A stretch of 44,180 bases of DNA, from positions 1 through 44,180 of the IMG/VR virus record IMGVR_UViG_3300045733_000310; one strand, written 5' to 3'. How positions within the stretch are numbered: position 1 is the stretch's first letter; each line of letters opens with the position of its first letter. Positions 1 to 44,180 of this stretch are shown here, in pieces. The DNA is from a virus. The notes below the pieces were generated by a model. That model did not search any database and was not told the DNA's origin. It saw nothing but the letters and a program-made list of their open reading frames with translations. Both the position numbers and the translations under genes were made by a program.

Positions 1-2546
1 GTATATGTACCAGCAGCTTCTTGCCTCAGGAATGGTTTGTAATCATCATAACTGTTAATAGTAGCTGTATAAAAATGTGCTGATTCTTTACTAGACATTA
101 GATCACAATTTATAGAACTCTCTAATGGGACATACACAGTTTCACTCCATGTATCATAGTAATTATCTTTTGTTAAATCAGCTAACAAAGTACTTACATC
201 AAAATAATTAATATATGTATCCCCATAGGAAATATCATACCATATATTTGTAGTAGTAATTACATCTGAACATGGTATTGAAGAATTAGCCATTCTACCC
301 TCATAAGTATTACCACCATACTGTGAATCAAATACATTTGATTTATAATTAACTATTGGAAACACTTTACCCTCACCTTCCCACGAAGGATTATTATATG
401 TAACTACTAAACCACTACAACCATGCGATGATATGCCAGTAGCTTGAGCATAATTGTTATAAGTTATACCATCGATAGAAAAAGCATCTGCAGCTATGTT
501 AGCAGGAAAAACTGGAACGGCATCAGTTATTTGTGTAATATCATTTGCAACCCAAGGTATACGGACCGCACCTTTTAATTTAAACACCTTACCCATCATA
601 CGATAATCAACACCATTATTACCTTTTTTTAATTCCGAAGTATGATAATTACCACCATAGTAAGTTACATAATCTAAATAATCTTGACCTTGCTTTGCTA
701 TATTCTTATTAACATTAATCTCTGGAGAAACTAACTTAATTACCCTACCACTTTCTAATAAAGGAGTCATGCTTTCACCAGGATGATAAGCACCGTCGTT
801 TATATCATAACTAGGAACAACTAAAGCTTGAGTAACAACAAACCTATCAGTACGTTCTCTTTTAACTCTATGTATCTGAGCCCATGTTGCATTAGTAGGG
901 AATGATTTAAATAGTATGCGTGGATACAACCTATGTGTTAATATCTTACCAGTTCCTTCTTCCTCTTGTGCTAACAAGTAAGGTTCTGCTGTACTATTAC
1001 TATTATTAGGAATACTAGCATCATGTAAACTAGGCATCCTTAAATCAATTATCCATTTAGGATCTGACACTTGACCACGATCATTACCAAACACTACAAA
1101 CAATCTATAAACCTCATCACGCTGCCAACTTAACTTACCACCCTTCCAAGGACTAGCATAATTTAAATACGATAAATCATTATCATCTGTAGGTGGAGTT
1201 ACATAAAATGTATTATTAAGATTTGATGAGTCTAATACCATTTGCTCACTCTCAAAATCTATTTTGATTCTAGGGCCCTCTGCCCCAACAGTTTCACCAT
1301 CAGCACAAAATTTATATTCCTCAAGTTCGTTACCATCATTATCAGGATTATTAAAATAGTTTATACCATCGTGTGTCAACGGATAACTAACACCCCAATT
1401 ATTGAATGTACTAACATTAGAAGGACCACTTGTGCCATCGTGAACAACGGCTTGATGCTCATCATTAAACCTAACGGCTCTAGCATCCCAAGTCTCATCA
1501 ACTTTGAAATCTGATTTACCTATATTTGCAACAAATAACCTATTATCTTTTGTGGCTATGTCTTGGCATTTAAATAACTCAGTAGATGTTATATTAAATT
1601 CATCTACACTTATTTGACTAAGTACACTACCTACATCTGTTATACCCACTACAGTTCCAGCAGGATCAATTGATATTTCATTAGCTATGAATATCTCAGG
1701 TACGGAATTAATAGTAGAATACTGAACTCTAATTAACCTTAACCTATTATAACCAACATTAGCTGTATTGTCTATAGTAAGAGTAAAACCTTTGCCAGAA
1801 TTATTGGTCAATTCATCTCCTTTATAACTAAGAGTATTAACTAAAAAATCACTATCAGATACTACATGTATAGGATCACTTAATGGAGAGAACGCTGTCT
1901 CTGCACCGTTGATTGTATACAATTGATATGCATAAGCAATTACACCAGTGTTTATCTTGCCACCACATATGCCAATTAAAGTAGGTTTCTTACCTATAAA
2001 CTTAGGCAAGAATTCAAACTTATCTGCTGACATAAAATCCTTATCACCTGGAACATGGTCTGTGCCATCAAGAGTTAAATTATCTGCTATGTTAATATAA
2101 CGTAAGTTATTATTACCATCAGTCCAATATACTTTTTGTATATTAGGAGTCTCATATTTGCCTATAGCTCTTATTGGGTAGCCAGTATTAAAATTCAAAA
2201 AACTATCATCGTGGCTTAACCTATCATCATACAATAATGTTAAATTATTCTGCTCTTCATATGTTAAATCCACACGTACTTTATATATCCTACTATAATC
2301 ACCATCATATGTAAATAATACAATCCAATCCCTAAGTTGACAAGACCCTATTATTTCACCATCTACAATATCAGTATCCTCTATAAGATGATTACCTTTA
2401 ATGGTCTCTAATGAACCACTAGTATTACCTTTAGTAGTAATCAACCTAAAATTCTGAGCATCTAGATACTTGTTACTTGGCACTGTAGACTTATCGGCGT
2501 CTTTGTTCATTCCGCCAGTAAAAGTATTTATTATTGACTTATCCAT
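1..2546 (-). CDS. Tail nozzle/muzzle-like protein (C-terminus beyond window)
   Basis: My own reverse-strand translation gives an open frame of 848 codons from the ATG at 2546 to the window edge, so the stop lies outside. The protein begins with an N-terminal motif reading INTFTGGMNKDAD, then VPSNKYLDAQNFR. This 'GGmn-D, P-N-Y-dA-NfR' opening is shared by podoviral tail nozzle proteins (T7 gp12-like) and by the muzzle-type protein of crAss-like phages. The rest is beta-rich with many Asn, Tyr and Asp residues, as expected for a beta-propeller nozzle. Its start overlaps the stop of the upstream gene by one base (TAATG), implying translational coupling. The role is inferred from the N-terminal motif and from its place after ring-type genes. 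Confidence 0.7.
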   Translation of the reverse strand, partial: MDKSIINTFTGGMNKDADKSTVPSNKYLDAQNFRLITTKGNTSGSLETIKGNHLIEDTDIVDGEIIGSCQLRDWIVLFTYDGDYSRIYKVRVDLTYEEQNNLTLLYDDRLSHDDSFLNFNTGYPIRAIGKYETPNIQKVYWTDGNNNLRYINIADNLTLDGTDHVPGDKDFMSADKFEFLPKFIGKKPTLIGICGGKINTGVIAYAYQLYTINGAETAFSPLSDPIHVVSDSDFLVNTLSYKGDELTNNSGKGFTLTIDNTANVGYNRLRLIRVQYSTINSVPEIFIANEISIDPAGTVVGITDVGSVLSQISVDEFNITSTELFKCQDIATKDNRLFVANIGKSDFKVDETWDARAVRFNDEHQAVVHDGTSGPSNVSTFNNWGVSYPLTHDGINYFNNPDNDGNELEEYKFCADGETVGAEGPRIKIDFESEQMVLDSSNLNNTFYVTPPTDDNDLSYLNYASPWKGGKLSWQRDEVYRLFVVFGNDRGQVSDPKWIIDLRMPSLHDASIPNNSNSTAEPYLLAQEEEGTGKILTHRLYPRILFKSFPTNATWAQIHRVKRERTDRFVVTQALVVPSYDINDGAYHPGESMTPLLESGRVIKLVSPEINVNKNIAKQGQDYLDYVTYYGGNYHTSELKKGNNGVDYRMMGKVFKLKGAVRIPWVANDITQITDAVPVFPANIAADAFSIDGITYNNYAQATGISSHGCSGLVVTYNNPSWEGEGKVFPIVNYKSNVFDSQYGGNTYEGRMANSSIPCSDVITTTNIWYDISYGDTYINYFDVSTLLADLTKDNYYDTWSETVYVPLESSINCDLMSSKESAHFYTATINSYDDYKPFLRQEAAGTY

Positions 2547-3457
2547 TATGTAGCATCATTAATTATTTGTCTCTCACCTAACGTAGAATATGCTGACTGA
2601 TGTTCGTTGATTTCTGGTACTAACCTAAGCCATGCATTCTTTATACTTTCCATTTGATCTTTGTTTGGCATCATAGCATTACCATATGCTTGTTTACAAT
2701 AGTAATTCCAAGAACGCTTTGCATCGTAGTATACAACATCCCTTACTTGACCATTAGCCCATTTAGGATATAACAGTTTCATAACTATATACCAGTATAT
2801 TGCATCTATGTAACTTTGATTATCTGGTATCATTGGGTAACCTTCTTTATCTGTAGGTATAGCTTGATACGCTAGCATAAGGAAACCAGTCTCTATGTTA
2901 GTTTTGATATAACCAGGTTTAATCATATATGTAAGATCAGTAGTATGCTCCGCTAAAGAACCTATACCACCCTTTGCATATTCACCTTGCAATGCTAATA
3001 CCCCATTTAGTTTAGCTCTACGCAAAGGATTAGTGTTTATACTATTTAATGCTGTTTCATAATCTTCATCATATAGAGTCATGCAAAGCATTACTATAGC
3101 AGAACTAGAGTTTAAATCAACTAAAGTGTTTTTATCAACAATATCTACACCACTATCAAAACTACCAGTAGCATACCTCATTGCATAGAATGGACCATAG
3201 ATAGAAGGAGAGTAACCAACTTGTACCATATTATAAAAATCACAAGGTAGTTGAACCTGATAGTTAGAAATCTCTAGCAATGGTAAATCATCTTTACCAC
3301 ATACCTTAGTTTCAAAACTAGGGAAACCACCTATCTTTTCAAGGGCTTCACCAGACCATTCTATCATATCAGATATTCTATGATCACCTTCTTGTAAATC
3401 ATAATCAGTAAAAACCTTGGCTATAACCCTTTTGACTGATGTCAAGTTGTATATCAT
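2546..3457 (-). CDS. Tail ring/stabilisation-type structural protein
   Basis: A 303-residue protein with no signal peptide or membrane segment. The N-terminus has a conserved-looking short helical region followed by YQVQLPCDFY, a pattern I associate with ring or stabilisation proteins lying just upstream of the nozzle gene in crAss-like phages. It sits immediately 5' of the nozzle gene with a one-base stop/start overlap, and 12 bases after the preceding gene. In crAss-like virions the proteins in this position form rings between portal and nozzle; that is an inference from order and size, not a motif match. It could be another tail-hub component. Confidence 0.5.
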   Translation of the reverse strand: MIYNLTSVKRVIAKVFTDYDLQEGDHRISDMIEWSGEALEKIGGFPSFETKVCGKDDLPLLEISNYQVQLPCDFYNMVQVGYSPSIYGPFYAMRYATGSFDSGVDIVDKNTLVDLNSSSAIVMLCMTLYDEDYETALNSINTNPLRRAKLNGVLALQGEYAKGGIGSLAEHTTDLTYMIKPGYIKTNIETGFLMLAYQAIPTDKEGYPMIPDNQSYIDAIYWYIVMKLLYPKWANGQVRDVVYYDAKRSWNYYCKQAYGNAMMPNKDQMESIKNAWLRLVPEINEHQSAYSTLGERQIINDAT

Positions 3458-3469
3458 CTTTATTAAATT

Positions 3470-3862
3470 TTATAAGAATTGTTCAACTAATTCTCTTACT
3501 TTATTCAAAAAGTAGTCAACACCTGTTGAGATACTTATCTGATAATCTGCCTGATTCTGCCAGTTCTTACCAAATATTTCAGGACGGTTATATACTTTAT
3601 ACCAGTCAGCTTGTGAGTTATCGCAAAGAAACCCCTTAGCTTGTAACTTAGTTATAAAGACCTGTTTTCTGCTTGCGCTATCAATAACCTGTTGCCCCTC
3701 TGATTCAATCCTATTAGCTTCATTCTCTTTTGCTGCTGCGATCTTTAAAGCATAGTGATTGAGTACAAAAGTTTGTTTTTGTGCTGCTGTCATACCTGTA
3801 TAGTTGACAGTCTTGAAAGTGTCTTCAAAAGTCTGAAGTGCTGTATTTGCTGTTGTTTCCAT
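3470..3862 (-). CDS. Small structural-cluster protein, alpha-helical
   Basis: A 130-residue, mostly helical, charged protein (Ala, Lys, Glu, Gln rich) with no recognised domain. It lies in the ring/nozzle gene run with 12-base gaps on each side, so it is probably translated from the same late transcript. A tail assembly or minor virion role is likely from context only. The ATG is followed by a Met-Glu-Thr-Thr start, and no longer in-frame extension is needed to fill the gap. Confidence 0.5.
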   Translation of the reverse strand: METTANTALQTFEDTFKTVNYTGMTAAQKQTFVLNHYALKIAAAKENEANRIESEGQQVIDSASRKQVFITKLQAKGFLCDNSQADWYKVYNRPEIFGKNWQNQADYQISISTGVDYFLNKVRELVEQFL

Positions 3863-3874
3863 CTATTTTTTATT

Positions 3875-4081
3875 TTAAAAGAATCCTTTATATTGTGAGT
3901 ATTGATTTTTTACCTCAGAAGGTGACCACACTCTTTGCTCTACTATAAAATCATCAATTTTATAATTTCCACTATATAGATTTGGATTGCAATTTATAAG
4001 GAAAGGCCTACTATTTACTGTTGGATCTATATGAGTACCTGGATACCCAAGTAAACTATACCTTTTATTTCTTGTTATCAT
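3875..4081 (-). CDS. Short protein resembling the end of a LamG lectin domain
   Basis: A 68-residue protein. Its C-terminal half reads YKIDDFIVEQRVWSPSEV followed by a few Tyr/Gln residues. This is close to the last strand of LamG/concanavalin-like lectin domains, where 'G-IDDvriyn-LSpsEi--ly' is typical. The rest of a lectin domain is absent here, so it may be a remnant of a larger carbohydrate-binding protein or a real small tail protein. It lies between two tail-cluster genes, 2 bases after the preceding stop and 12 bases before the next start, so it is probably translated. The lectin resemblance is by eye only. Confidence 0.45.
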   Translation of the reverse strand: MITRNKRYSLLGYPGTHIDPTVNSRPFLINCNPNLYSGNYKIDDFIVEQRVWSPSEVKNQYSQYKGFF

Positions 4082-4083
4082 GT

Positions 4084-4554
4084 TTATCTATTTTCAAAAT
4101 AATCACACTGCTTATTCTTTATAGCCTTGGCTAATTCTCTCTTAACAGTTCTACTTGGAGTAAACTTATAATAGTATAAATTAGGAACTACTGCATTTGC
4201 TTTCTCCCATTTAATCCTTGCTATAAAACCATTAGAGTGAGGATTCAAATGATAAATCTGTTTATGATATTTCGCAGACTCAATCCAGTTTATTCCAAAC
4301 CTATTTAAATTGTTAACATCCACTTTTCGCTTAACTATTTTAATCTTACCAAGCCTATAAGGAAATCTATATTCTACACCTTTGTATATTAAATCATCAG
4401 CTAACTTTTTATAGTAAGATGTTACTATGTGTTTATATAATTTAAAGTCAACCTTATACAATTCATTATCACCAATCGATGACATGTAGAATTTATATAT
4501 GTCTTTTAAGTTATGCAAATTCTGTATAGTATTTTTACCCCTTGAATAAAACAT
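4084..4554 (-). CDS. Basic tail-cluster protein of unknown function
   Basis: A 156-residue, strongly basic protein rich in Lys, Tyr and Asn, without a membrane segment. Features seen are an N-terminal helical stretch, a central block (about residues 60 to 80) of alternating basic and hydrophobic residues, and a C-terminal basic helix. It is tightly placed between two other tail-cluster genes (2 to 3 base gaps). Similar sized basic proteins are found in this position in crAss-like structural blocks, but I cannot assign a function. Nucleic-acid contact or assembly chaperoning are possible guesses from the charge. Confidence 0.5.
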   Translation of the reverse strand: MFYSRGKNTIQNLHNLKDIYKFYMSSIGDNELYKVDFKLYKHIVTSYYKKLADDLIYKGVEYRFPYRLGKIKIVKRKVDVNNLNRFGINWIESAKYHKQIYHLNPHSNGFIARIKWEKANAVVPNLYYYKFTPSRTVKRELAKAIKNKQCDYFENR

Positions 4555-4557
4555 GAC

Positions 4558-5277
4558 TTACCTTTGTTGAACAACGTTAGTAGTATTCACTGGATTGTTT
4601 AAATCATTATTAGTTATATCAGTAGGAGAAGCAACTGTAATACCAAGTTCCTTTTGTAATATCATTGCTTTCAAATCAGGAAGCATAGTTGCAGGTATAG
4701 GATATTTAGAATCCAAATTAAAATAAGGTTGATCTGTAATTGGATTAACAAACCGCCCTACTTCAGATGGTATTTCAAATACACCACGCACTGTAATGAA
4801 CTCCAAAGGAAAATCATTTATAACATACAGGTGACCGCCTCTAAGAAAACAAAGACGATCCTTGAATGTATACTTCTTATGCTGCTGCCATATAGCTCTA
4901 CCTTCTGGTACCAACTGTATCTCTTCACCCATGGGCGTGCCTATGTGCATGAACCCAGATGTAAAATTAAGATCTATAGTTTTAGGTATCTCCAGTATAG
5001 TACGTTGAGTATAAGTGTTTGACCTATTCCTATCTGCTACTACATTATCACCAACTGTTTCTACCTCTTCTAACCTAAGATGATTTATCTCCTGTATATA
5101 ATCAGGATTAGGTTTCTTACCTTTATCTAAATCACGTTTAATTAAAACACTTCTATAAAAATGTATCCAAGCCTCTATTTGTCTCTTACTTATAGGTTCA
5201 GAACTACTTATATTACTACCTCTTATTATATTCAAAAGGTCTGTTATAATTGCATTTAAACTAACAAATTCTATCAT
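4558..5277 (-). CDS. Ring/adaptor-type tail structural protein
   Basis: A 239-residue protein. Residues 1 to 60 are helical and end in a KRQIEAWIHFYRSVLIKRD stretch. The middle is beta-rich (ILEIPKTIDL, FITVRGVFEIPSEVG) and the last 35 residues are Asn/Thr-rich and probably disordered. The mix of an N-terminal helix bundle and a beta core is what adaptor or ring proteins of podoviral tails look like. It is the first tail-ring gene after the lysis-type cluster and lies 2 bases from the HNH gene upstream. The assignment is by style and position. Confidence 0.5.
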   Translation of the reverse strand: MIEFVSLNAIITDLLNIIRGSNISSSEPISKRQIEAWIHFYRSVLIKRDLDKGKKPNPDYIQEINHLRLEEVETVGDNVVADRNRSNTYTQRTILEIPKTIDLNFTSGFMHIGTPMGEEIQLVPEGRAIWQQHKKYTFKDRLCFLRGGHLYVINDFPLEFITVRGVFEIPSEVGRFVNPITDQPYFNLDSKYPIPATMLPDLKAMILQKELGITVASPTDITNNDLNNPVNTTNVVQQR

Positions 5278-5279
5278 AT

Positions 5280-5843
5280 CTAATTATTTTTATTTAAATA
5301 GTCTATTGCATTCTGTAAAACACCAGTATCGTCTTTTAAAAATCCAATAGCCATATTGCAAGTGCCACAAAGCAATCCTCTGATTTTTCCAGTTTCATGA
5401 TTATGATCTACAAATAAAGTTCTTTTTAAATCCTTTTGATGTATACCACATATTGCGCAACAGCCATCTTGATCTTCAAACATTTTATTATACTCTTCTA
5501 ATGTAATGTTAAATACTCTTTTCACATAAGTATTTCTATATTGTTCAAAATTATCTTTTCTATGTTTGTTAGATGATTTAACAGAACATTTTTTGCAATC
5601 TGTTGATTTTAAATCTCTAGTATTCTTGCAATTAAAAAATTCCGATAAAGGTTTTACTTTATTACAATGAGTACATTTCTTCTCTTCTGGAATTCTATAG
5701 TCAGTATAGTAGAACTCTTCTGGTTTATCTTTATGTTTACATCTACGTCTTATGTATTTGGCACATATGTGTAATTCTTTAGATGCTTGACGTACTGAAT
5801 CAAAATATTTACCTTTAACTACAACTGGATAATACAACCCCAT
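5280..5843 (-). CDS. HNH homing endonuclease, endonuclease VII-like
   Basis: A 187-residue protein with two zinc sites. The first is C57-C60 with C83-C86, and the second has C129-x2-C132 and C159-x2-C162 around the catalytic DHNHE block (D146, H147, H149). This is the recombination endonuclease VII/HNH arrangement. The N-terminal 45 residues, with a SVRQASKELHICAKYIRRR helix, resemble a NUMOD-like DNA-recognition helix typical of free-standing homing endonucleases. It interrupts an otherwise structural/lysis gene run, with a 1-base gap upstream, as selfish endonuclease genes do. It is probably a mobile gene rather than a virion component. Confidence 0.85.
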   Translation of the reverse strand: MGLYYPVVVKGKYFDSVRQASKELHICAKYIRRRCKHKDKPEEFYYTDYRIPEEKKCTHCNKVKPLSEFFNCKNTRDLKSTDCKKCSVKSSNKHRKDNFEQYRNTYVKRVFNITLEEYNKMFEDQDGCCAICGIHQKDLKRTLFVDHNHETGKIRGLLCGTCNMAIGFLKDDTGVLQNAIDYLNKNN

Positions 5844-5844
5844 G

Positions 5845-6483
5845 TTATTTCTTTTTCTTAAGTTTTATTAATGTCGCACCAAACCTTACACCAAGAACAT
5901 TACCTTGTGGTTGCCACCCTACACCAAAGTAACCTTTAGGAAAAACATAATTCAATTCTAAAGATAGTTTGTTCATATTATCAAACTTAGCACTATCTGC
6001 TTTAAAACTATATATTGGTACATTCAAACCAAATTGTAAATACTTCTGATATGTAATACTATTGTCCTGAGTGTTTACAACTGTAGTAAACGGAGTAAGA
6101 ACCTTGTAGTCTAATGTGTATTTAATTGGTTTATTTTGAGTAACAACAGTGTTTATAACAGCAGATAAAGTGTCATCTACCATATCATGGCTATAAGAAT
6201 ATATAGAAAAGTAATCTTTTAATATAGCAGCTGTATCTACTTTAGCTAGTATAGTATCACCAGGTACAAATAATGTATCTCGTGGTAGCCATTTAATTAC
6301 TTCCTTAGGAGGTAACCCTGCTAATGAATCAGCAATATGATGCCAGTAAGGATCAACCACTACTGTAGTGTCATTGGTTATAGTAGGGCATTTCTTTGAA
6401 CTACGACCTGCCCAGAAACCACCACCGAATGTAAGTAGGATTATAACCCCACCTATTATTAATTGCCAACCTAGTTTATTCAT
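5845..6483 (-). CDS. Membrane-anchored protein, DUF6808-like, possible lysis role
   Basis: A 212-residue protein with one N-terminal membrane segment (about residues 6 to 26, WQLIIGGVIILLTFGGGFWA). A long Asp/Thr/Val-rich beta region follows, and the C-terminus ends in a lysine cluster. The layout resembles DUF6808-type proteins of Bacteroides phages (from memory). Its location beside two more membrane proteins and a cell-wall hydrolase candidate suggests an envelope or spanin-like function, but no lipobox partner is seen. Its first 8 bases overlap the end of the upstream gene. Confidence 0.5.
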   Translation of the reverse strand: MNKLGWQLIIGGVIILLTFGGGFWAGRSSKKCPTITNDTTVVVDPYWHHIADSLAGLPPKEVIKWLPRDTLFVPGDTILAKVDTAAILKDYFSIYSYSHDMVDDTLSAVINTVVTQNKPIKYTLDYKVLTPFTTVVNTQDNSITYQKYLQFGLNVPIYSFKADSAKFDNMNKLSLELNYVFPKGYFGVGWQPQGNVLGVRFGATLIKLKKKK

Positions 6484-6754
6484 TTTTTATAGTTTCCTTT
6501 ACTGTACCAGTTTTAGGAGTAGTAACAGTTGTAGTTGTTTTAGTACTTCTCCAATTACCAGTAGGTCTTATAGATTCACTTACCATCCATGATATTATAG
6601 GAGTGTTAACTAAAGCTAACCCGCCCCCCAAACCTGCAAGATCAGAACCTTTAATTATACCAAAAGCAAACACGATATAATTCAACAACAAAGCAAGCAA
6701 TGACATTTTCATTCTCCTACCTTCAACAGGTAGTATTCTATCTAAGAGTCTCAT
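6476..6754 (-). CDS. Small membrane protein, holin candidate
   Basis: A 92-residue protein with two predicted membrane segments (about residues 17 to 35 and 41 to 58), separated by a short turn, then a Thr/Lys-rich hydrophilic tail. A better start may be the internal Met at residue 15 or 17, which would put the first membrane helix at the N-terminus. Size, two helices and position next to the DUF5675-like hydrolase fit a class II holin. There is no sequence motif that proves this. Confidence 0.5.
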   Translation of the reverse strand: MRLLDRILPVEGRRMKMSLLALLLNYIVFAFGIIKGSDLAGLGGGLALVNTPIISWMVSESIRPTGNWRSTKTTTTVTTPKTGTVKETIKNE

Positions 6755-6756
6755 TA

Positions 6757-7167
6757 TTATAATATATAAAGTTTAAATTTGCCTGGTAATAAAGTAATCA
6801 GTATACCTAATGTCTTTATACTATCTATTACATCAAGGTTACCATCTATGTTTATGTCTTTAAAATTAGTACCAACTAATATACAACCTTTAGTATCAGT
6901 CTTATACCCAGATGCATAGTTACCAGAATGTATCAATATGCCACTACGATCAGGTACGTTCTTCAATGAGAAGCATTCCCCTTTTGTAGTACTCTTGATT
7001 TTTTCAACATTGTAAATACCAGGAGGTATGCAACTAATCCCATGTGCATTGCCCCTATTAGGCAACTCCATAGTCTTACAATTAAATATAGCACTATCCC
7101 CTTCGAATATAACCAAACAACCTGATGTCTGGTTCAAACCATAGTGTCTACTTATAACTACATCCAT
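6757..7167 (-). CDS. DUF5675-like putative cell-wall hydrolase (endolysin candidate)
   Basis: A 136-residue protein matching the DUF5675 style: an N-terminal beta hairpin (VVISRHYGLNQTSGCLVI), LPNRGNAHGISCIPPGIY in the middle, then GILIHSGNYASGYKTDTKGC. The conserved His80 and Cys94 with the preceding Thr-Lys-Gly resemble the H...(S/T)xGC active site of YkuD-type L,D-transpeptidase folds, so peptidoglycan peptide cleavage is plausible. It lies between a coiled-coil membrane protein and the holin candidate, giving a lysis cassette. The family match is confident; the enzymatic role is inference. Confidence 0.7.
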   Translation of the reverse strand: MDVVISRHYGLNQTSGCLVIFEGDSAIFNCKTMELPNRGNAHGISCIPPGIYNVEKIKSTTKGECFSLKNVPDRSGILIHSGNYASGYKTDTKGCILVGTNFKDINIDGNLDVIDSIKTLGILITLLPGKFKLYIL

Positions 7168-7168
7168 A

Positions 7169-7543
7169 TTACTTACCTAATAAACCAAGTACAAATGATA
7201 TAATACCCATTACAAATCCACTTACACCTACAAGTATAATCCATATATTCTGCCCACCTTGTTTCATATTTTCAATCTTATCAAGTCTCTCTTTAGCATC
7301 TGTTACAGTTTGCGTTAAAGCCTTGTGTGCAGATTCATATTCTGCTCTTGGTATAAAAGTCCTTTGTTGATCTGTAAGAGTAGCACGAAATTCATTAACA
7401 CTTTCAAATCTCTTTTCAGTAGCAACCTCTGCTTTACTTACAGCCATGGCTAATGATTGAAACTTCTGATCTGCTTGTTTCTCTCGTTCTGCAAGAATAG
7501 ATTCAATGTATTCCTTTAATGATATTGGATCAATCTCTTTCAT
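7169..7543 (-). CDS. Coiled-coil protein with C-terminal membrane anchor
   Basis: A 124-residue protein. Residues 5 to 95 are strongly helical and charged, in a heptad-like pattern. One C-terminal membrane segment (about 102 to 121, IWIILVGVSGFVMGIISFVL) follows. This tail-anchored architecture is seen in phage holin-like or holin-accessory proteins. It is one base from the DUF5675-like gene, supporting a lysis-cassette role. The function is not proven by any motif. Confidence 0.5.
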   Translation of the reverse strand: MKEIDPISLKEYIESILAEREKQADQKFQSLAMAVSKAEVATEKRFESVNEFRATLTDQQRTFIPRAEYESAHKALTQTVTDAKERLDKIENMKQGGQNIWIILVGVSGFVMGIISFVLGLLGK

Positions 7544-7544
7544 A

Positions 7545-7835
7545 TTATAATTCGATCATATAAAATGTACCGGTAATATTGTTTACGTGTTGTATAACAT
7601 CTCGTATCTCTTCTATAGTAAAGAAGTTAGTTGCTTCCTTATCTACGTCATCTGGATACTGTAAGAAATAATCATACAAGCAATCCAGATAACAAGACAA
7701 GAGTATGAGCTTAATCCTATCACAATGTATATCTGATTTACCTAACCTTTGTTTCTTAGATAGTAGATATCCATACTCTGTAACAGCTGTACGCATATCA
7801 GTTATAAAAGCATCTATTTGTTCTTGTGTTGCCAT
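7545..7835 (-). CDS. Conserved-looking small helical protein, unknown function
   Basis: A 96-residue soluble protein, predicted all-helical, with a central Cys-containing helix (ILLSCYLDCLYDYFLQY). It is one base upstream of the coiled-coil lysis protein and probably co-translated. Small proteins of this size recur beside structural genes in Bacteroidota phages, but I recognise no named domain. Confidence 0.45.
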   Translation of the reverse strand: MATQEQIDAFITDMRTAVTEYGYLLSKKQRLGKSDIHCDRIKLILLSCYLDCLYDYFLQYPDDVDKEATNFFTIEEIRDVIQHVNNITGTFYMIEL

Positions 7836-7891
7836 TTATATATTTTTATTTTACAAATAACGAAATCAATAACTTTTTGTAGTTTTTCATA

Positions 7892-8089
7892 TCAATTATT
7901 ATAATACAAATTATCAAAGGAATAACCTTCTGGCAATTCTACTTCTGCTATAATATCAAATTCATCTTTATTAAAAGAACATTCCCATGCTCCACATGCG
8001 TAATAACCATCTTTTGTTTTCATCAACATTAATAACTTTTCTTTATCTTCTGTTATGACTTTTGCCCAAAAATGAGTTCCGTTTTTCAT
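7892..8089 (-). CDS. Small hypothetical protein
   Basis: A 65-residue, probably beta-rich protein (alternating hydrophobic residues, Trp8 and Trp36, two Tyr at the end) with no recognised domain. It is flanked by unusually long spacers for this arm (56 and 36 bases), so it may be a later insertion. Its start is the first ATG in frame. Coding status is supported by its place in the only gap on this strand and by a plausible residue composition. Confidence 0.45.
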   Translation of the reverse strand: MKNGTHFWAKVITEDKEKLLMLMKTKDGYYACGAWECSFNKDEFDIIAEVELPEGYSFDNLYYNN

Positions 8090-8125
8090 GATACTTAGCT
8101 TTATTATTTATTTAAAATGACAAAT

Positions 8126-10579
8126 TTATAATTTATTCCCTTCTTGTGTTAATACTAATTCTGCTAAAGTCATATCTGCAATAGCTAATTTTATATGTAG
8201 ATGTCCGCTTGCTTGGTTTCCATCAGCACTTGCAGAATAGAATAAATAAACTTTATTATTCACTTCAATTAAATTAGCATCAGCACACTGACCAACTAAT
8301 GTAGTATAACCTTCGTCAGCTGCCGATCTGGCTAATGCTGTGCTATTTATATCAAGTGTCCATGTAGTTAAGTCGGATGATTTATACCGCATTATGTCAG
8401 ATGGTAAATTATCATTAGTCACATCTGCGCCATGACACCACATATAAAATGATGATCCTATTTTTTTTACATTAGGCCCACACCTTACAAAAGTTGTATT
8501 TGTCAAACTCAACTGCCCTTGTTTCGCCCATGTTTTCCCATTTGATGAAGTTGCTAAACCTATGTGCCATATATGAGTTGTTGCGTTACGTGCCTCGTAA
8601 AACATATACCACACTCCATTATCAATGATTATATCCTTATTTGCAATCATTTCATCGTCCCAATCTCCAGAAGTACCGGGAAGTAAGACATTTGCAGTAT
8701 CTAAAACCCAACCAGTAACACCATTAGCTGAGATATATAAATCAAAAGCAGTATTATCTTGTTTTGCACGATACAACCAATATTCATTTCCTACCTTAAT
8801 CATATCAGGACATCTTGAATCTGCTATAATCGGATTACTCGCATATTTTGTCCATGAACCTGGTAATCCGGTAAGTGATTCTGCATAAGACAAATCTCCA
8901 TTCCAGTTTTCGGAATACCATATCTTGAATACATTCCCTTCGGTTTCTAATATTTGAGCATTGCCTTCATAAAAAACAAATGGCTCACAAAGATTCTGAG
9001 CCTCATCATTTCCCGTCCCTGACAATATTGTACCTTGTGATTTCCATACCCCTGTCTCGAATATCCCTAAATTATATAACAATGATGACTGTAATACATT
9101 TAAAAGAGTATTGAATATTACTACCAATCCCTCACTCCCATTAAATAAATTATGTGCAGTATCTCCCGACCTAAATACACCATAAACCAGCGGAATTGTA
9201 TCATTAATATTCTTCGATGCAGCAGCAATACTATACTTATTCTTTTCAATATATAAATTGAGATAGTTACCGTTTGATCTCTCTGCCTTTGCTGTATGCC
9301 AATTCGTATCAGTTATCGCATCGCTTGCAATCGATGTTATAGGGTCATTTGAATTAAAGTAAAAATAGATTTTATTATCTGCTTGCGTATTAAGCGACCA
9401 TCCCTTAAAGTCATCTGATTGTATTTTTGAAATTATGCCTCCATAAGTGCCATTTACACCTTTTTTAAATCTTGCAATAATTGTAAAATCAGAAATTCCT
9501 AACGTCAAACTTGCAGAATTAGGGGCAGATAAAAAGTCATTTGAACCATCTAAAATAATATCCGCTTTAGACAAATAACCTCCATCAGCATCAAATAATG
9601 GTTGACTTACTCCGGTTGCCTGTACTGCATCATTATCATTTCCAGATATGTCGTAATGTTTTAAGACAAGGTTATTAACATCTTTTTTTACTGCAAAATT
9701 AGCATCAGAAAGAAGTTTACAACTGGTATAAATACCAAGTGTCTTAAGGGTATAAATAGCTGAATTTATCCAATTTAAGTCAATTACAGTCCCTCCGTCT
9801 GCTTCAATCCTTGTCTTTTGTGACATTGTTTCAGTCTCAAATGTTGTTGCACTCACCACCCCTGAATACTCACTATACACCACACCCAAATACGCCCTGA
9901 CACGGAAATAATAAAGCGTTCCCGCTGTCAGTCCTGTAACGTGTAAAATTGTGGTTCCTTTTGCAACTGTGCCGACCTCAGTATAATCAGTTCCATTAGT
10001 GCTTATCTCATAACTTAACGCTTCTGTAGCGGTGCAGTTCAGATCAATTGCAGTATCACTAATAACGGTTGCTGACAGGGCTGTAGGTGCGTCCAATACC
10101 AATGCAACATTATTCGTTACATCACTGCTAAACGAAGCAACCTTGCCGCCTGTAAGACCCTGTAAAGGATTTAAAGCAGGCTGGGTGTATGAGATGGTGA
10201 TGGTGTCGCCGTAAGCAAAAGAAATTCCATAGTAATTTAAAAGAACATTACCATCATTAGTAACTCCGCTTCCGTCATTGTAATCCTGTCCTATTGATAC
10301 GTTATTAATCTTAACATCAAAAGAAGATTGATCAGGATTAAAATCTGTATTTAGAATAGGATTAAAACTTAATAAAATAGATATATTAGAGGACGTCTCT
10401 GCGCTCACTAGTTCAGGAATGACAGGAGCGATGACAACCTCCTCTGTTACTACAGGTTCATCATCATGTTCTATCTCCCAATGTACAGTTTGTACAAATC
10501 TACCATTGCCATCAAACTGATGTAGTACCCTTTCATGTCTTGGAGTACGCTCTGTTACTATATTAAATCTACGTCCCAT
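8126..10579 (-). CDS. Receptor-binding protein with FN3, LamG and beta-propeller modules
   Basis: An 817-residue protein. Domains by eye are as follows. The N-terminal anchor covers residues 1 to 50. A beta-sandwich at about 55 to 160 contains FDVKINNVSI and YGDTITISYTQP, resembling SwmB-type repeats. An FN3 domain spans about 160 to 245 (LYYFRVRAYLG). A LamG/concanavalin-like lectin domain lies at about 330 to 505 (ADIILDGSNDFLSAPNSASL). The five-bladed-propeller-like C-terminus (525 to 815) has repeated patterns such as EYWLYRAKQDN, WYMFYEARN and VYLFYSASADG, typical of GH43/GH32/GH130-type sugar propellers. This fits a tail fibre or spike that binds and may cleave surface glycans. The base composition is visibly richer in G and C than its neighbours, suggesting acquisition from a host gene. 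Catalytic residues cannot be assigned by eye. Confidence 0.7.
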   Translation of the reverse strand: MGRRFNIVTERTPRHERVLHQFDGNGRFVQTVHWEIEHDDEPVVTEEVVIAPVIPELVSAETSSNISILLSFNPILNTDFNPDQSSFDVKINNVSIGQDYNDGSGVTNDGNVLLNYYGISFAYGDTITISYTQPALNPLQGLTGGKVASFSSDVTNNVALVLDAPTALSATVISDTAIDLNCTATEALSYEISTNGTDYTEVGTVAKGTTILHVTGLTAGTLYYFRVRAYLGVVYSEYSGVVSATTFETETMSQKTRIEADGGTVIDLNWINSAIYTLKTLGIYTSCKLLSDANFAVKKDVNNLVLKHYDISGNDNDAVQATGVSQPLFDADGGYLSKADIILDGSNDFLSAPNSASLTLGISDFTIIARFKKGVNGTYGGIISKIQSDDFKGWSLNTQADNKIYFYFNSNDPITSIASDAITDTNWHTAKAERSNGNYLNLYIEKNKYSIAAASKNINDTIPLVYGVFRSGDTAHNLFNGSEGLVVIFNTLLNVLQSSLLYNLGIFETGVWKSQGTILSGTGNDEAQNLCEPFVFYEGNAQILETEGNVFKIWYSENWNGDLSYAESLTGLPGSWTKYASNPIIADSRCPDMIKVGNEYWLYRAKQDNTAFDLYISANGVTGWVLDTANVLLPGTSGDWDDEMIANKDIIIDNGVWYMFYEARNATTHIWHIGLATSSNGKTWAKQGQLSLTNTTFVRCGPNVKKIGSSFYMWCHGADVTNDNLPSDIMRYKSSDLTTWTLDINSTALARSAADEGYTTLVGQCADANLIEVNNKVYLFYSASADGNQASGHLHIKLAIADMTLAELVLTQEGNKL

Positions 10580-10580
10580 T

Positions 10581-11066
10581 CTAATTCATTATTATTTTAT
10601 TATATAATTCCTCCCAATTTTTAGGACCACGTCTATCACATATGTATTCATAAAGTATATTGCAATTATGACATCTTACATCTAAATCAGAAGTGTCTCT
10701 ACCTTTATTTACTGCCACTGCCATATTACCATATTTTTTAGAGTCCTTATGCCCATCTCCATTGATATGATTTATACTTAATAATCTAGGATCCTTAATA
10801 CCACAAATACAACATTCAGGAATATGCTTACCAGAGACTAACTGCAACGCTTTCATTTTGTTAATGAATCTCTTATCATCCCTATCTTTAAAAAATTTAG
10901 AAGTATCCCTGTTGTCTTTCTCTTTATAGTATTTAATTTTAGCATTAGTACGTATAGTAATTTTATGCTTATCGTAAAGAAGTTTATTATAAACTTTCAG
11001 ACGTTCCTTGTGTCTAATCCTCCATAGTCTATAATACTCTTTCCTTTCTTCTGTCCATGGTTGCAT
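10581..11066 (-). CDS. HNH homing endonuclease (second copy of a paralogous pair)
   Basis: A 161-residue basic protein. Zinc ligands C85/C86-x-C88 and C132-x2-C135 bracket the HNH core INHINGDGHKD (H100, N102). The C-terminus reads NILYEYICDRRGPKNWEELY. The same core and tail occur in the gene at 12337 to 12849, so the two are paralogues. They flank a methyltransferase and a glycosyltransferase gene. The protein is probably a selfish nicking or cutting endonuclease that mobilises itself and neighbours between related phages. It lies one base downstream of the methyltransferase stop. Confidence 0.85.
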   Translation of the reverse strand: MQPWTEERKEYYRLWRIRHKERLKVYNKLLYDKHKITIRTNAKIKYYKEKDNRDTSKFFKDRDDKRFINKMKALQLVSGKHIPECCICGIKDPRLLSINHINGDGHKDSKKYGNMAVAVNKGRDTSDLDVRCHNCNILYEYICDRRGPKNWEELYNKIIMN

Positions 11067-11067
11067 A

Positions 11068-11631
11068 CTACACTCTTTTGGTCAAAACTACGTGCAGGTC
11101 ATTAATAATATTCACGTAGTGCTTAATGGCAAAATTTCTTGCCTCTTCAGATCTATTAGCCCATTCAACTGCCATATCATAACCATAAGTATAATCAAAA
11201 TCACAATCTATTGGATAGTGATCTAGTTTATTATTTGTCCGCCACTCTTTATTATAATATAAAAAAGTAGCCTCGCTGATTGCTCGCTTATGTGTTGGGT
11301 CTTGCCAACACCTAATTGAATTATAATAAGGAGCAATTATCTTAATCTTCCCACCTGGTTTAAGTATCCTATATACTTCATTCATAAATTTAATCAGATC
11401 AGGAGTATGTTCTATATAGTGACTACAGAATATATCTTCTGCACTTTCTGATTCTATTGGCCATGGGAATTGTTCTAAGTCTACCACAGCATCTACCTTC
11501 TCACCTTTAGCTATATCTAAACCAAAGTAACCTTCTTGCTTAGCCTGCCCACAGGCTAGATCCAACTTCAGCTCGTTAATCCTTTTCTCAGGACTAGGCT
11601 GGCTATTTTCTATTTTTTTCATAACTACCAA
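11068..11631 (-). CDS. SAM-dependent methyltransferase (type 11 class I)
   Basis: A 187-residue class I methyltransferase. Motif I is LDLACGQ at residues 23 to 29, then YFGLDIAKGEKVDAVVDLEQ supplies the acidic SAM-ribose ligand. IFCSHYIEHTPD and VYRILKPGGKIKIIAPYY are the conserved post-motifs of the Methyltransf_11 family. The substrate is unknown. Its overlap with the upstream glycosyltransferase gene suggests the pair modifies a common glycan or virion protein rather than DNA. The internal Met4 is an alternative start. Confidence 0.85.
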   Translation of the reverse strand: MVVMKKIENSQPSPEKRINELKLDLACGQAKQEGYFGLDIAKGEKVDAVVDLEQFPWPIESESAEDIFCSHYIEHTPDLIKFMNEVYRILKPGGKIKIIAPYYNSIRCWQDPTHKRAISEATFLYYNKEWRTNNKLDHYPIDCDFDYTYGYDMAVEWANRSEEARNFAIKHYVNIINDLHVVLTKRV

Positions 11632-12353
11632 ATTATATTTGTATTTACATCTAAATGTCCAACTCTAACTCTATTATCACATGCAAAAGTGTAACCAGCT
11701 TTTGCAGCATTTTCATAGAAATAAAGGTCTTGTGTATACGCACGTGCACCTTGCCCAGGTATAACTTCCTGAACAGTTTTAAACCATGGCTTAGGTATGT
11801 CTGGATCTCTGAACATGTCAAGTTTAAATAAATTAAATCCCATGCCTAATCCATTGCAAGGTTGTACTTGATCTAGTAAAGGAATTTGTGGTATGAAGTT
11901 TTTAGGTATTGAATCAACTGACCCGTAAATCATAGGTTGTCCACCCTCACCTTTAGTCCAATATAATCCACCAACTACATCATACTTATCCATACTCTCA
12001 TACAATTTAAGTAGACCGTCCGCTGGTATTACATTGTCCTCTTCTATAGTAAGTATGTATTTATATTTTGACAATTCTGGATTAGCCAATATTGATTCTA
12101 TTATAGCAGTGTATGCTGCACCAACTTCCATGCCAACTGCAAAAATTGGTCCGATAACCCGCTGATTCATTGGCCTCATCATTCCCATAAGACTTTGTAC
12201 AACCTGATGTGGTATCATTCCTCTAGTAGGACATATTATAATTGTAGACAAATCTTTATATGATTTGCTTTTTTCTAATCTATCTGCACTCTTATCCAAA
12301 TCTTTATTATGCACGCCTATTTCTGGCATATATATTTTAGGCTCTTGTTCCAT
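11625..12353 (-). CDS. Glycosyltransferase, GT-A-like
   Basis: A 242-residue protein with the GT-A pattern: STIIICPTRGMIPHQ at the nucleotide-binding first strand (about 37 to 50), a long helix, and ILTIEEDNVIPADGLL (100 to 115), whose acidic EED-N acts as the metal-binding DXD equivalent. GLYWTKGEGG and a late YTQDLYFYENAAKAGY segment complete the fold. No membrane segment is seen, so it would act in the cytoplasm, possibly decorating virion proteins or host polysaccharide precursors. It overlaps the methyltransferase by 7 bases and the upstream HNH gene by 17. The ribosome binding site GGGAGG lies inside the HNH coding sequence. Confidence 0.75.
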   Translation of the reverse strand: MEQEPKIYMPEIGVHNKDLDKSADRLEKSKSYKDLSTIIICPTRGMIPHQVVQSLMGMMRPMNQRVIGPIFAVGMEVGAAYTAIIESILANPELSKYKYILTIEEDNVIPADGLLKLYESMDKYDVVGGLYWTKGEGGQPMIYGSVDSIPKNFIPQIPLLDQVQPCNGLGMGFNLFKLDMFRDPDIPKPWFKTVQEVIPGQGARAYTQDLYFYENAAKAGYTFACDNRVRVGHLDVNTNIIW

Positions 12354-12849
12354 ATAATTCCTCCCAGTTTAATGGTAGTTTTATCCTACCTAATTCATAC
12401 TCATACAATATATTACAATTGTAACATCTAACATCTAAATCATGAATATCTCTCCCTAGTCTAATATTTCTATATGTTCTACTAACTCTATTAGCTCTCT
12501 CTTTACTACCATCTCCATTTAAATGATTTATAGTTAGGATTCTTACATCCTTAGTGCCACACACAGAACAACATGGTTCCAATAACCCTGATACTTTTCT
12601 TAAAGCTTTTAGCTTATCTAAAAACCTATGTTCACTGCCTTTTATTTTACTTCTAATAATATCCCTTTCTCTGTTGTTAATTCTCCAATCTCTTGCCTTC
12701 TTATTACTATACTCCTTGTGTAACACGTAATACCATTTTTGATATTCTCCTTTCGGACCTACATAATCTGCATTAACATTCCCTCCTTTAATTATAAAAT
12801 AAGTCTTTGCTAATTCTATCATTTCTAAAGTAACAATCATTTTTTGCAT
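12337..12849 (-). CDS. HNH homing endonuclease (first copy of a paralogous pair)
   Basis: A 170-residue basic protein with the same HNH core as the gene at 10581 to 11066: a Cys-x2-Cys site in EPCCSVCGTKD, then ILTINHLNGDGSKE, then LDVRCYNCNILYEYELG, and a C-terminal LNWEELY. An N-terminal start at the later Met (residue 4 or 8) is possible, since the first methionines lie in an unusual Met-Gln-Lys-Met context. It sits just downstream of the giant adhesin gene, a usual homing position beside a variable host-range gene. Its last codons overlap the glycosyltransferase start and supply that gene's ribosome binding site. Confidence 0.85.
   Translation of the reverse strand: MQKMIVTLEMIELAKTYFIIKGGNVNADYVGPKGEYQKWYYVLHKEYSNKKARDWRINNRERDIIRSKIKGSEHRFLDKLKALRKVSGLLEPCCSVCGTKDVRILTINHLNGDGSKERANRVSRTYRNIRLGRDIHDLDVRCYNCNILYEYELGRIKLPLNWEELYGTRA
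12363..12369 (-). promoter_or_regulatory. Ribosome binding site for the glycosyltransferase, inside the HNH gene
   Basis: On the minus strand the codons for Asn-Trp-Glu-Glu-Leu-Tyr of the HNH protein contain a GGGAGGA Shine-Dalgarno core. The glycosyltransferase ATG follows six bases after GGAGG, an ideal spacing. Most genes in this arm lack such a site, so this one decides the 12353 start. Confidence 0.6.
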
Positions 12850-12922
12850 AAAGTCTTTTACTTTTATGTACGTATTTAATTATTAAAGGTTACAATTTGC
12901 GGTTGCATAAATTATTTAATTT

Positions 12923-15900
12923 TTAAGCATTGTTTATATCATTGTTATAATAACACATGGCACCTGTTGTAAGATTTGCCCATGCAGTATTATCTGTTAC
13001 ATTGGGTATTGCTGTGCCATCGTTATATTTTGTTACTTTTAAATTTGATGTCATCCATTCCTGAGTACCTATGCAGATTGTCTGGTAAACATTGCCGTCT
13101 ATATCGGTAACACTTGATGTTTGTCCATTTGTAAGGATTGTGGAATTTTTAAGACAACGAATTCCCATTCCGTACGCCTTAGGATAACCATTAACATATC
13201 TAGCAGCATCTTCACCGTTACTATAAAGATTTTGTTGATATGCATTTGAAGCATCGTACTCAGTTGCACTCCAAAAACCACATTCTATATTAATGCTTGC
13301 AAATCCTAATTGCGATCGTAGTCCCTGCCCACGTGCTGAAAACCCACTGCTATTTGTTGCTCCTACGTTAGGAATTTCCCAATGTACTGTGCCAGTTTCT
13401 TTCATTTTACCACCTGCAACCCAATACGGACCTAAGTATGAAATTAACGTTACTAATTCTGCATCAGTAGGTACATGCCAACCTGCTGGTGCAATACTGC
13501 CTTCTGCAATGTTATCATACCAACACCTTGCTCCTGTTGTCAGTGCTGCCCATGCTGTGTTATCTTGAACCTCTGGTATTGCAGTGCCATCATTGAATTT
13601 TGTTACTTTTAAATTTGATGTCATCCATTCCTGAGTACCTATGCAGATTGTCTGGTAAACATTGCCGTCTATGTCAGTGACTGTACCTGTTTGTCCATGC
13701 GTTTTGGTTGTGGAGTTTGCTATGCAACGAATTGACGCTCCTGCCTGATTATGGTATTGAGTACTATTCCCATAAACGGATGACTGCACATTATTAAAAC
13801 TTAGTACTATTCCATTAAACATATACCATCCTACCTCTGGATCATAAATAGCAGGATCTATTGAATGTGCTACAAACCATTGTTTTAAAGCCTGAAAAGA
13901 AGTCCCGCTAATCTCTACTACCCTATTCCCCCCACCTATTGCTGTAAATCCGCTTGAATTATCTGCTCCTGTATTCGGATCATCCCAGTGAACAAATCCA
14001 ATTTCTTTTAACTTACCACCAGCAACCATACTACCTCCTAAGTACGTCACTAATGTATCCCATTCTGCATTACTCGGCACATGCCACCCTGTAGGTGCAA
14101 TACTACCTTCTCCTGTGCCACCATTCTTACTTGCAGCATACCAATTATAAAGTAACCCATAAGGATTTTTAATCTGAGTACAATACCAGTTATACAATGC
14201 ACCATAACCAAGACCTGTAGAAGTAGACCACTTATGATATGATGGTAAATCATTAATAACAACCCCTGCAAAATTCATAGTAGTTACAACATAAGTAACA
14301 CTATACGCAGTACCTATTGCATTAGTTGCATATGACCTAAAGTAATACAGTGTATTAGGTATAAGTGGAGAAACAAAGCTAGAATAATAACGTGCACCCC
14401 CCCCATCCCTAGTATGTGGATCTGCAATAGTAGGGAGAGTGCTAGTCGTTGACCAACATACACCAAAATCTGTAACTGTTGAACCACCATCAAGAGTTAC
14501 CTTAGAAGTAATGAACGCAGTAGTGTTAGTAATGTTAGCATCATAAGTACTTATATGTACAACAGTAGGTATAGTAAAATTAGAAGTTGTAAAACTTACC
14601 TGTGTACCATATCCTGTACCTGCAGTATTACTTGCCCAAGCCCTTACGTAGTATGTAGTATTAGCAGCCAACATTGTTAAACCACTAGTAAACACCCCTG
14701 TCCCAGAACCATCTGTAGTTTTAGAACCAACTATAGTAGGATTCTGAGTAGTTGCCCAACATACACCACGTGCACTAACAACACCATTACCAGCACTAGT
14801 TACATTACCACCTGATGAAGCAGTGGTCCTAGCTATATTAGTGATAGCTGTAGTAGTAACAGTAGGTATAACTACAGCAGCTAAAGTTCTAAATTGAACA
14901 TTAGCGCCATATACAGTAACACCAAGAGTAGTAGTAAGGTATGCCCTTACATAGTATAAAGTATTTGCAGCTAACCCTGTAATACTACTAGTAAATGTAC
15001 TACCACCAACACTATCAGTAGTATGAGCATTAGTTATAAGAGGCCCACTAGTAGTACGCCAGCACACACCCCAAGCAGCTATAGTCCTACCGCCAGTGTT
15101 AGTAACAGTACCACCACCAGTAGCAGTAACTTGTGTTATATTAGTAATAGGTGTAGTTGTAGTAATAGTTGGTGTACTATAATTTAAAGTTCTAAATGTT
15201 ACTTGATTCCCATAAGCTGTACCAGCACTGTTGGTAGCATATGCACGTACGTAATACAAGGTATTAACATTAAGGCCCATCAAATAACTTGTAAACACAC
15301 CAGTGCCACTACCTTCCATTGTGCGACTACCAGTCACTGTTGGATTAGATGTTGTTGACCAGCATACACCTTTTTGTGTAATAGTTGCACCACCGTCTGC
15401 GGTTGCATTACCACCACTAGTTGCTAATGCCCAACTTATATTAGAAATAGCAGTTGTAGTTACAGTAGGTAACACAACACTAGATAATGTAGTGAAACTA
15501 TATTCAGAACCATATGCAGTACCTGCACTATTAGTAGCATAAGCTCTATAGTAATATGTAGTACTAGAAGATAGCCCTGTTATATTACTAACAAATATAC
15601 CAGTACCTGTACCATTTGTAGTTTTAGTTGTTAATGCTATTGTAGGATTAGCTGAAGTACTCCAACACACCCCTCTAGCAGTAACTGAAGCACCACCATC
15701 TGACGTAATATTACCACCACTTGTACTAGTAGTAATAGATATGTTAGTAACACTAGTAGTAACTACAGTAGGTATAACTGCAACAGCAGAACCATATTGA
15801 TAAGCACCCATTGAAGGATTTAACAAATCCCATGCATTACCTGCCCCATCAGTTGTTAAATTAGCTATTGGAACACCTGCACTAATTAAATCTGACCCTG

Positions 15901-17962
15901 CAGCAAGTTTTAAAAAATTCAATACTGGCAGATCACCATTAGGTAACCTACCACCATCAACACCTACCATATTTAAACTCACAAAATCTGTACCAGATAC
16001 ATTTACTGTCCCATTCCATGAGTTATGATCTTGCACGCTTGCTGCTGATATCAATACTTCGTATGATCCGTCCTGATGAGCGTATGCGATATTGTTTTTT
16101 AAAATATGGACAATATTAGGGTAATTCCACGCAAATTCAAAACCTGGTTTATCTACTGCATTATCACCATTATGATATGCAACATTATTATATACCCAAG
16201 CAATACATTGACCATCATTCATTGAATATCCACAGGATCTATTGTGAAATGAAAGAGTGTTAGTTATGGTTCGTAGATGTGTAGTTGAAAAATCAGCAGT
16301 GTCTCCAAGTTTAAATCCTGCACCATTTCCACCACTTGTAACTCCGTCTTCTCTGTACCCATTCATCCAAGCCCAGCACTTATCAATTATAATCAATCCA
16401 CTTGCTCCATATAAATCCAACCCATCGTCTGAATTACTCCAAAATCTGCATCCTCTAAAAGTTATAGTAGACCCAGGAAAAGGATTAGCACAAGCACCAT
16501 CTGAATTACCATAAAGATCTCCACTTGTGAGTGGATCATAATTATGATGAAAGTCAGAATTTAAAACCAATACATCATCGCAGCCATCGGTTATTTCAAA
16601 GCCACCACCATTATGATGATAGTTTATAAGTTCAAACTTATTATGAGAAGAATATACAGTACGAAATCCTTTGTAGTTATTAGAACCCTCTATTTGATTA
16701 AACCCAGTTATTTCTATACCCTTCCAATGAAAGTAATTACCTTCAAGATATATACCAGATGGTTGTTGTGAATTATAAGTACCAGACTTTGTTATAACAG
16801 GTGTTTCCCCTGGGTACGCAAAAATACTTATAAGGTTATTCAATGATCCATTTTTATTTAACAACTCTTGTGAAGAAGTATAATAATAATTTCCCCCCCT
16901 AAGATAGACTATATTACCTGGCATAAGTACAGACCATACCTTTTCAAGAGTAAACCATGGAAGAGTAATTGAACCATTGCCAGTATTGTCATTACCGTTG
17001 GGTGCTAAATAATAATCAGCAACAACTGGAACTTCTCCACCATATATCCTTGCACCAACTTGCCAAGCACCATTTTGATTAACTGTGGCAGGAGCAACAC
17101 CAACAGTCCAAACTGCAGTAGTAGATAAACCGGTTTGCCAAGTAGTACCAACATTTATACCATAATCAAGTCTTGCAGTAGGAACAAAACTTGTTGTATT
17201 GATAAAATTAGGATTCATCACAACTGAATGTAGATCATATCCTAATGCTTGCCATTGAGCAAAACTTATATCTGAACCATTTACTTCAAATACAGGAGCA
17301 CCATCTTCACACCAAAATATATTATAATCACTCTGAAAATCAGCGAATGAGTCTAATGAATCAACACGTATCATTTTATATGACGTGTACTTACTATAAA
17401 AGATATTGTTTTTTATCCTTATCCCAGTTGGAGCAGCACCAACACCATTTGGATAAATTACGATATGGCCAATGTCACTAGATATGTTATTATAAAAAGT
17501 ATTGTTATAGAAAAATACTCCATTCATACCTTTTGAATTTGAAGGCATACGAGAGTTTTTAACAATATTGTATGCTATTCCTCCAGAAGTATAAGTCATA
17601 TTAGGACTAGCACCTGCTCCATCCTTTGGTAATATACCATAAGGAGTCTTATCAAGATAATTATACTTTACAGTATAATTTATATTATAACCTAAAAACA
17701 TTCCATGCGTACTAGTATCTGCTAATAGAGTACCATTCCAAGTAATCTTATTACCAGTTATAACAGCACCATTAAGATTGTTAATACTAGCTAATGCTTC
17801 CTCATCTCCAGCCTGCAAAATGTAACCAGAAGAGTTAACAGAAGTTATAGAATTATTAGTATAGTAAAGTGCTGTTGGTGTATCTCTAGGAATACTTCTT
17901 CCTAACCATTCTCCTGTTACAGAATTATTTACTACTTCCCCGTTTATTATTAAATCTGCCAT
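12923..17962 (-). CDS. Giant mosaic adhesin/depolymerase: beta-helix, PL9-like, FN3-like and FISUMP domains
   Basis: A 1679-residue protein. Residues 1 to 300 look like a parallel beta-helix with short Asn-rich rungs. Residues about 312 to 725 carry a pectate-lyase family 9-like helix: YYLAPNGNDNTGNGS at the start, then SDDGLDLYGASGLIIIDKCW and a GFKLGD stretch before NTLSFHNRSCGYSMNDG. Residues about 731 to 1231 hold five FN3-like repeats of about 95 residues with RGVCWST and YYYRAYATNSAGTAYG signatures. Two complete FISUMP-type domains (about 1270 to 1620) carry GWHVPSNAEWDTL and the repeated IGTQEWMTSNLKVTK, and a third is cut short at residue 1679. Such repeats are typical of Bacteroidota surface proteins. 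The likely role is glycan-degrading receptor recognition in the tail. The catalytic state is not visible by eye. Confidence 0.75.
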   Translation of the reverse strand: MADLIINGEVVNNSVTGEWLGRSIPRDTPTALYYTNNSITSVNSSGYILQAGDEEALASINNLNGAVITGNKITWNGTLLADTSTHGMFLGYNINYTVKYNYLDKTPYGILPKDGAGASPNMTYTSGGIAYNIVKNSRMPSNSKGMNGVFFYNNTFYNNISSDIGHIVIYPNGVGAAPTGIRIKNNIFYSKYTSYKMIRVDSLDSFADFQSDYNIFWCEDGAPVFEVNGSDISFAQWQALGYDLHSVVMNPNFINTTSFVPTARLDYGINVGTTWQTGLSTTAVWTVGVAPATVNQNGAWQVGARIYGGEVPVVADYYLAPNGNDNTGNGSITLPWFTLEKVWSVLMPGNIVYLRGGNYYYTSSQELLNKNGSLNNLISIFAYPGETPVITKSGTYNSQQPSGIYLEGNYFHWKGIEITGFNQIEGSNNYKGFRTVYSSHNKFELINYHHNGGGFEITDGCDDVLVLNSDFHHNYDPLTSGDLYGNSDGACANPFPGSTITFRGCRFWSNSDDGLDLYGASGLIIIDKCWAWMNGYREDGVTSGGNGAGFKLGDTADFSTTHLRTITNTLSFHNRSCGYSMNDGQCIAWVYNNVAYHNGDNAVDKPGFEFAWNYPNIVHILKNNIAYAHQDGSYEVLISAASVQDHNSWNGTVNVSGTDFVSLNMVGVDGGRLPNGDLPVLNFLKLAAGSDLISAGVPIANLTTDGAGNAWDLLNPSMGAYQYGSAVAVIPTVVTTSVTNISITTSTSGGNITSDGGASVTARGVCWSTSANPTIALTTKTTNGTGTGIFVSNITGLSSSTTYYYRAYATNSAGTAYGSEYSFTTLSSVVLPTVTTTAISNISWALATSGGNATADGGATITQKGVCWSTTSNPTVTGSRTMEGSGTGVFTSYLMGLNVNTLYYVRAYATNSAGTAYGNQVTFRTLNYSTPTITTTTPITNITQVTATGGGTVTNTGGRTIAAWGVCWRTTSGPLITNAHTTDSVGGSTFTSSITGLAANTLYYVRAYLTTTLGVTVYGANVQFRTLAAVVIPTVTTTAITNIARTTASSGGNVTSAGNGVVSARGVCWATTQNPTIVGSKTTDGSGTGVFTSGLTMLAANTTYYVRAWASNTAGTGYGTQVSFTTSNFTIPTVVHISTYDANITNTTAFITSKVTLDGGSTVTDFGVCWSTTSTLPTIADPHTRDGGGARYYSSFVSPLIPNTLYYFRSYATNAIGTAYSVTYVVTTMNFAGVVINDLPSYHKWSTSTGLGYGALYNWYCTQIKNPYGLLYNWYAASKNGGTGEGSIAPTGWHVPSNAEWDTLVTYLGGSMVAGGKLKEIGFVHWDDPNTGADNSSGFTAIGGGNRVVEISGTSFQALKQWFVAHSIDPAIYDPEVGWYMFNGIVLSFNNVQSSVYGNSTQYHNQAGASIRCIANSTTKTHGQTGTVTDIDGNVYQTICIGTQEWMTSNLKVTKFNDGTAIPEVQDNTAWAALTTGARCWYDNIAEGSIAPAGWHVPTDAELVTLISYLGPYWVAGGKMKETGTVHWEIPNVGATNSSGFSARGQGLRSQLGFASINIECGFWSATEYDASNAYQQNLYSNGEDAARYVNGYPKAYGMGIRCLKNSTILTNGQTSSVTDIDGNVYQTICIGTQEWMTSNLKVTKYNDGTAIPNVTDNTAWANLTTGAMCYYNNDINNA
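13027..13102 (-). repeat. 76-bp exact direct repeat, copy A (FISUMP coding DNA)
   Basis: This segment is identical base for base to 13597 to 13672. Both encode the IGTQEWMTSNLKVTK boundary of successive FISUMP domains. The two copies are 570 bp apart (190 codons, in frame), as expected for recent in-frame duplication or gene conversion. Confidence 0.85.
13597..13672 (-). repeat. 76-bp exact direct repeat, copy B (FISUMP coding DNA)
   Basis: The second copy of the repeat at 13027 to 13102. Divergence resumes at both ends, so the exact block is limited to the domain boundary and is a candidate site for recombination that changes FISUMP domain number. Confidence 0.85.
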
Positions 17963-17974
17963 ATATACTAATAA

Positions 17975-19864
17975 TTAAGATGAATGTGTTGTTATATATA
18001 CTGTAGTGAACAACCCACTAACAGCAGAACTAAAACTATTACTATTTTGATCAGCAATGTATAGATAATTACCACCACCTGCCGTAGCTAGTATGGTTGT
18101 TGAATTACCACTTGTAGAAGAACTCCATGATATATTTACACCATTAATAAAATATATATTACCAGTCTGTGAAACATTAACAAAACTACTAGCAGGGTAG
18201 CCAGTCATAGATAATGTTATACCATTACTAGCACTTGATACAGCCCCACTTACATTAGTTAAAGACAAAGATACATTACTACCGTGTGTATGACTAATAC
18301 CAGGTGCAGTAGTTATGTATTTTGGTATAACTAACGTTAACCCATTTGTGCCAAGAGTACCTGTTATATTTGTAGCTGAAGTATCACCACCAGTACTAAT
18401 TGTACTAAAACTAGTACCTGCAAAACTACCACCAGTTAAAGCAGCAGTTATGTAAGCAGGAACAGCCATTGTCATACCATTACTAGATGAAGATATTTTA
18501 ATATCAACACCAGATGTTGATGTAGTAAATACATTAGAACCATGGGTATGTGATACCTGAGCAGCAGTAAGTAAATAATTACCTACACTTAACCTAACGT
18601 ATTGACTATTAGAACTAACATATGAACCTACTGTAATGTTATTTTGACCAGAGAATATAACAGAGCCACTAGTATACGTAGCGTTAGAAGCACCAATGCC
18701 ACTTATACCTGTCTGAACACCACCTTGATCTGCACCAATTATAGTATACGCATTACCGTCTTGAGATAATGTTATATTGTTACCACCAGCAACAGTTACT
18801 GTACCTGATGATATCTCTGTTAATGTACCAGAAGTATTACCACCTATAGATATATAATTACCACCAGTGTTGCCTACAATTGATATAGTATTATCAATTT
18901 GAGCCAAAAGAATTCCTTCACCTGCAAATAAATACAGACTACCAGAAGTTATTGCTACTAATTCACCAGCAGTATTACCTTCATTTAAAATGGATATACC
19001 GTTTATTATATTAGAACTTTGAGTAGTTTGTTCAAATAAAGCTAGTGCTGTAATAGTAGAACCACTAAGACCAAACTCAACGTTGTTGGAATTACTAAAT
19101 ACTGTATTACCAGGAACTGTGTATGATGCAGTCATTGTAGAACCATTAAACCCAAACGAAAGACCGTTAGAATTAGCAAACTGCATACTACTGTTAGTCT
19201 GCAATGAAGAGACCCCATCCCATATGCCAAGTATACCAACTTGATCTGGATACTCCATTTGAGCGGTCATTACACCATTAGTGTTCAAACCAAATGTTAA
19301 ACCATTGGCATTAGAAAATTGTATAGTACCTGTATTTTGATTATAGGTACCACTGCCCTGTATTGCAGCACCATATGCTGTTGTAATATAAGCAGGCATA
19401 TATATAGTTGCACCAGTACTAGCTGAATTAACACTAACGTTTGACCCTGCTGTAACAGCAGTAACTAAAGGACCATGGCTATGATCAGACAAAGCTGCTG
19501 TAACCAAACCACTATTAGTATGTGTATGATTACTAATAGCAAACAAAGTACTATTAGATACTGCTATTAAGTCAGAACTATTAGATGTGTAAAACAAAGA
19601 CACTAAAGCCCCAGTACCTAAAGATAAACTATTATCACTAACATACTGCCAATCTTCTTTTTCTACAGAAGATATAAACCCTGTAGCATCCCTAGTTAAC
19701 AAATATTGAGGGTGATCATTATCTGCTAAACCATGTAAATACCCATGATCAGTAACACCACCTACTGTACCACCATGACCACCTGCATACCACATATTAG
19801 TTGTTGCCAACTCTATGGGTGTATACATATTAGTTATGTGCTGAGTTTTTAGCTTTATAGCCAT
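17975..19864 (-). CDS. Tail fibre with HxH motifs
   Basis: A 629-residue fibre protein rich in Ser, Thr, Asn and Gly, with almost no Lys and Cys. The N-terminus contains a HGLADNDHPQYLLTRD segment common to phage fibres. Four His-x-His motifs occur: NHTHTNS near residue 111, DHSHGP near 125, and two SHTHGSNV near 440 and 524. In the T4 long tail fibre tip (gp37) HxH motifs bind metal to stabilise the intertwined trimer, so a metal-locked fibre stalk is likely. A repeated 'NGLTF-LN' and 'NSNGLSFGF' theme covers residues 180 to 300. The gene lies between a 60-aa coiled-coil protein and the giant adhesin, consistent with stacked fibre components. Confidence 0.7.
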   Translation of the reverse strand: MAIKLKTQHITNMYTPIELATTNMWYAGGHGGTVGGVTDHGYLHGLADNDHPQYLLTRDATGFISSVEKEDWQYVSDNSLSLGTGALVSLFYTSNSSDLIAVSNSTLFAISNHTHTNSGLVTAALSDHSHGPLVTAVTAGSNVSVNSASTGATIYMPAYITTAYGAAIQGSGTYNQNTGTIQFSNANGLTFGLNTNGVMTAQMEYPDQVGILGIWDGVSSLQTNSSMQFANSNGLSFGFNGSTMTASYTVPGNTVFSNSNNVEFGLSGSTITALALFEQTTQSSNIINGISILNEGNTAGELVAITSGSLYLFAGEGILLAQIDNTISIVGNTGGNYISIGGNTSGTLTEISSGTVTVAGGNNITLSQDGNAYTIIGADQGGVQTGISGIGASNATYTSGSVIFSGQNNITVGSYVSSNSQYVRLSVGNYLLTAAQVSHTHGSNVFTTSTSGVDIKISSSSNGMTMAVPAYITAALTGGSFAGTSFSTISTGGDTSATNITGTLGTNGLTLVIPKYITTAPGISHTHGSNVSLSLTNVSGAVSSASNGITLSMTGYPASSFVNVSQTGNIYFINGVNISWSSSTSGNSTTILATAGGGNYLYIADQNSNSFSSAVSGLFTTVYITTHSS

Positions 19865-19865
19865 G

Positions 19866-20048
19866 TTATTCCTTGTTAATTGATTCTTCTATCTTTTCCA
19901 TATCTTTAAGTAGCAACTGAAGCATTTCTAATGCACCTTCTAGTTTCTTACTTAAAGCATACAATTCATTTATGTTATCGTTTACTGATTTATGTTTATC
20001 AGTAAATAACTTAATCTTATCTGCTATTTGCTCCCTAGTCAAATCCAT
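19866..20048 (-). CDS. Short coiled-coil protein
   Basis: A 60-residue protein made entirely of charged heptad-like helix (LTREQIADKIKLFTDK then NINELYALSKKLEGALEML). It lies between two fibre genes with one base to the downstream gene and nine to the upstream one. A trimerising connector or fibre chaperone is a reasonable guess. No domain is recognised. Confidence 0.5.
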   Translation of the reverse strand: MDLTREQIADKIKLFTDKHKSVNDNINELYALSKKLEGALEMLQLLLKDMEKIEESINKE

Positions 20049-20057
20049 ATATATATA

Positions 20058-22262
20058 TTAAGCACCTGCAGTGCAATTAAAATAATACCATGTACCATTT
20101 GCAAAACCATTAAACCTATTAGTACTAGTATTATATATCATCATTCCATTTTCAGGAACTAGATAGTAACCTCTATCACCAGTAGACATACATGGTAATA
20201 CAAGTGATCCACTGTTTACTCCTCCAGTATGTTCTATTTTAAATGTTCTATTATTAACGATTATTTCGTTTCCACCTTCCTTCTCATGTATACTACTCTT
20301 GATGATATTACCAAATTCATCTACCATTGTTATAGGACAATCAGTATAACTACCTTCATTAGTTCCAGCTACATCAGAAATAGATAATCCAGAAACTATT
20401 AATTCCCCATCAGACATTAATTTAAATGGAGCATTAGCCCTATTTGCATAACTACTTCCAGCATATATAGCTACTCCCTTATATTCTGCTCCAGGAGCAT
20501 CTTTCCAATCTCCTGTACACATGCCAACTGAACTAAAATCATATCCACTATCAACTAGTATACCATATGATGCAATAGTCCACCCACCTATTAACCCAGC
20601 ACTAGCTTGAATAGTACCAGCAAAAGTAGTAGTACCTAAACCACCATTAGCAGATTTATCATAATATATACCAGATCCACCAGCCCAGTTGCCTATAATA
20701 ACATCACCTACGTTAGTACCACCTACATTGGCAGTAAATACATTGTGATCTAAGTTATCTCTAACTTCTATACCTATATCTGTGCTTGGGAATATACGTA
20801 TGCGTGGAAGAGTATTAGCACTAGTAAAACTACCCCCAACCTTTGCTGTGAATACTGTAGCTCCACTAACTGAAAAATTATCTGCTTCTATTTGTATACC
20901 TTCTAAAGAAGCATTTATGCTAGCCACTATATTACCACCAGTTATTGGAGTAAAATTCAATTTCTGTAAAGTAATAGTACCAGTAGTTATTTTATCACCA
21001 TCTATAGTAGTAACACCAGGTGAAGTCCAACTAGCTAAAGTTGTTACACCTTGTATGATAACCTGATCAGCACCTATATTAACTATATCTGTTTTCTCAA
21101 CATTTCTAGTAGTAGCTGATGCTACAGTAGAATATGCTGTACTTAAATTACCACTAATGTCAACTGCTTTAAGCCAATAATAATAAGTAGTATCTTTAAC
21201 TAGACCATTATCCATGTAAACATTACCAGTTATATTACCTACTAATACTGCACTAGCGCTTGTGTTTGTAATATACCTATATATATTGTAGGATGCTAAA
21301 TCAGCATCTGTATTATGTGTCCACCTAAGTAACACTGCCTGTATTGCACCAGTAGCTGTAACACCAGTTACAGTAGCAGGAGCAGTAGTATCATTAGGCA
21401 TAGCTACTACCAAAGTAGAACTAAAATCTGATGATATACCTGCTTTATTAACAGATGCTATTCTAAACACATAAGATACACCTGCTAATAAATTGTCTAT
21501 AGTAATAGTATTTGATGTTGTAATTATTGGAGTATAATAAGTAAAAGAAGATCTTTTATACTCAATAACATAATGATCAAAAGTATCAGTTGTTATAGCA
21601 TTCCATGTTAATGTAACATATGCCATACCATTACTTATACCAGGACTAGGAGAAACTACAACGAGACCAGTAGGTACTATATCAGAGGTAGGATCATTTG
21701 CAGTTATAACATCAATCAATGAATTATAAGTACTCTCACCTAAATGGTAATAATGCCCACCAGAACCACCTTCTTTATCTGTAGTATTATTATGTGCCAT
21801 AGTAAGAGTACCACCCTCACCAACGCCAATAGTAACAACAGTATCTACATAACCTTTAGTTGCTGCATCTGTAGCAATTAAAGGGTAGTTATCTATAGTT
21901 ACACTAGCTACAGATATACTGTGAGTACCTAAGTCTACATTAGAAGTAGCTCCAGTATATGGAACTAACCCATATAAACTCTGATCCCCAGTATTATTAC
22001 CACTAATATTCGATGCTATCACACTACCACTAGTGTTGATATTTATAGAATTTAAATCACTAACAGTGATAAAATCATTTAACGTAGATGAAAAATCTGT
22101 TATTTGAGAAATATCTATATTTATACCTGTGGATTTATCCCATGCTGTAAATATAGGATCTGTCTCAGTCTGAACTCCAGTTGGAATTAAACCTTCAAAT
22201 ATAGGTGGTAAGGCCAATACAATTGGACCTTCATCAAAACTACCATGTGTAACTACTGCCAT
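20058..22262 (-). CDS. Tail fibre or baseplate protein with two FN3 domains
   Basis: A 734-residue protein. Residues 1 to 190 are a fibre-like region with LYGLVPYTGATSNVDLG and DAATKGYVDT (a common phage-fibre repeat). Two FN3 domains span about 194 to 288 and 290 to 387 (FDHYVIEYKRSS; LASYNIYRYITN). The C-terminal region resembles central tail tip proteins (ITTGTITLQKLNFTPITGG), with a carbohydrate-binding-like beta end. It overlaps the upstream 196-aa gene by 23 bases. It is probably part of the receptor-recognition assembly with the two fibre genes downstream. Confidence 0.65.
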   Translation of the reverse strand: MAVVTHGSFDEGPIVLALPPIFEGLIPTGVQTETDPIFTAWDKSTGINIDISQITDFSSTLNDFITVSDLNSININTSGSVIASNISGNNTGDQSLYGLVPYTGATSNVDLGTHSISVASVTIDNYPLIATDAATKGYVDTVVTIGVGEGGTLTMAHNNTTDKEGGSGGHYYHLGESTYNSLIDVITANDPTSDIVPTGLVVVSPSPGISNGMAYVTLTWNAITTDTFDHYVIEYKRSSFTYYTPIITTSNTITIDNLLAGVSYVFRIASVNKAGISSDFSSTLVVAMPNDTTAPATVTGVTATGAIQAVLLRWTHNTDADLASYNIYRYITNTSASAVLVGNITGNVYMDNGLVKDTTYYYWLKAVDISGNLSTAYSTVASATTRNVEKTDIVNIGADQVIIQGVTTLASWTSPGVTTIDGDKITTGTITLQKLNFTPITGGNIVASINASLEGIQIEADNFSVSGATVFTAKVGGSFTSANTLPRIRIFPSTDIGIEVRDNLDHNVFTANVGGTNVGDVIIGNWAGGSGIYYDKSANGGLGTTTFAGTIQASAGLIGGWTIASYGILVDSGYDFSSVGMCTGDWKDAPGAEYKGVAIYAGSSYANRANAPFKLMSDGELIVSGLSISDVAGTNEGSYTDCPITMVDEFGNIIKSSIHEKEGGNEIIVNNRTFKIEHTGGVNSGSLVLPCMSTGDRGYYLVPENGMMIYNTSTNRFNGFANGTWYYFNCTAGA

Positions 22263-22830
22263 AATTTAATAGTCTTTCTAATACATATAATTGACTCAAT
22301 AACTCTTCTGACTTAGCTACGTACCCTCCCGCACGTATGCTATTCAAATAACCATATGCAAATATGGCATCCATTATTTCTTTTGATTTACACTCATCAC
22401 ACATATATAATGTAGGTATTGTACGCATAGTATTATATACTGCATTACGAACATTACCTTCCATGAGTACAAATTCATCTAATTCATCTTCCCCACCTAT
22501 GCCTTTATTTAGTATATACTTAAATTCATATATACCATCAACCAATATATCATCTGCTGTACCAATAGGAATAGCATCAATAAGCAGCATAGATGCATCT
22601 ATAGCAAAAACAAACTCTGCTTGAGTAGTACTAGCATTTATACTATTTAATAAAACTAAATTTATTGTATCGTAATCAACAGTGACATTATCAGATGTAG
22701 TTACACTTATTTGTACAGTCAAAGTAGTTACATCACCACCTGCTGGAACAGGCCAACCAGTACTTATGTCAATTAATGTTATTTGCTTATTATCATTACG
22801 TTCTACGTAATCTAGTGCTAATACTGCCAT
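22240..22830 (-). CDS. Fibre-associated structural protein, unknown fold
   Basis: A 196-residue protein. The first 110 residues are beta-rich (ITLIDISTGWPVP, VTTLTVQISV), in the manner of baseplate upper-protein (BppU-like) N-domains. The last 80 residues are helical and contain a CDECKSKE pair of cysteines. It is the first gene after the terminator at 22842 to 22875 and overlaps the FN3 fibre gene by 23 bases, so it may connect fibres to the virion. The assignment is by style only. Confidence 0.5.
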   Translation of the reverse strand: MAVLALDYVERNDNKQITLIDISTGWPVPAGGDVTTLTVQISVTTSDNVTVDYDTINLVLLNSINASTTQAEFVFAIDASMLLIDAIPIGTADDILVDGIYEFKYILNKGIGGEDELDEFVLMEGNVRNAVYNTMRTIPTLYMCDECKSKEIMDAIFAYGYLNSIRAGGYVAKSEELLSQLYVLERLLNYGSSYTW

Positions 22831-22841
22831 TATTTTACTGT

Positions 22842-22875
22842 TTAAAACAAGAAAAGCGGGCTGTTACACCCGCCC
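22842..22875 (-). terminator. Intrinsic terminator after the 133-aa decoration-like gene
   Basis: On the minus strand a GC-rich hairpin (5-bp GCGGG/CCCGC core, flanked by more G and C) is followed by a tract of T residues broken by C and G (TTTTCTTGTTTT). It lies 28 bases downstream of the 22904 stop and just before the fibre genes. Confidence 0.75.
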
Positions 22876-22903
22876 ATTCTTGACCATTTATACTAAATAT
22901 TAC

Positions 22904-23305
22904 TTATGCTAAGTACCCTACAAATACAGTAGGATTGAATGTACGAGCATTTGTACCAGAACTAGCCTGTACACTAAGTACAAGTTCTGCTGTCTGAGGA
23001 ACATACATACCGGCGGTTGATACCAATGCTGGTCTATATGCTATCGTTTGTGCTACCAAATTAGAAATTACTTGTGTTGATATCAGCTGAACACTAGAAC
23101 CACCACCTGCTAAACGCAGATCAATAGTTGCAGAGTCATTTGAATGTACTGAACCAAATGCACCAGTACCTAATATAGTAACTCCAGTTACCAAAGCCCC
23201 AGCTGGAATATAAATCCCAGATGGAAGCGATTGAGTTGCTGCAGAAGCAAGTACTGTAAAGTTTGCTTTAGCTACTCTCCCTGCGAAAAATTCGTTATTT
23301 GACAT
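22904..23305 (-). CDS. Probable capsid decoration or head-fibre protein
   Basis: A 133-residue beta-sandwich-like protein, rich in Ala, Gly, Ser and Val, with no charged clusters or cysteines. It has one of the few strong ribosome binding sites in this arm (AGGAGG eight to nine bases before the ATG) and is followed directly by an intrinsic terminator, both signs of high expression. Small beta proteins made in large amounts next to the capsid block are typically auxiliary capsid or decoration proteins. The role is inferred. Confidence 0.55.
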   Translation of the reverse strand: MSNNEFFAGRVAKANFTVLASAATQSLPSGIYIPAGALVTGVTILGTGAFGSVHSNDSATIDLRLAGGGSSVQLISTQVISNLVAQTIAYRPALVSTAGMYVPQTAELVLSVQASSGTNARTFNPTVFVGYLA

Positions 23306-23313
23306 ATTAATTT

Positions 23314-23319
23314 CCTCCT
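23314..23319 (-). promoter_or_regulatory. Strong Shine-Dalgarno for the decoration-like gene
   Basis: The minus strand reads AGGAGG ending eight bases before the ATG at 23305. Bacteroidota genes rarely use this signal, so this gene stands out in translation strength. Confidence 0.65.
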
Positions 23320-23323
23320 ATAA

Positions 23324-24382
23324 TTAGATTGATACAGCTGCAAAATGACCTGGTACAGATGCCATCCAAGGATTAAGCTGTGCTAACACTGCAGCTTTTT
23401 GAGCTCCAGCGTTGATACCTGTAGATGCTGTTGCCAAAGCAATAATAGTCGTAAGAGTAGTAGTCTGATAGGTATTGATACCTGGAGACATGTATTCTTT
23501 CTCGTGTTCGATGACTATTAAATCATAATAAGAACCTGCTATCGTACTAAAAGCAGGAGTAATTATTGGCCATGCTGTAAAATTGCTAACTCCTTTGTAA
23601 GGAAATTGCCATTTCTCTATGTCCCTTACTACTGGCCATGTGCCCTGTCCTGGATCAGCAACTACTTCAGTAGTGCTAGTCACACCTGCTGACTGCCATT
23701 TGCCATTAGAATCAACATAGTTAAAGTAAGCTTTGAAAGTTACTTGTTTGTATTCATCTATATCTGCAGTACTGTTAGTACTTTCTGGTACAGCCTTACC
23801 TTCTATTTTAAGAATATCACCACTGTCGGTATAAGTAGCTTGTACTCTACGTCCAGTATGAGCGTTTATTTTTGCAGCCAAATGAGCACCAAATGTGTCA
23901 ATAGCTAATACATCAGCTGCAGTAGCAGTGTACCTATAAGTCTGTGTAAACTGTGATGGATATTCTTCCATGTCAGTGTATATCAGTCTTATAAAATATT
24001 CCCTACCCAATGTTACTGGGTGCAAAGCAGTTAGAACATAAGCAACAGAACATTCCGTTGCTGCAGCATATGACTGACCTTTGTATGACCTAACATGTTT
24101 ACCCTGTATAGGATCTGAGAAAATTAACTCCCGTGCACCTGTGACTGCACTACCAGATTCTGGAGTATAGTCAAAAGTTTTACTAGTTGCTTGACAGATG
24201 TAAATAGTATCAGTGTCGGCAATTGTAGCGCCAGCAGCCAATACACATTTATTCTTATCAAGAACGAGTACTTCACCGTCAGCAAGTTCTGCTACCAGTG
24301 TTTTGATATTAGCTCCAGCTACTGCCTGAGCGTCCCGGGCAATATCCTTCCCGATTAATATCTTATTTACTCTATTCAACAT
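23324..24382 (-). CDS. Structural protein of unknown role, likely abundant virion component
   Basis: A 352-residue protein with Ala/Thr-rich composition and alternating hydrophobic strands. Features are HVRSYKGQSYAAATECSVAYV near residues 95 to 115 and YFIRLIYTDMEEYPSQFTQ near 130 to 150. A long beta region and an Ala-rich helical end follow. It lies between an adaptor-type protein and the decoration-like gene, 18 bases upstream of the latter's start. Tail-tube and sheath folds came to mind, but a podovirus layout does not need them. I leave it as a head or tail structural protein. Confidence 0.5.
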   Translation of the reverse strand: MLNRVNKILIGKDIARDAQAVAGANIKTLVAELADGEVLVLDKNKCVLAAGATIADTDTIYICQATSKTFDYTPESGSAVTGARELIFSDPIQGKHVRSYKGQSYAAATECSVAYVLTALHPVTLGREYFIRLIYTDMEEYPSQFTQTYRYTATAADVLAIDTFGAHLAAKINAHTGRRVQATYTDSGDILKIEGKAVPESTNSTADIDEYKQVTFKAYFNYVDSNGKWQSAGVTSTTEVVADPGQGTWPVVRDIEKWQFPYKGVSNFTAWPIITPAFSTIAGSYYDLIVIEHEKEYMSPGINTYQTTTLTTIIALATASTGINAGAQKAAVLAQLNPWMASVPGHFAAVSI

Positions 24383-24401
24383 ATCTATTTAATTTTTAAA
24401 T

Positions 24402-25115
24402 TTATTCAACTTTGTTTAACTCCACCATGTGCGATTGATACCTAGGTTGCTCGATATTTTCCAATACCATATTAGCAGCCAATTTAACAACCTCATCATG
24501 AGTGTGTTCTGGTAAATCACAGTCTATGTTATTAACACTGGATATACCAACCCACAAAACCACTGCAGGTTTCTTAATATACCTTACATAATAATGACCA
24601 ATAGTATAATTCAAATCTCCTATTAACTCAACATTTTGCTGATATATCAACCTAAGCGGTTTTGCTTCTTCATAATGTAATCTATGTTCACTATGTGGAT
24701 CGTCTATATGTGACCTATAAGTACTTGCAGTACATTGTGTTACACCTTGTCTTTTTGTAGTATTTTCAGTGTCTCCTAATTTCTTATAAATTATATCAAC
24801 TTCTTCACCTACTATAAACCACAAACTATTTGGTAAATCTGCTAAATAAGAATGTAACCCAGAGTCTGTTTTAACAGTATCCGCAGTCACATCTAAAGTA
24901 GTTTCATTCACCAAAGTAGACAAATCCATGGTACGTTTTGATATCTCTTCAAAACCTACACCATCCTGTTTACCACGATACCTATTTTTTACAAAGCTTC
25001 TAATTGCCATGTTTAACCAAAAGTCTTTCTCCTCTGGTAAAAAAGATGGCATTTCAATGGCACTCGATTTATCAAGCTCCATATCAAAAGCTCTATGCAT
25101 TTCAGTTATTGTCAT
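24402..25115 (-). CDS. Adaptor/ring-type head-completion protein
   Basis: A 237-residue protein. Its start reads MTITEMHRAFDMELDK, then SFLPEEKDFWLNMAIRSFVK. This resembles the first ring or adaptor protein of crAss-like phages as I recall it ('mti-e----f---ldk---p-f-pee-d-fLN-A---fv--ry'), placed soon after the capsid gene. The middle is beta-rich. Its ATG shares a base with the stop of the upstream 299-aa gene, indicating coupling. The likely place in the virion is the connector under the portal. Confidence 0.6.
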   Translation of the reverse strand: MTITEMHRAFDMELDKSSAIEMPSFLPEEKDFWLNMAIRSFVKNRYRGKQDGVGFEEISKRTMDLSTLVNETTLDVTADTVKTDSGLHSYLADLPNSLWFIVGEEVDIIYKKLGDTENTTKRQGVTQCTASTYRSHIDDPHSEHRLHYEEAKPLRLIYQQNVELIGDLNYTIGHYYVRYIKKPAVVLWVGISSVNNIDCDLPEHTHDEVVKLAANMVLENIEQPRYQSHMVELNKVE

Positions 25116-26014
25116 TACATTGTATCTCCTTTACGTTTTGGTCTAAGTGGTCTAAATACATCCTCTTCGTCTACCTCTTCAACAATAGTTTTTTCTTTTA
25201 AATCATCATAAAACCCCTTTGAATCATCATGAAATTTTACATCTGATTCTACTGCAGGAGTAGCTATATAACCTTTAGAATCTATTGTCTGCATCACAGA
25301 TATTAATATATCCTGATTTTTAGGATTCTCTAAAAACTCTATGGCTTCGCTCATAGTCCTACCTATAACTTCAGAGCCATACCTATAAATATTTTTAGCT
25401 CTTCTTATTATATTCATAGAGATTGCACGTTCAACTGTAACCTCTGTATCCCTACGAAGATTGTTTACCCATCTATTTATGAAAGCTTGAGGATTAGCTT
25501 CTACTATATCAAACAAATTACTTTCTGCTACCTCTGCTTCCATGCCATCTGCATTGTGACCAAATAATCTTAAACACTTCCTTATCTCTTCTGCGGATAA
25601 ACGATCAAACTCTTTCATTGCTTCACGCCTAGTTTTGTTAATAAGATTATTCTTTTTAGCTTCTTCTTCCTTATTTATTAACAAAAAATGTGCACTAGCC
25701 TTACGTTCAAAAATTGACGTTTTAACCCTTTTGTGATTCTTCAAAAACAAATATCTTAGTTCATCATTAGGATCTTCTAAATTCAAATATACATCTGTTG
25801 AATATGTACGTACAAAGAAATTCTTCCAAAATGGTGAATTCCTTGTTAAATCATTGCCTAATATTCCACTAAGTCTTTTTTCATCATCTGGAGTAAGACC
25901 TGTATAAATCATACCAGACCTTGTGTAATATGGCCCAATATCTTCATAACAGTTTCTATATCTAATTTTGCCTGACCAATTATCCATTTTAATTGGTCGT
26001 AATATTGCTATCAT
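25115..26014 (-). CDS. Capsid-adjacent structural protein, helical
   Basis: A 299-residue protein. It opens with a beta region, with a GMIYTGLTPDDEKRLSGIL segment near residues 34 to 52. A long Arg/Lys/Glu-rich helical middle follows (about 100 to 240) and the tail is acidic, then basic (VDEEDVFRPLRPKRKGD). It is the first gene after the capsid terminator. I do not recognise the family. Position suggests a head-tail joining or internal head protein. Confidence 0.5.
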   Translation of the reverse strand: MIAILRPIKMDNWSGKIRYRNCYEDIGPYYTRSGMIYTGLTPDDEKRLSGILGNDLTRNSPFWKNFFVRTYSTDVYLNLEDPNDELRYLFLKNHKRVKTSIFERKASAHFLLINKEEEAKKNNLINKTRREAMKEFDRLSAEEIRKCLRLFGHNADGMEAEVAESNLFDIVEANPQAFINRWVNNLRRDTEVTVERAISMNIIRRAKNIYRYGSEVIGRTMSEAIEFLENPKNQDILISVMQTIDSKGYIATPAVESDVKFHDDSKGFYDDLKEKTIVEEVDEEDVFRPLRPKRKGDTM

Positions 26015-26034
26015 AATTCCTCGTTTTAAACGGT

Positions 26035-26094
26035 TTAAAAAATTAGGTTAAGAGTGGATGGCTAACCAGTAGCCAACCACCCTACACTTAACCT
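26035..26094 (-). terminator. Long terminator hairpin after the major capsid gene
   Basis: An interrupted hairpin with outer arms AGGTTAAG/CTTAACCT and an inner stem containing GTGG/CCAC and TGGCTA/TAGCCA. On the minus strand it is followed by a run of Ts. It lies 15 bases downstream of the capsid stop. It could terminate most transcripts or act as a 3' stabilising stem that raises capsid mRNA levels relative to downstream genes. Confidence 0.8.
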
Positions 26095-26108
26095 AAAACT
26101 AATACTTA

Positions 26109-27578
26109 TTATTCTGCATCGCAGTATAACATTCCACAAGAGGTAGGATCATCAAGCATGACACCCTGTTCTGACAGGAAGTTAACCTGATAACTATCTT
26201 TTGTGTTTGACCTTAAAGTGGTAATATTTTTAGCATGTCCCTGACCAGGAGCAACAGCACCTGCAGTATGCCACATTACCATCTCACGATCTTTACGAAC
26301 AACCTTACGTATATTGGACTCACCATCTTTCATTCCAATGTTAAGGAATATCATCTTGTAAGACTCAAGTGGTTTACCAGTTATCGGATGAAGTTTCCTA
26401 TTACGAATAGGATCATCTAACAATGATAAATGCTTAAGTGTAAGTTCAATACCATTAAGACCTTTGTATGTCGTGAATTGACCACCCAAAGTAAGTTCCT
26501 GACCTGAGCCAGTTACAAAATAGGAATGATCCATAAGGGTGTACCCTGATGCTTTATCTCTCAATACTCTATCAAACTCCCGCATAGCCATTTCACCGGC
26601 AAGAGCAATAAATTTGCGCTCACCAAATCCACGGATATTAAACGAAAGGTCTGAAAGATACGTATCAAGCAAGTCCAAAGTCAGAGTCGTATAAGACTTC
26701 ATATTAGCAGGAGCTATCTGTTGAAGAAGTCCAGCGCCAATATATACAGGACGACCGTTAGTCCCAATAAGACTTACAGTACCATCCGCATTAGCATTAT
26801 ACTTAGAATACATTGTCATGTAATCTACTCTTTCATACCACTGACGAAGGGCAACCCACTCTTGATAAGGAGCCCAGTATTTAGTAGTTTTCTTAGTTCC
26901 TGGTTCACGCATCTCGATAACCATTACTGAAGAATAAGCATCCCCAGTGATGTCATAGGTAAGACGCATAGTCGTAAGGTGATTCCTAAGCATAAACGGT
27001 GTTTGATAATTCACGATATCTGCCTCATCACTACCTTCTTCGTATGCACTACCAACTCTAGATACCTGTTTACCAGCAGCTAATTCAGTTGGAGGAACAA
27101 AAGATGCAGCCTGGCCATCAGCCATAACTACTGTATAAACCCACTCATTACCATCCTGATACGGCTCAGATACTATACGAACCTGATATTCTTTATCATC
27201 AAATTCAATAATAGCACCAGGACCGAACCATTTGTCTGACAACCAAAGAGTAATAGGAGCACCATTCAAACCAGGAGCATCTGTAGCAGCGATGGTTGTG
27301 CCATCGATCTTAGCGTCCCTGATAGTAACAGCACGTTCTGATTCAATCATAACACGCCATTCGTACTGCCTATTCTCTATTGTCATAACGTTACCCATAC
27401 CATTGGTAATATAATCGATAACGCTTCCTTGATTGAAACGACCCATTATATATGACAATACAGGTGATACTTCATGAGGTCTAGTAAGTAGTGTATTAGC
27501 CAGCATCCTCTCGTCTACCAGGTCTGAAAACCACTTGGTACGATAAAGTTGCAGTTTATTTAATACATTATTTTCCAT
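26109..27578 (-). CDS. Major capsid protein (crAss-like type)
   Basis: A 489-residue protein. Its length, position after portal and scaffold, and C-terminal pattern (KVVRKDREMVMWHTAGAV, then a stretch ending DDPTSCGMLYCD) match the crAss-like HK97-fold major capsid protein as I know it. The N-terminal 50 residues (NVLNKLQLYRTKWFSDLVDE) would form the N-arm. FNIRGFGERKFIALAGEMAM lies in the core of the fold. The gene is followed by a strong terminator hairpin, which fits heavy expression. The family is recalled and was not searched. Confidence 0.8.
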   Translation of the reverse strand: MENNVLNKLQLYRTKWFSDLVDERMLANTLLTRPHEVSPVLSYIMGRFNQGSVIDYITNGMGNVMTIENRQYEWRVMIESERAVTIRDAKIDGTTIAATDAPGLNGAPITLWLSDKWFGPGAIIEFDDKEYQVRIVSEPYQDGNEWVYTVVMADGQAASFVPPTELAAGKQVSRVGSAYEEGSDEADIVNYQTPFMLRNHLTTMRLTYDITGDAYSSVMVIEMREPGTKKTTKYWAPYQEWVALRQWYERVDYMTMYSKYNANADGTVSLIGTNGRPVYIGAGLLQQIAPANMKSYTTLTLDLLDTYLSDLSFNIRGFGERKFIALAGEMAMREFDRVLRDKASGYTLMDHSYFVTGSGQELTLGGQFTTYKGLNGIELTLKHLSLLDDPIRNRKLHPITGKPLESYKMIFLNIGMKDGESNIRKVVRKDREMVMWHTAGAVAPGQGHAKNITTLRSNTKDSYQVNFLSEQGVMLDDPTSCGMLYCDAE

Positions 27579-27601
27579 AATAACCTACAATAAATTAATA
27601 A

Positions 27602-28798
27602 TTATACTTTGTTTAATAAATGTTTACTTAAGGAGCCTAATAGATCAGAGTCTGAGCTTTCCTCTGGGGTTCCTGAATTTTTGGATCTCTTCCCTTTACT
27701 AGCTTTTATTTTCTGATGAAACTCTTTGTAGGCATCTGAAGATCCTCTCTTCTTAGCTTCGTCTATTAAAGAGTCCCCCTTTTTAGTAAAATAAGCCGAT
27801 TCAATCAAGTTCTTAATATCAGACATATAATCTTGCTGATACTTAGTTAAACCATTTGGATCAGGCTTAAATATGTAATCCAACAGTTCATCTTTTTCCC
27901 TGTTAGATATCTTAACCCCCCGAACACTTTCGAGAGACCTTATATTCTTTTGTACGTTGTCATAGAACATTTGTTGCTTAATTCTATTGTCTTTGCTAAA
28001 ATTCTCCTGTTCTTCTAATAGCTTTTGTTGCTGTTCTGATTTGTATTCTTTTAACAATTCTACAGCATCTTCAGCCTCTTCTTGCAACGTTTCAGACTTC
28101 TCGTACCTATCAATAGCCTTTGTTATCTTGTTATCGTCATAGCCTTTAGTCTTGAGTAACTCCTTGATAACAGTTCTTTGATTAGACTCCCTAGTTAAAT
28201 CTAGACTATCATAGTCTATACCAGTAGGTCCACCATATACTTCCTTAAAGAATGTGTCCATAGAACCACCATTCTTTACATATTCATCAAGTCTCTTAAC
28301 AACTTCACTGTGATACCTAGGTTTAGAGTTCTCCTCTACAACAACCTTCATATAGTCTACAACATCTTTTATAGACTCGAATTTATCTTCGTCATCTAAT
28401 TCCCAACCTAATTCCTCAGCAAGTCTGTCTTTTAAAAATGAGGTAACTTCAGTCTCTAACTCTGTATCTACCTCCTCGTCCATATCTTCATCCTTGGAAG
28501 GTGTTTTAACCTTTGGTGTTTCCTCTTCTTCTTCCTCAGGCTCAACTGATTTCTTAGTTGGAACTTTAGTCTTAGGTTTTACCTCGACCTCTTCTTCCTC
28601 TTCATCGACATCTTTATCGATCGTTTCTTCATCCAGATCCTCTTCAACATCATCTTTAAGATCCTCTGGGTCAACGTATGGGATTTCACTATCTGCGTCA
28701 TTTTTCTTAATGATATTACTATCACCTAACAAACTCTTAGATAGGGCTTCAAATCCACCAAATACGTCTGGGGCTTCTATTGTTTCTTTCTTAGCCAT
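27602..28798 (-). CDS. Head scaffold-like protein
   Basis: A 398-residue, highly charged protein. Residues about 45 to 110 are extremely acidic, with Glu/Asp runs alternating with Lys-Pro-Lys. The rest is helical, Gln/Lys/Glu rich (LLKEYKSEQQQKLLEEQEN), and the C-terminus is basic and Ser-rich (KGKRSKNSGTPEESSDSDLL). Acidic helical proteins directly between portal and capsid genes are typically assembly scaffolds. The call is from composition and position; no motif proves it. Confidence 0.65.
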   Translation of the reverse strand: MAKKETIEAPDVFGGFEALSKSLLGDSNIIKKNDADSEIPYVDPEDLKDDVEEDLDEETIDKDVDEEEEEVEVKPKTKVPTKKSVEPEEEEEETPKVKTPSKDEDMDEEVDTELETEVTSFLKDRLAEELGWELDDEDKFESIKDVVDYMKVVVEENSKPRYHSEVVKRLDEYVKNGGSMDTFFKEVYGGPTGIDYDSLDLTRESNQRTVIKELLKTKGYDDNKITKAIDRYEKSETLQEEAEDAVELLKEYKSEQQQKLLEEQENFSKDNRIKQQMFYDNVQKNIRSLESVRGVKISNREKDELLDYIFKPDPNGLTKYQQDYMSDIKNLIESAYFTKKGDSLIDEAKKRGSSDAYKEFHQKIKASKGKRSKNSGTPEESSDSDLLGSLSKHLLNKV

Positions 28799-28800
28799 AA

Positions 28801-31137
28801 TTATTTATTATTAGCGCTAGCAACCGGTCGGTTAGCTTGCTTCCTTTTTATTTCAATTTCTTGCTGTTTTTGGTCCTCAGCTTTTTTATTCTTCCTAACT
28901 GTTTCTTTTAACTGCTCATCTTTAATTCTAGCATCTTCTCTCTGCTTCTCTATTTTCAATTGCCAATCCATCATAGAATCAGCTACACCATCCTGATTGT
29001 TATCTTCACCAGCAGTAGCAGCTTGCTTAATCATTTCAACTTGAATCATTGTTTCAGACCTACGAATAGAGTCTTCTTCTCTAAGTCTAAGATCTTCCAT
29101 CTTCAATTCATTTTCTATCTGTATAGCATCAGATTCCATCTTAGCTTGCTGAGATTGTAATTGTTGTCTACGTTCTTCTATCTCACCAAGTTTAAGTTTA
29201 ATCTGAGATAAATTCTCTGAAGATAAAATCTCTGCAGCTTCCATAAGTGTAGCACCATTCTGCATAGCTGGTTGAAGTAATGTTTTAATTGCTTCAATAT
29301 CCCTATCCTGTTTAGTGGTATCACCTACAAATACATCCATGTCTGCATATAAGAAATCATCCTCTACAGTCAAAAATATACGTTCAGAATCATTCAGTAC
29401 GTAGTGTATAGACTTGTTAGGATGCTCTTTCCAAACATGTTTAGCCACATTAAGTAGCATAGTTATAGCATTACGCTTAGCCTGTTTGTGACACCAGAAC
29501 AAAGGTTCAGTGATATGAGACGACTGTACAACAGCTCTCTCCACATTACCAACCAATTCTGTTCTAGATATCTGCCCTGCTCTTTGCTTACTAACTCCAG
29601 ATATCTCACCAATCATATCTTCTATCTTAACCATAAGACCGATATAACCAGCCATGACATCTTGCATACTTAAATCTACAGCAGTGATTTGATTAAACGC
29701 AGAAGGTTTACCACCCTCACGACCAGGTATATCCCAACCTTCATCATATGGATTTATAAAGTTAATACCAGCAGCTGTTAAATAATGCATCCACTGTTCT
29801 ACAGATATACCAAGACCTCTAGGTATTTGCGTTAAGTCCATAGTAAGAACTTTACCTTTATCTCTAGCCAAAGCTAACTCTAAACGATACCATATTATGA
29901 TATACATGTATTGCAATGGTTTCATTAAACCAACTAAAGACTTAGGCTTAGAATTTATATTATTGTATACTACACCACAGTATGGAAGTTTCCTAGAGGA
30001 TAGATTATCAATAGAAGTATGTTGATATTCAACAGGTTCTATACCTATAAATATATCATCCCCTATTTTATAACCTTCCCAAACCTCAGGTATCCAGTCC
30101 CATTCAAGAGTTTCACCTTCTGACTTTTTATACTCTTCACCAACTATAGTATTCTGAACTTCACCCTTTTCGTCTGTGAATGTAAGAAACCCAATCTTTT
30201 TGTACGATTTCCACACACCGTGATAAACGTCAACAAGATTTATATCTGTATTATCATACAAATATCTCTTACTAACTTTATCTCTAAATGCGATTACATC
30301 ATCTACGTTACTAGTGCCCATGCTAGATTGCGCATGGCCTTCGCCAGCATAGTCTAACATTCTATCTAGGTCCTTCTCTTCCATTATATCAAAGAACCTA
30401 TCGTATATAGAAGCTGGACTCATTTGCATATACCTAACAAACCAATCTCCATCCTCTATAAAATCTACGTCTGGATCCTTATCATAATCACAATTCAATG
30501 GATTAACCCTTTCTAACACAGGTTCACCGTTAATAGAAGACACATAATATATCTCTTCTGTTGAAATTAATCCGTCTCTCCACCCCTTTAAAAACTCATT
30601 ATCCAAATTCAATTTTTGCCTTAAATAATTCAAAGCATGATATGCTGTTTCCTCAGCTATAGTTTTATAATTATACTTTAGATATTTTTCGATCTCTTTT
30701 GGAGTGACAGGTTCACCTTGTTCATCCTTAGTAATGCCTACAAATTGTGATATATACTGCATTAACATCTCCTTTTTCTTATCTTGGAGTTGTGTGACTA
30801 CATCTGAATTAGTTTGTATAACCCTTAAGTCAAAAGGTCGTTTAGATTCTTCCCCTATCAAGAGATCAATCTTCGGCCGAATGATATTGAAGTCTTGAGT
30901 TTTTGCTGGGAAACCATCTTCTACTTTGAAAGGATTAGTTACATATTTCAAATCCTTTTCATCGTATTCACTATTATATAAACCATACCAGGTAGCCATT
31001 TCTGATTTCCTTTTTATACCCATCCCAACACCAGCTGATGACCTAGAGATAACTGCTCGGAGAGACTCCTCACGCCACTCCTTAGTCTTCTTAACTAGTG
31101 ATGTTTTTTGTACAGGAAAATTTGACTTATCTACCAT
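28801..31137 (-). CDS. Portal protein
   Basis: A 778-residue protein at the canonical site between TerL and the scaffold. The N-terminus (about 1 to 110) has the clip-like region with NPFKVEDGFPAKTQDFNIIRPKIDLLIGEE. The middle contains a long wing and stem (SRKLPYCGVVYNNINSKPKS, then GLMKPLQYMYIIIWYRLELA). The C-terminal 150 residues form a long Gln/Glu/Arg-rich coiled coil, as seen in podoviral barrel portals. The ring acts as the DNA entry and exit channel of the capsid and the docking point for terminase and the adaptor rings. Size fits crAss-like portals. Confidence 0.85.
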   Translation of the reverse strand: MVDKSNFPVQKTSLVKKTKEWREESLRAVISRSSAGVGMGIKRKSEMATWYGLYNSEYDEKDLKYVTNPFKVEDGFPAKTQDFNIIRPKIDLLIGEESKRPFDLRVIQTNSDVVTQLQDKKKEMLMQYISQFVGITKDEQGEPVTPKEIEKYLKYNYKTIAEETAYHALNYLRQKLNLDNEFLKGWRDGLISTEEIYYVSSINGEPVLERVNPLNCDYDKDPDVDFIEDGDWFVRYMQMSPASIYDRFFDIMEEKDLDRMLDYAGEGHAQSSMGTSNVDDVIAFRDKVSKRYLYDNTDINLVDVYHGVWKSYKKIGFLTFTDEKGEVQNTIVGEEYKKSEGETLEWDWIPEVWEGYKIGDDIFIGIEPVEYQHTSIDNLSSRKLPYCGVVYNNINSKPKSLVGLMKPLQYMYIIIWYRLELALARDKGKVLTMDLTQIPRGLGISVEQWMHYLTAAGINFINPYDEGWDIPGREGGKPSAFNQITAVDLSMQDVMAGYIGLMVKIEDMIGEISGVSKQRAGQISRTELVGNVERAVVQSSHITEPLFWCHKQAKRNAITMLLNVAKHVWKEHPNKSIHYVLNDSERIFLTVEDDFLYADMDVFVGDTTKQDRDIEAIKTLLQPAMQNGATLMEAAEILSSENLSQIKLKLGEIEERRQQLQSQQAKMESDAIQIENELKMEDLRLREEDSIRRSETMIQVEMIKQAATAGEDNNQDGVADSMMDWQLKIEKQREDARIKDEQLKETVRKNKKAEDQKQQEIEIKRKQANRPVASANNK

Positions 31138-31155
31138 TCTTGTAAATTTAATTAA

Positions 31156-33171
31156 TTAAATATCTCGATATAAACCATCTTTAAACAAATTTGTTCTTGA
31201 AAATTCTTTATTCTTTTTCACAACAACAGTGTATAACTCCCTCAAATAAATCATTACTTGAATCATTGCCATAACCCTGTCGAAGTTACCGTTATCATTA
31301 TACGCTATTAATTCCTCTAATAACGCTTCTGAAAATATCTTTGTTAGATTCTTATGGCCGGGGGCGTACTCTTCATTTAGCCAATCCTTGAGTAAACCTA
31401 TACCCCAAATCTTTAAAGGTTTAGTCATATGGCAACCCTTAAGACGTTTAACTGCCATTACCCCTACTATATCCCTAATAATATCAGGTTGATCAGCAAG
31501 TAAATACTCACATTTCTTATGTAAAAAGTAATCAAATATGCCTTTGTTTTGATTTTCATACATAATTTTTGCATGAAAATACAAGGCTAATAATCTAACT
31601 TTTTCATAGAAAGTTTCAGCTTTATCTGGCCTACCTGTATATTCTGCTACTGGTATATCATAATAAGATTCAAAATTTTGAAACCTTTTATACACAATAA
31701 CAGACCCAAGAGAATCAGTAGTAGAAGAATCATAGTCATACGAGTCACAACCCATCACATATAAACCAAATGGTATATCATCTGGTGGATGTTCCCATAT
31801 AACAATGGCACCTGATGGGTCGTCGTTAGACGATACTCTGTACTTTGTTAAATCTTTGTACTTAGTGTTGATTTCCCATTTGACGACCCCATCCTTATCG
31901 AAAAATAGATCCCCTACTTGTTTGAATTCCTTCAACTTTTTGGAGTTTCTGATTTCAGCTAGGTGCCTAATCAAATCTTTCTTAGGAAAGATATTACCAG
32001 AAATCTGCAATGTAGCCTCCATAGGATTGAAAGGTCTCTCTGCTATGTACCTATCAATCGAAGACTTATCACTAGAATTCTCTATTACTTTATCACGTTG
32101 CCTTATAGCCCAAATTTGAGTAATATGTACATTCGAATTACCGTTTTGGTCCATAAAAGGTATGCCTTGCTCATCATGACCCTTCATGTTAAAATACTCT
32201 GGAACAAAAAACCCACAGGGTCTGCCATCTAAAGCACCATCATCCCATATATTTTGTATAGGCAGAGCGTTATACGCCTCTGGTTCATAAAACAAATCTT
32301 TAAGACCAGTATAATCAGCCTCTTCTGTACCACCAGTACCATAGGCTATCATCAAACCGAAGGCTACGTTACCATCTTCTACAGATGGTCTAGCAACTTG
32401 CCAAGCTTCTTTCAATCCTGGAAACTTACCAGCCTCTTCCCATAGTATAAGTTTACCACGTTTACCTCTAGCCTTCTGAGGATCGTTCTTTAAACTCACA
32501 CCAATTATCTCTGAACCCCAACCTTGCTCAGCTGATATGTTATAATCGTCCCCAGATTTCATAATAAAAGATGCACGTTTATGCATCACTGTATCTTTCT
32601 TCTGACGACGTTTACCCCAAGCAGTATTCATATCAATAAAGCTCATCATATCCCAAGCCTTATTTAGTATACCATCCTTAGTTAAAAATTCTGCTTCACA
32701 TGCTACAGCATAGGATTTAGACTTAGGTATACAATAAAAATTCCTACATAACATAGAGGCACCTTTATAAGAAAAACCTGCCCCACGTTTTTTAATAGTA
32801 ACTAAATGTTTACCCTTTTCCTCAGCCTCTTCTATAGCTTCAAAATATGCACGATCATAATCAAAGAAATTAGGGAACCCTTCTATACGTCTAACTATAC
32901 GTCTAGTCTTACCATCTGGACCTGTCATGTCTCGCTCTTCAGTTTTTATAATCCTACTATAGTTCAGATAGAAATAGAAATACCCGGATATATATTCCCC
33001 ATCTTCTGTGGTATACCCGAATATACAACGACGAAGCTCCTCATCCCAGTACTTCATGTATGCTGTAGTCCCGATGGGAGCGTTCGTATAATAACCGTAT
33101 GTGTCGAAGTTTATTGCTGATTGTCTAAATTTTGCAGTATTGTCGCAAAACTTAACGTTGATTGTATACAT
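31156..33171 (-). CDS. terL: Terminase large subunit
   Basis: A 671-residue packaging motor. The ATPase contains the variant Walker A KKRGAGFSYKGAS at residues 127 to 139 and Walker B LILWEEAG at 241 to 248 with the catalytic Glu. The C-terminal RNase H-like nuclease has its first acidic strand at YVMGCDSYDYDSS (Asp476) and the second at KIMYENQNKG (Glu539). It binds the portal to cut and translocate genomic DNA. The portal gene follows after 18 bases. Walker A lacks the usual Gly-Lys-Ser/Thr end; the lysine is displaced, as in some crAss-like terminases. Confidence 0.9.
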   Translation of the reverse strand: MYTINVKFCDNTAKFRQSAINFDTYGYYTNAPIGTTAYMKYWDEELRRCIFGYTTEDGEYISGYFYFYLNYSRIIKTEERDMTGPDGKTRRIVRRIEGFPNFFDYDRAYFEAIEEAEEKGKHLVTIKKRGAGFSYKGASMLCRNFYCIPKSKSYAVACEAEFLTKDGILNKAWDMMSFIDMNTAWGKRRQKKDTVMHKRASFIMKSGDDYNISAEQGWGSEIIGVSLKNDPQKARGKRGKLILWEEAGKFPGLKEAWQVARPSVEDGNVAFGLMIAYGTGGTEEADYTGLKDLFYEPEAYNALPIQNIWDDGALDGRPCGFFVPEYFNMKGHDEQGIPFMDQNGNSNVHITQIWAIRQRDKVIENSSDKSSIDRYIAERPFNPMEATLQISGNIFPKKDLIRHLAEIRNSKKLKEFKQVGDLFFDKDGVVKWEINTKYKDLTKYRVSSNDDPSGAIVIWEHPPDDIPFGLYVMGCDSYDYDSSTTDSLGSVIVYKRFQNFESYYDIPVAEYTGRPDKAETFYEKVRLLALYFHAKIMYENQNKGIFDYFLHKKCEYLLADQPDIIRDIVGVMAVKRLKGCHMTKPLKIWGIGLLKDWLNEEYAPGHKNLTKIFSEALLEELIAYNDNGNFDRVMAMIQVMIYLRELYTVVVKKNKEFSRTNLFKDGLYRDI

Positions 33172-33176
33172 TAATT

Positions 33177-33743
33177 TTAGTCTAGTCCGTAATCAAAATC
33201 TTCCCTGGGTACTTCATATAACCCAACATCACCACCTCCTCTAACAACATGAGATTCAGTCTGTTCCTTTTTAACCATCTCCTCTAGCATCCCTAAGGAC
33301 TTCACTATGCCAGCAACCTCTTTAAGGTTAGATGATAACTCCCTAGATGAATACATAGGCTTGCCATCTTTACCAAGCAAAGAAAAATCTATAGTATCAA
33401 AATACTCTGCAAGTTTGTCTGCTGCACGTTTAGCTGATCTTAGTAACCTAGAGTTAGTAGTCTGTTTTAACTCCTGATATTTCTCAATACCTTTTAAAAC
33501 TGCATCATCAATTTGCCAATCTTCGCCCATAAAATCCTTCTTTAGGACGATATCTCGCTCAATATCTTTATAAGCCCTGTAAGGATTATCGCTAGATTCG
33601 TCACACAAGAATATTATATAAGATATCTCTTTAGTGGCAGTCCCTTTAAGTTTGCCCTTATCACGATCCCACAGAAATTTAAATTCTGGTATGGTTAATG
33701 ATTGAGGATTTATTACTACCTTGTTGTTTACGATATCGAACAC
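33177..33743 (-). CDS. Terminase-adjacent protein, possible small terminase subunit
   Basis: A 188-residue, mainly helical protein. An N-terminal region with SLTIPEFKFLWDRDKG is followed by helices with NPYRAYKDIERDIV and a long central coil (LLRSAKRAADKLAEYF). The C-terminus is Gly-rich then acidic (RGGGDVGLYEVPRED), an arrangement seen in small terminases. It lies 5 bases upstream of TerL. No helix-turn-helix is certain by eye. The start at 33743 lies within a GIY-YIG-like fragment in another frame. Confidence 0.55.
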   Translation of the reverse strand: MFDIVNNKVVINPQSLTIPEFKFLWDRDKGKLKGTATKEISYIIFLCDESSDNPYRAYKDIERDIVLKKDFMGEDWQIDDAVLKGIEKYQELKQTTNSRLLRSAKRAADKLAEYFDTIDFSLLGKDGKPMYSSRELSSNLKEVAGIVKSLGMLEEMVKKEQTESHVVRGGGDVGLYEVPREDFDYGLD

Positions 33744-33900
33744 TTTTATGATACACCTTCGCTTTCTTTTTTATATTTCCAAATAAATCCATAGTGGAAC
33801 CAATGTATTTTTTATTATCGTATGTATTTATTATAATATAAACACCTGGCTTATTTCTTAAATATCTTTTGTACTTTGATGGATCGTCGAATACTTTCAT
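33679..33900 (-). pseudogene. Truncated GIY-YIG endonuclease fragment
   Basis: A 73-residue frame whose residues 15 to 40 read KPGVYIIINTYDNKKYIGST, the signature strands of the GIY-YIG nuclease domain. After the YIGST the catalytic Arg helix is missing. The frame runs into unrelated sequence and overlaps the terminase-adjacent gene by 65 bases. Intact GIY-YIG homing endonucleases exceed 150 residues, so this is probably a decayed remnant, though expression of the small domain cannot be excluded. It sits between a tiny membrane protein gene and the terminase block. Confidence 0.65.
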
Positions 33901-34018
33901 ATTTATACCTTTCCAATTCTTTATCTTTGTAATACTCTACTGCATAATCCCAACCTATTAACGTTAGTAATTGAAACTCTATGAGTATTATTGGCCAAAT
34001 TGATTCTATTATATCCAT
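33851..34018 (-). CDS. Small membrane protein
   Basis: A 55-residue frame with one N-terminal hydrophobic segment (IWPIILIEFQLLTLIGW) and a charged C-terminal tail (YYKDKELERYKYESIRRS). Its ATG overlaps the stop of the upstream gene as TAATG, the coupling pattern seen elsewhere in this arm, which supports translation. It overlaps the start of the GIY-YIG fragment by 50 bases. Function unknown. Confidence 0.5.
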   Translation of the reverse strand: MDIIESIWPIILIEFQLLTLIGWDYAVEYYKDKELERYKYESIRRSIKVQKIFKK

Positions 34019-34413
34019 TACTTGTTATATTCTTCCCAACCATTCCAGATCAGATTTATCTTATCATTATCTCCATCTTCCAAAGCTTGCTCTATAATAG
34101 ATTTAGCTGAATCAGCGTCCTTTAGCATAAAACCTAACGTAGCTGCCATCATGATTGTTACCTCATCTATCTCATCTAATAATAACTTAGCCCTAGTTTG
34201 TGTCCTCATACCTTTATTTTTATAGTTGCCCTTTTGACTAAATGCCCCTAAATACATAACCCTCAACCCTTCTTCTTTATCAGGTGAGGTTACTAAATAT
34301 TTTAAATAAGCAAACGGAGAGTCTACAATTGCTTTGCAAACTCGTGGGTCTAAAGAATTGGCCGTAGCCAAAGCCTTAATGTAATTATGCTGCCGTTGGT
34401 TTAACAAAGCCAC
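34018..34413 (-). CDS. Hypothetical helical protein
   Basis: A 131-residue, fully helical protein opening with NQRQHNYIKALATANSL and containing KLLLDEIDEVTIMMAATLGF. No domain recognised. It overlaps the upstream 78-aa gene by 29 bases and couples to the 55-aa membrane protein downstream. Its position between a DNA-binding-like protein and the terminase block suggests a role at the replication-to-packaging switch, which is speculative. Confidence 0.5.
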   Translation of the reverse strand: MALLNQRQHNYIKALATANSLDPRVCKAIVDSPFAYLKYLVTSPDKEEGLRVMYLGAFSQKGNYKNKGMRTQTRAKLLLDEIDEVTIMMAATLGFMLKDADSAKSIIEQALEDGDNDKINLIWNGWEEYNK

Positions 34414-34621
34414 CTACTTTTTTACTAGATAAATTATCAAGAATGTGAACAGTTTCAAGTCTACGGTCCCTAATAAATATAGGTATACTAAAAAGCCTTA
34501 TTGTATAATACTTTTCAGTTACCTCATTATATATATTATGCTCTTTGTCTAACCAATCTATGGTACTATACGTGTTTACCTGAATATGTACCAACGAGTT
34601 TTTCACCTGCTTTATTGTCAT
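34385..34621 (-). CDS. Small hypothetical protein
   Basis: A 78-residue protein with mixed beta strands (YYTIRLFSIPIFIRDRRL) and a basic C-terminus (SSKKVGGFVKPTAA). It overlaps both neighbours (56 bases with the winged-helix gene, 29 with the helical protein). The overlap with the winged-helix gene is unusually long for this arm, so a later Met may be the true start. No family recognised. Confidence 0.45.
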   Translation of the reverse strand: MTIKQVKNSLVHIQVNTYSTIDWLDKEHNIYNEVTEKYYTIRLFSIPIFIRDRRLETVHILDNLSSKKVGGFVKPTAA

Positions 34622-34994
34622 TTTGCCTTAGTATTTTTAATATGAAGTTAACCTTAACCTCATACTTATTAGTTTCCTCATCGTACTCTACGACCGGTTT
34701 TATATTGCTATTGATAGACCACCTATTGTCGGAGTTCTTCACAATCAGGCCTTTGGCCTTTATTGTGTGAAGATACCGACTAAGGTTGGCTTCACTTATG
34801 CCTAGCTTAGCCTTGATGACTGACCTTACGTTCCTATTGTTGACATCGTCTGCATACCCAGGTTGTCCTGCATCTGCCATTAATAAATATGAGAAAACTT
34901 CAGCCTCCCGATTAGAAAGCTGAAGTACCCCATTTACTATATTAACGAAATCAAAATAGAACTGATCCCTATTCGTTTTCTTTATCAGATCCAT
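34566..34994 (-). CDS. Winged-helix DNA-binding protein
   Basis: A 142-residue protein with a clear helix-turn-helix/winged-helix block. LSNREAEVFSYLLMADAG (about 26 to 43) is the first helix pair. RSVIKAKLGISEANLSRYLHTIKAKGLIVKN (about 57 to 87) is the HTH plus wing start, in the style of MarR or replication-initiator winged helices. RWSINSNIKPVVEYDEET continues the wing. It probably acts as a transcription regulator or DNA-binding accessory protein of the late arm. The target is unknown. Confidence 0.65.
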   Translation of the reverse strand: MDLIKKTNRDQFYFDFVNIVNGVLQLSNREAEVFSYLLMADAGQPGYADDVNNRNVRSVIKAKLGISEANLSRYLHTIKAKGLIVKNSDNRWSINSNIKPVVEYDEETNKYEVKVNFILKILRQNDNKAGEKLVGTYSGKHV

Positions 34995-35601
34995 TACCTT
35001 CTATTTCATAAAACACAGTAGTCTCTATACCACAGTTCTCACAATTAAGTACTAACTTAGTTTTGTCAGATACTGGGAAGAACAACCCATGCTTAATTTT
35101 ATGAATAAAGTTTTCATGTTGGCATAACCCACAGCTAAACATCAGTATACCTTCATCAGGTTTATAGTCTACTGGTACCTGAGCCTCTTTAACTTCCTCG
35201 GGAACAGGTGAACCCGGTGCTAATGTAAACTCTTCCTTGTAAGAGGTTGATTTGTCACTTTGAAGAACTTCTTCCTTAGGTGCTTCTTCTTCAGGAACAC
35301 TGCTTTCAACAGTCTCCGCCTCACTTGTGGTTTCTGTAACTTTGTCATTATTACCATCATCAAGTTTAAACCATGGTCTAAAATACTCAGGTTCATTGTC
35401 CTGTACTAAATACGGGTCTATTGCTATTGCATGACCTGAATAATAATATTCCCCATCACCTATTTCTTCTTCACCTTCTACATTAATATATTTGCCTGAC
35501 CCTGAGTCAAACTTCAGTATTGTACCTTTATCTAACCCTAGGAAAGACTTAGTTACTTCGACTGGTATAAATAAATTCCCATGACTATTTTGCCGTATCA
35601 T
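34969..35601 (-). CDS. Zinc-ribbon protein with acidic linker
   Basis: A 210-residue protein from the Met-Ile-Arg-Gln start at 35601, which I prefer to the upstream Met at 35634 because the latter lies further inside the preceding gene. The N-terminal 55 residues resemble a small beta-barrel (GNLFIPVEVTKSFLGLDKG). A Glu/Ser/Thr/Pro-rich acidic linker of about 80 residues follows. The C-terminus holds a zinc ribbon with CGLCQHE and CENCG pairs. This suggests a DNA- or RNA polymerase-binding adaptor, but there is no family match. Confidence 0.5.
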   Translation of the reverse strand: MIRQNSHGNLFIPVEVTKSFLGLDKGTILKFDSGSGKYINVEGEEEIGDGEYYYSGHAIAIDPYLVQDNEPEYFRPWFKLDDGNNDKVTETTSEAETVESSVPEEEAPKEEVLQSDKSTSYKEEFTLAPGSPVPEEVKEAQVPVDYKPDEGILMFSCGLCQHENFIHKIKHGLFFPVSDKTKLVLNCENCGIETTVFYEIEGNGSDKENE

Positions 35602-35869
35602 CTGCTTTATGTGTTTTAAGTGTTTTTTTAACAAACCACCCGAATGGTTTAAATAATTCCCTAACTATTGCTGTAAAATAAAAACGACGTAGTTGTTCAC
35701 TAACAAACCAATAATTATATTCAACACCAACATGAGCCCTGTCAATATTAATGTCTACTTTATACTGTGTTGCCCCAGTAAACTTGTCTACTCGTTCTTT
35801 TACAACCTTGCCTTTAACTAACCCATGGTTAGTAAAGACATATACTTTTTTACCTATCTCTGCTTTCAT
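35585..35869 (-). CDS. Small beta-barrel-like protein
   Basis: A 94-residue protein. Residues 1 to 65 are beta-rich (KKVYVFTNHGLVKGKVVKER, then YKVDINIDRAHVGVEYNYWF), in the manner of small SH3/Tudor-like barrels. The rest is a basic helix (FGWFVKKTLKTHKADD). It lies 8 bases downstream of the small basic gene and overlaps the zinc-ribbon start by 17 bases. Function unknown. Confidence 0.45.
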   Translation of the reverse strand: MKAEIGKKVYVFTNHGLVKGKVVKERVDKFTGATQYKVDINIDRAHVGVEYNYWFVSEQLRRFYFTAIVRELFKPFGWFVKKTLKTHKADDTAK

Positions 35870-35877
35870 ATTTTTAA

Positions 35878-36033
35878 TTAGTCTAATATACCTTTTAGTC
35901 TGCGTAAACGCCTGAGTGCACGTTTCAACTTAGGACTTAAGTTTTTACGTTTAAACTCACCGTCTACATTTACTCTTACTACTTTTATGCGCTTTGGTTT
36001 AATTCTACAAAGCCTTACTAATCTTATCTTCAT
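35878..36033 (-). CDS. Very basic 51-residue protein
   Basis: The frame on the minus strand encodes 51 residues of which more than a third are Arg or Lys (RLCRIKPKRIKVVRVNVD near the start, RALRRLRRLKGIL at the end). No acidic block balances the charge. Direct nucleic-acid binding is likely. It lies 6 bases after the small membrane protein stop and 8 bases before the 94-aa gene start. Confidence 0.5.
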   Translation of the reverse strand: MKIRLVRLCRIKPKRIKVVRVNVDGEFKRKNLSPKLKRALRRLRRLKGILD

Positions 36034-36039
36034 CACTTG

Positions 36040-36153
36040 TTATTTTTTAATTCGTTTAATTAACAACACCCCTATGATAACAATAACTACTGCAGCTGCA
36101 GCGTATATTGCAAACCCTATAATTAGTTTATTGTTTATTAAGTCTGTGTCCAT
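36040..36153 (-). CDS. 37-residue single-span membrane protein
   Basis: The frame encodes 37 residues with a long hydrophobic helix (GFAIYAAAAVVIVIIGVLL) followed by a Lys/Arg tail, giving N-out, C-in topology. The tail ends six bases before the basic protein's start. Function unknown; small phage membrane peptides often affect host envelope or superinfection. Confidence 0.5.
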   Translation of the reverse strand: MDTDLINNKLIIGFAIYAAAAVVIVIIGVLLIKRIKK

Positions 36154-36231
36154 AGTCTTTAGACTTGGTTGCCCATATAAGTATTACGTACGAATTATAA
36201 AAAGGTTACAATTATAACTATAATAAATAGC

Positions 36232-36260
36232 AAAAGGCTACCCCATTGCCAGGATAGCCT
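36232..36260 (-). terminator. Terminator-like hairpin
   Basis: On the minus strand AGGCTATCC pairs with GGGGTAGCCT-type sequence (6 perfect pairs plus G-T and two G-C) and is followed directly by TTTTG. It lies about 50 bases downstream of the 18-aa gene and before the membrane peptide gene. Confidence 0.6.
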
Positions 36261-36268
36261 CATTGCAA

Positions 36269-36294
36269 GCCCCACCTGATTAGGCAGGAGGAGC
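36269..36294 (-). other. Second hairpin downstream of the 18-aa gene
   Basis: A stem-loop on the minus strand of five plus four pairs separated by one mismatch, around a six-base loop, just upstream of the terminator-like hairpin. The two hairpins stand in tandem directly after the 18-aa gene and may be a combined 3' structure. Confidence 0.5.
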
Positions 36295-36311
36295 CCTTTC
36301 ACCAATAACTA

Positions 36312-36368
36312 TTATTTCTTCTTTGAAGGTTTCTTAGTTGATTTTTTACCACCACCACACTTTGCCAT
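36312..36368 (-). CDS. 18-residue lysine-rich peptide with a strong start
   Basis: The minus strand encodes MAKCGGGKKSTKKPSKKK and a stop. It has one of the best ribosome binding sites in the window (GGGAGG five bases before the ATG), which a chance frame would not have. Eight of eighteen residues are Lys, plus a Cys-Gly-Gly-Gly element. Two hairpins follow at once, giving a compact mini-transcription unit. A basic, possibly DNA-condensing or membrane-active peptide is likely; no family can be assigned at this length. Confidence 0.6.
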   Translation of the reverse strand: MAKCGGGKKSTKKPSKKK

Positions 36369-36373
36369 AGTCA

Positions 36374-36379
36374 CCTCCC
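36374..36379 (-). promoter_or_regulatory. Strong Shine-Dalgarno for the 18-residue gene
   Basis: The minus strand reads GGGAGG with a five-base spacer to the ATG at 36368. This is stronger than nearly all other gene starts in the window. Confidence 0.7.
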
Positions 36380-36412
36380 TTTTAATTGTTACACATTTAT
36401 TTATATAGAGCC

Positions 36413-36811
36413 CTATTCTGTTGCCTTGCCGTCAAATTTAACATCACCTTTTTCGGCTGCCTGTTTCGTTACATTTATAACACCATCCTTATGATTAGGA
36501 GGACCATAAATTGTATACATTTTTAATTCTACTGCTGTATCAATATTTATTACATTGTGTTTTGCCCCAGCAGGTACGATTATAACATCACCATTTTTAA
36601 CAGCGTGCTCAACCCCATCTATAATACATTTGCCAACCCCTTCTTCGAACCTAAAGAACTGGTCTACATTAGCATGAACTTCTTCACCAATGTCTTCACC
36701 AGGTTTTAAATTCATTAATACAAGTTGGAGATGTTTACCTGTATACAACACTTTCCTGAAATTCTCATTTGCTAAAGTGTCTTTTTCTATATTACTATTA
36801 AACCCTTGCAT
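36413..36811 (-). CDS. Cupin-domain protein
   Basis: A 132-residue single-domain cupin. Cupin motif 1 is visible as LKPGEDIGEEVHANVDQFFR (His46, with Asp50 and Gln51 in the metal positions), and GKCIIDG closes the strand. Motif 2 is NGDVIIVPAGAKHNVIN (His85). This is the mannose-6-phosphate isomerase-like small cupin pattern, which binds a divalent metal and often a sugar or small acid. Such genes are uncommon in the structural arm of phages. It lies 12 bases downstream of the coiled-coil gene. The biochemical function is unknown. Confidence 0.75.
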   Translation of the reverse strand: MQGFNSNIEKDTLANENFRKVLYTGKHLQLVLMNLKPGEDIGEEVHANVDQFFRFEEGVGKCIIDGVEHAVKNGDVIIVPAGAKHNVINIDTAVELKMYTIYGPPNHKDGVINVTKQAAEKGDVKFDGKATE

Positions 36812-36823
36812 AATACTTTAATA

Positions 36824-37246
36824 TTAGTACCCTGATGGACCACGCATGTTCGGATACCGTACTGGAAAATTAGATTCAAATTCGTTAAGTTCAACGTCAG
36901 GTTCTACTACAGGTTCCTCAGTAGGTTCAACTTCAGGTTTACCCTCATTTAACTCAGCTGTCCTAGCTGCCTTAGAAACTTTAAATCTTTCTATATCCCT
37001 AGCTTCTTCTTTAGCCCTAAGTTCAGCATCTTCTTTAGCATCTATATTACCTTCTTCAATAACTGCCTGAAGTTCTACTATTTCAGCTTTAAGTGCCTTG
37101 GCCTTATCGTCTAGTTTAACATCTGATAGAAGCCCTTCGAGTAATTTAACATACTCTACAAACTTAGTTATCAGGTTGTTCCTATTGTCATTGCCAACAG
37201 GACCTTTAAGTGTATTAACTTGTTTCATACTTTTAAATTTTTTCAT
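36824..37246 (-). CDS. Coiled-coil, Glu/Pro-rich protein
   Basis: A 140-residue protein. A basic start leads to a long heptad helix (about 25 to 90, FVEYVKLLEGLLSDVKLDD then AELRAKEEARDIERFKVSK), then a Glu/Pro/Val-rich acidic stretch, and a conserved-looking end (NFPVRYPNMRGPSGY). Its start may be the second Met (residue 7). A capsid- or packaging-linked role is possible from context only. Confidence 0.5.
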   Translation of the reverse strand: MKKFKSMKQVNTLKGPVGNDNRNNLITKFVEYVKLLEGLLSDVKLDDKAKALKAEIVELQAVIEEGNIDAKEDAELRAKEEARDIERFKVSKAARTAELNEGKPEVEPTEEPVVEPDVELNEFESNFPVRYPNMRGPSGY

Positions 37247-37260
37247 TGTACAATTTTTAA

Positions 37261-37353
37261 TTACATTTTTATTTCATTCACCATGGTTTTGGAGTTGGTT
37301 TTACTTGATTTATTAACTTTAAGATATAAGATGACCCCACCAGTAACTGCCAT
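37261..37353 (-). CDS. Possible 30-residue peptide
   Basis: The minus strand encodes 30 residues with a short hydrophobic start (MAVTGGVILYLKVN) and a Lys/Ser/Asn-rich tail. There is no good ribosome binding site. It fits the upstream end of the coiled-coil gene with a gap of 14 bases. Weakly supported. Confidence 0.3.
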   Translation of the reverse strand: MAVTGGVILYLKVNKSSKTNSKTMVNEIKM

Positions 37354-37389
37354 GTTTCTAGTAATTGCTGTTTTTCAGTTGATGAATAA

Positions 37390-37565
37390 TTACTTGGTAT
37401 CTAGCCCTAAACCTACTATTCTTCTTACTTCGCAGTTGTAGTCGTAATCATCACCTAACCTATTCGAGGTTTCCACATTATATATGCTTACTGCCCCGCC
37501 GGGTCACTAGCCGTAGTTATCAAGCTTACGTCCCCCTAGTGAGTAATCGGTTTTAGGTTCTCCAT
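37390..37565 (-). other. Coding-like region split by an amber codon and a -1 shift
   Basis: From the ATG at 37565 the frame encodes MENLKPITH and then a TAG, followed in the same frame by GDVSLITTASDPAGQ and a TAA. A -1 shift at a run of four Gs (GGCGGGGCAG) opens a frame ending VRRIVGLGLDTK at 37390. The joined text has protein-like composition. It could be a decayed small gene, a recoded gene, or coincidence within a structured RNA. Confidence 0.3.
37480..37545 (-). other. GC-rich structured island B
   Basis: In a very AT-rich region this stretch carries GCCCCGCC (plus strand 37493 to 37500). A perfect 7-bp inverted repeat TCACTAG/CTAGTGA (37504 to 37510 and 37536 to 37542) encloses a smaller CGTA/TACG stem. 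It is related to island A at 38290 to 38360. Possible regulatory RNA or leader. Confidence 0.45.
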
Positions 37566-37610
37566 TAGTAATACGTATAAGTTACGTATTTGTTACACTA
37601 ATTAGCAAAA

Positions 37611-38015
37611 TTATTTTTGGTCACTAATAGCTTTTGTTGTATCAGGTACCCTTTCTATTGCTATAACTTCAAAATTCTTTAACACTGATACACCTTTGAT
37701 AAGGTCAAAATCTGATAGGTTTGATACCTTATATATAATAGTATCACCAACTTTAAGCCTTGGTTCATTCTTTGCTATTTGAAGAACTATAGCACGTTGA
37801 TAAGTATGATTAACATTATATATCTTCTGTTTCATCATCTCATGAGGTATTTCATCCTCCATGGGATTAAGTTTAGCAGCTTTAACTGCCTCTAAGTCTG
37901 GTTCCTTTGTGACTGATTCATAAGTCCTTAATTTAAGCGGGTGGACTAATACACGCCCGTCTAGTGGTTCAAGTGTTGAACACTTTACTATCAAATTATC
38001 TATTATTCTACTCAT
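37611..38015 (-). CDS. GroES-like co-chaperonin
   Basis: A 134-residue protein from the Met-Ser-Arg start at 38015; I reject the upstream Met at 38066, which would overlap the previous gene. The GroES pattern is visible: LEPLDGRVLVHPLK (about 15 to 28, like 'plgDRVlvkp'), QRAIVLQIAKNEPRLKVGDT (the 'GiVvavG...vkvGD' block), IIYKVSN, and a final VLKNFEVIAIERV (the 'il-e-dIlav' end). A mobile-loop-like insert lies between the first two blocks, about 45 residues and longer than in bacterial GroES, as in T4 gp31. It would cap the host GroEL to fold phage proteins such as the capsid. One base separates it from the upstream gene. Confidence 0.65.
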   Translation of the reverse strand: MSRIIDNLIVKCSTLEPLDGRVLVHPLKLRTYESVTKEPDLEAVKAAKLNPMEDEIPHEMMKQKIYNVNHTYQRAIVLQIAKNEPRLKVGDTIIYKVSNLSDFDLIKGVSVLKNFEVIAIERVPDTTKAISDQK

Positions 38016-38016
38016 T

Positions 38017-38214
38017 TTATTTTGCTTTAGTTTTAATTTTCCTGTCAGTACATAGTTTGCAATCATTGCATAATACTATATGTACTGGTATTTGACATTC
38101 TTTTTTATTCATTTCTTTAAGTTCTTTAACAAACTCTTTATGTGCCTTTAAATAAGCCTTATGATATTGTTTCATAATAGCTTTATACTGTTTATTAGCT
38201 TGTTTTTTTGACAT
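38017..38214 (-). CDS. Small lysine-rich protein with two cysteine pairs
   Basis: A 65-residue protein. The first 40 residues are a basic helix (QYKAIMKQYHKAYLKAHKE). The C-terminus has CQIPVHIVLCNDCKLC, possibly a zinc site with four Cys. It is the first gene of the left arm, directly after the divergent region, and so may be the first product of that transcript. The stop is one base before the GroES-like start. Confidence 0.5.
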   Translation of the reverse strand: MSKKQANKQYKAIMKQYHKAYLKAHKEFVKELKEMNKKECQIPVHIVLCNDCKLCTDRKIKTKAK

Positions 38215-38394
38215 ATTTATATATGTTTATACATATATTACGTAGATAATGATAAAAAGTTACAGTATACTATAAAAAACTGTGTATATAATGCCCCGCC
38301 AACATTGCCTCAATCAAACTGCCCCCTTAGCCTTCGGCCAGGGCGGGATCCCCAGCCAATTTGAATATAAATTATTAAATAAAACGACAAAAAA
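38215..38394. promoter_or_regulatory. Divergent intergenic region between the two arms
   Basis: This 180-base spacer separates the minus-strand and plus-strand arms, so it should hold the promoters for both. It contains a perfect 8-bp inverted repeat ATATATGT-ttat-ACATATAT (38219 to 38238), beside the first minus-strand start. A very AT-rich stretch and GC-rich island A (38290 to 38360) complete it. No canonical Bacteroides -33/-7 pair stands out, so the promoters may be phage-specific. Confidence 0.6.
38290..38360. other. GC-rich structured island A
   Basis: It contains GCCCCGCC (38293 to 38300), a CCCGCC/GGCGGG pairing (38295 to 38300 with 38342 to 38347), a nested GCC/GGC hairpin with a three-base loop, and a GGGATCCC palindrome. 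It shares the GCCCCGCC and CCCCC(T)TAG elements with island B in the same orientation. It lies in the 5' leader of the plus-strand arm. Confidence 0.5.
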
Positions 38395-38613
38395 ATGGCA
38401 ACAAAAAAAATTAAAATCTCAGGTTGGTTCTCAGGATTGACCTTTGAGCAGGCAAGCACAATGAAATTAGCAACAATTGACAACAAAGGCTACAAGAATG
38501 TAGTTGCTGACTTTGATGACAGATACATAGGTCAGTCAAGAGACGGTAAGTGGATAATCATACCAAAGACAGCGAAAGAAATGACAGTAGAGACAGAGAT
38601 AGTGCCAGTATAG
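38395..38613 (+). CDS. First plus-strand gene, small beta-rich protein
   Basis: A 72-residue protein, basic at the start (ATKKIKISGWFSGLTFEQAS) and beta-rich with ADFDDRYIGQSRDGKWIIIP in the middle. No domain recognised. It begins 35 bases after island A and is preceded by an A-rich leader, a style common for efficient starts in Bacteroidota. Its stop is followed after six bases by a tRNA T-arm-like hairpin. As the first gene of the right arm it is probably among the earliest expressed. Confidence 0.55.
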   Translation: MATKKIKISGWFSGLTFEQASTMKLATIDNKGYKNVVADFDDRYIGQSRDGKWIIIPKTAKEMTVETEIVPV

Positions 38614-38618
38614 TGGGT

Positions 38619-38635
38619 GCGGGTTCAATTCCCGC
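38619..38635 (+). other. tRNA T-arm-like hairpin without a tRNA body
   Basis: The sequence forms a perfect 5-bp stem GCGGG/CCCGC around a TTCAATT loop, the exact layout of a tRNA TpsiC arm. No acceptor partner, anticodon arm or D-arm lies upstream, where a gene is coded. It could be a tRNA remnant, an attachment-site core, or chance. Confidence 0.4.
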
Positions 38636-38717
38636 AAAATGAATCAAATCAATACATGTCTAATTATCATTCATAAATATAAACATAGCTTATTATGCAA
38701 CCTAATACTAAAGTATT

Positions 38718-38936
38718 ATGACAACAACAATCAACAACCTTCGACATGTCTCAGGAAGACAGTCAGTTTTATTCATGCTATTATTAGCAGGAGTAGTAAC
38801 ACTTGTGATGATATTAACATCATCATGCACTAATTGCTCAAGGTCAAGTCAATTAACTAAGATGAATCACACCGAAAAGGTTGTGATCATTGACAGTAAA
38901 TATGTAATTGGTTCTGCAACATCAGGCAATAAATAG
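38718..38936 (+). CDS. Small membrane protein, possible lipoprotein
   Basis: A 72-residue protein with a hydrophobic segment (about 17 to 34, SVLFMLLLAGVVTLVMIL) followed by TSSCTNC. The first Cys could be a lipobox cysteine and the region a signal peptide, or the segment may be a plain anchor. The C-terminus is polar (EKVVIIDSKYVIGS). A phage envelope protein such as a superinfection-exclusion factor would fit, but there is no direct evidence. Confidence 0.5.
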   Translation: MTTTINNLRHVSGRQSVLFMLLLAGVVTLVMILTSSCTNCSRSSQLTKMNHTEKVVIIDSKYVIGSATSGNK

Positions 38937-38937
38937 C

Positions 38938-39009
38938 ATGGCTGAAGGGGATAATGAATATGATGCATTTAGGCATTTAGATGAAATAGTTAATACCATG
39001 TTAAAATGA
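38938..39009 (+). CDS. 23-residue peptide gene
   Basis: The frame encodes 23 residues, acidic and helical (MAEGDNEYDAFRHLDEIVN). It starts one base after the stop of the membrane protein gene, and its TGA overlaps the next ATG as ATGA. Both tight junctions support translation. No family can be assigned. Confidence 0.45.
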   Translation: MAEGDNEYDAFRHLDEIVNTMLK

Positions 39010-39467
39010 AGACATTAGCTGAATTAAGGAAAGAATTAAGGGATGTAGAAGCTGAACTTAATAACCAGGAAAAACCAAGGCACCTGTCACAAGATGACAT
39101 TGAAGATGTATCTGATAACTATCAGGAAAACCTTGAATATGGTTGGTGGCTTGATGAACAAGAAGCAATGATTAAACAGCTTAAAAAGGATATTAAAATA
39201 GCAGAAGCTGTTGCAATAAATACACCAAAGCCTAAATATCAGAAGTTTATGATATCAAGTAAGGCAAAGCAACCATACACTGAACAGGAAATGCGTAACA
39301 TTGAAAGGTACAAAGCATTGCCTGCAGGACCAATACATTCATCACATCAAACATGCTATCCTGCAAATTATGATGGTGAATTAGATGATATACAACTATC
39401 AGCACAGGATTGGTCAGATTTGGCAGATGAACATGATAAACTCAGAAGCCATGGAAAACAAAGATAA
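39006..39467 (+). CDS. Coiled-coil hypothetical protein
   Basis: A 153-residue protein with an N-terminal heptad coil (LAELRKELRDVEAELNNQEK) and a second helix (ATGA-coupled start upstream). The C-terminus contains SHQTCYPANYDGELDDIQLS and an acidic helical end. It has no membrane segment. Unknown function. It overlaps the next small gene by 17 bases. Confidence 0.55.
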   Translation: MKTLAELRKELRDVEAELNNQEKPRHLSQDDIEDVSDNYQENLEYGWWLDEQEAMIKQLKKDIKIAEAVAINTPKPKYQKFMISSKAKQPYTEQEMRNIERYKALPAGPIHSSHQTCYPANYDGELDDIQLSAQDWSDLADEHDKLRSHGKQR

Positions 39468-39615
39468 TGAAGTATTCTTCCTCGATAACACTGAATATGT
39501 ATTCAGTGGTAAGTTTGAAATGCTGTATGAAACTGAGCATAAAAAACTTATCGTAACTGAATCATTTTCAATATATAACATCATCGATCTGGTGATGCCA
39601 ATGTTTTTAAACTAA
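39451..39615 (+). CDS. Small hypothetical protein
   Basis: From the ATG at 39451 the frame encodes 54 residues (MENKDNEVFFLDNTEYVFSG at the start, ending in a hydrophobic VMPMFLN). I choose this start over the one at 39385 because it gives only 17 bases of overlap with the upstream gene. It probably folds as a small beta-alpha unit. No family. Confidence 0.45.
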   Translation: MENKDNEVFFLDNTEYVFSGKFEMLYETEHKKLIVTESFSIYNIIDLVMPMFLN

Positions 39616-39620
39616 TAGCC

Positions 39621-39806
39621 ATGGTATACGAAGCATTTGTACAAGTTTTCTTGTGGGTAACAATGATAGTAGCATTTATTGCAATAGCAAAGAATTTATT
39701 ATCATCAAAAGCTGACAAAGATACACCACATAAAAACAAAGACCCTGATATTAGTACTGAAGAAAGAGCCAGAATCAACAAAGAATGTGATAATCTCCCA
39801 TTTTAA
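39621..39806 (+). CDS. Small single-span membrane protein
   Basis: A 61-residue protein with a membrane helix at about 5 to 26 (AFVQVFLWVTMIVAFIAIAK) and a charged cytoplasmic tail (SSKADKDTPHKNKDPDIS). It follows the previous gene after five bases. A palindrome CCCATTTTAATGGG (39797 to 39810) covers its stop codon. Unknown role. Confidence 0.5.
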   Translation: MVYEAFVQVFLWVTMIVAFIAIAKNLLSSKADKDTPHKNKDPDISTEERARINKECDNLPF

Positions 39807-39885
39807 TGGGTTGTCCATTTTAAACTAATAACCACAATATAAAAAATTCGCTAAATCATTAATCATTATTAAAAATTAAATTATT

Positions 39886-40788
39886 ATGGCAACAAAACCA
39901 AAATTATCGAAAGTCATGCTGAGTACAGCAGAAGTTATTTCTATTTTAAGGGACTTAAACCCATTAAAGATTGGTAAAGATGCTAATCCGCTGATTCCAT
40001 TGGAGGCACAGTTTACATTTACTGGGCGTAAAGCCCAGGGTGCAAATGGTACCGAAAGAGTATATTGGGCTGAATTTGCAACACAGACAGAGGCCGATAA
40101 AAAGGCCAACCCAAATATGAAACCCAGCCGATATATACGCATAACAAAAACTGTGCATGCTCCGCAAATAACATCACCAACTCAGGTATTGAAAAAAGGC
40201 TTTAAACGGCCAATAGTTGAAACAATGTTCGAAGGTGAGAATACCGAAATATTTGGTGAACTCATGAGATTACTGAACTACAAAGATCCAGAAACAAAAC
40301 TGAATCCATTTATCGTAGATATAGAGCCTGACGGTGCAGGTAATCCACGGAAGAAATTAACAAACCCAATTTCAGGGGCATTTGTAACGTTAATGGTCCC
40401 TGACCATTATACGTTAAAACGTAATGAAAATGGTACCAAAGAGTTCTCAGAATTCAGCAGAAAGGATTTATTAACAGGTGTATATGAACCAGCTGAATAC
40501 ACTACCATCAATACAATGAAAATGTTTGTATTGGAAGAAGACTTTGGCGACTTCGAAGCCATGGCAATAAGGAAATTCAAAAGAGAGGTCATGCGTTTAC
40601 TGGTAAATGAAGAATTAGTAGCTACTATGATACACAATGTCAAAGTAAGCGAAGAGAAACGTGCCAGCAGTGCATTCGAAGAAGACAAAATCGAAGGTGG
40701 TGAAGTAAAACCATTGGCAACAAAGAAAGAAGAACCTGTCAACGAAGATACTGATCCCTCAACAGGGAAACCATGGGGAGAGGGATAA
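39886..40788 (+). CDS. Early-arm protein of unknown function, 300 aa
   Basis: A 300-residue soluble protein, with a leader of 79 bases to itself and a strong terminator after it, so it forms a well-expressed unit. The body is mixed alpha/beta (FTFTGRKAQGANGTERVYWA; FVTLMVPDHYTLKRNENG). The last 50 residues are acidic and Pro/Glu-rich, ending TDPSTGKPWGEG. A charged disordered tail after a compact domain is also seen in single-stranded DNA-binding proteins, but the body shows no clear OB signature, so I do not name it so. Similar gene style is common in the first transcribed arm of Bacteroidota phages. Confidence 0.55.
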   Translation: MATKPKLSKVMLSTAEVISILRDLNPLKIGKDANPLIPLEAQFTFTGRKAQGANGTERVYWAEFATQTEADKKANPNMKPSRYIRITKTVHAPQITSPTQVLKKGFKRPIVETMFEGENTEIFGELMRLLNYKDPETKLNPFIVDIEPDGAGNPRKKLTNPISGAFVTLMVPDHYTLKRNENGTKEFSEFSRKDLLTGVYEPAEYTTINTMKMFVLEEDFGDFEAMAIRKFKREVMRLLVNEELVATMIHNVKVSEEKRASSAFEEDKIEGGEVKPLATKKEEPVNEDTDPSTGKPWGEG

Positions 40789-40800
40789 CCTCAACCCCAG

Positions 40801-40821
40801 CCTTAGCCTATCCAACTAAGG
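40801..40821 (+). other. Small hairpin before the terminator
   Basis: CCTTAG and CTAAGG form a perfect 6-bp stem with a 9-base loop. It lies directly upstream of the intrinsic terminator and could stabilise the 3' end of the transcript. Confidence 0.5.
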
Positions 40822-40822
40822 T

Positions 40823-40887
40823 AGCATTGTGAGCTTGTACTGCAGTTTGTCGTGATCTGCAGTACACTCACACTGCTTTTTGTTTTT
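40823..40887 (+). terminator. Strong intrinsic terminator
   Basis: A long hairpin: outer AGCATTGTGAG/CTCACACTGCT (one mismatch) and inner GTACTGCAG/CTGCAGTAC around a 10- to 11-base loop. It is followed by TTTTTGTTTTTG. It ends the transcription unit of the 300-aa gene. Confidence 0.9.
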
Positions 40888-40927
40888 GATTCAACCCATG
40901 CGTACGTAAATCAACTAATTTAATCAT

Positions 40928-41080
40928 ATGAAATTCTTAGGCAGAGTAATATTCATAGGTGTAATGTCAGTTATTGCACTTGAAATATCAGGTTATGAAT
41001 TTGATCAATGGCAAGGTCAAATCATAGTAGTGATAGTTTGTTTCATACTGAGTTTAATGTTTGCTATTAGACTAAAATGA
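40928..41080 (+). CDS. Two-span small membrane protein
   Basis: The frame encodes 50 residues with two hydrophobic helices (VIFIGVMSVIALEI and IIVVIVCFILSLMFAI) joined by a short polar loop (SGYEFDQWQGQ). The stop overlaps the next start (ATGA). Holin-like in shape but in the early arm, so more likely an envelope modifier. No family. Confidence 0.5.
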   Translation: MKFLGRVIFIGVMSVIALEISGYEFDQWQGQIIVVIVCFILSLMFAIRLK

Positions 41081-41409
41081 TACATTCAATTAATCTTAGT
41101 ACGTTATTAGCAATATTATACATTGCTGGTATGATAATATCAATGGTACATTATATTGATAAATACAGGGCATTTGAATGGCGATATCTCATCTTAAGCC
41201 TACTATGGTTTATAATACTACCAATTTATATATTCACAATCATAAAAGAAGAATATGAAGACTTTAAACAACACAAAGGTATTAGCAAGAAAGACTTCTT
41301 CAAAGGATACAAAGGGGGAGAAGTACACCCCGAACTCAAGAATAACATTAGACAATTCAGAGAGAACAGAGTTAAGAAACCTGTTAAGAAACCTCGCAAA
41401 CGTCGATAA
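41077..41409 (+). CDS. Membrane protein with a basic C-terminal tail
   Basis: A 110-residue protein with two membrane spans (about 7 to 24 and 37 to 57, LILSLLWFIILPIYIFTII) and a long, strongly basic cytoplasmic tail ending VKKPVKKPRKRR. It is translationally coupled to the preceding two-span peptide. The tail could bind nucleic acid at the membrane. Unknown role. Confidence 0.55.
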   Translation: MIHSINLSTLLAILYIAGMIISMVHYIDKYRAFEWRYLILSLLWFIILPIYIFTIIKEEYEDFKQHKGISKKDFFKGYKGGEVHPELKNNIRQFRENRVKKPVKKPRKRR

Positions 41410-41512
41410 TATTCTATTATGGAATGACATGCGTAGACGCTGCAAAAAACAATATAGTCAGAAATTAATTAGTATTGTGGATGGCAGTGGTTACATTAAT
41501 TGTGTGCTTTAA
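41255..41512 (+). CDS. Overlapping frame, possibly a real small gene
   Basis: An 85-residue frame that overlaps the end of the membrane protein gene by 155 bases in another frame, then covers an otherwise empty stretch. The non-overlapping part reads plausible protein (MRRRCKKQYSQKLISIVD). If the long overlap is a shadow, the true gene could start at the ATG at 41429 and be 27 residues. Its coding status is uncertain. Confidence 0.35.
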   Translation: MKTLNNTKVLARKTSSKDTKGEKYTPNSRITLDNSERTELRNLLRNLANVDNILLWNDMRRRCKKQYSQKLISIVDGSGYINCVL

Positions 41513-41535
41513 TATTAATCAATAATAATAATCAA

Positions 41536-42159
41536 ATGAATAATCTTGAAAAAAAACAACCAACAGATTTCAGGGAGTTAACTAATCAGCATTGCGAAGA
41601 TTGTGGTAAACCCTTGAAAAAATCTTTGATAGAACAAAATCCAAATGCAAAACGTTGCTGGGGATGCCATAAATTACATAGCAATACACAAAACATTAAC
41701 CGGGATAAGTTTGCAGCTAAAAAGGCTAAACGTATGGGTCTTATAAGTATGATACTGTTATTCATGTTTCAGCTTATATCTGCCCAATCAATGGAGTTAT
41801 TAGGTACCAATTTGCAAACACGTAATCAAAATGACAATGGTTCATGGGGCCCGTGGATAGATCAGGGTAAATGTAATGTACCCATATTGATTAGTCCTAC
41901 ATTTAATACAATACGTATTGTTAATGCTTTAGATCAAACATTCAGCATTAATGATAATGGACCAAATCAGAAGTGGTATGAAAGTGAAGACTACGAGGGT
42001 AGGCACATGGTAATAGTGGTGCAAAAGGATAGCGACAGTACATATACTGTAAGGGTACAGTATCAAAATATTAGGGATAAAAAGACTAAACAATTACTGG
42101 TTTGTGGCTACTGCTACAGATATCCACGTTGTAAAATAATACAGGTATGGCAAAAATAA
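41536..42159 (+). CDS. Zinc-ribbon protein with internal signal-peptide-like segment
   Basis: A 207-residue protein from the Met-Asn-Asn-Leu start. Residues 20 to 45 form a Cys4 zinc ribbon (CEDCGKP and CWGCHK). A basic patch (DKFAAKKAKRMG) then precedes a hydrophobic segment GLISMILLFMFQLISAQS, which looks like a Bacteroidota signal peptide ending in Ala-Gln-Ser. The rest is a beta-rich domain with GSWGPWIDQGKC and a C-terminal Cys cluster (LLVCGYCYRYPRC). Either one product with a cytoplasmic ribbon and an exported domain, or a second start at 41734 making a separate secreted protein. Confidence 0.55.
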   Translation: MNNLEKKQPTDFRELTNQHCEDCGKPLKKSLIEQNPNAKRCWGCHKLHSNTQNINRDKFAAKKAKRMGLISMILLFMFQLISAQSMELLGTNLQTRNQNDNGSWGPWIDQGKCNVPILISPTFNTIRIVNALDQTFSINDNGPNQKWYESEDYEGRHMVIVVQKDSDSTYTVRVQYQNIRDKKTKQLLVCGYCYRYPRCKIIQVWQK

Positions 42160-42359
42160 TTAGGACTAGCAAAGAATGTGCGTATAAATGTCGTACAACG
42201 TGTTTATATTGGGCTCATAATGTGTTAGGTGAAAGGATATCTATAATCCCATGTAAACCACAAGGAGAAGAGAATTTCCCTAAAAATTGTCCATTAGAAG
42301 ATTATCATACAGTTCATCCAGTACATAATTTACTTCAAATAAAGAAACCATGCAAATAA
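42147..42359 (+). CDS. Cysteine-rich mini-protein
   Basis: A 70-residue protein with Cys residues in CAYKCRTTC near the start, later IIPCKPQ and NCPLED, with conserved-looking His (YHTVHPVHN). It is likely a small zinc-binding module. It overlaps the zinc-ribbon gene by 13 bases and the next gene by 10. Unknown target. Confidence 0.5.
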   Translation: MAKIIRTSKECAYKCRTTCLYWAHNVLGERISIIPCKPQGEENFPKNCPLEDYHTVHPVHNLLQIKKPCK

Positions 42360-42532
42360 AAACATTAATACTATTATGTGATCAGGATGATTGTAAATGG
42401 AATAAACCTATTATATTGAATAGTGTAATGCATAGATATTGTATCCATTCTTGTCCCAGTATCACAAAACAAAGGATTGATTGCTTAAGTTATGATAAAG
42501 AATTACCTAAGCCAAAAGCTTTGGTAGGATAA
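42350..42532 (+). CDS. Cysteine-rich mini-protein, CDQ motif
   Basis: A 60-residue protein with CDQDDCKWN and YCIHSCPS plus a late Cys. The CDQ-x2-C pattern recurs in the gene at 43267 to 43596, linking the two. It is followed by a 42-base spacer to the tRNA, containing a 7-bp inverted repeat. Confidence 0.5.
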   Translation: MQIKTLILLCDQDDCKWNKPIILNSVMHRYCIHSCPSITKQRIDCLSYDKELPKPKALVG

Positions 42533-42539
42533 AAAGCAC

Positions 42540-42573
42540 TGTACGGCAGCGCTATATCAAATTAATCCGTACA
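42540..42573 (+). other. Inverted repeat just upstream of the tRNA
   Basis: TGTACGG and CCGTACA form a perfect 7-bp pair with a 20-base loop, ending one base before the tRNA acceptor. It may be a processing or transcription-end signal for the preceding gene. Confidence 0.4.
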
Positions 42574-42574
42574 A

Positions 42575-42647
42575 GGCGCATTCGTCTAGTGGTTAGGACG
42601 TCAGGTTTTCATCCTGGATATCATGAGTTCGAATCTCATATGCGCTA
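42575..42647 (+). tRNA. tRNA-Glu (UUC)
   Basis: A complete cloverleaf by hand: acceptor GGCGCAT pairs with ATGCGCT (a G-T at the first position); the D-stem is GTCT/GGAC; the anticodon stem TCAGG/CCTGG surrounds the loop TTTTCAT with anticodon TTC; the T-arm is ATGAG-TTCGAAT-CTCAT. The discriminator base is A, and CCA is not encoded (ACA follows). It lies inside the cluster of cysteine-rich genes. Phage tRNAs typically compensate codon bias; Glu GAA is frequent in these AT-rich genes. Confidence 0.95.
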
Positions 42648-42785
42648 CAATAATATGTGCCGAAAAGGTTTTGCTACAATAAAGCATAGTGTACACATTG
42701 CTATTATGTATTTGTATACTCTATAGTATCTAATATGGAGTATGTAGTAACTCCCTGATTATACTGGTTATAGAATCGTCATTAT

Positions 42786-42804
42786 CGTTGTATATCCTAC
42801 AACG
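42786..42804 (+). other. Operator-like inverted repeat
   Basis: CGTTGTA-tatcc-TACAACG, a perfect 7-bp inverted repeat, lies 10 bases upstream of the candidate promoter of the gene at 42878. A possible regulator site. Confidence 0.4.
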
Positions 42805-42813
42805 AATTTCATT

Positions 42814-42842
42814 TTGACAATATCATAATAATATAATATAGG
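42814..42842 (+). promoter_or_regulatory. Candidate promoter (TTGACA, 17 bases, TATAGG)
   Basis: TTGACA at 42814 to 42819 is followed by a 17-base spacer and TATAGG at 42837 to 42842, 36 bases before the gene at 42878. It is a housekeeping-like pattern, unusual in Bacteroidota. AT-rich sequence makes chance matches easy. Confidence 0.35.
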
Positions 42843-42877
42843 TACATTTACACTAATATTCATTAATATTATATACA

Positions 42878-43102
42878 ATGAGTAAAATCAACGAAGGTGA
42901 TTTAGTTATAAATCCCAAAGGATTAAGACCTGAAGTGATATATGAATGCATATTACAGCAGGAAAATGGACTAATGCTATGCCAGGATATTGTGACTGGT
43001 GACAGGTTTTCATTTAATGCATCTTCATTAGAACATGCTACTGAAGATCAAATAGCAAACTACACAAGGATAGACCCTCGTGAATACAATGCAGAGGGGT
43101 AA
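42878..43102 (+). CDS. Small soluble hypothetical protein
   Basis: A 74-residue, beta-rich, acidic protein (EGDLVINPKGLRPEVIYECI; MLCQDIVTGDRFSFNASS), probably a small SH3-like barrel. It has its own candidate promoter and operator-like repeat upstream. It is followed by a structured 127-base noncoding segment. No family. Confidence 0.5.
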   Translation: MSKINEGDLVINPKGLRPEVIYECILQQENGLMLCQDIVTGDRFSFNASSLEHATEDQIANYTRIDPREYNAEG

Positions 43103-43112
43103 TAAACTACAG

Positions 43113-43239
43113 GCAATTAACCATGCGGTTACCATGCAGTGACTACGTTCTTATACTTATCAATTCTGTTAACTTTATCATTTCGATAATGTTATCTTAG
43201 ATTTCTTGATTTAAGGGTTAATATTACGAGGTTAATTGC
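43113..43239 (+). ncRNA. Candidate structured RNA or complex terminator
   Basis: The ends GCAATTAACC (43113 to 43122) and GGTTAATTGC (43230 to 43239) form a perfect 10-bp pair enclosing 107 bases, with an internal TTATC/GATAA hairpin. A TTGTTTTTTAA tract follows. This is the layout of a small RNA closed by a terminal stem, or of a branched terminator. Confidence 0.4.
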
Positions 43240-43266
43240 TTGTTTTTTAATTTAATAATAAACATC

Positions 43267-43596
43267 ATGAATATAAGAATCAATTGTGATCAAATGAGGT
43301 GTGTATCTTGGAGATGTGATATGTGTAAACATCCACGACCAGATATAAGTAATCAAATACCACCTTTATGTTACAGTTTAACTGTTGAATTGGAACCTGA
43401 ACCCATACCTGAATTACCACCAGTAGACAGACCAGAATTCTGTGTGTATCATGGTTGGGATAAAATAAATGGTTATCATAAATGTTATAACAAGGATATA
43501 CGATTAACAAATGATAAACCACTATGTATAGGGATAAAATGTGGTCAATACATAAAAGTTGATGAGGATATGACTATTAAAGATGTAAAACTATAA
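43267..43596 (+). CDS. Cysteine-rich protein, CDQ motif
   Basis: A 109-residue protein from the Met at 43267, preferred over the Met at 43240 because the latter adds a hydrophobic stretch in noncoding-like sequence. Cys residues occur in INCDQMRCVSWRCDMCKH, CYS, FCVYHGW, KCYN and CIGIKCGQ, with Pro/Glu-rich sequence between (ELEPEPIPELPPVDRPE). It looks like two small Cys modules tethered by a linker, and it shares CDQ-x2-C with the gene at 42350. Possibly zinc-binding. Confidence 0.5.
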   Translation: MNIRINCDQMRCVSWRCDMCKHPRPDISNQIPPLCYSLTVELEPEPIPELPPVDRPEFCVYHGWDKINGYHKCYNKDIRLTNDKPLCIGIKCGQYIKVDEDMTIKDVKL

Positions 43597-43598
43597 TT

Positions 43599-43778
43599 AT
43601 GGCAAAAATAGGTAATAATACAGTAGAATGTTGGAATTGTGGCAGATGCTACACTAAAGACAATTTTGAGGTATGTCCTGAATGTGGTGAATATTCTGAA
43701 AACATACTTCCATTTAATGATAGTGATATTGAAGAGGATGATTTTAATGATGATTATGAAATTCCATTTGATCCATGA
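43599..43778 (+). CDS. Zinc-ribbon mini-protein with acidic tail
   Basis: The frame encodes 59 residues: a zinc ribbon CWNCGRCYT...CPECG in the first 32 residues, then an extremely acidic tail (NDSDIEEDDFNDDYE). The stop overlaps the sigma factor's start (ATGA), so the two are translationally coupled. A ribbon plus acidic tail coupled to a sigma factor suggests a regulator or anti-sigma-like partner, which is an inference. Confidence 0.55.
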   Translation: MAKIGNNTVECWNCGRCYTKDNFEVCPECGEYSENILPFNDSDIEEDDFNDDYEIPFDP

Positions 43779-44180
43779 CACCATTAGTAATAAACTATAA
43801 TTTTATACAGCATATACTGAATGAAAATGCAGAATCATATGGAGAAATATTAGAGAAATACTATGACGATATACTTCGTCATATTACTAAGATTGTCCAT
43901 AATAATGAAGATGCCCAGGATTTAACAAATGAAACATTCTGTAGGGTATATTTAAATCTTAGTTCATTTAAGCCTAATTACAAATTCAGTTCATGGCTTT
44001 ATAGGATAGCAACTAACATAGCAATTGATTTCTTACGAAAAGAGAAATTAAGGGCTAATATCAAAGTTGCATCTGATGAAGTAGCACGTACTGATATCGT
44101 TGATGAATCATCTGAAGATATTGAAATAGGTAAAGGACAGTATCGTTCAGCATTAAGAGAGGCTATAAGTCAATTAAGGG
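43775..44180 (+). CDS. ECF-type RNA polymerase sigma factor (C-terminus beyond window)
   Basis: The frame is open to the window end (135 codons). Residues about 20 to 92 match sigma-70 region 2: YYDDILRHITKIVHNNEDAQ, then DLTNETFCRVYLNLSSFKPN, then FSSWLYRIATNIAIDFLRKE. The DAQDLTNETF block is the core-binding and -10-recognition signature of ECF sigma factors. Region 4 begins near the edge (ALREAISQLR). It would direct host RNA polymerase to phage promoters. Its ATG overlaps the stop of the zinc-ribbon gene. Confidence 0.9.
   Translation, partial: MTPLVINYNFIQHILNENAESYGEILEKYYDDILRHITKIVHNNEDAQDLTNETFCRVYLNLSSFKPNYKFSSWLYRIATNIAIDFLRKEKLRANIKVASDEVARTDIVDESSEDIEIGKGQYRSALREAISQLR

Follow-up and report, generated by a model that had tools for sequence, protein, structure and literature searches.

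A phage-encoded sigma factor, of a SigW-like type shared with the host, probably directs host RNA polymerase to TGTAAC-N16-CGTA promoters on the left arm of the genome fragment analysed here (the window, meaning the whole stretch of 44,180 nucleotides). We favor this reading because of the motif itself, its strand and placement, its counterparts in relatives and the opposite promoters of relatives that lack the sigma; recognition of the motif by the phage sigma, action through the host polymerase and timing are what we infer from the sequences. In the proposed mechanism, the sigma would be made from the right arm of a Crassvirales phage of Bacteroidota and would join the host core RNA polymerase. 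Polymerase carrying the phage sigma would then start left-arm transcription at internal promoters and at some three promoters close to the head of the arm, and structural and lysis genes would be switched on. Expression of the sigma itself must be started by another polymerase or sigma, because no copy of the motif lies on the right-arm strand of the window. Three of the four predicted promoters head virus-particle genes, a hint of how part of the Crassvirales, which are among the most abundant human gut phages, may switch to particle production.

We assign the window to an environmental Crassvirales phage, of which it is a fragment, on the basis of PHROGs and synteny: the portal, major head protein and terminase are of the crAss-like type and stand in the conserved order, and these three together with one further virion protein match PHROGs. 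The structural arm occupies the minus strand, with the sigma on the divergent plus (right) arm. The portal is ~47–54% identical to those of Suoliviridae genomes, and several environmental contigs are closer, among them IMGVR_UViG_3300009009_000011 (hereafter G002), whose portal and major head protein are 74% and 91% identical to those of the window. G002 is the closest relative with a complete sigma gene, a syntenic gene of 184 aa with both region 2 and region 4 (PF08281, E 1e-15) whose product is 44% identical to the window sigma over 135 aa. The features discussed below are collected in Table 1.

Table 1. Coordinates of the predicted promoters and genes in the window
Feature	Position	Strand	Context or basis
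Predicted ECF-type promoter, TGTAAC-N16-CGTA	38239..38264	-	24 bp before ATG (38214) of first left-arm ORF
Predicted ECF-type promoter, TGTAAC-N16-CGTA	37572..37597	-	just after gene 37611-38066
Predicted ECF-type promoter, TGTAAC-N16-CGTA	36185..36210	-	upstream of small membrane ORF (37 codons, by eye)
Predicted ECF-type promoter, TGTAAC-N16-CGTA	12869..12894	-	19 bp before HNH endonuclease gene (12337-12849)
Left arm, structural and packaging genes (proposed sigma targets)	3..38214	-	PHROGs; G002 synteny; portal matches to Suoliviridae
Left-arm terminase	31156-33171	-	PHROGs
Left-arm portal	28801-31137	-	PHROGs; matches to Suoliviridae
Left-arm major head protein	26109-27578	-	PHROGs
Left-arm virion protein	4558-5277	-	PHROGs
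59-aa zinc-ribbon-like protein, CxxC...CxxC, acidic tail ending EIPFDP	43599..43778	+	4-nt overlap with sigma; lineage-specific neighbor
ECF-type (SigW-like) sigma gene, 5' part	43775..44180	+	region 2 complete; region 4 beyond contig end; full-length relative L058 with region 4

The sigma ORF has no stop codon in its 135 codons, and the 44,180-base virus record ends within it. In a Pfam profile search, residues 26–91 match Sigma70_r2 (PF04542) with an E value of 1e-16, and the product scores 65 bits against the NCBIfam sigma70-ECF superfamily model TIGR02937, above its cut-off of 42.9. The first-pass annotation, which had read this frame as sigma-70 region 2 of an ECF sigma, is borne out by both scores, and we class the gene as an ECF-type sigma. 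SigW gives the top raw score among the NCBIfam models, at values below the SigW equivalog cut-offs (TIGR02948, 77 bits versus 243; NF007223, 87 versus 209), and no RsiW-like anti-sigma neighbor was recognized in the window; we therefore describe the predicted product as SigW-like rather than as SigW. The best solved relative is SigW of Bacillus subtilis (PDB 5wuq), which is nearly identical in regions 2.3–2.4 (FSSWLYRIATN/FSTWLYRIATN). The near identity of this segment and the promoter type, TGAAAC/TGTAAC-N16-CGTA, are common to B. subtilis SigW and the SigW-like ECFs of Bacteroidota, although those proteins, unlike the phage sigma, are cellular stress or housekeeping regulators. The window frame stops about where the linker between sigma2 and sigma4 meets region 4. 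The earlier annotation had treated a missing region 4 as grounds for doubt; the frame does end before this region, but only because the contig ends there, and the complete gene of G002 has it, so that its absence from the full-length window gene is unlikely by homology.

The exact motif TGTAAC-N16-CGTA occurs at four sites in the window, compared with 0.02 expected (shuffle mean), and no shuffle reached four. All four lie on the minus, structural strand and outside real genes, the site at 36185 overlapping only a spurious plus-strand ORF. The distance from motif to ORF is 24 and 19 bp in the two clearest cases, the latter ORF being the endonuclease gene, with an HNH match to phrog_2255 (E 7e-9). 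With gaps of 10–22 other than N16, no exact intergenic site was found in either the window or G002. The G002 genome carries three exact sites and one with a single mismatch, and those at 38549, 39398 and 40608 lie where its late arm begins, ordered as in the window. The counterpart of the 38239 site is G002:38549-38574, located 25 bp before the first late-arm gene of G002; that of the 37572 site is G002:39398-39423 (one mismatch), and that of the 36185 site is likely G002:40608-40633, all of these being positional correspondences called from order and flanking genes and not from base-level alignment.

The consensus of B. subtilis SigW is TGAAAC-N16,17-CGTA (PMC2375139), and ECF sigmas have stringent promoter elements and spacing (PMC6411747). 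Because TGTAAC-N16-CGTA was picked with the SigW consensus and the related genomes already in view, finding four sites in the window is not an entirely blind result; the choice of motif made no use of their position, strand or fixed spacing. The first-pass annotation had proposed looking for a shared −35/−10 motif before the left arm, and a SigW-type motif does stand at the head of this arm and is repeated inside it. The link between the sigma and the left arm, which had been offered there as inference, gains a motif at the expected place, while recognition of that motif by the window sigma is the part that we still infer. Downstream of the 37572 promoter, positions 37246-37611 hold no clear minus-strand ORF and might instead encode a leader or small RNA; an Rfam search of this interval matched no family.

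An ECF-type sigma can be regarded as a standard gene in one branch of the Crassvirales. A sigma of ~185 aa is encoded at a conserved place in the Suoliviridae subfamilies Boorivirinae, Uncouvirinae, Loutivirinae, Oafivirinae and Bearivirinae; it is present in each of the 17 Suoliviridae genomes in which this region was inspected, and relatives occur at about 40–49 further IMG/VR loci. The initial remark that few phages carry ECF sigmas is thus wrong for this lineage. Like the window sigma, these genes, annotated as sigma-W (for example, QOR58402.1 in cr118_1), belong to the ECF type, with regions 2 and 4 both found in the aligned proteins, and they come from the same phage order and lie on the arm opposite the structural genes. 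They differ in forming a separate sigma clade, ~22–30% identical to the window sigma as compared with its fragment only, in having an LPF-ending protein upstream and, in some subfamilies, in a GAAC-N16-CGTT promoter in place of TGTAAC-N16-CGTA; the label sigma-W is there a name annotation only. In the Steigviridae phi14:2, crAss001 and cr128, we found no sigma-profile match and no region-4 hit over the cut-off. No paper discussing Crassvirales ECF sigmas was found in the literature searched, and the word "sigma" is absent from the main texts of Yutin et al. 2021 (PMC7886860) and of the crassvirus structural atlas (PMC10172136).

When upstream regions were searched for spaced word pairs with no motif specified beforehand, three sigma-bearing genomes returned AACA-N15-CGTT or GAAC-N16-CGTT. 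The latter was the top pair in three Boorivirinae (10 sites versus 0.15 expected, P 1.5e-15 before correction), with 10 of 10 exact sites non-coding, and this result led to the motif search in the window. In sigma-bearing gut Suoliviridae, GAAC-N16-CGTT is found at the late-arm head and before the holin. GAAC or AAAC-N16-CGTT lies ~85–125 bp before the holin in cr114, cr10, cr50, cr55, cr6, cr4, cr53 and cr60, eight genomes that span Uncouvirinae, Boorivirinae, Bearivirinae and Loutivirinae; at the same place cr118 differs and cr131 shows no visible match, and no such motif was found in the sigma-bearing Oafivirinae. A matrix scan was weak, with little power, outside Boorivirinae and Bearivirinae, and the loose word AAC-N16-CGT was enriched in some genomes only in a gap-shifted whole-genome count. 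Because of these limits, our promoter claims extend only to the holin sites, the window clade and the two subfamilies Boorivirinae and Bearivirinae. In recoded genomes, some seeming N16 hits fell inside a scaffold-like coding sequence (CAACAGGAG...CGTTGTC) and were discounted; in Loutivirinae, the highest-ranking words (GGTTCGA...) were set aside for their resemblance to tRNA T-loops.

Promoter usage appears to be opposite in the sigma-less and sigma-bearing relatives. The Steigviridae show TTG-N20-TAnnTTTG, with 19 sites in crAss001 (9 non-coding), 11 in cr128 (8 non-coding) and 5 in phi14:2 (3 non-coding), and none of these three genomes contains TGTAAC-N16-CGTA. Conversely, TTG-N20-TAnnTTTG is almost absent from the window and from cr10 and cr6. 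In Bacteroides, TTTG/TAnnTTTG is the published promoter read by the primary sigma (PMC7366714). CpG is nearly absent from crAss001 (L194-L198), with an observed/expected ratio of 0.03 versus 0.24–0.98 in the other crAss-like genomes measured, and the lack of a CGT motif in this phage therefore carries no weight; crAss001, and in part cr128, are poor negative controls on account of this depletion, and phi14:2 (0.46) is a fair one.

The window motif is also a promoter type of the host. The 20-base form TTGTAACYTTT-N10-TACGTATAA was found in 79 stretches of bacterial genomes, nearly all of them Bacteroidota. A sigma profile matches 52 of 73 downstream ORFs, nearly all of which are the 287-aa primary sigma gene rpoD, and most of the others look like queA as judged by eye from sequence rather than by profile. 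Among L342-L420, many Flavobacteriaceae carry this form ~45 bp ahead of rpoD, and in Bacteroidales it precedes queA-like genes. These placements suggest ECF control of the host primary sigma gene, and a host SigW-like ECF presumably drives rpoD. A SigW-like ECF, 33–47% identical to the G002 sigma, is present in nine of nine such genomes examined; a peptide-pattern search of bacterial genomes had returned no close relatives of the G002 sigma, and it was a homology search of selected genomes that later brought them out. A tree joins the window sigma to that of G002 (99/98) and places the two as sister to the host SigW-like ECFs (98/96) and apart from the gut Suoliviridae sigmas, with the caveats that the host rows are best hits to the G002 sigma, which favors this grouping, and that the window row is a long branch. 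The topology suggests that the sigma of the window lineage was captured from a host separately.

This overlap with the host gives rise to the main rival of our reading, namely that the conserved host SigW-like ECF itself reads the left-arm promoters, the phage having copied the promoter and its own sigma doing something else or merely adding to the effect. The identity of the window motif with the promoter type before rpoD and queA and the presence of a SigW-like ECF in every such genome examined speak for direct host use. Three contigs (G022, G024 and G025, all fragments) that have several motif copies and gave no hit in a sigma search also count against our reading. Against direct host use stand the sigma-less relatives, in which the motif is missing even though the host of phi14:2 belongs to the Flavobacteriaceae, and the sigma-less contigs G008 and G009, which have no exact site. 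Moreover, the gut Suoliviridae, with their different sigma clade, use CGTT and not CGTA, which would not be expected of a single shared host ECF. On balance we regard direct use of the host ECF as unlikely. The match to the promoter before rpoD could alternatively mean that the phage sigma modulates host genes, such as a host ECF regulon that includes rpoD, rather than phage late genes; since the 44 kb of phage sequence holds four exact sites of its own, all intergenic and on one strand, we consider this very improbable.

Recognition by the phage's own sigma, which we prefer, does not make the motif a private signal of that sigma. Beyond CRASSVIRALES, a 17-base form of the motif was found in 77 stretches of viral contigs. 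In the 148.5-kb phage contig G020 (L325-L332), exact TGTAAC-N16-CGTA sites number 52; they share a single strand and lie a median of 24 bp before an ATG. G026 has 24 exact sites and G021 has 22, and these three genomes show almost no motif at other spacings. Two ECF-like sigma genes each are present in G020 and G026, G021 has a region-2 match and G023 an RpoD-like sigma. Since these sigmas are not close to that of the window in the tree, the motif is better seen as a wider Bacteroidota-type promoter than as the signature of one sigma clade. The G020 promoters lie mostly before small genes at 108–147 kb, with the two ECF-like sigma genes where that region begins, and its host-type TAnnTTTG promoters lie mostly at 57–100 kb. 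Timing may differ between phages, because in G020 the motif marks this run of small genes and not recognizable structural genes.

The zinc-ribbon-like protein encoded just upstream of the sigma would not be needed in the proposed mechanism. Zinc-ribbon profiles match the 59-aa ORF weakly, below all curated cut-offs. The ATGA at which the two frames meet, taken in the first-pass annotation as translational coupling, is a real 4-nt overlap, but such an arrangement is ordinary here: 15 of 53 same-strand neighbors in the window overlap by 1–60 nt, one other pair by exactly 4 nt. Searches of viral contigs, of annotated phages and of 19 related contigs detected no relative of the zinc ribbon, and single-protein scans of viral contigs were likewise empty for the sigma fragment and for a right-arm protein of 300 aa as well as for the zinc ribbon. 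The ORF touching the sigma in G002 is an unrelated 81-aa Cys-containing protein, and the zinc ribbon is no conserved adjacent anti-sigma gene, being absent beside every other phage sigma examined. A dedicated pair, in which the small protein acts as anti-sigma or co-factor, would fit the adjoining, overlapping genes and the existence of zinc-containing anti-sigma factors; given the unrelated occupant of the slot in G002, the missing homologues and the frequency of overlaps, it is very improbable, though conceivable for this one lineage, and the sigma/zinc-ribbon switch proposed at first is unsupported.

The immediate upstream neighbor of the sigma gene in most Suoliviridae belongs to a poorly conserved family, unrelated to the zinc ribbon, with an "lRIa...lnKl" motif and a C-terminal LPF (L064:2391-2771, L067:2441-2923, L098:3492-3896 and about 35 more loci). 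This C-terminal LPF resembles the tip of single-strand binding proteins, and these genomes encode another protein, of ~200 aa, that likewise ends in (D/E)LPF or similar. Homology between the window zinc ribbon and a ~62-aa gene upstream of the Suoliviridae sigma was considered and dropped. Upstream of the sigma in the window are small Cys-containing ORFs (43267-43596 and 42147-42359) that resemble those just upstream of the G002 sigma, sharing CxxxxCG.Y and CPL(E/Q/D)D stretches by eye, and a tRNA-Glu(ttc) gene lies on the same arm at 42575-42648.

Phage-encoded late sigmas are an old idea, exemplified by gp55 of T4 and by gp28 and gp34 of SPO1, and the role proposed here is the same in that a phage sigma redirects host polymerase to late genes. 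Those sigmas recognize other promoters, however, late transcription in T4 depends on gp33 and the sliding clamp, and neither system includes an ECF architecture or a promoter shared with the host. Early genes of phi14:2 are reportedly read by a virion-packaged polymerase; we found no paper describing what drives Crassvirales late genes. Three points appear new in the literature searched: a Crassvirales ECF sigma with a matching set of late promoters, the difference between families with and without the sigma, and the overlap of the phage promoter type with one that precedes host rpoD. A broader scheme is possible, and we advance it tentatively: the Crassvirales would be split between Steigviridae, with late genes on the host primary-sigma promoter, and Suoliviridae plus the window lineage, with their own ECF sigmas and promoters, the window sigma being a captured host SigW-like ECF that places phage late genes and host rpoD in one regulon. 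A phage sigma with a recognizable promoter represents a concrete, testable late switch, and its presence or absence would explain the different promoters of related phages. With the motif in hand, late operons can also be predicted in phages that have not been cultured, and an ECF-type promoter before rpoD in many Flavobacteriaceae is of interest on the host side.

Several other sigma-type sites precede homing endonuclease genes. Homing endonucleases of the HNH, GIY-YIG and endonuclease VII-like kinds repeatedly have a sigma-type promoter directly upstream (cr50 14494-15597 and 27089-27847; cr6 2753-3376 and 38652-39254; and the HNH gene of the window), an arrangement that recalls mobile genes bringing their own late promoter.
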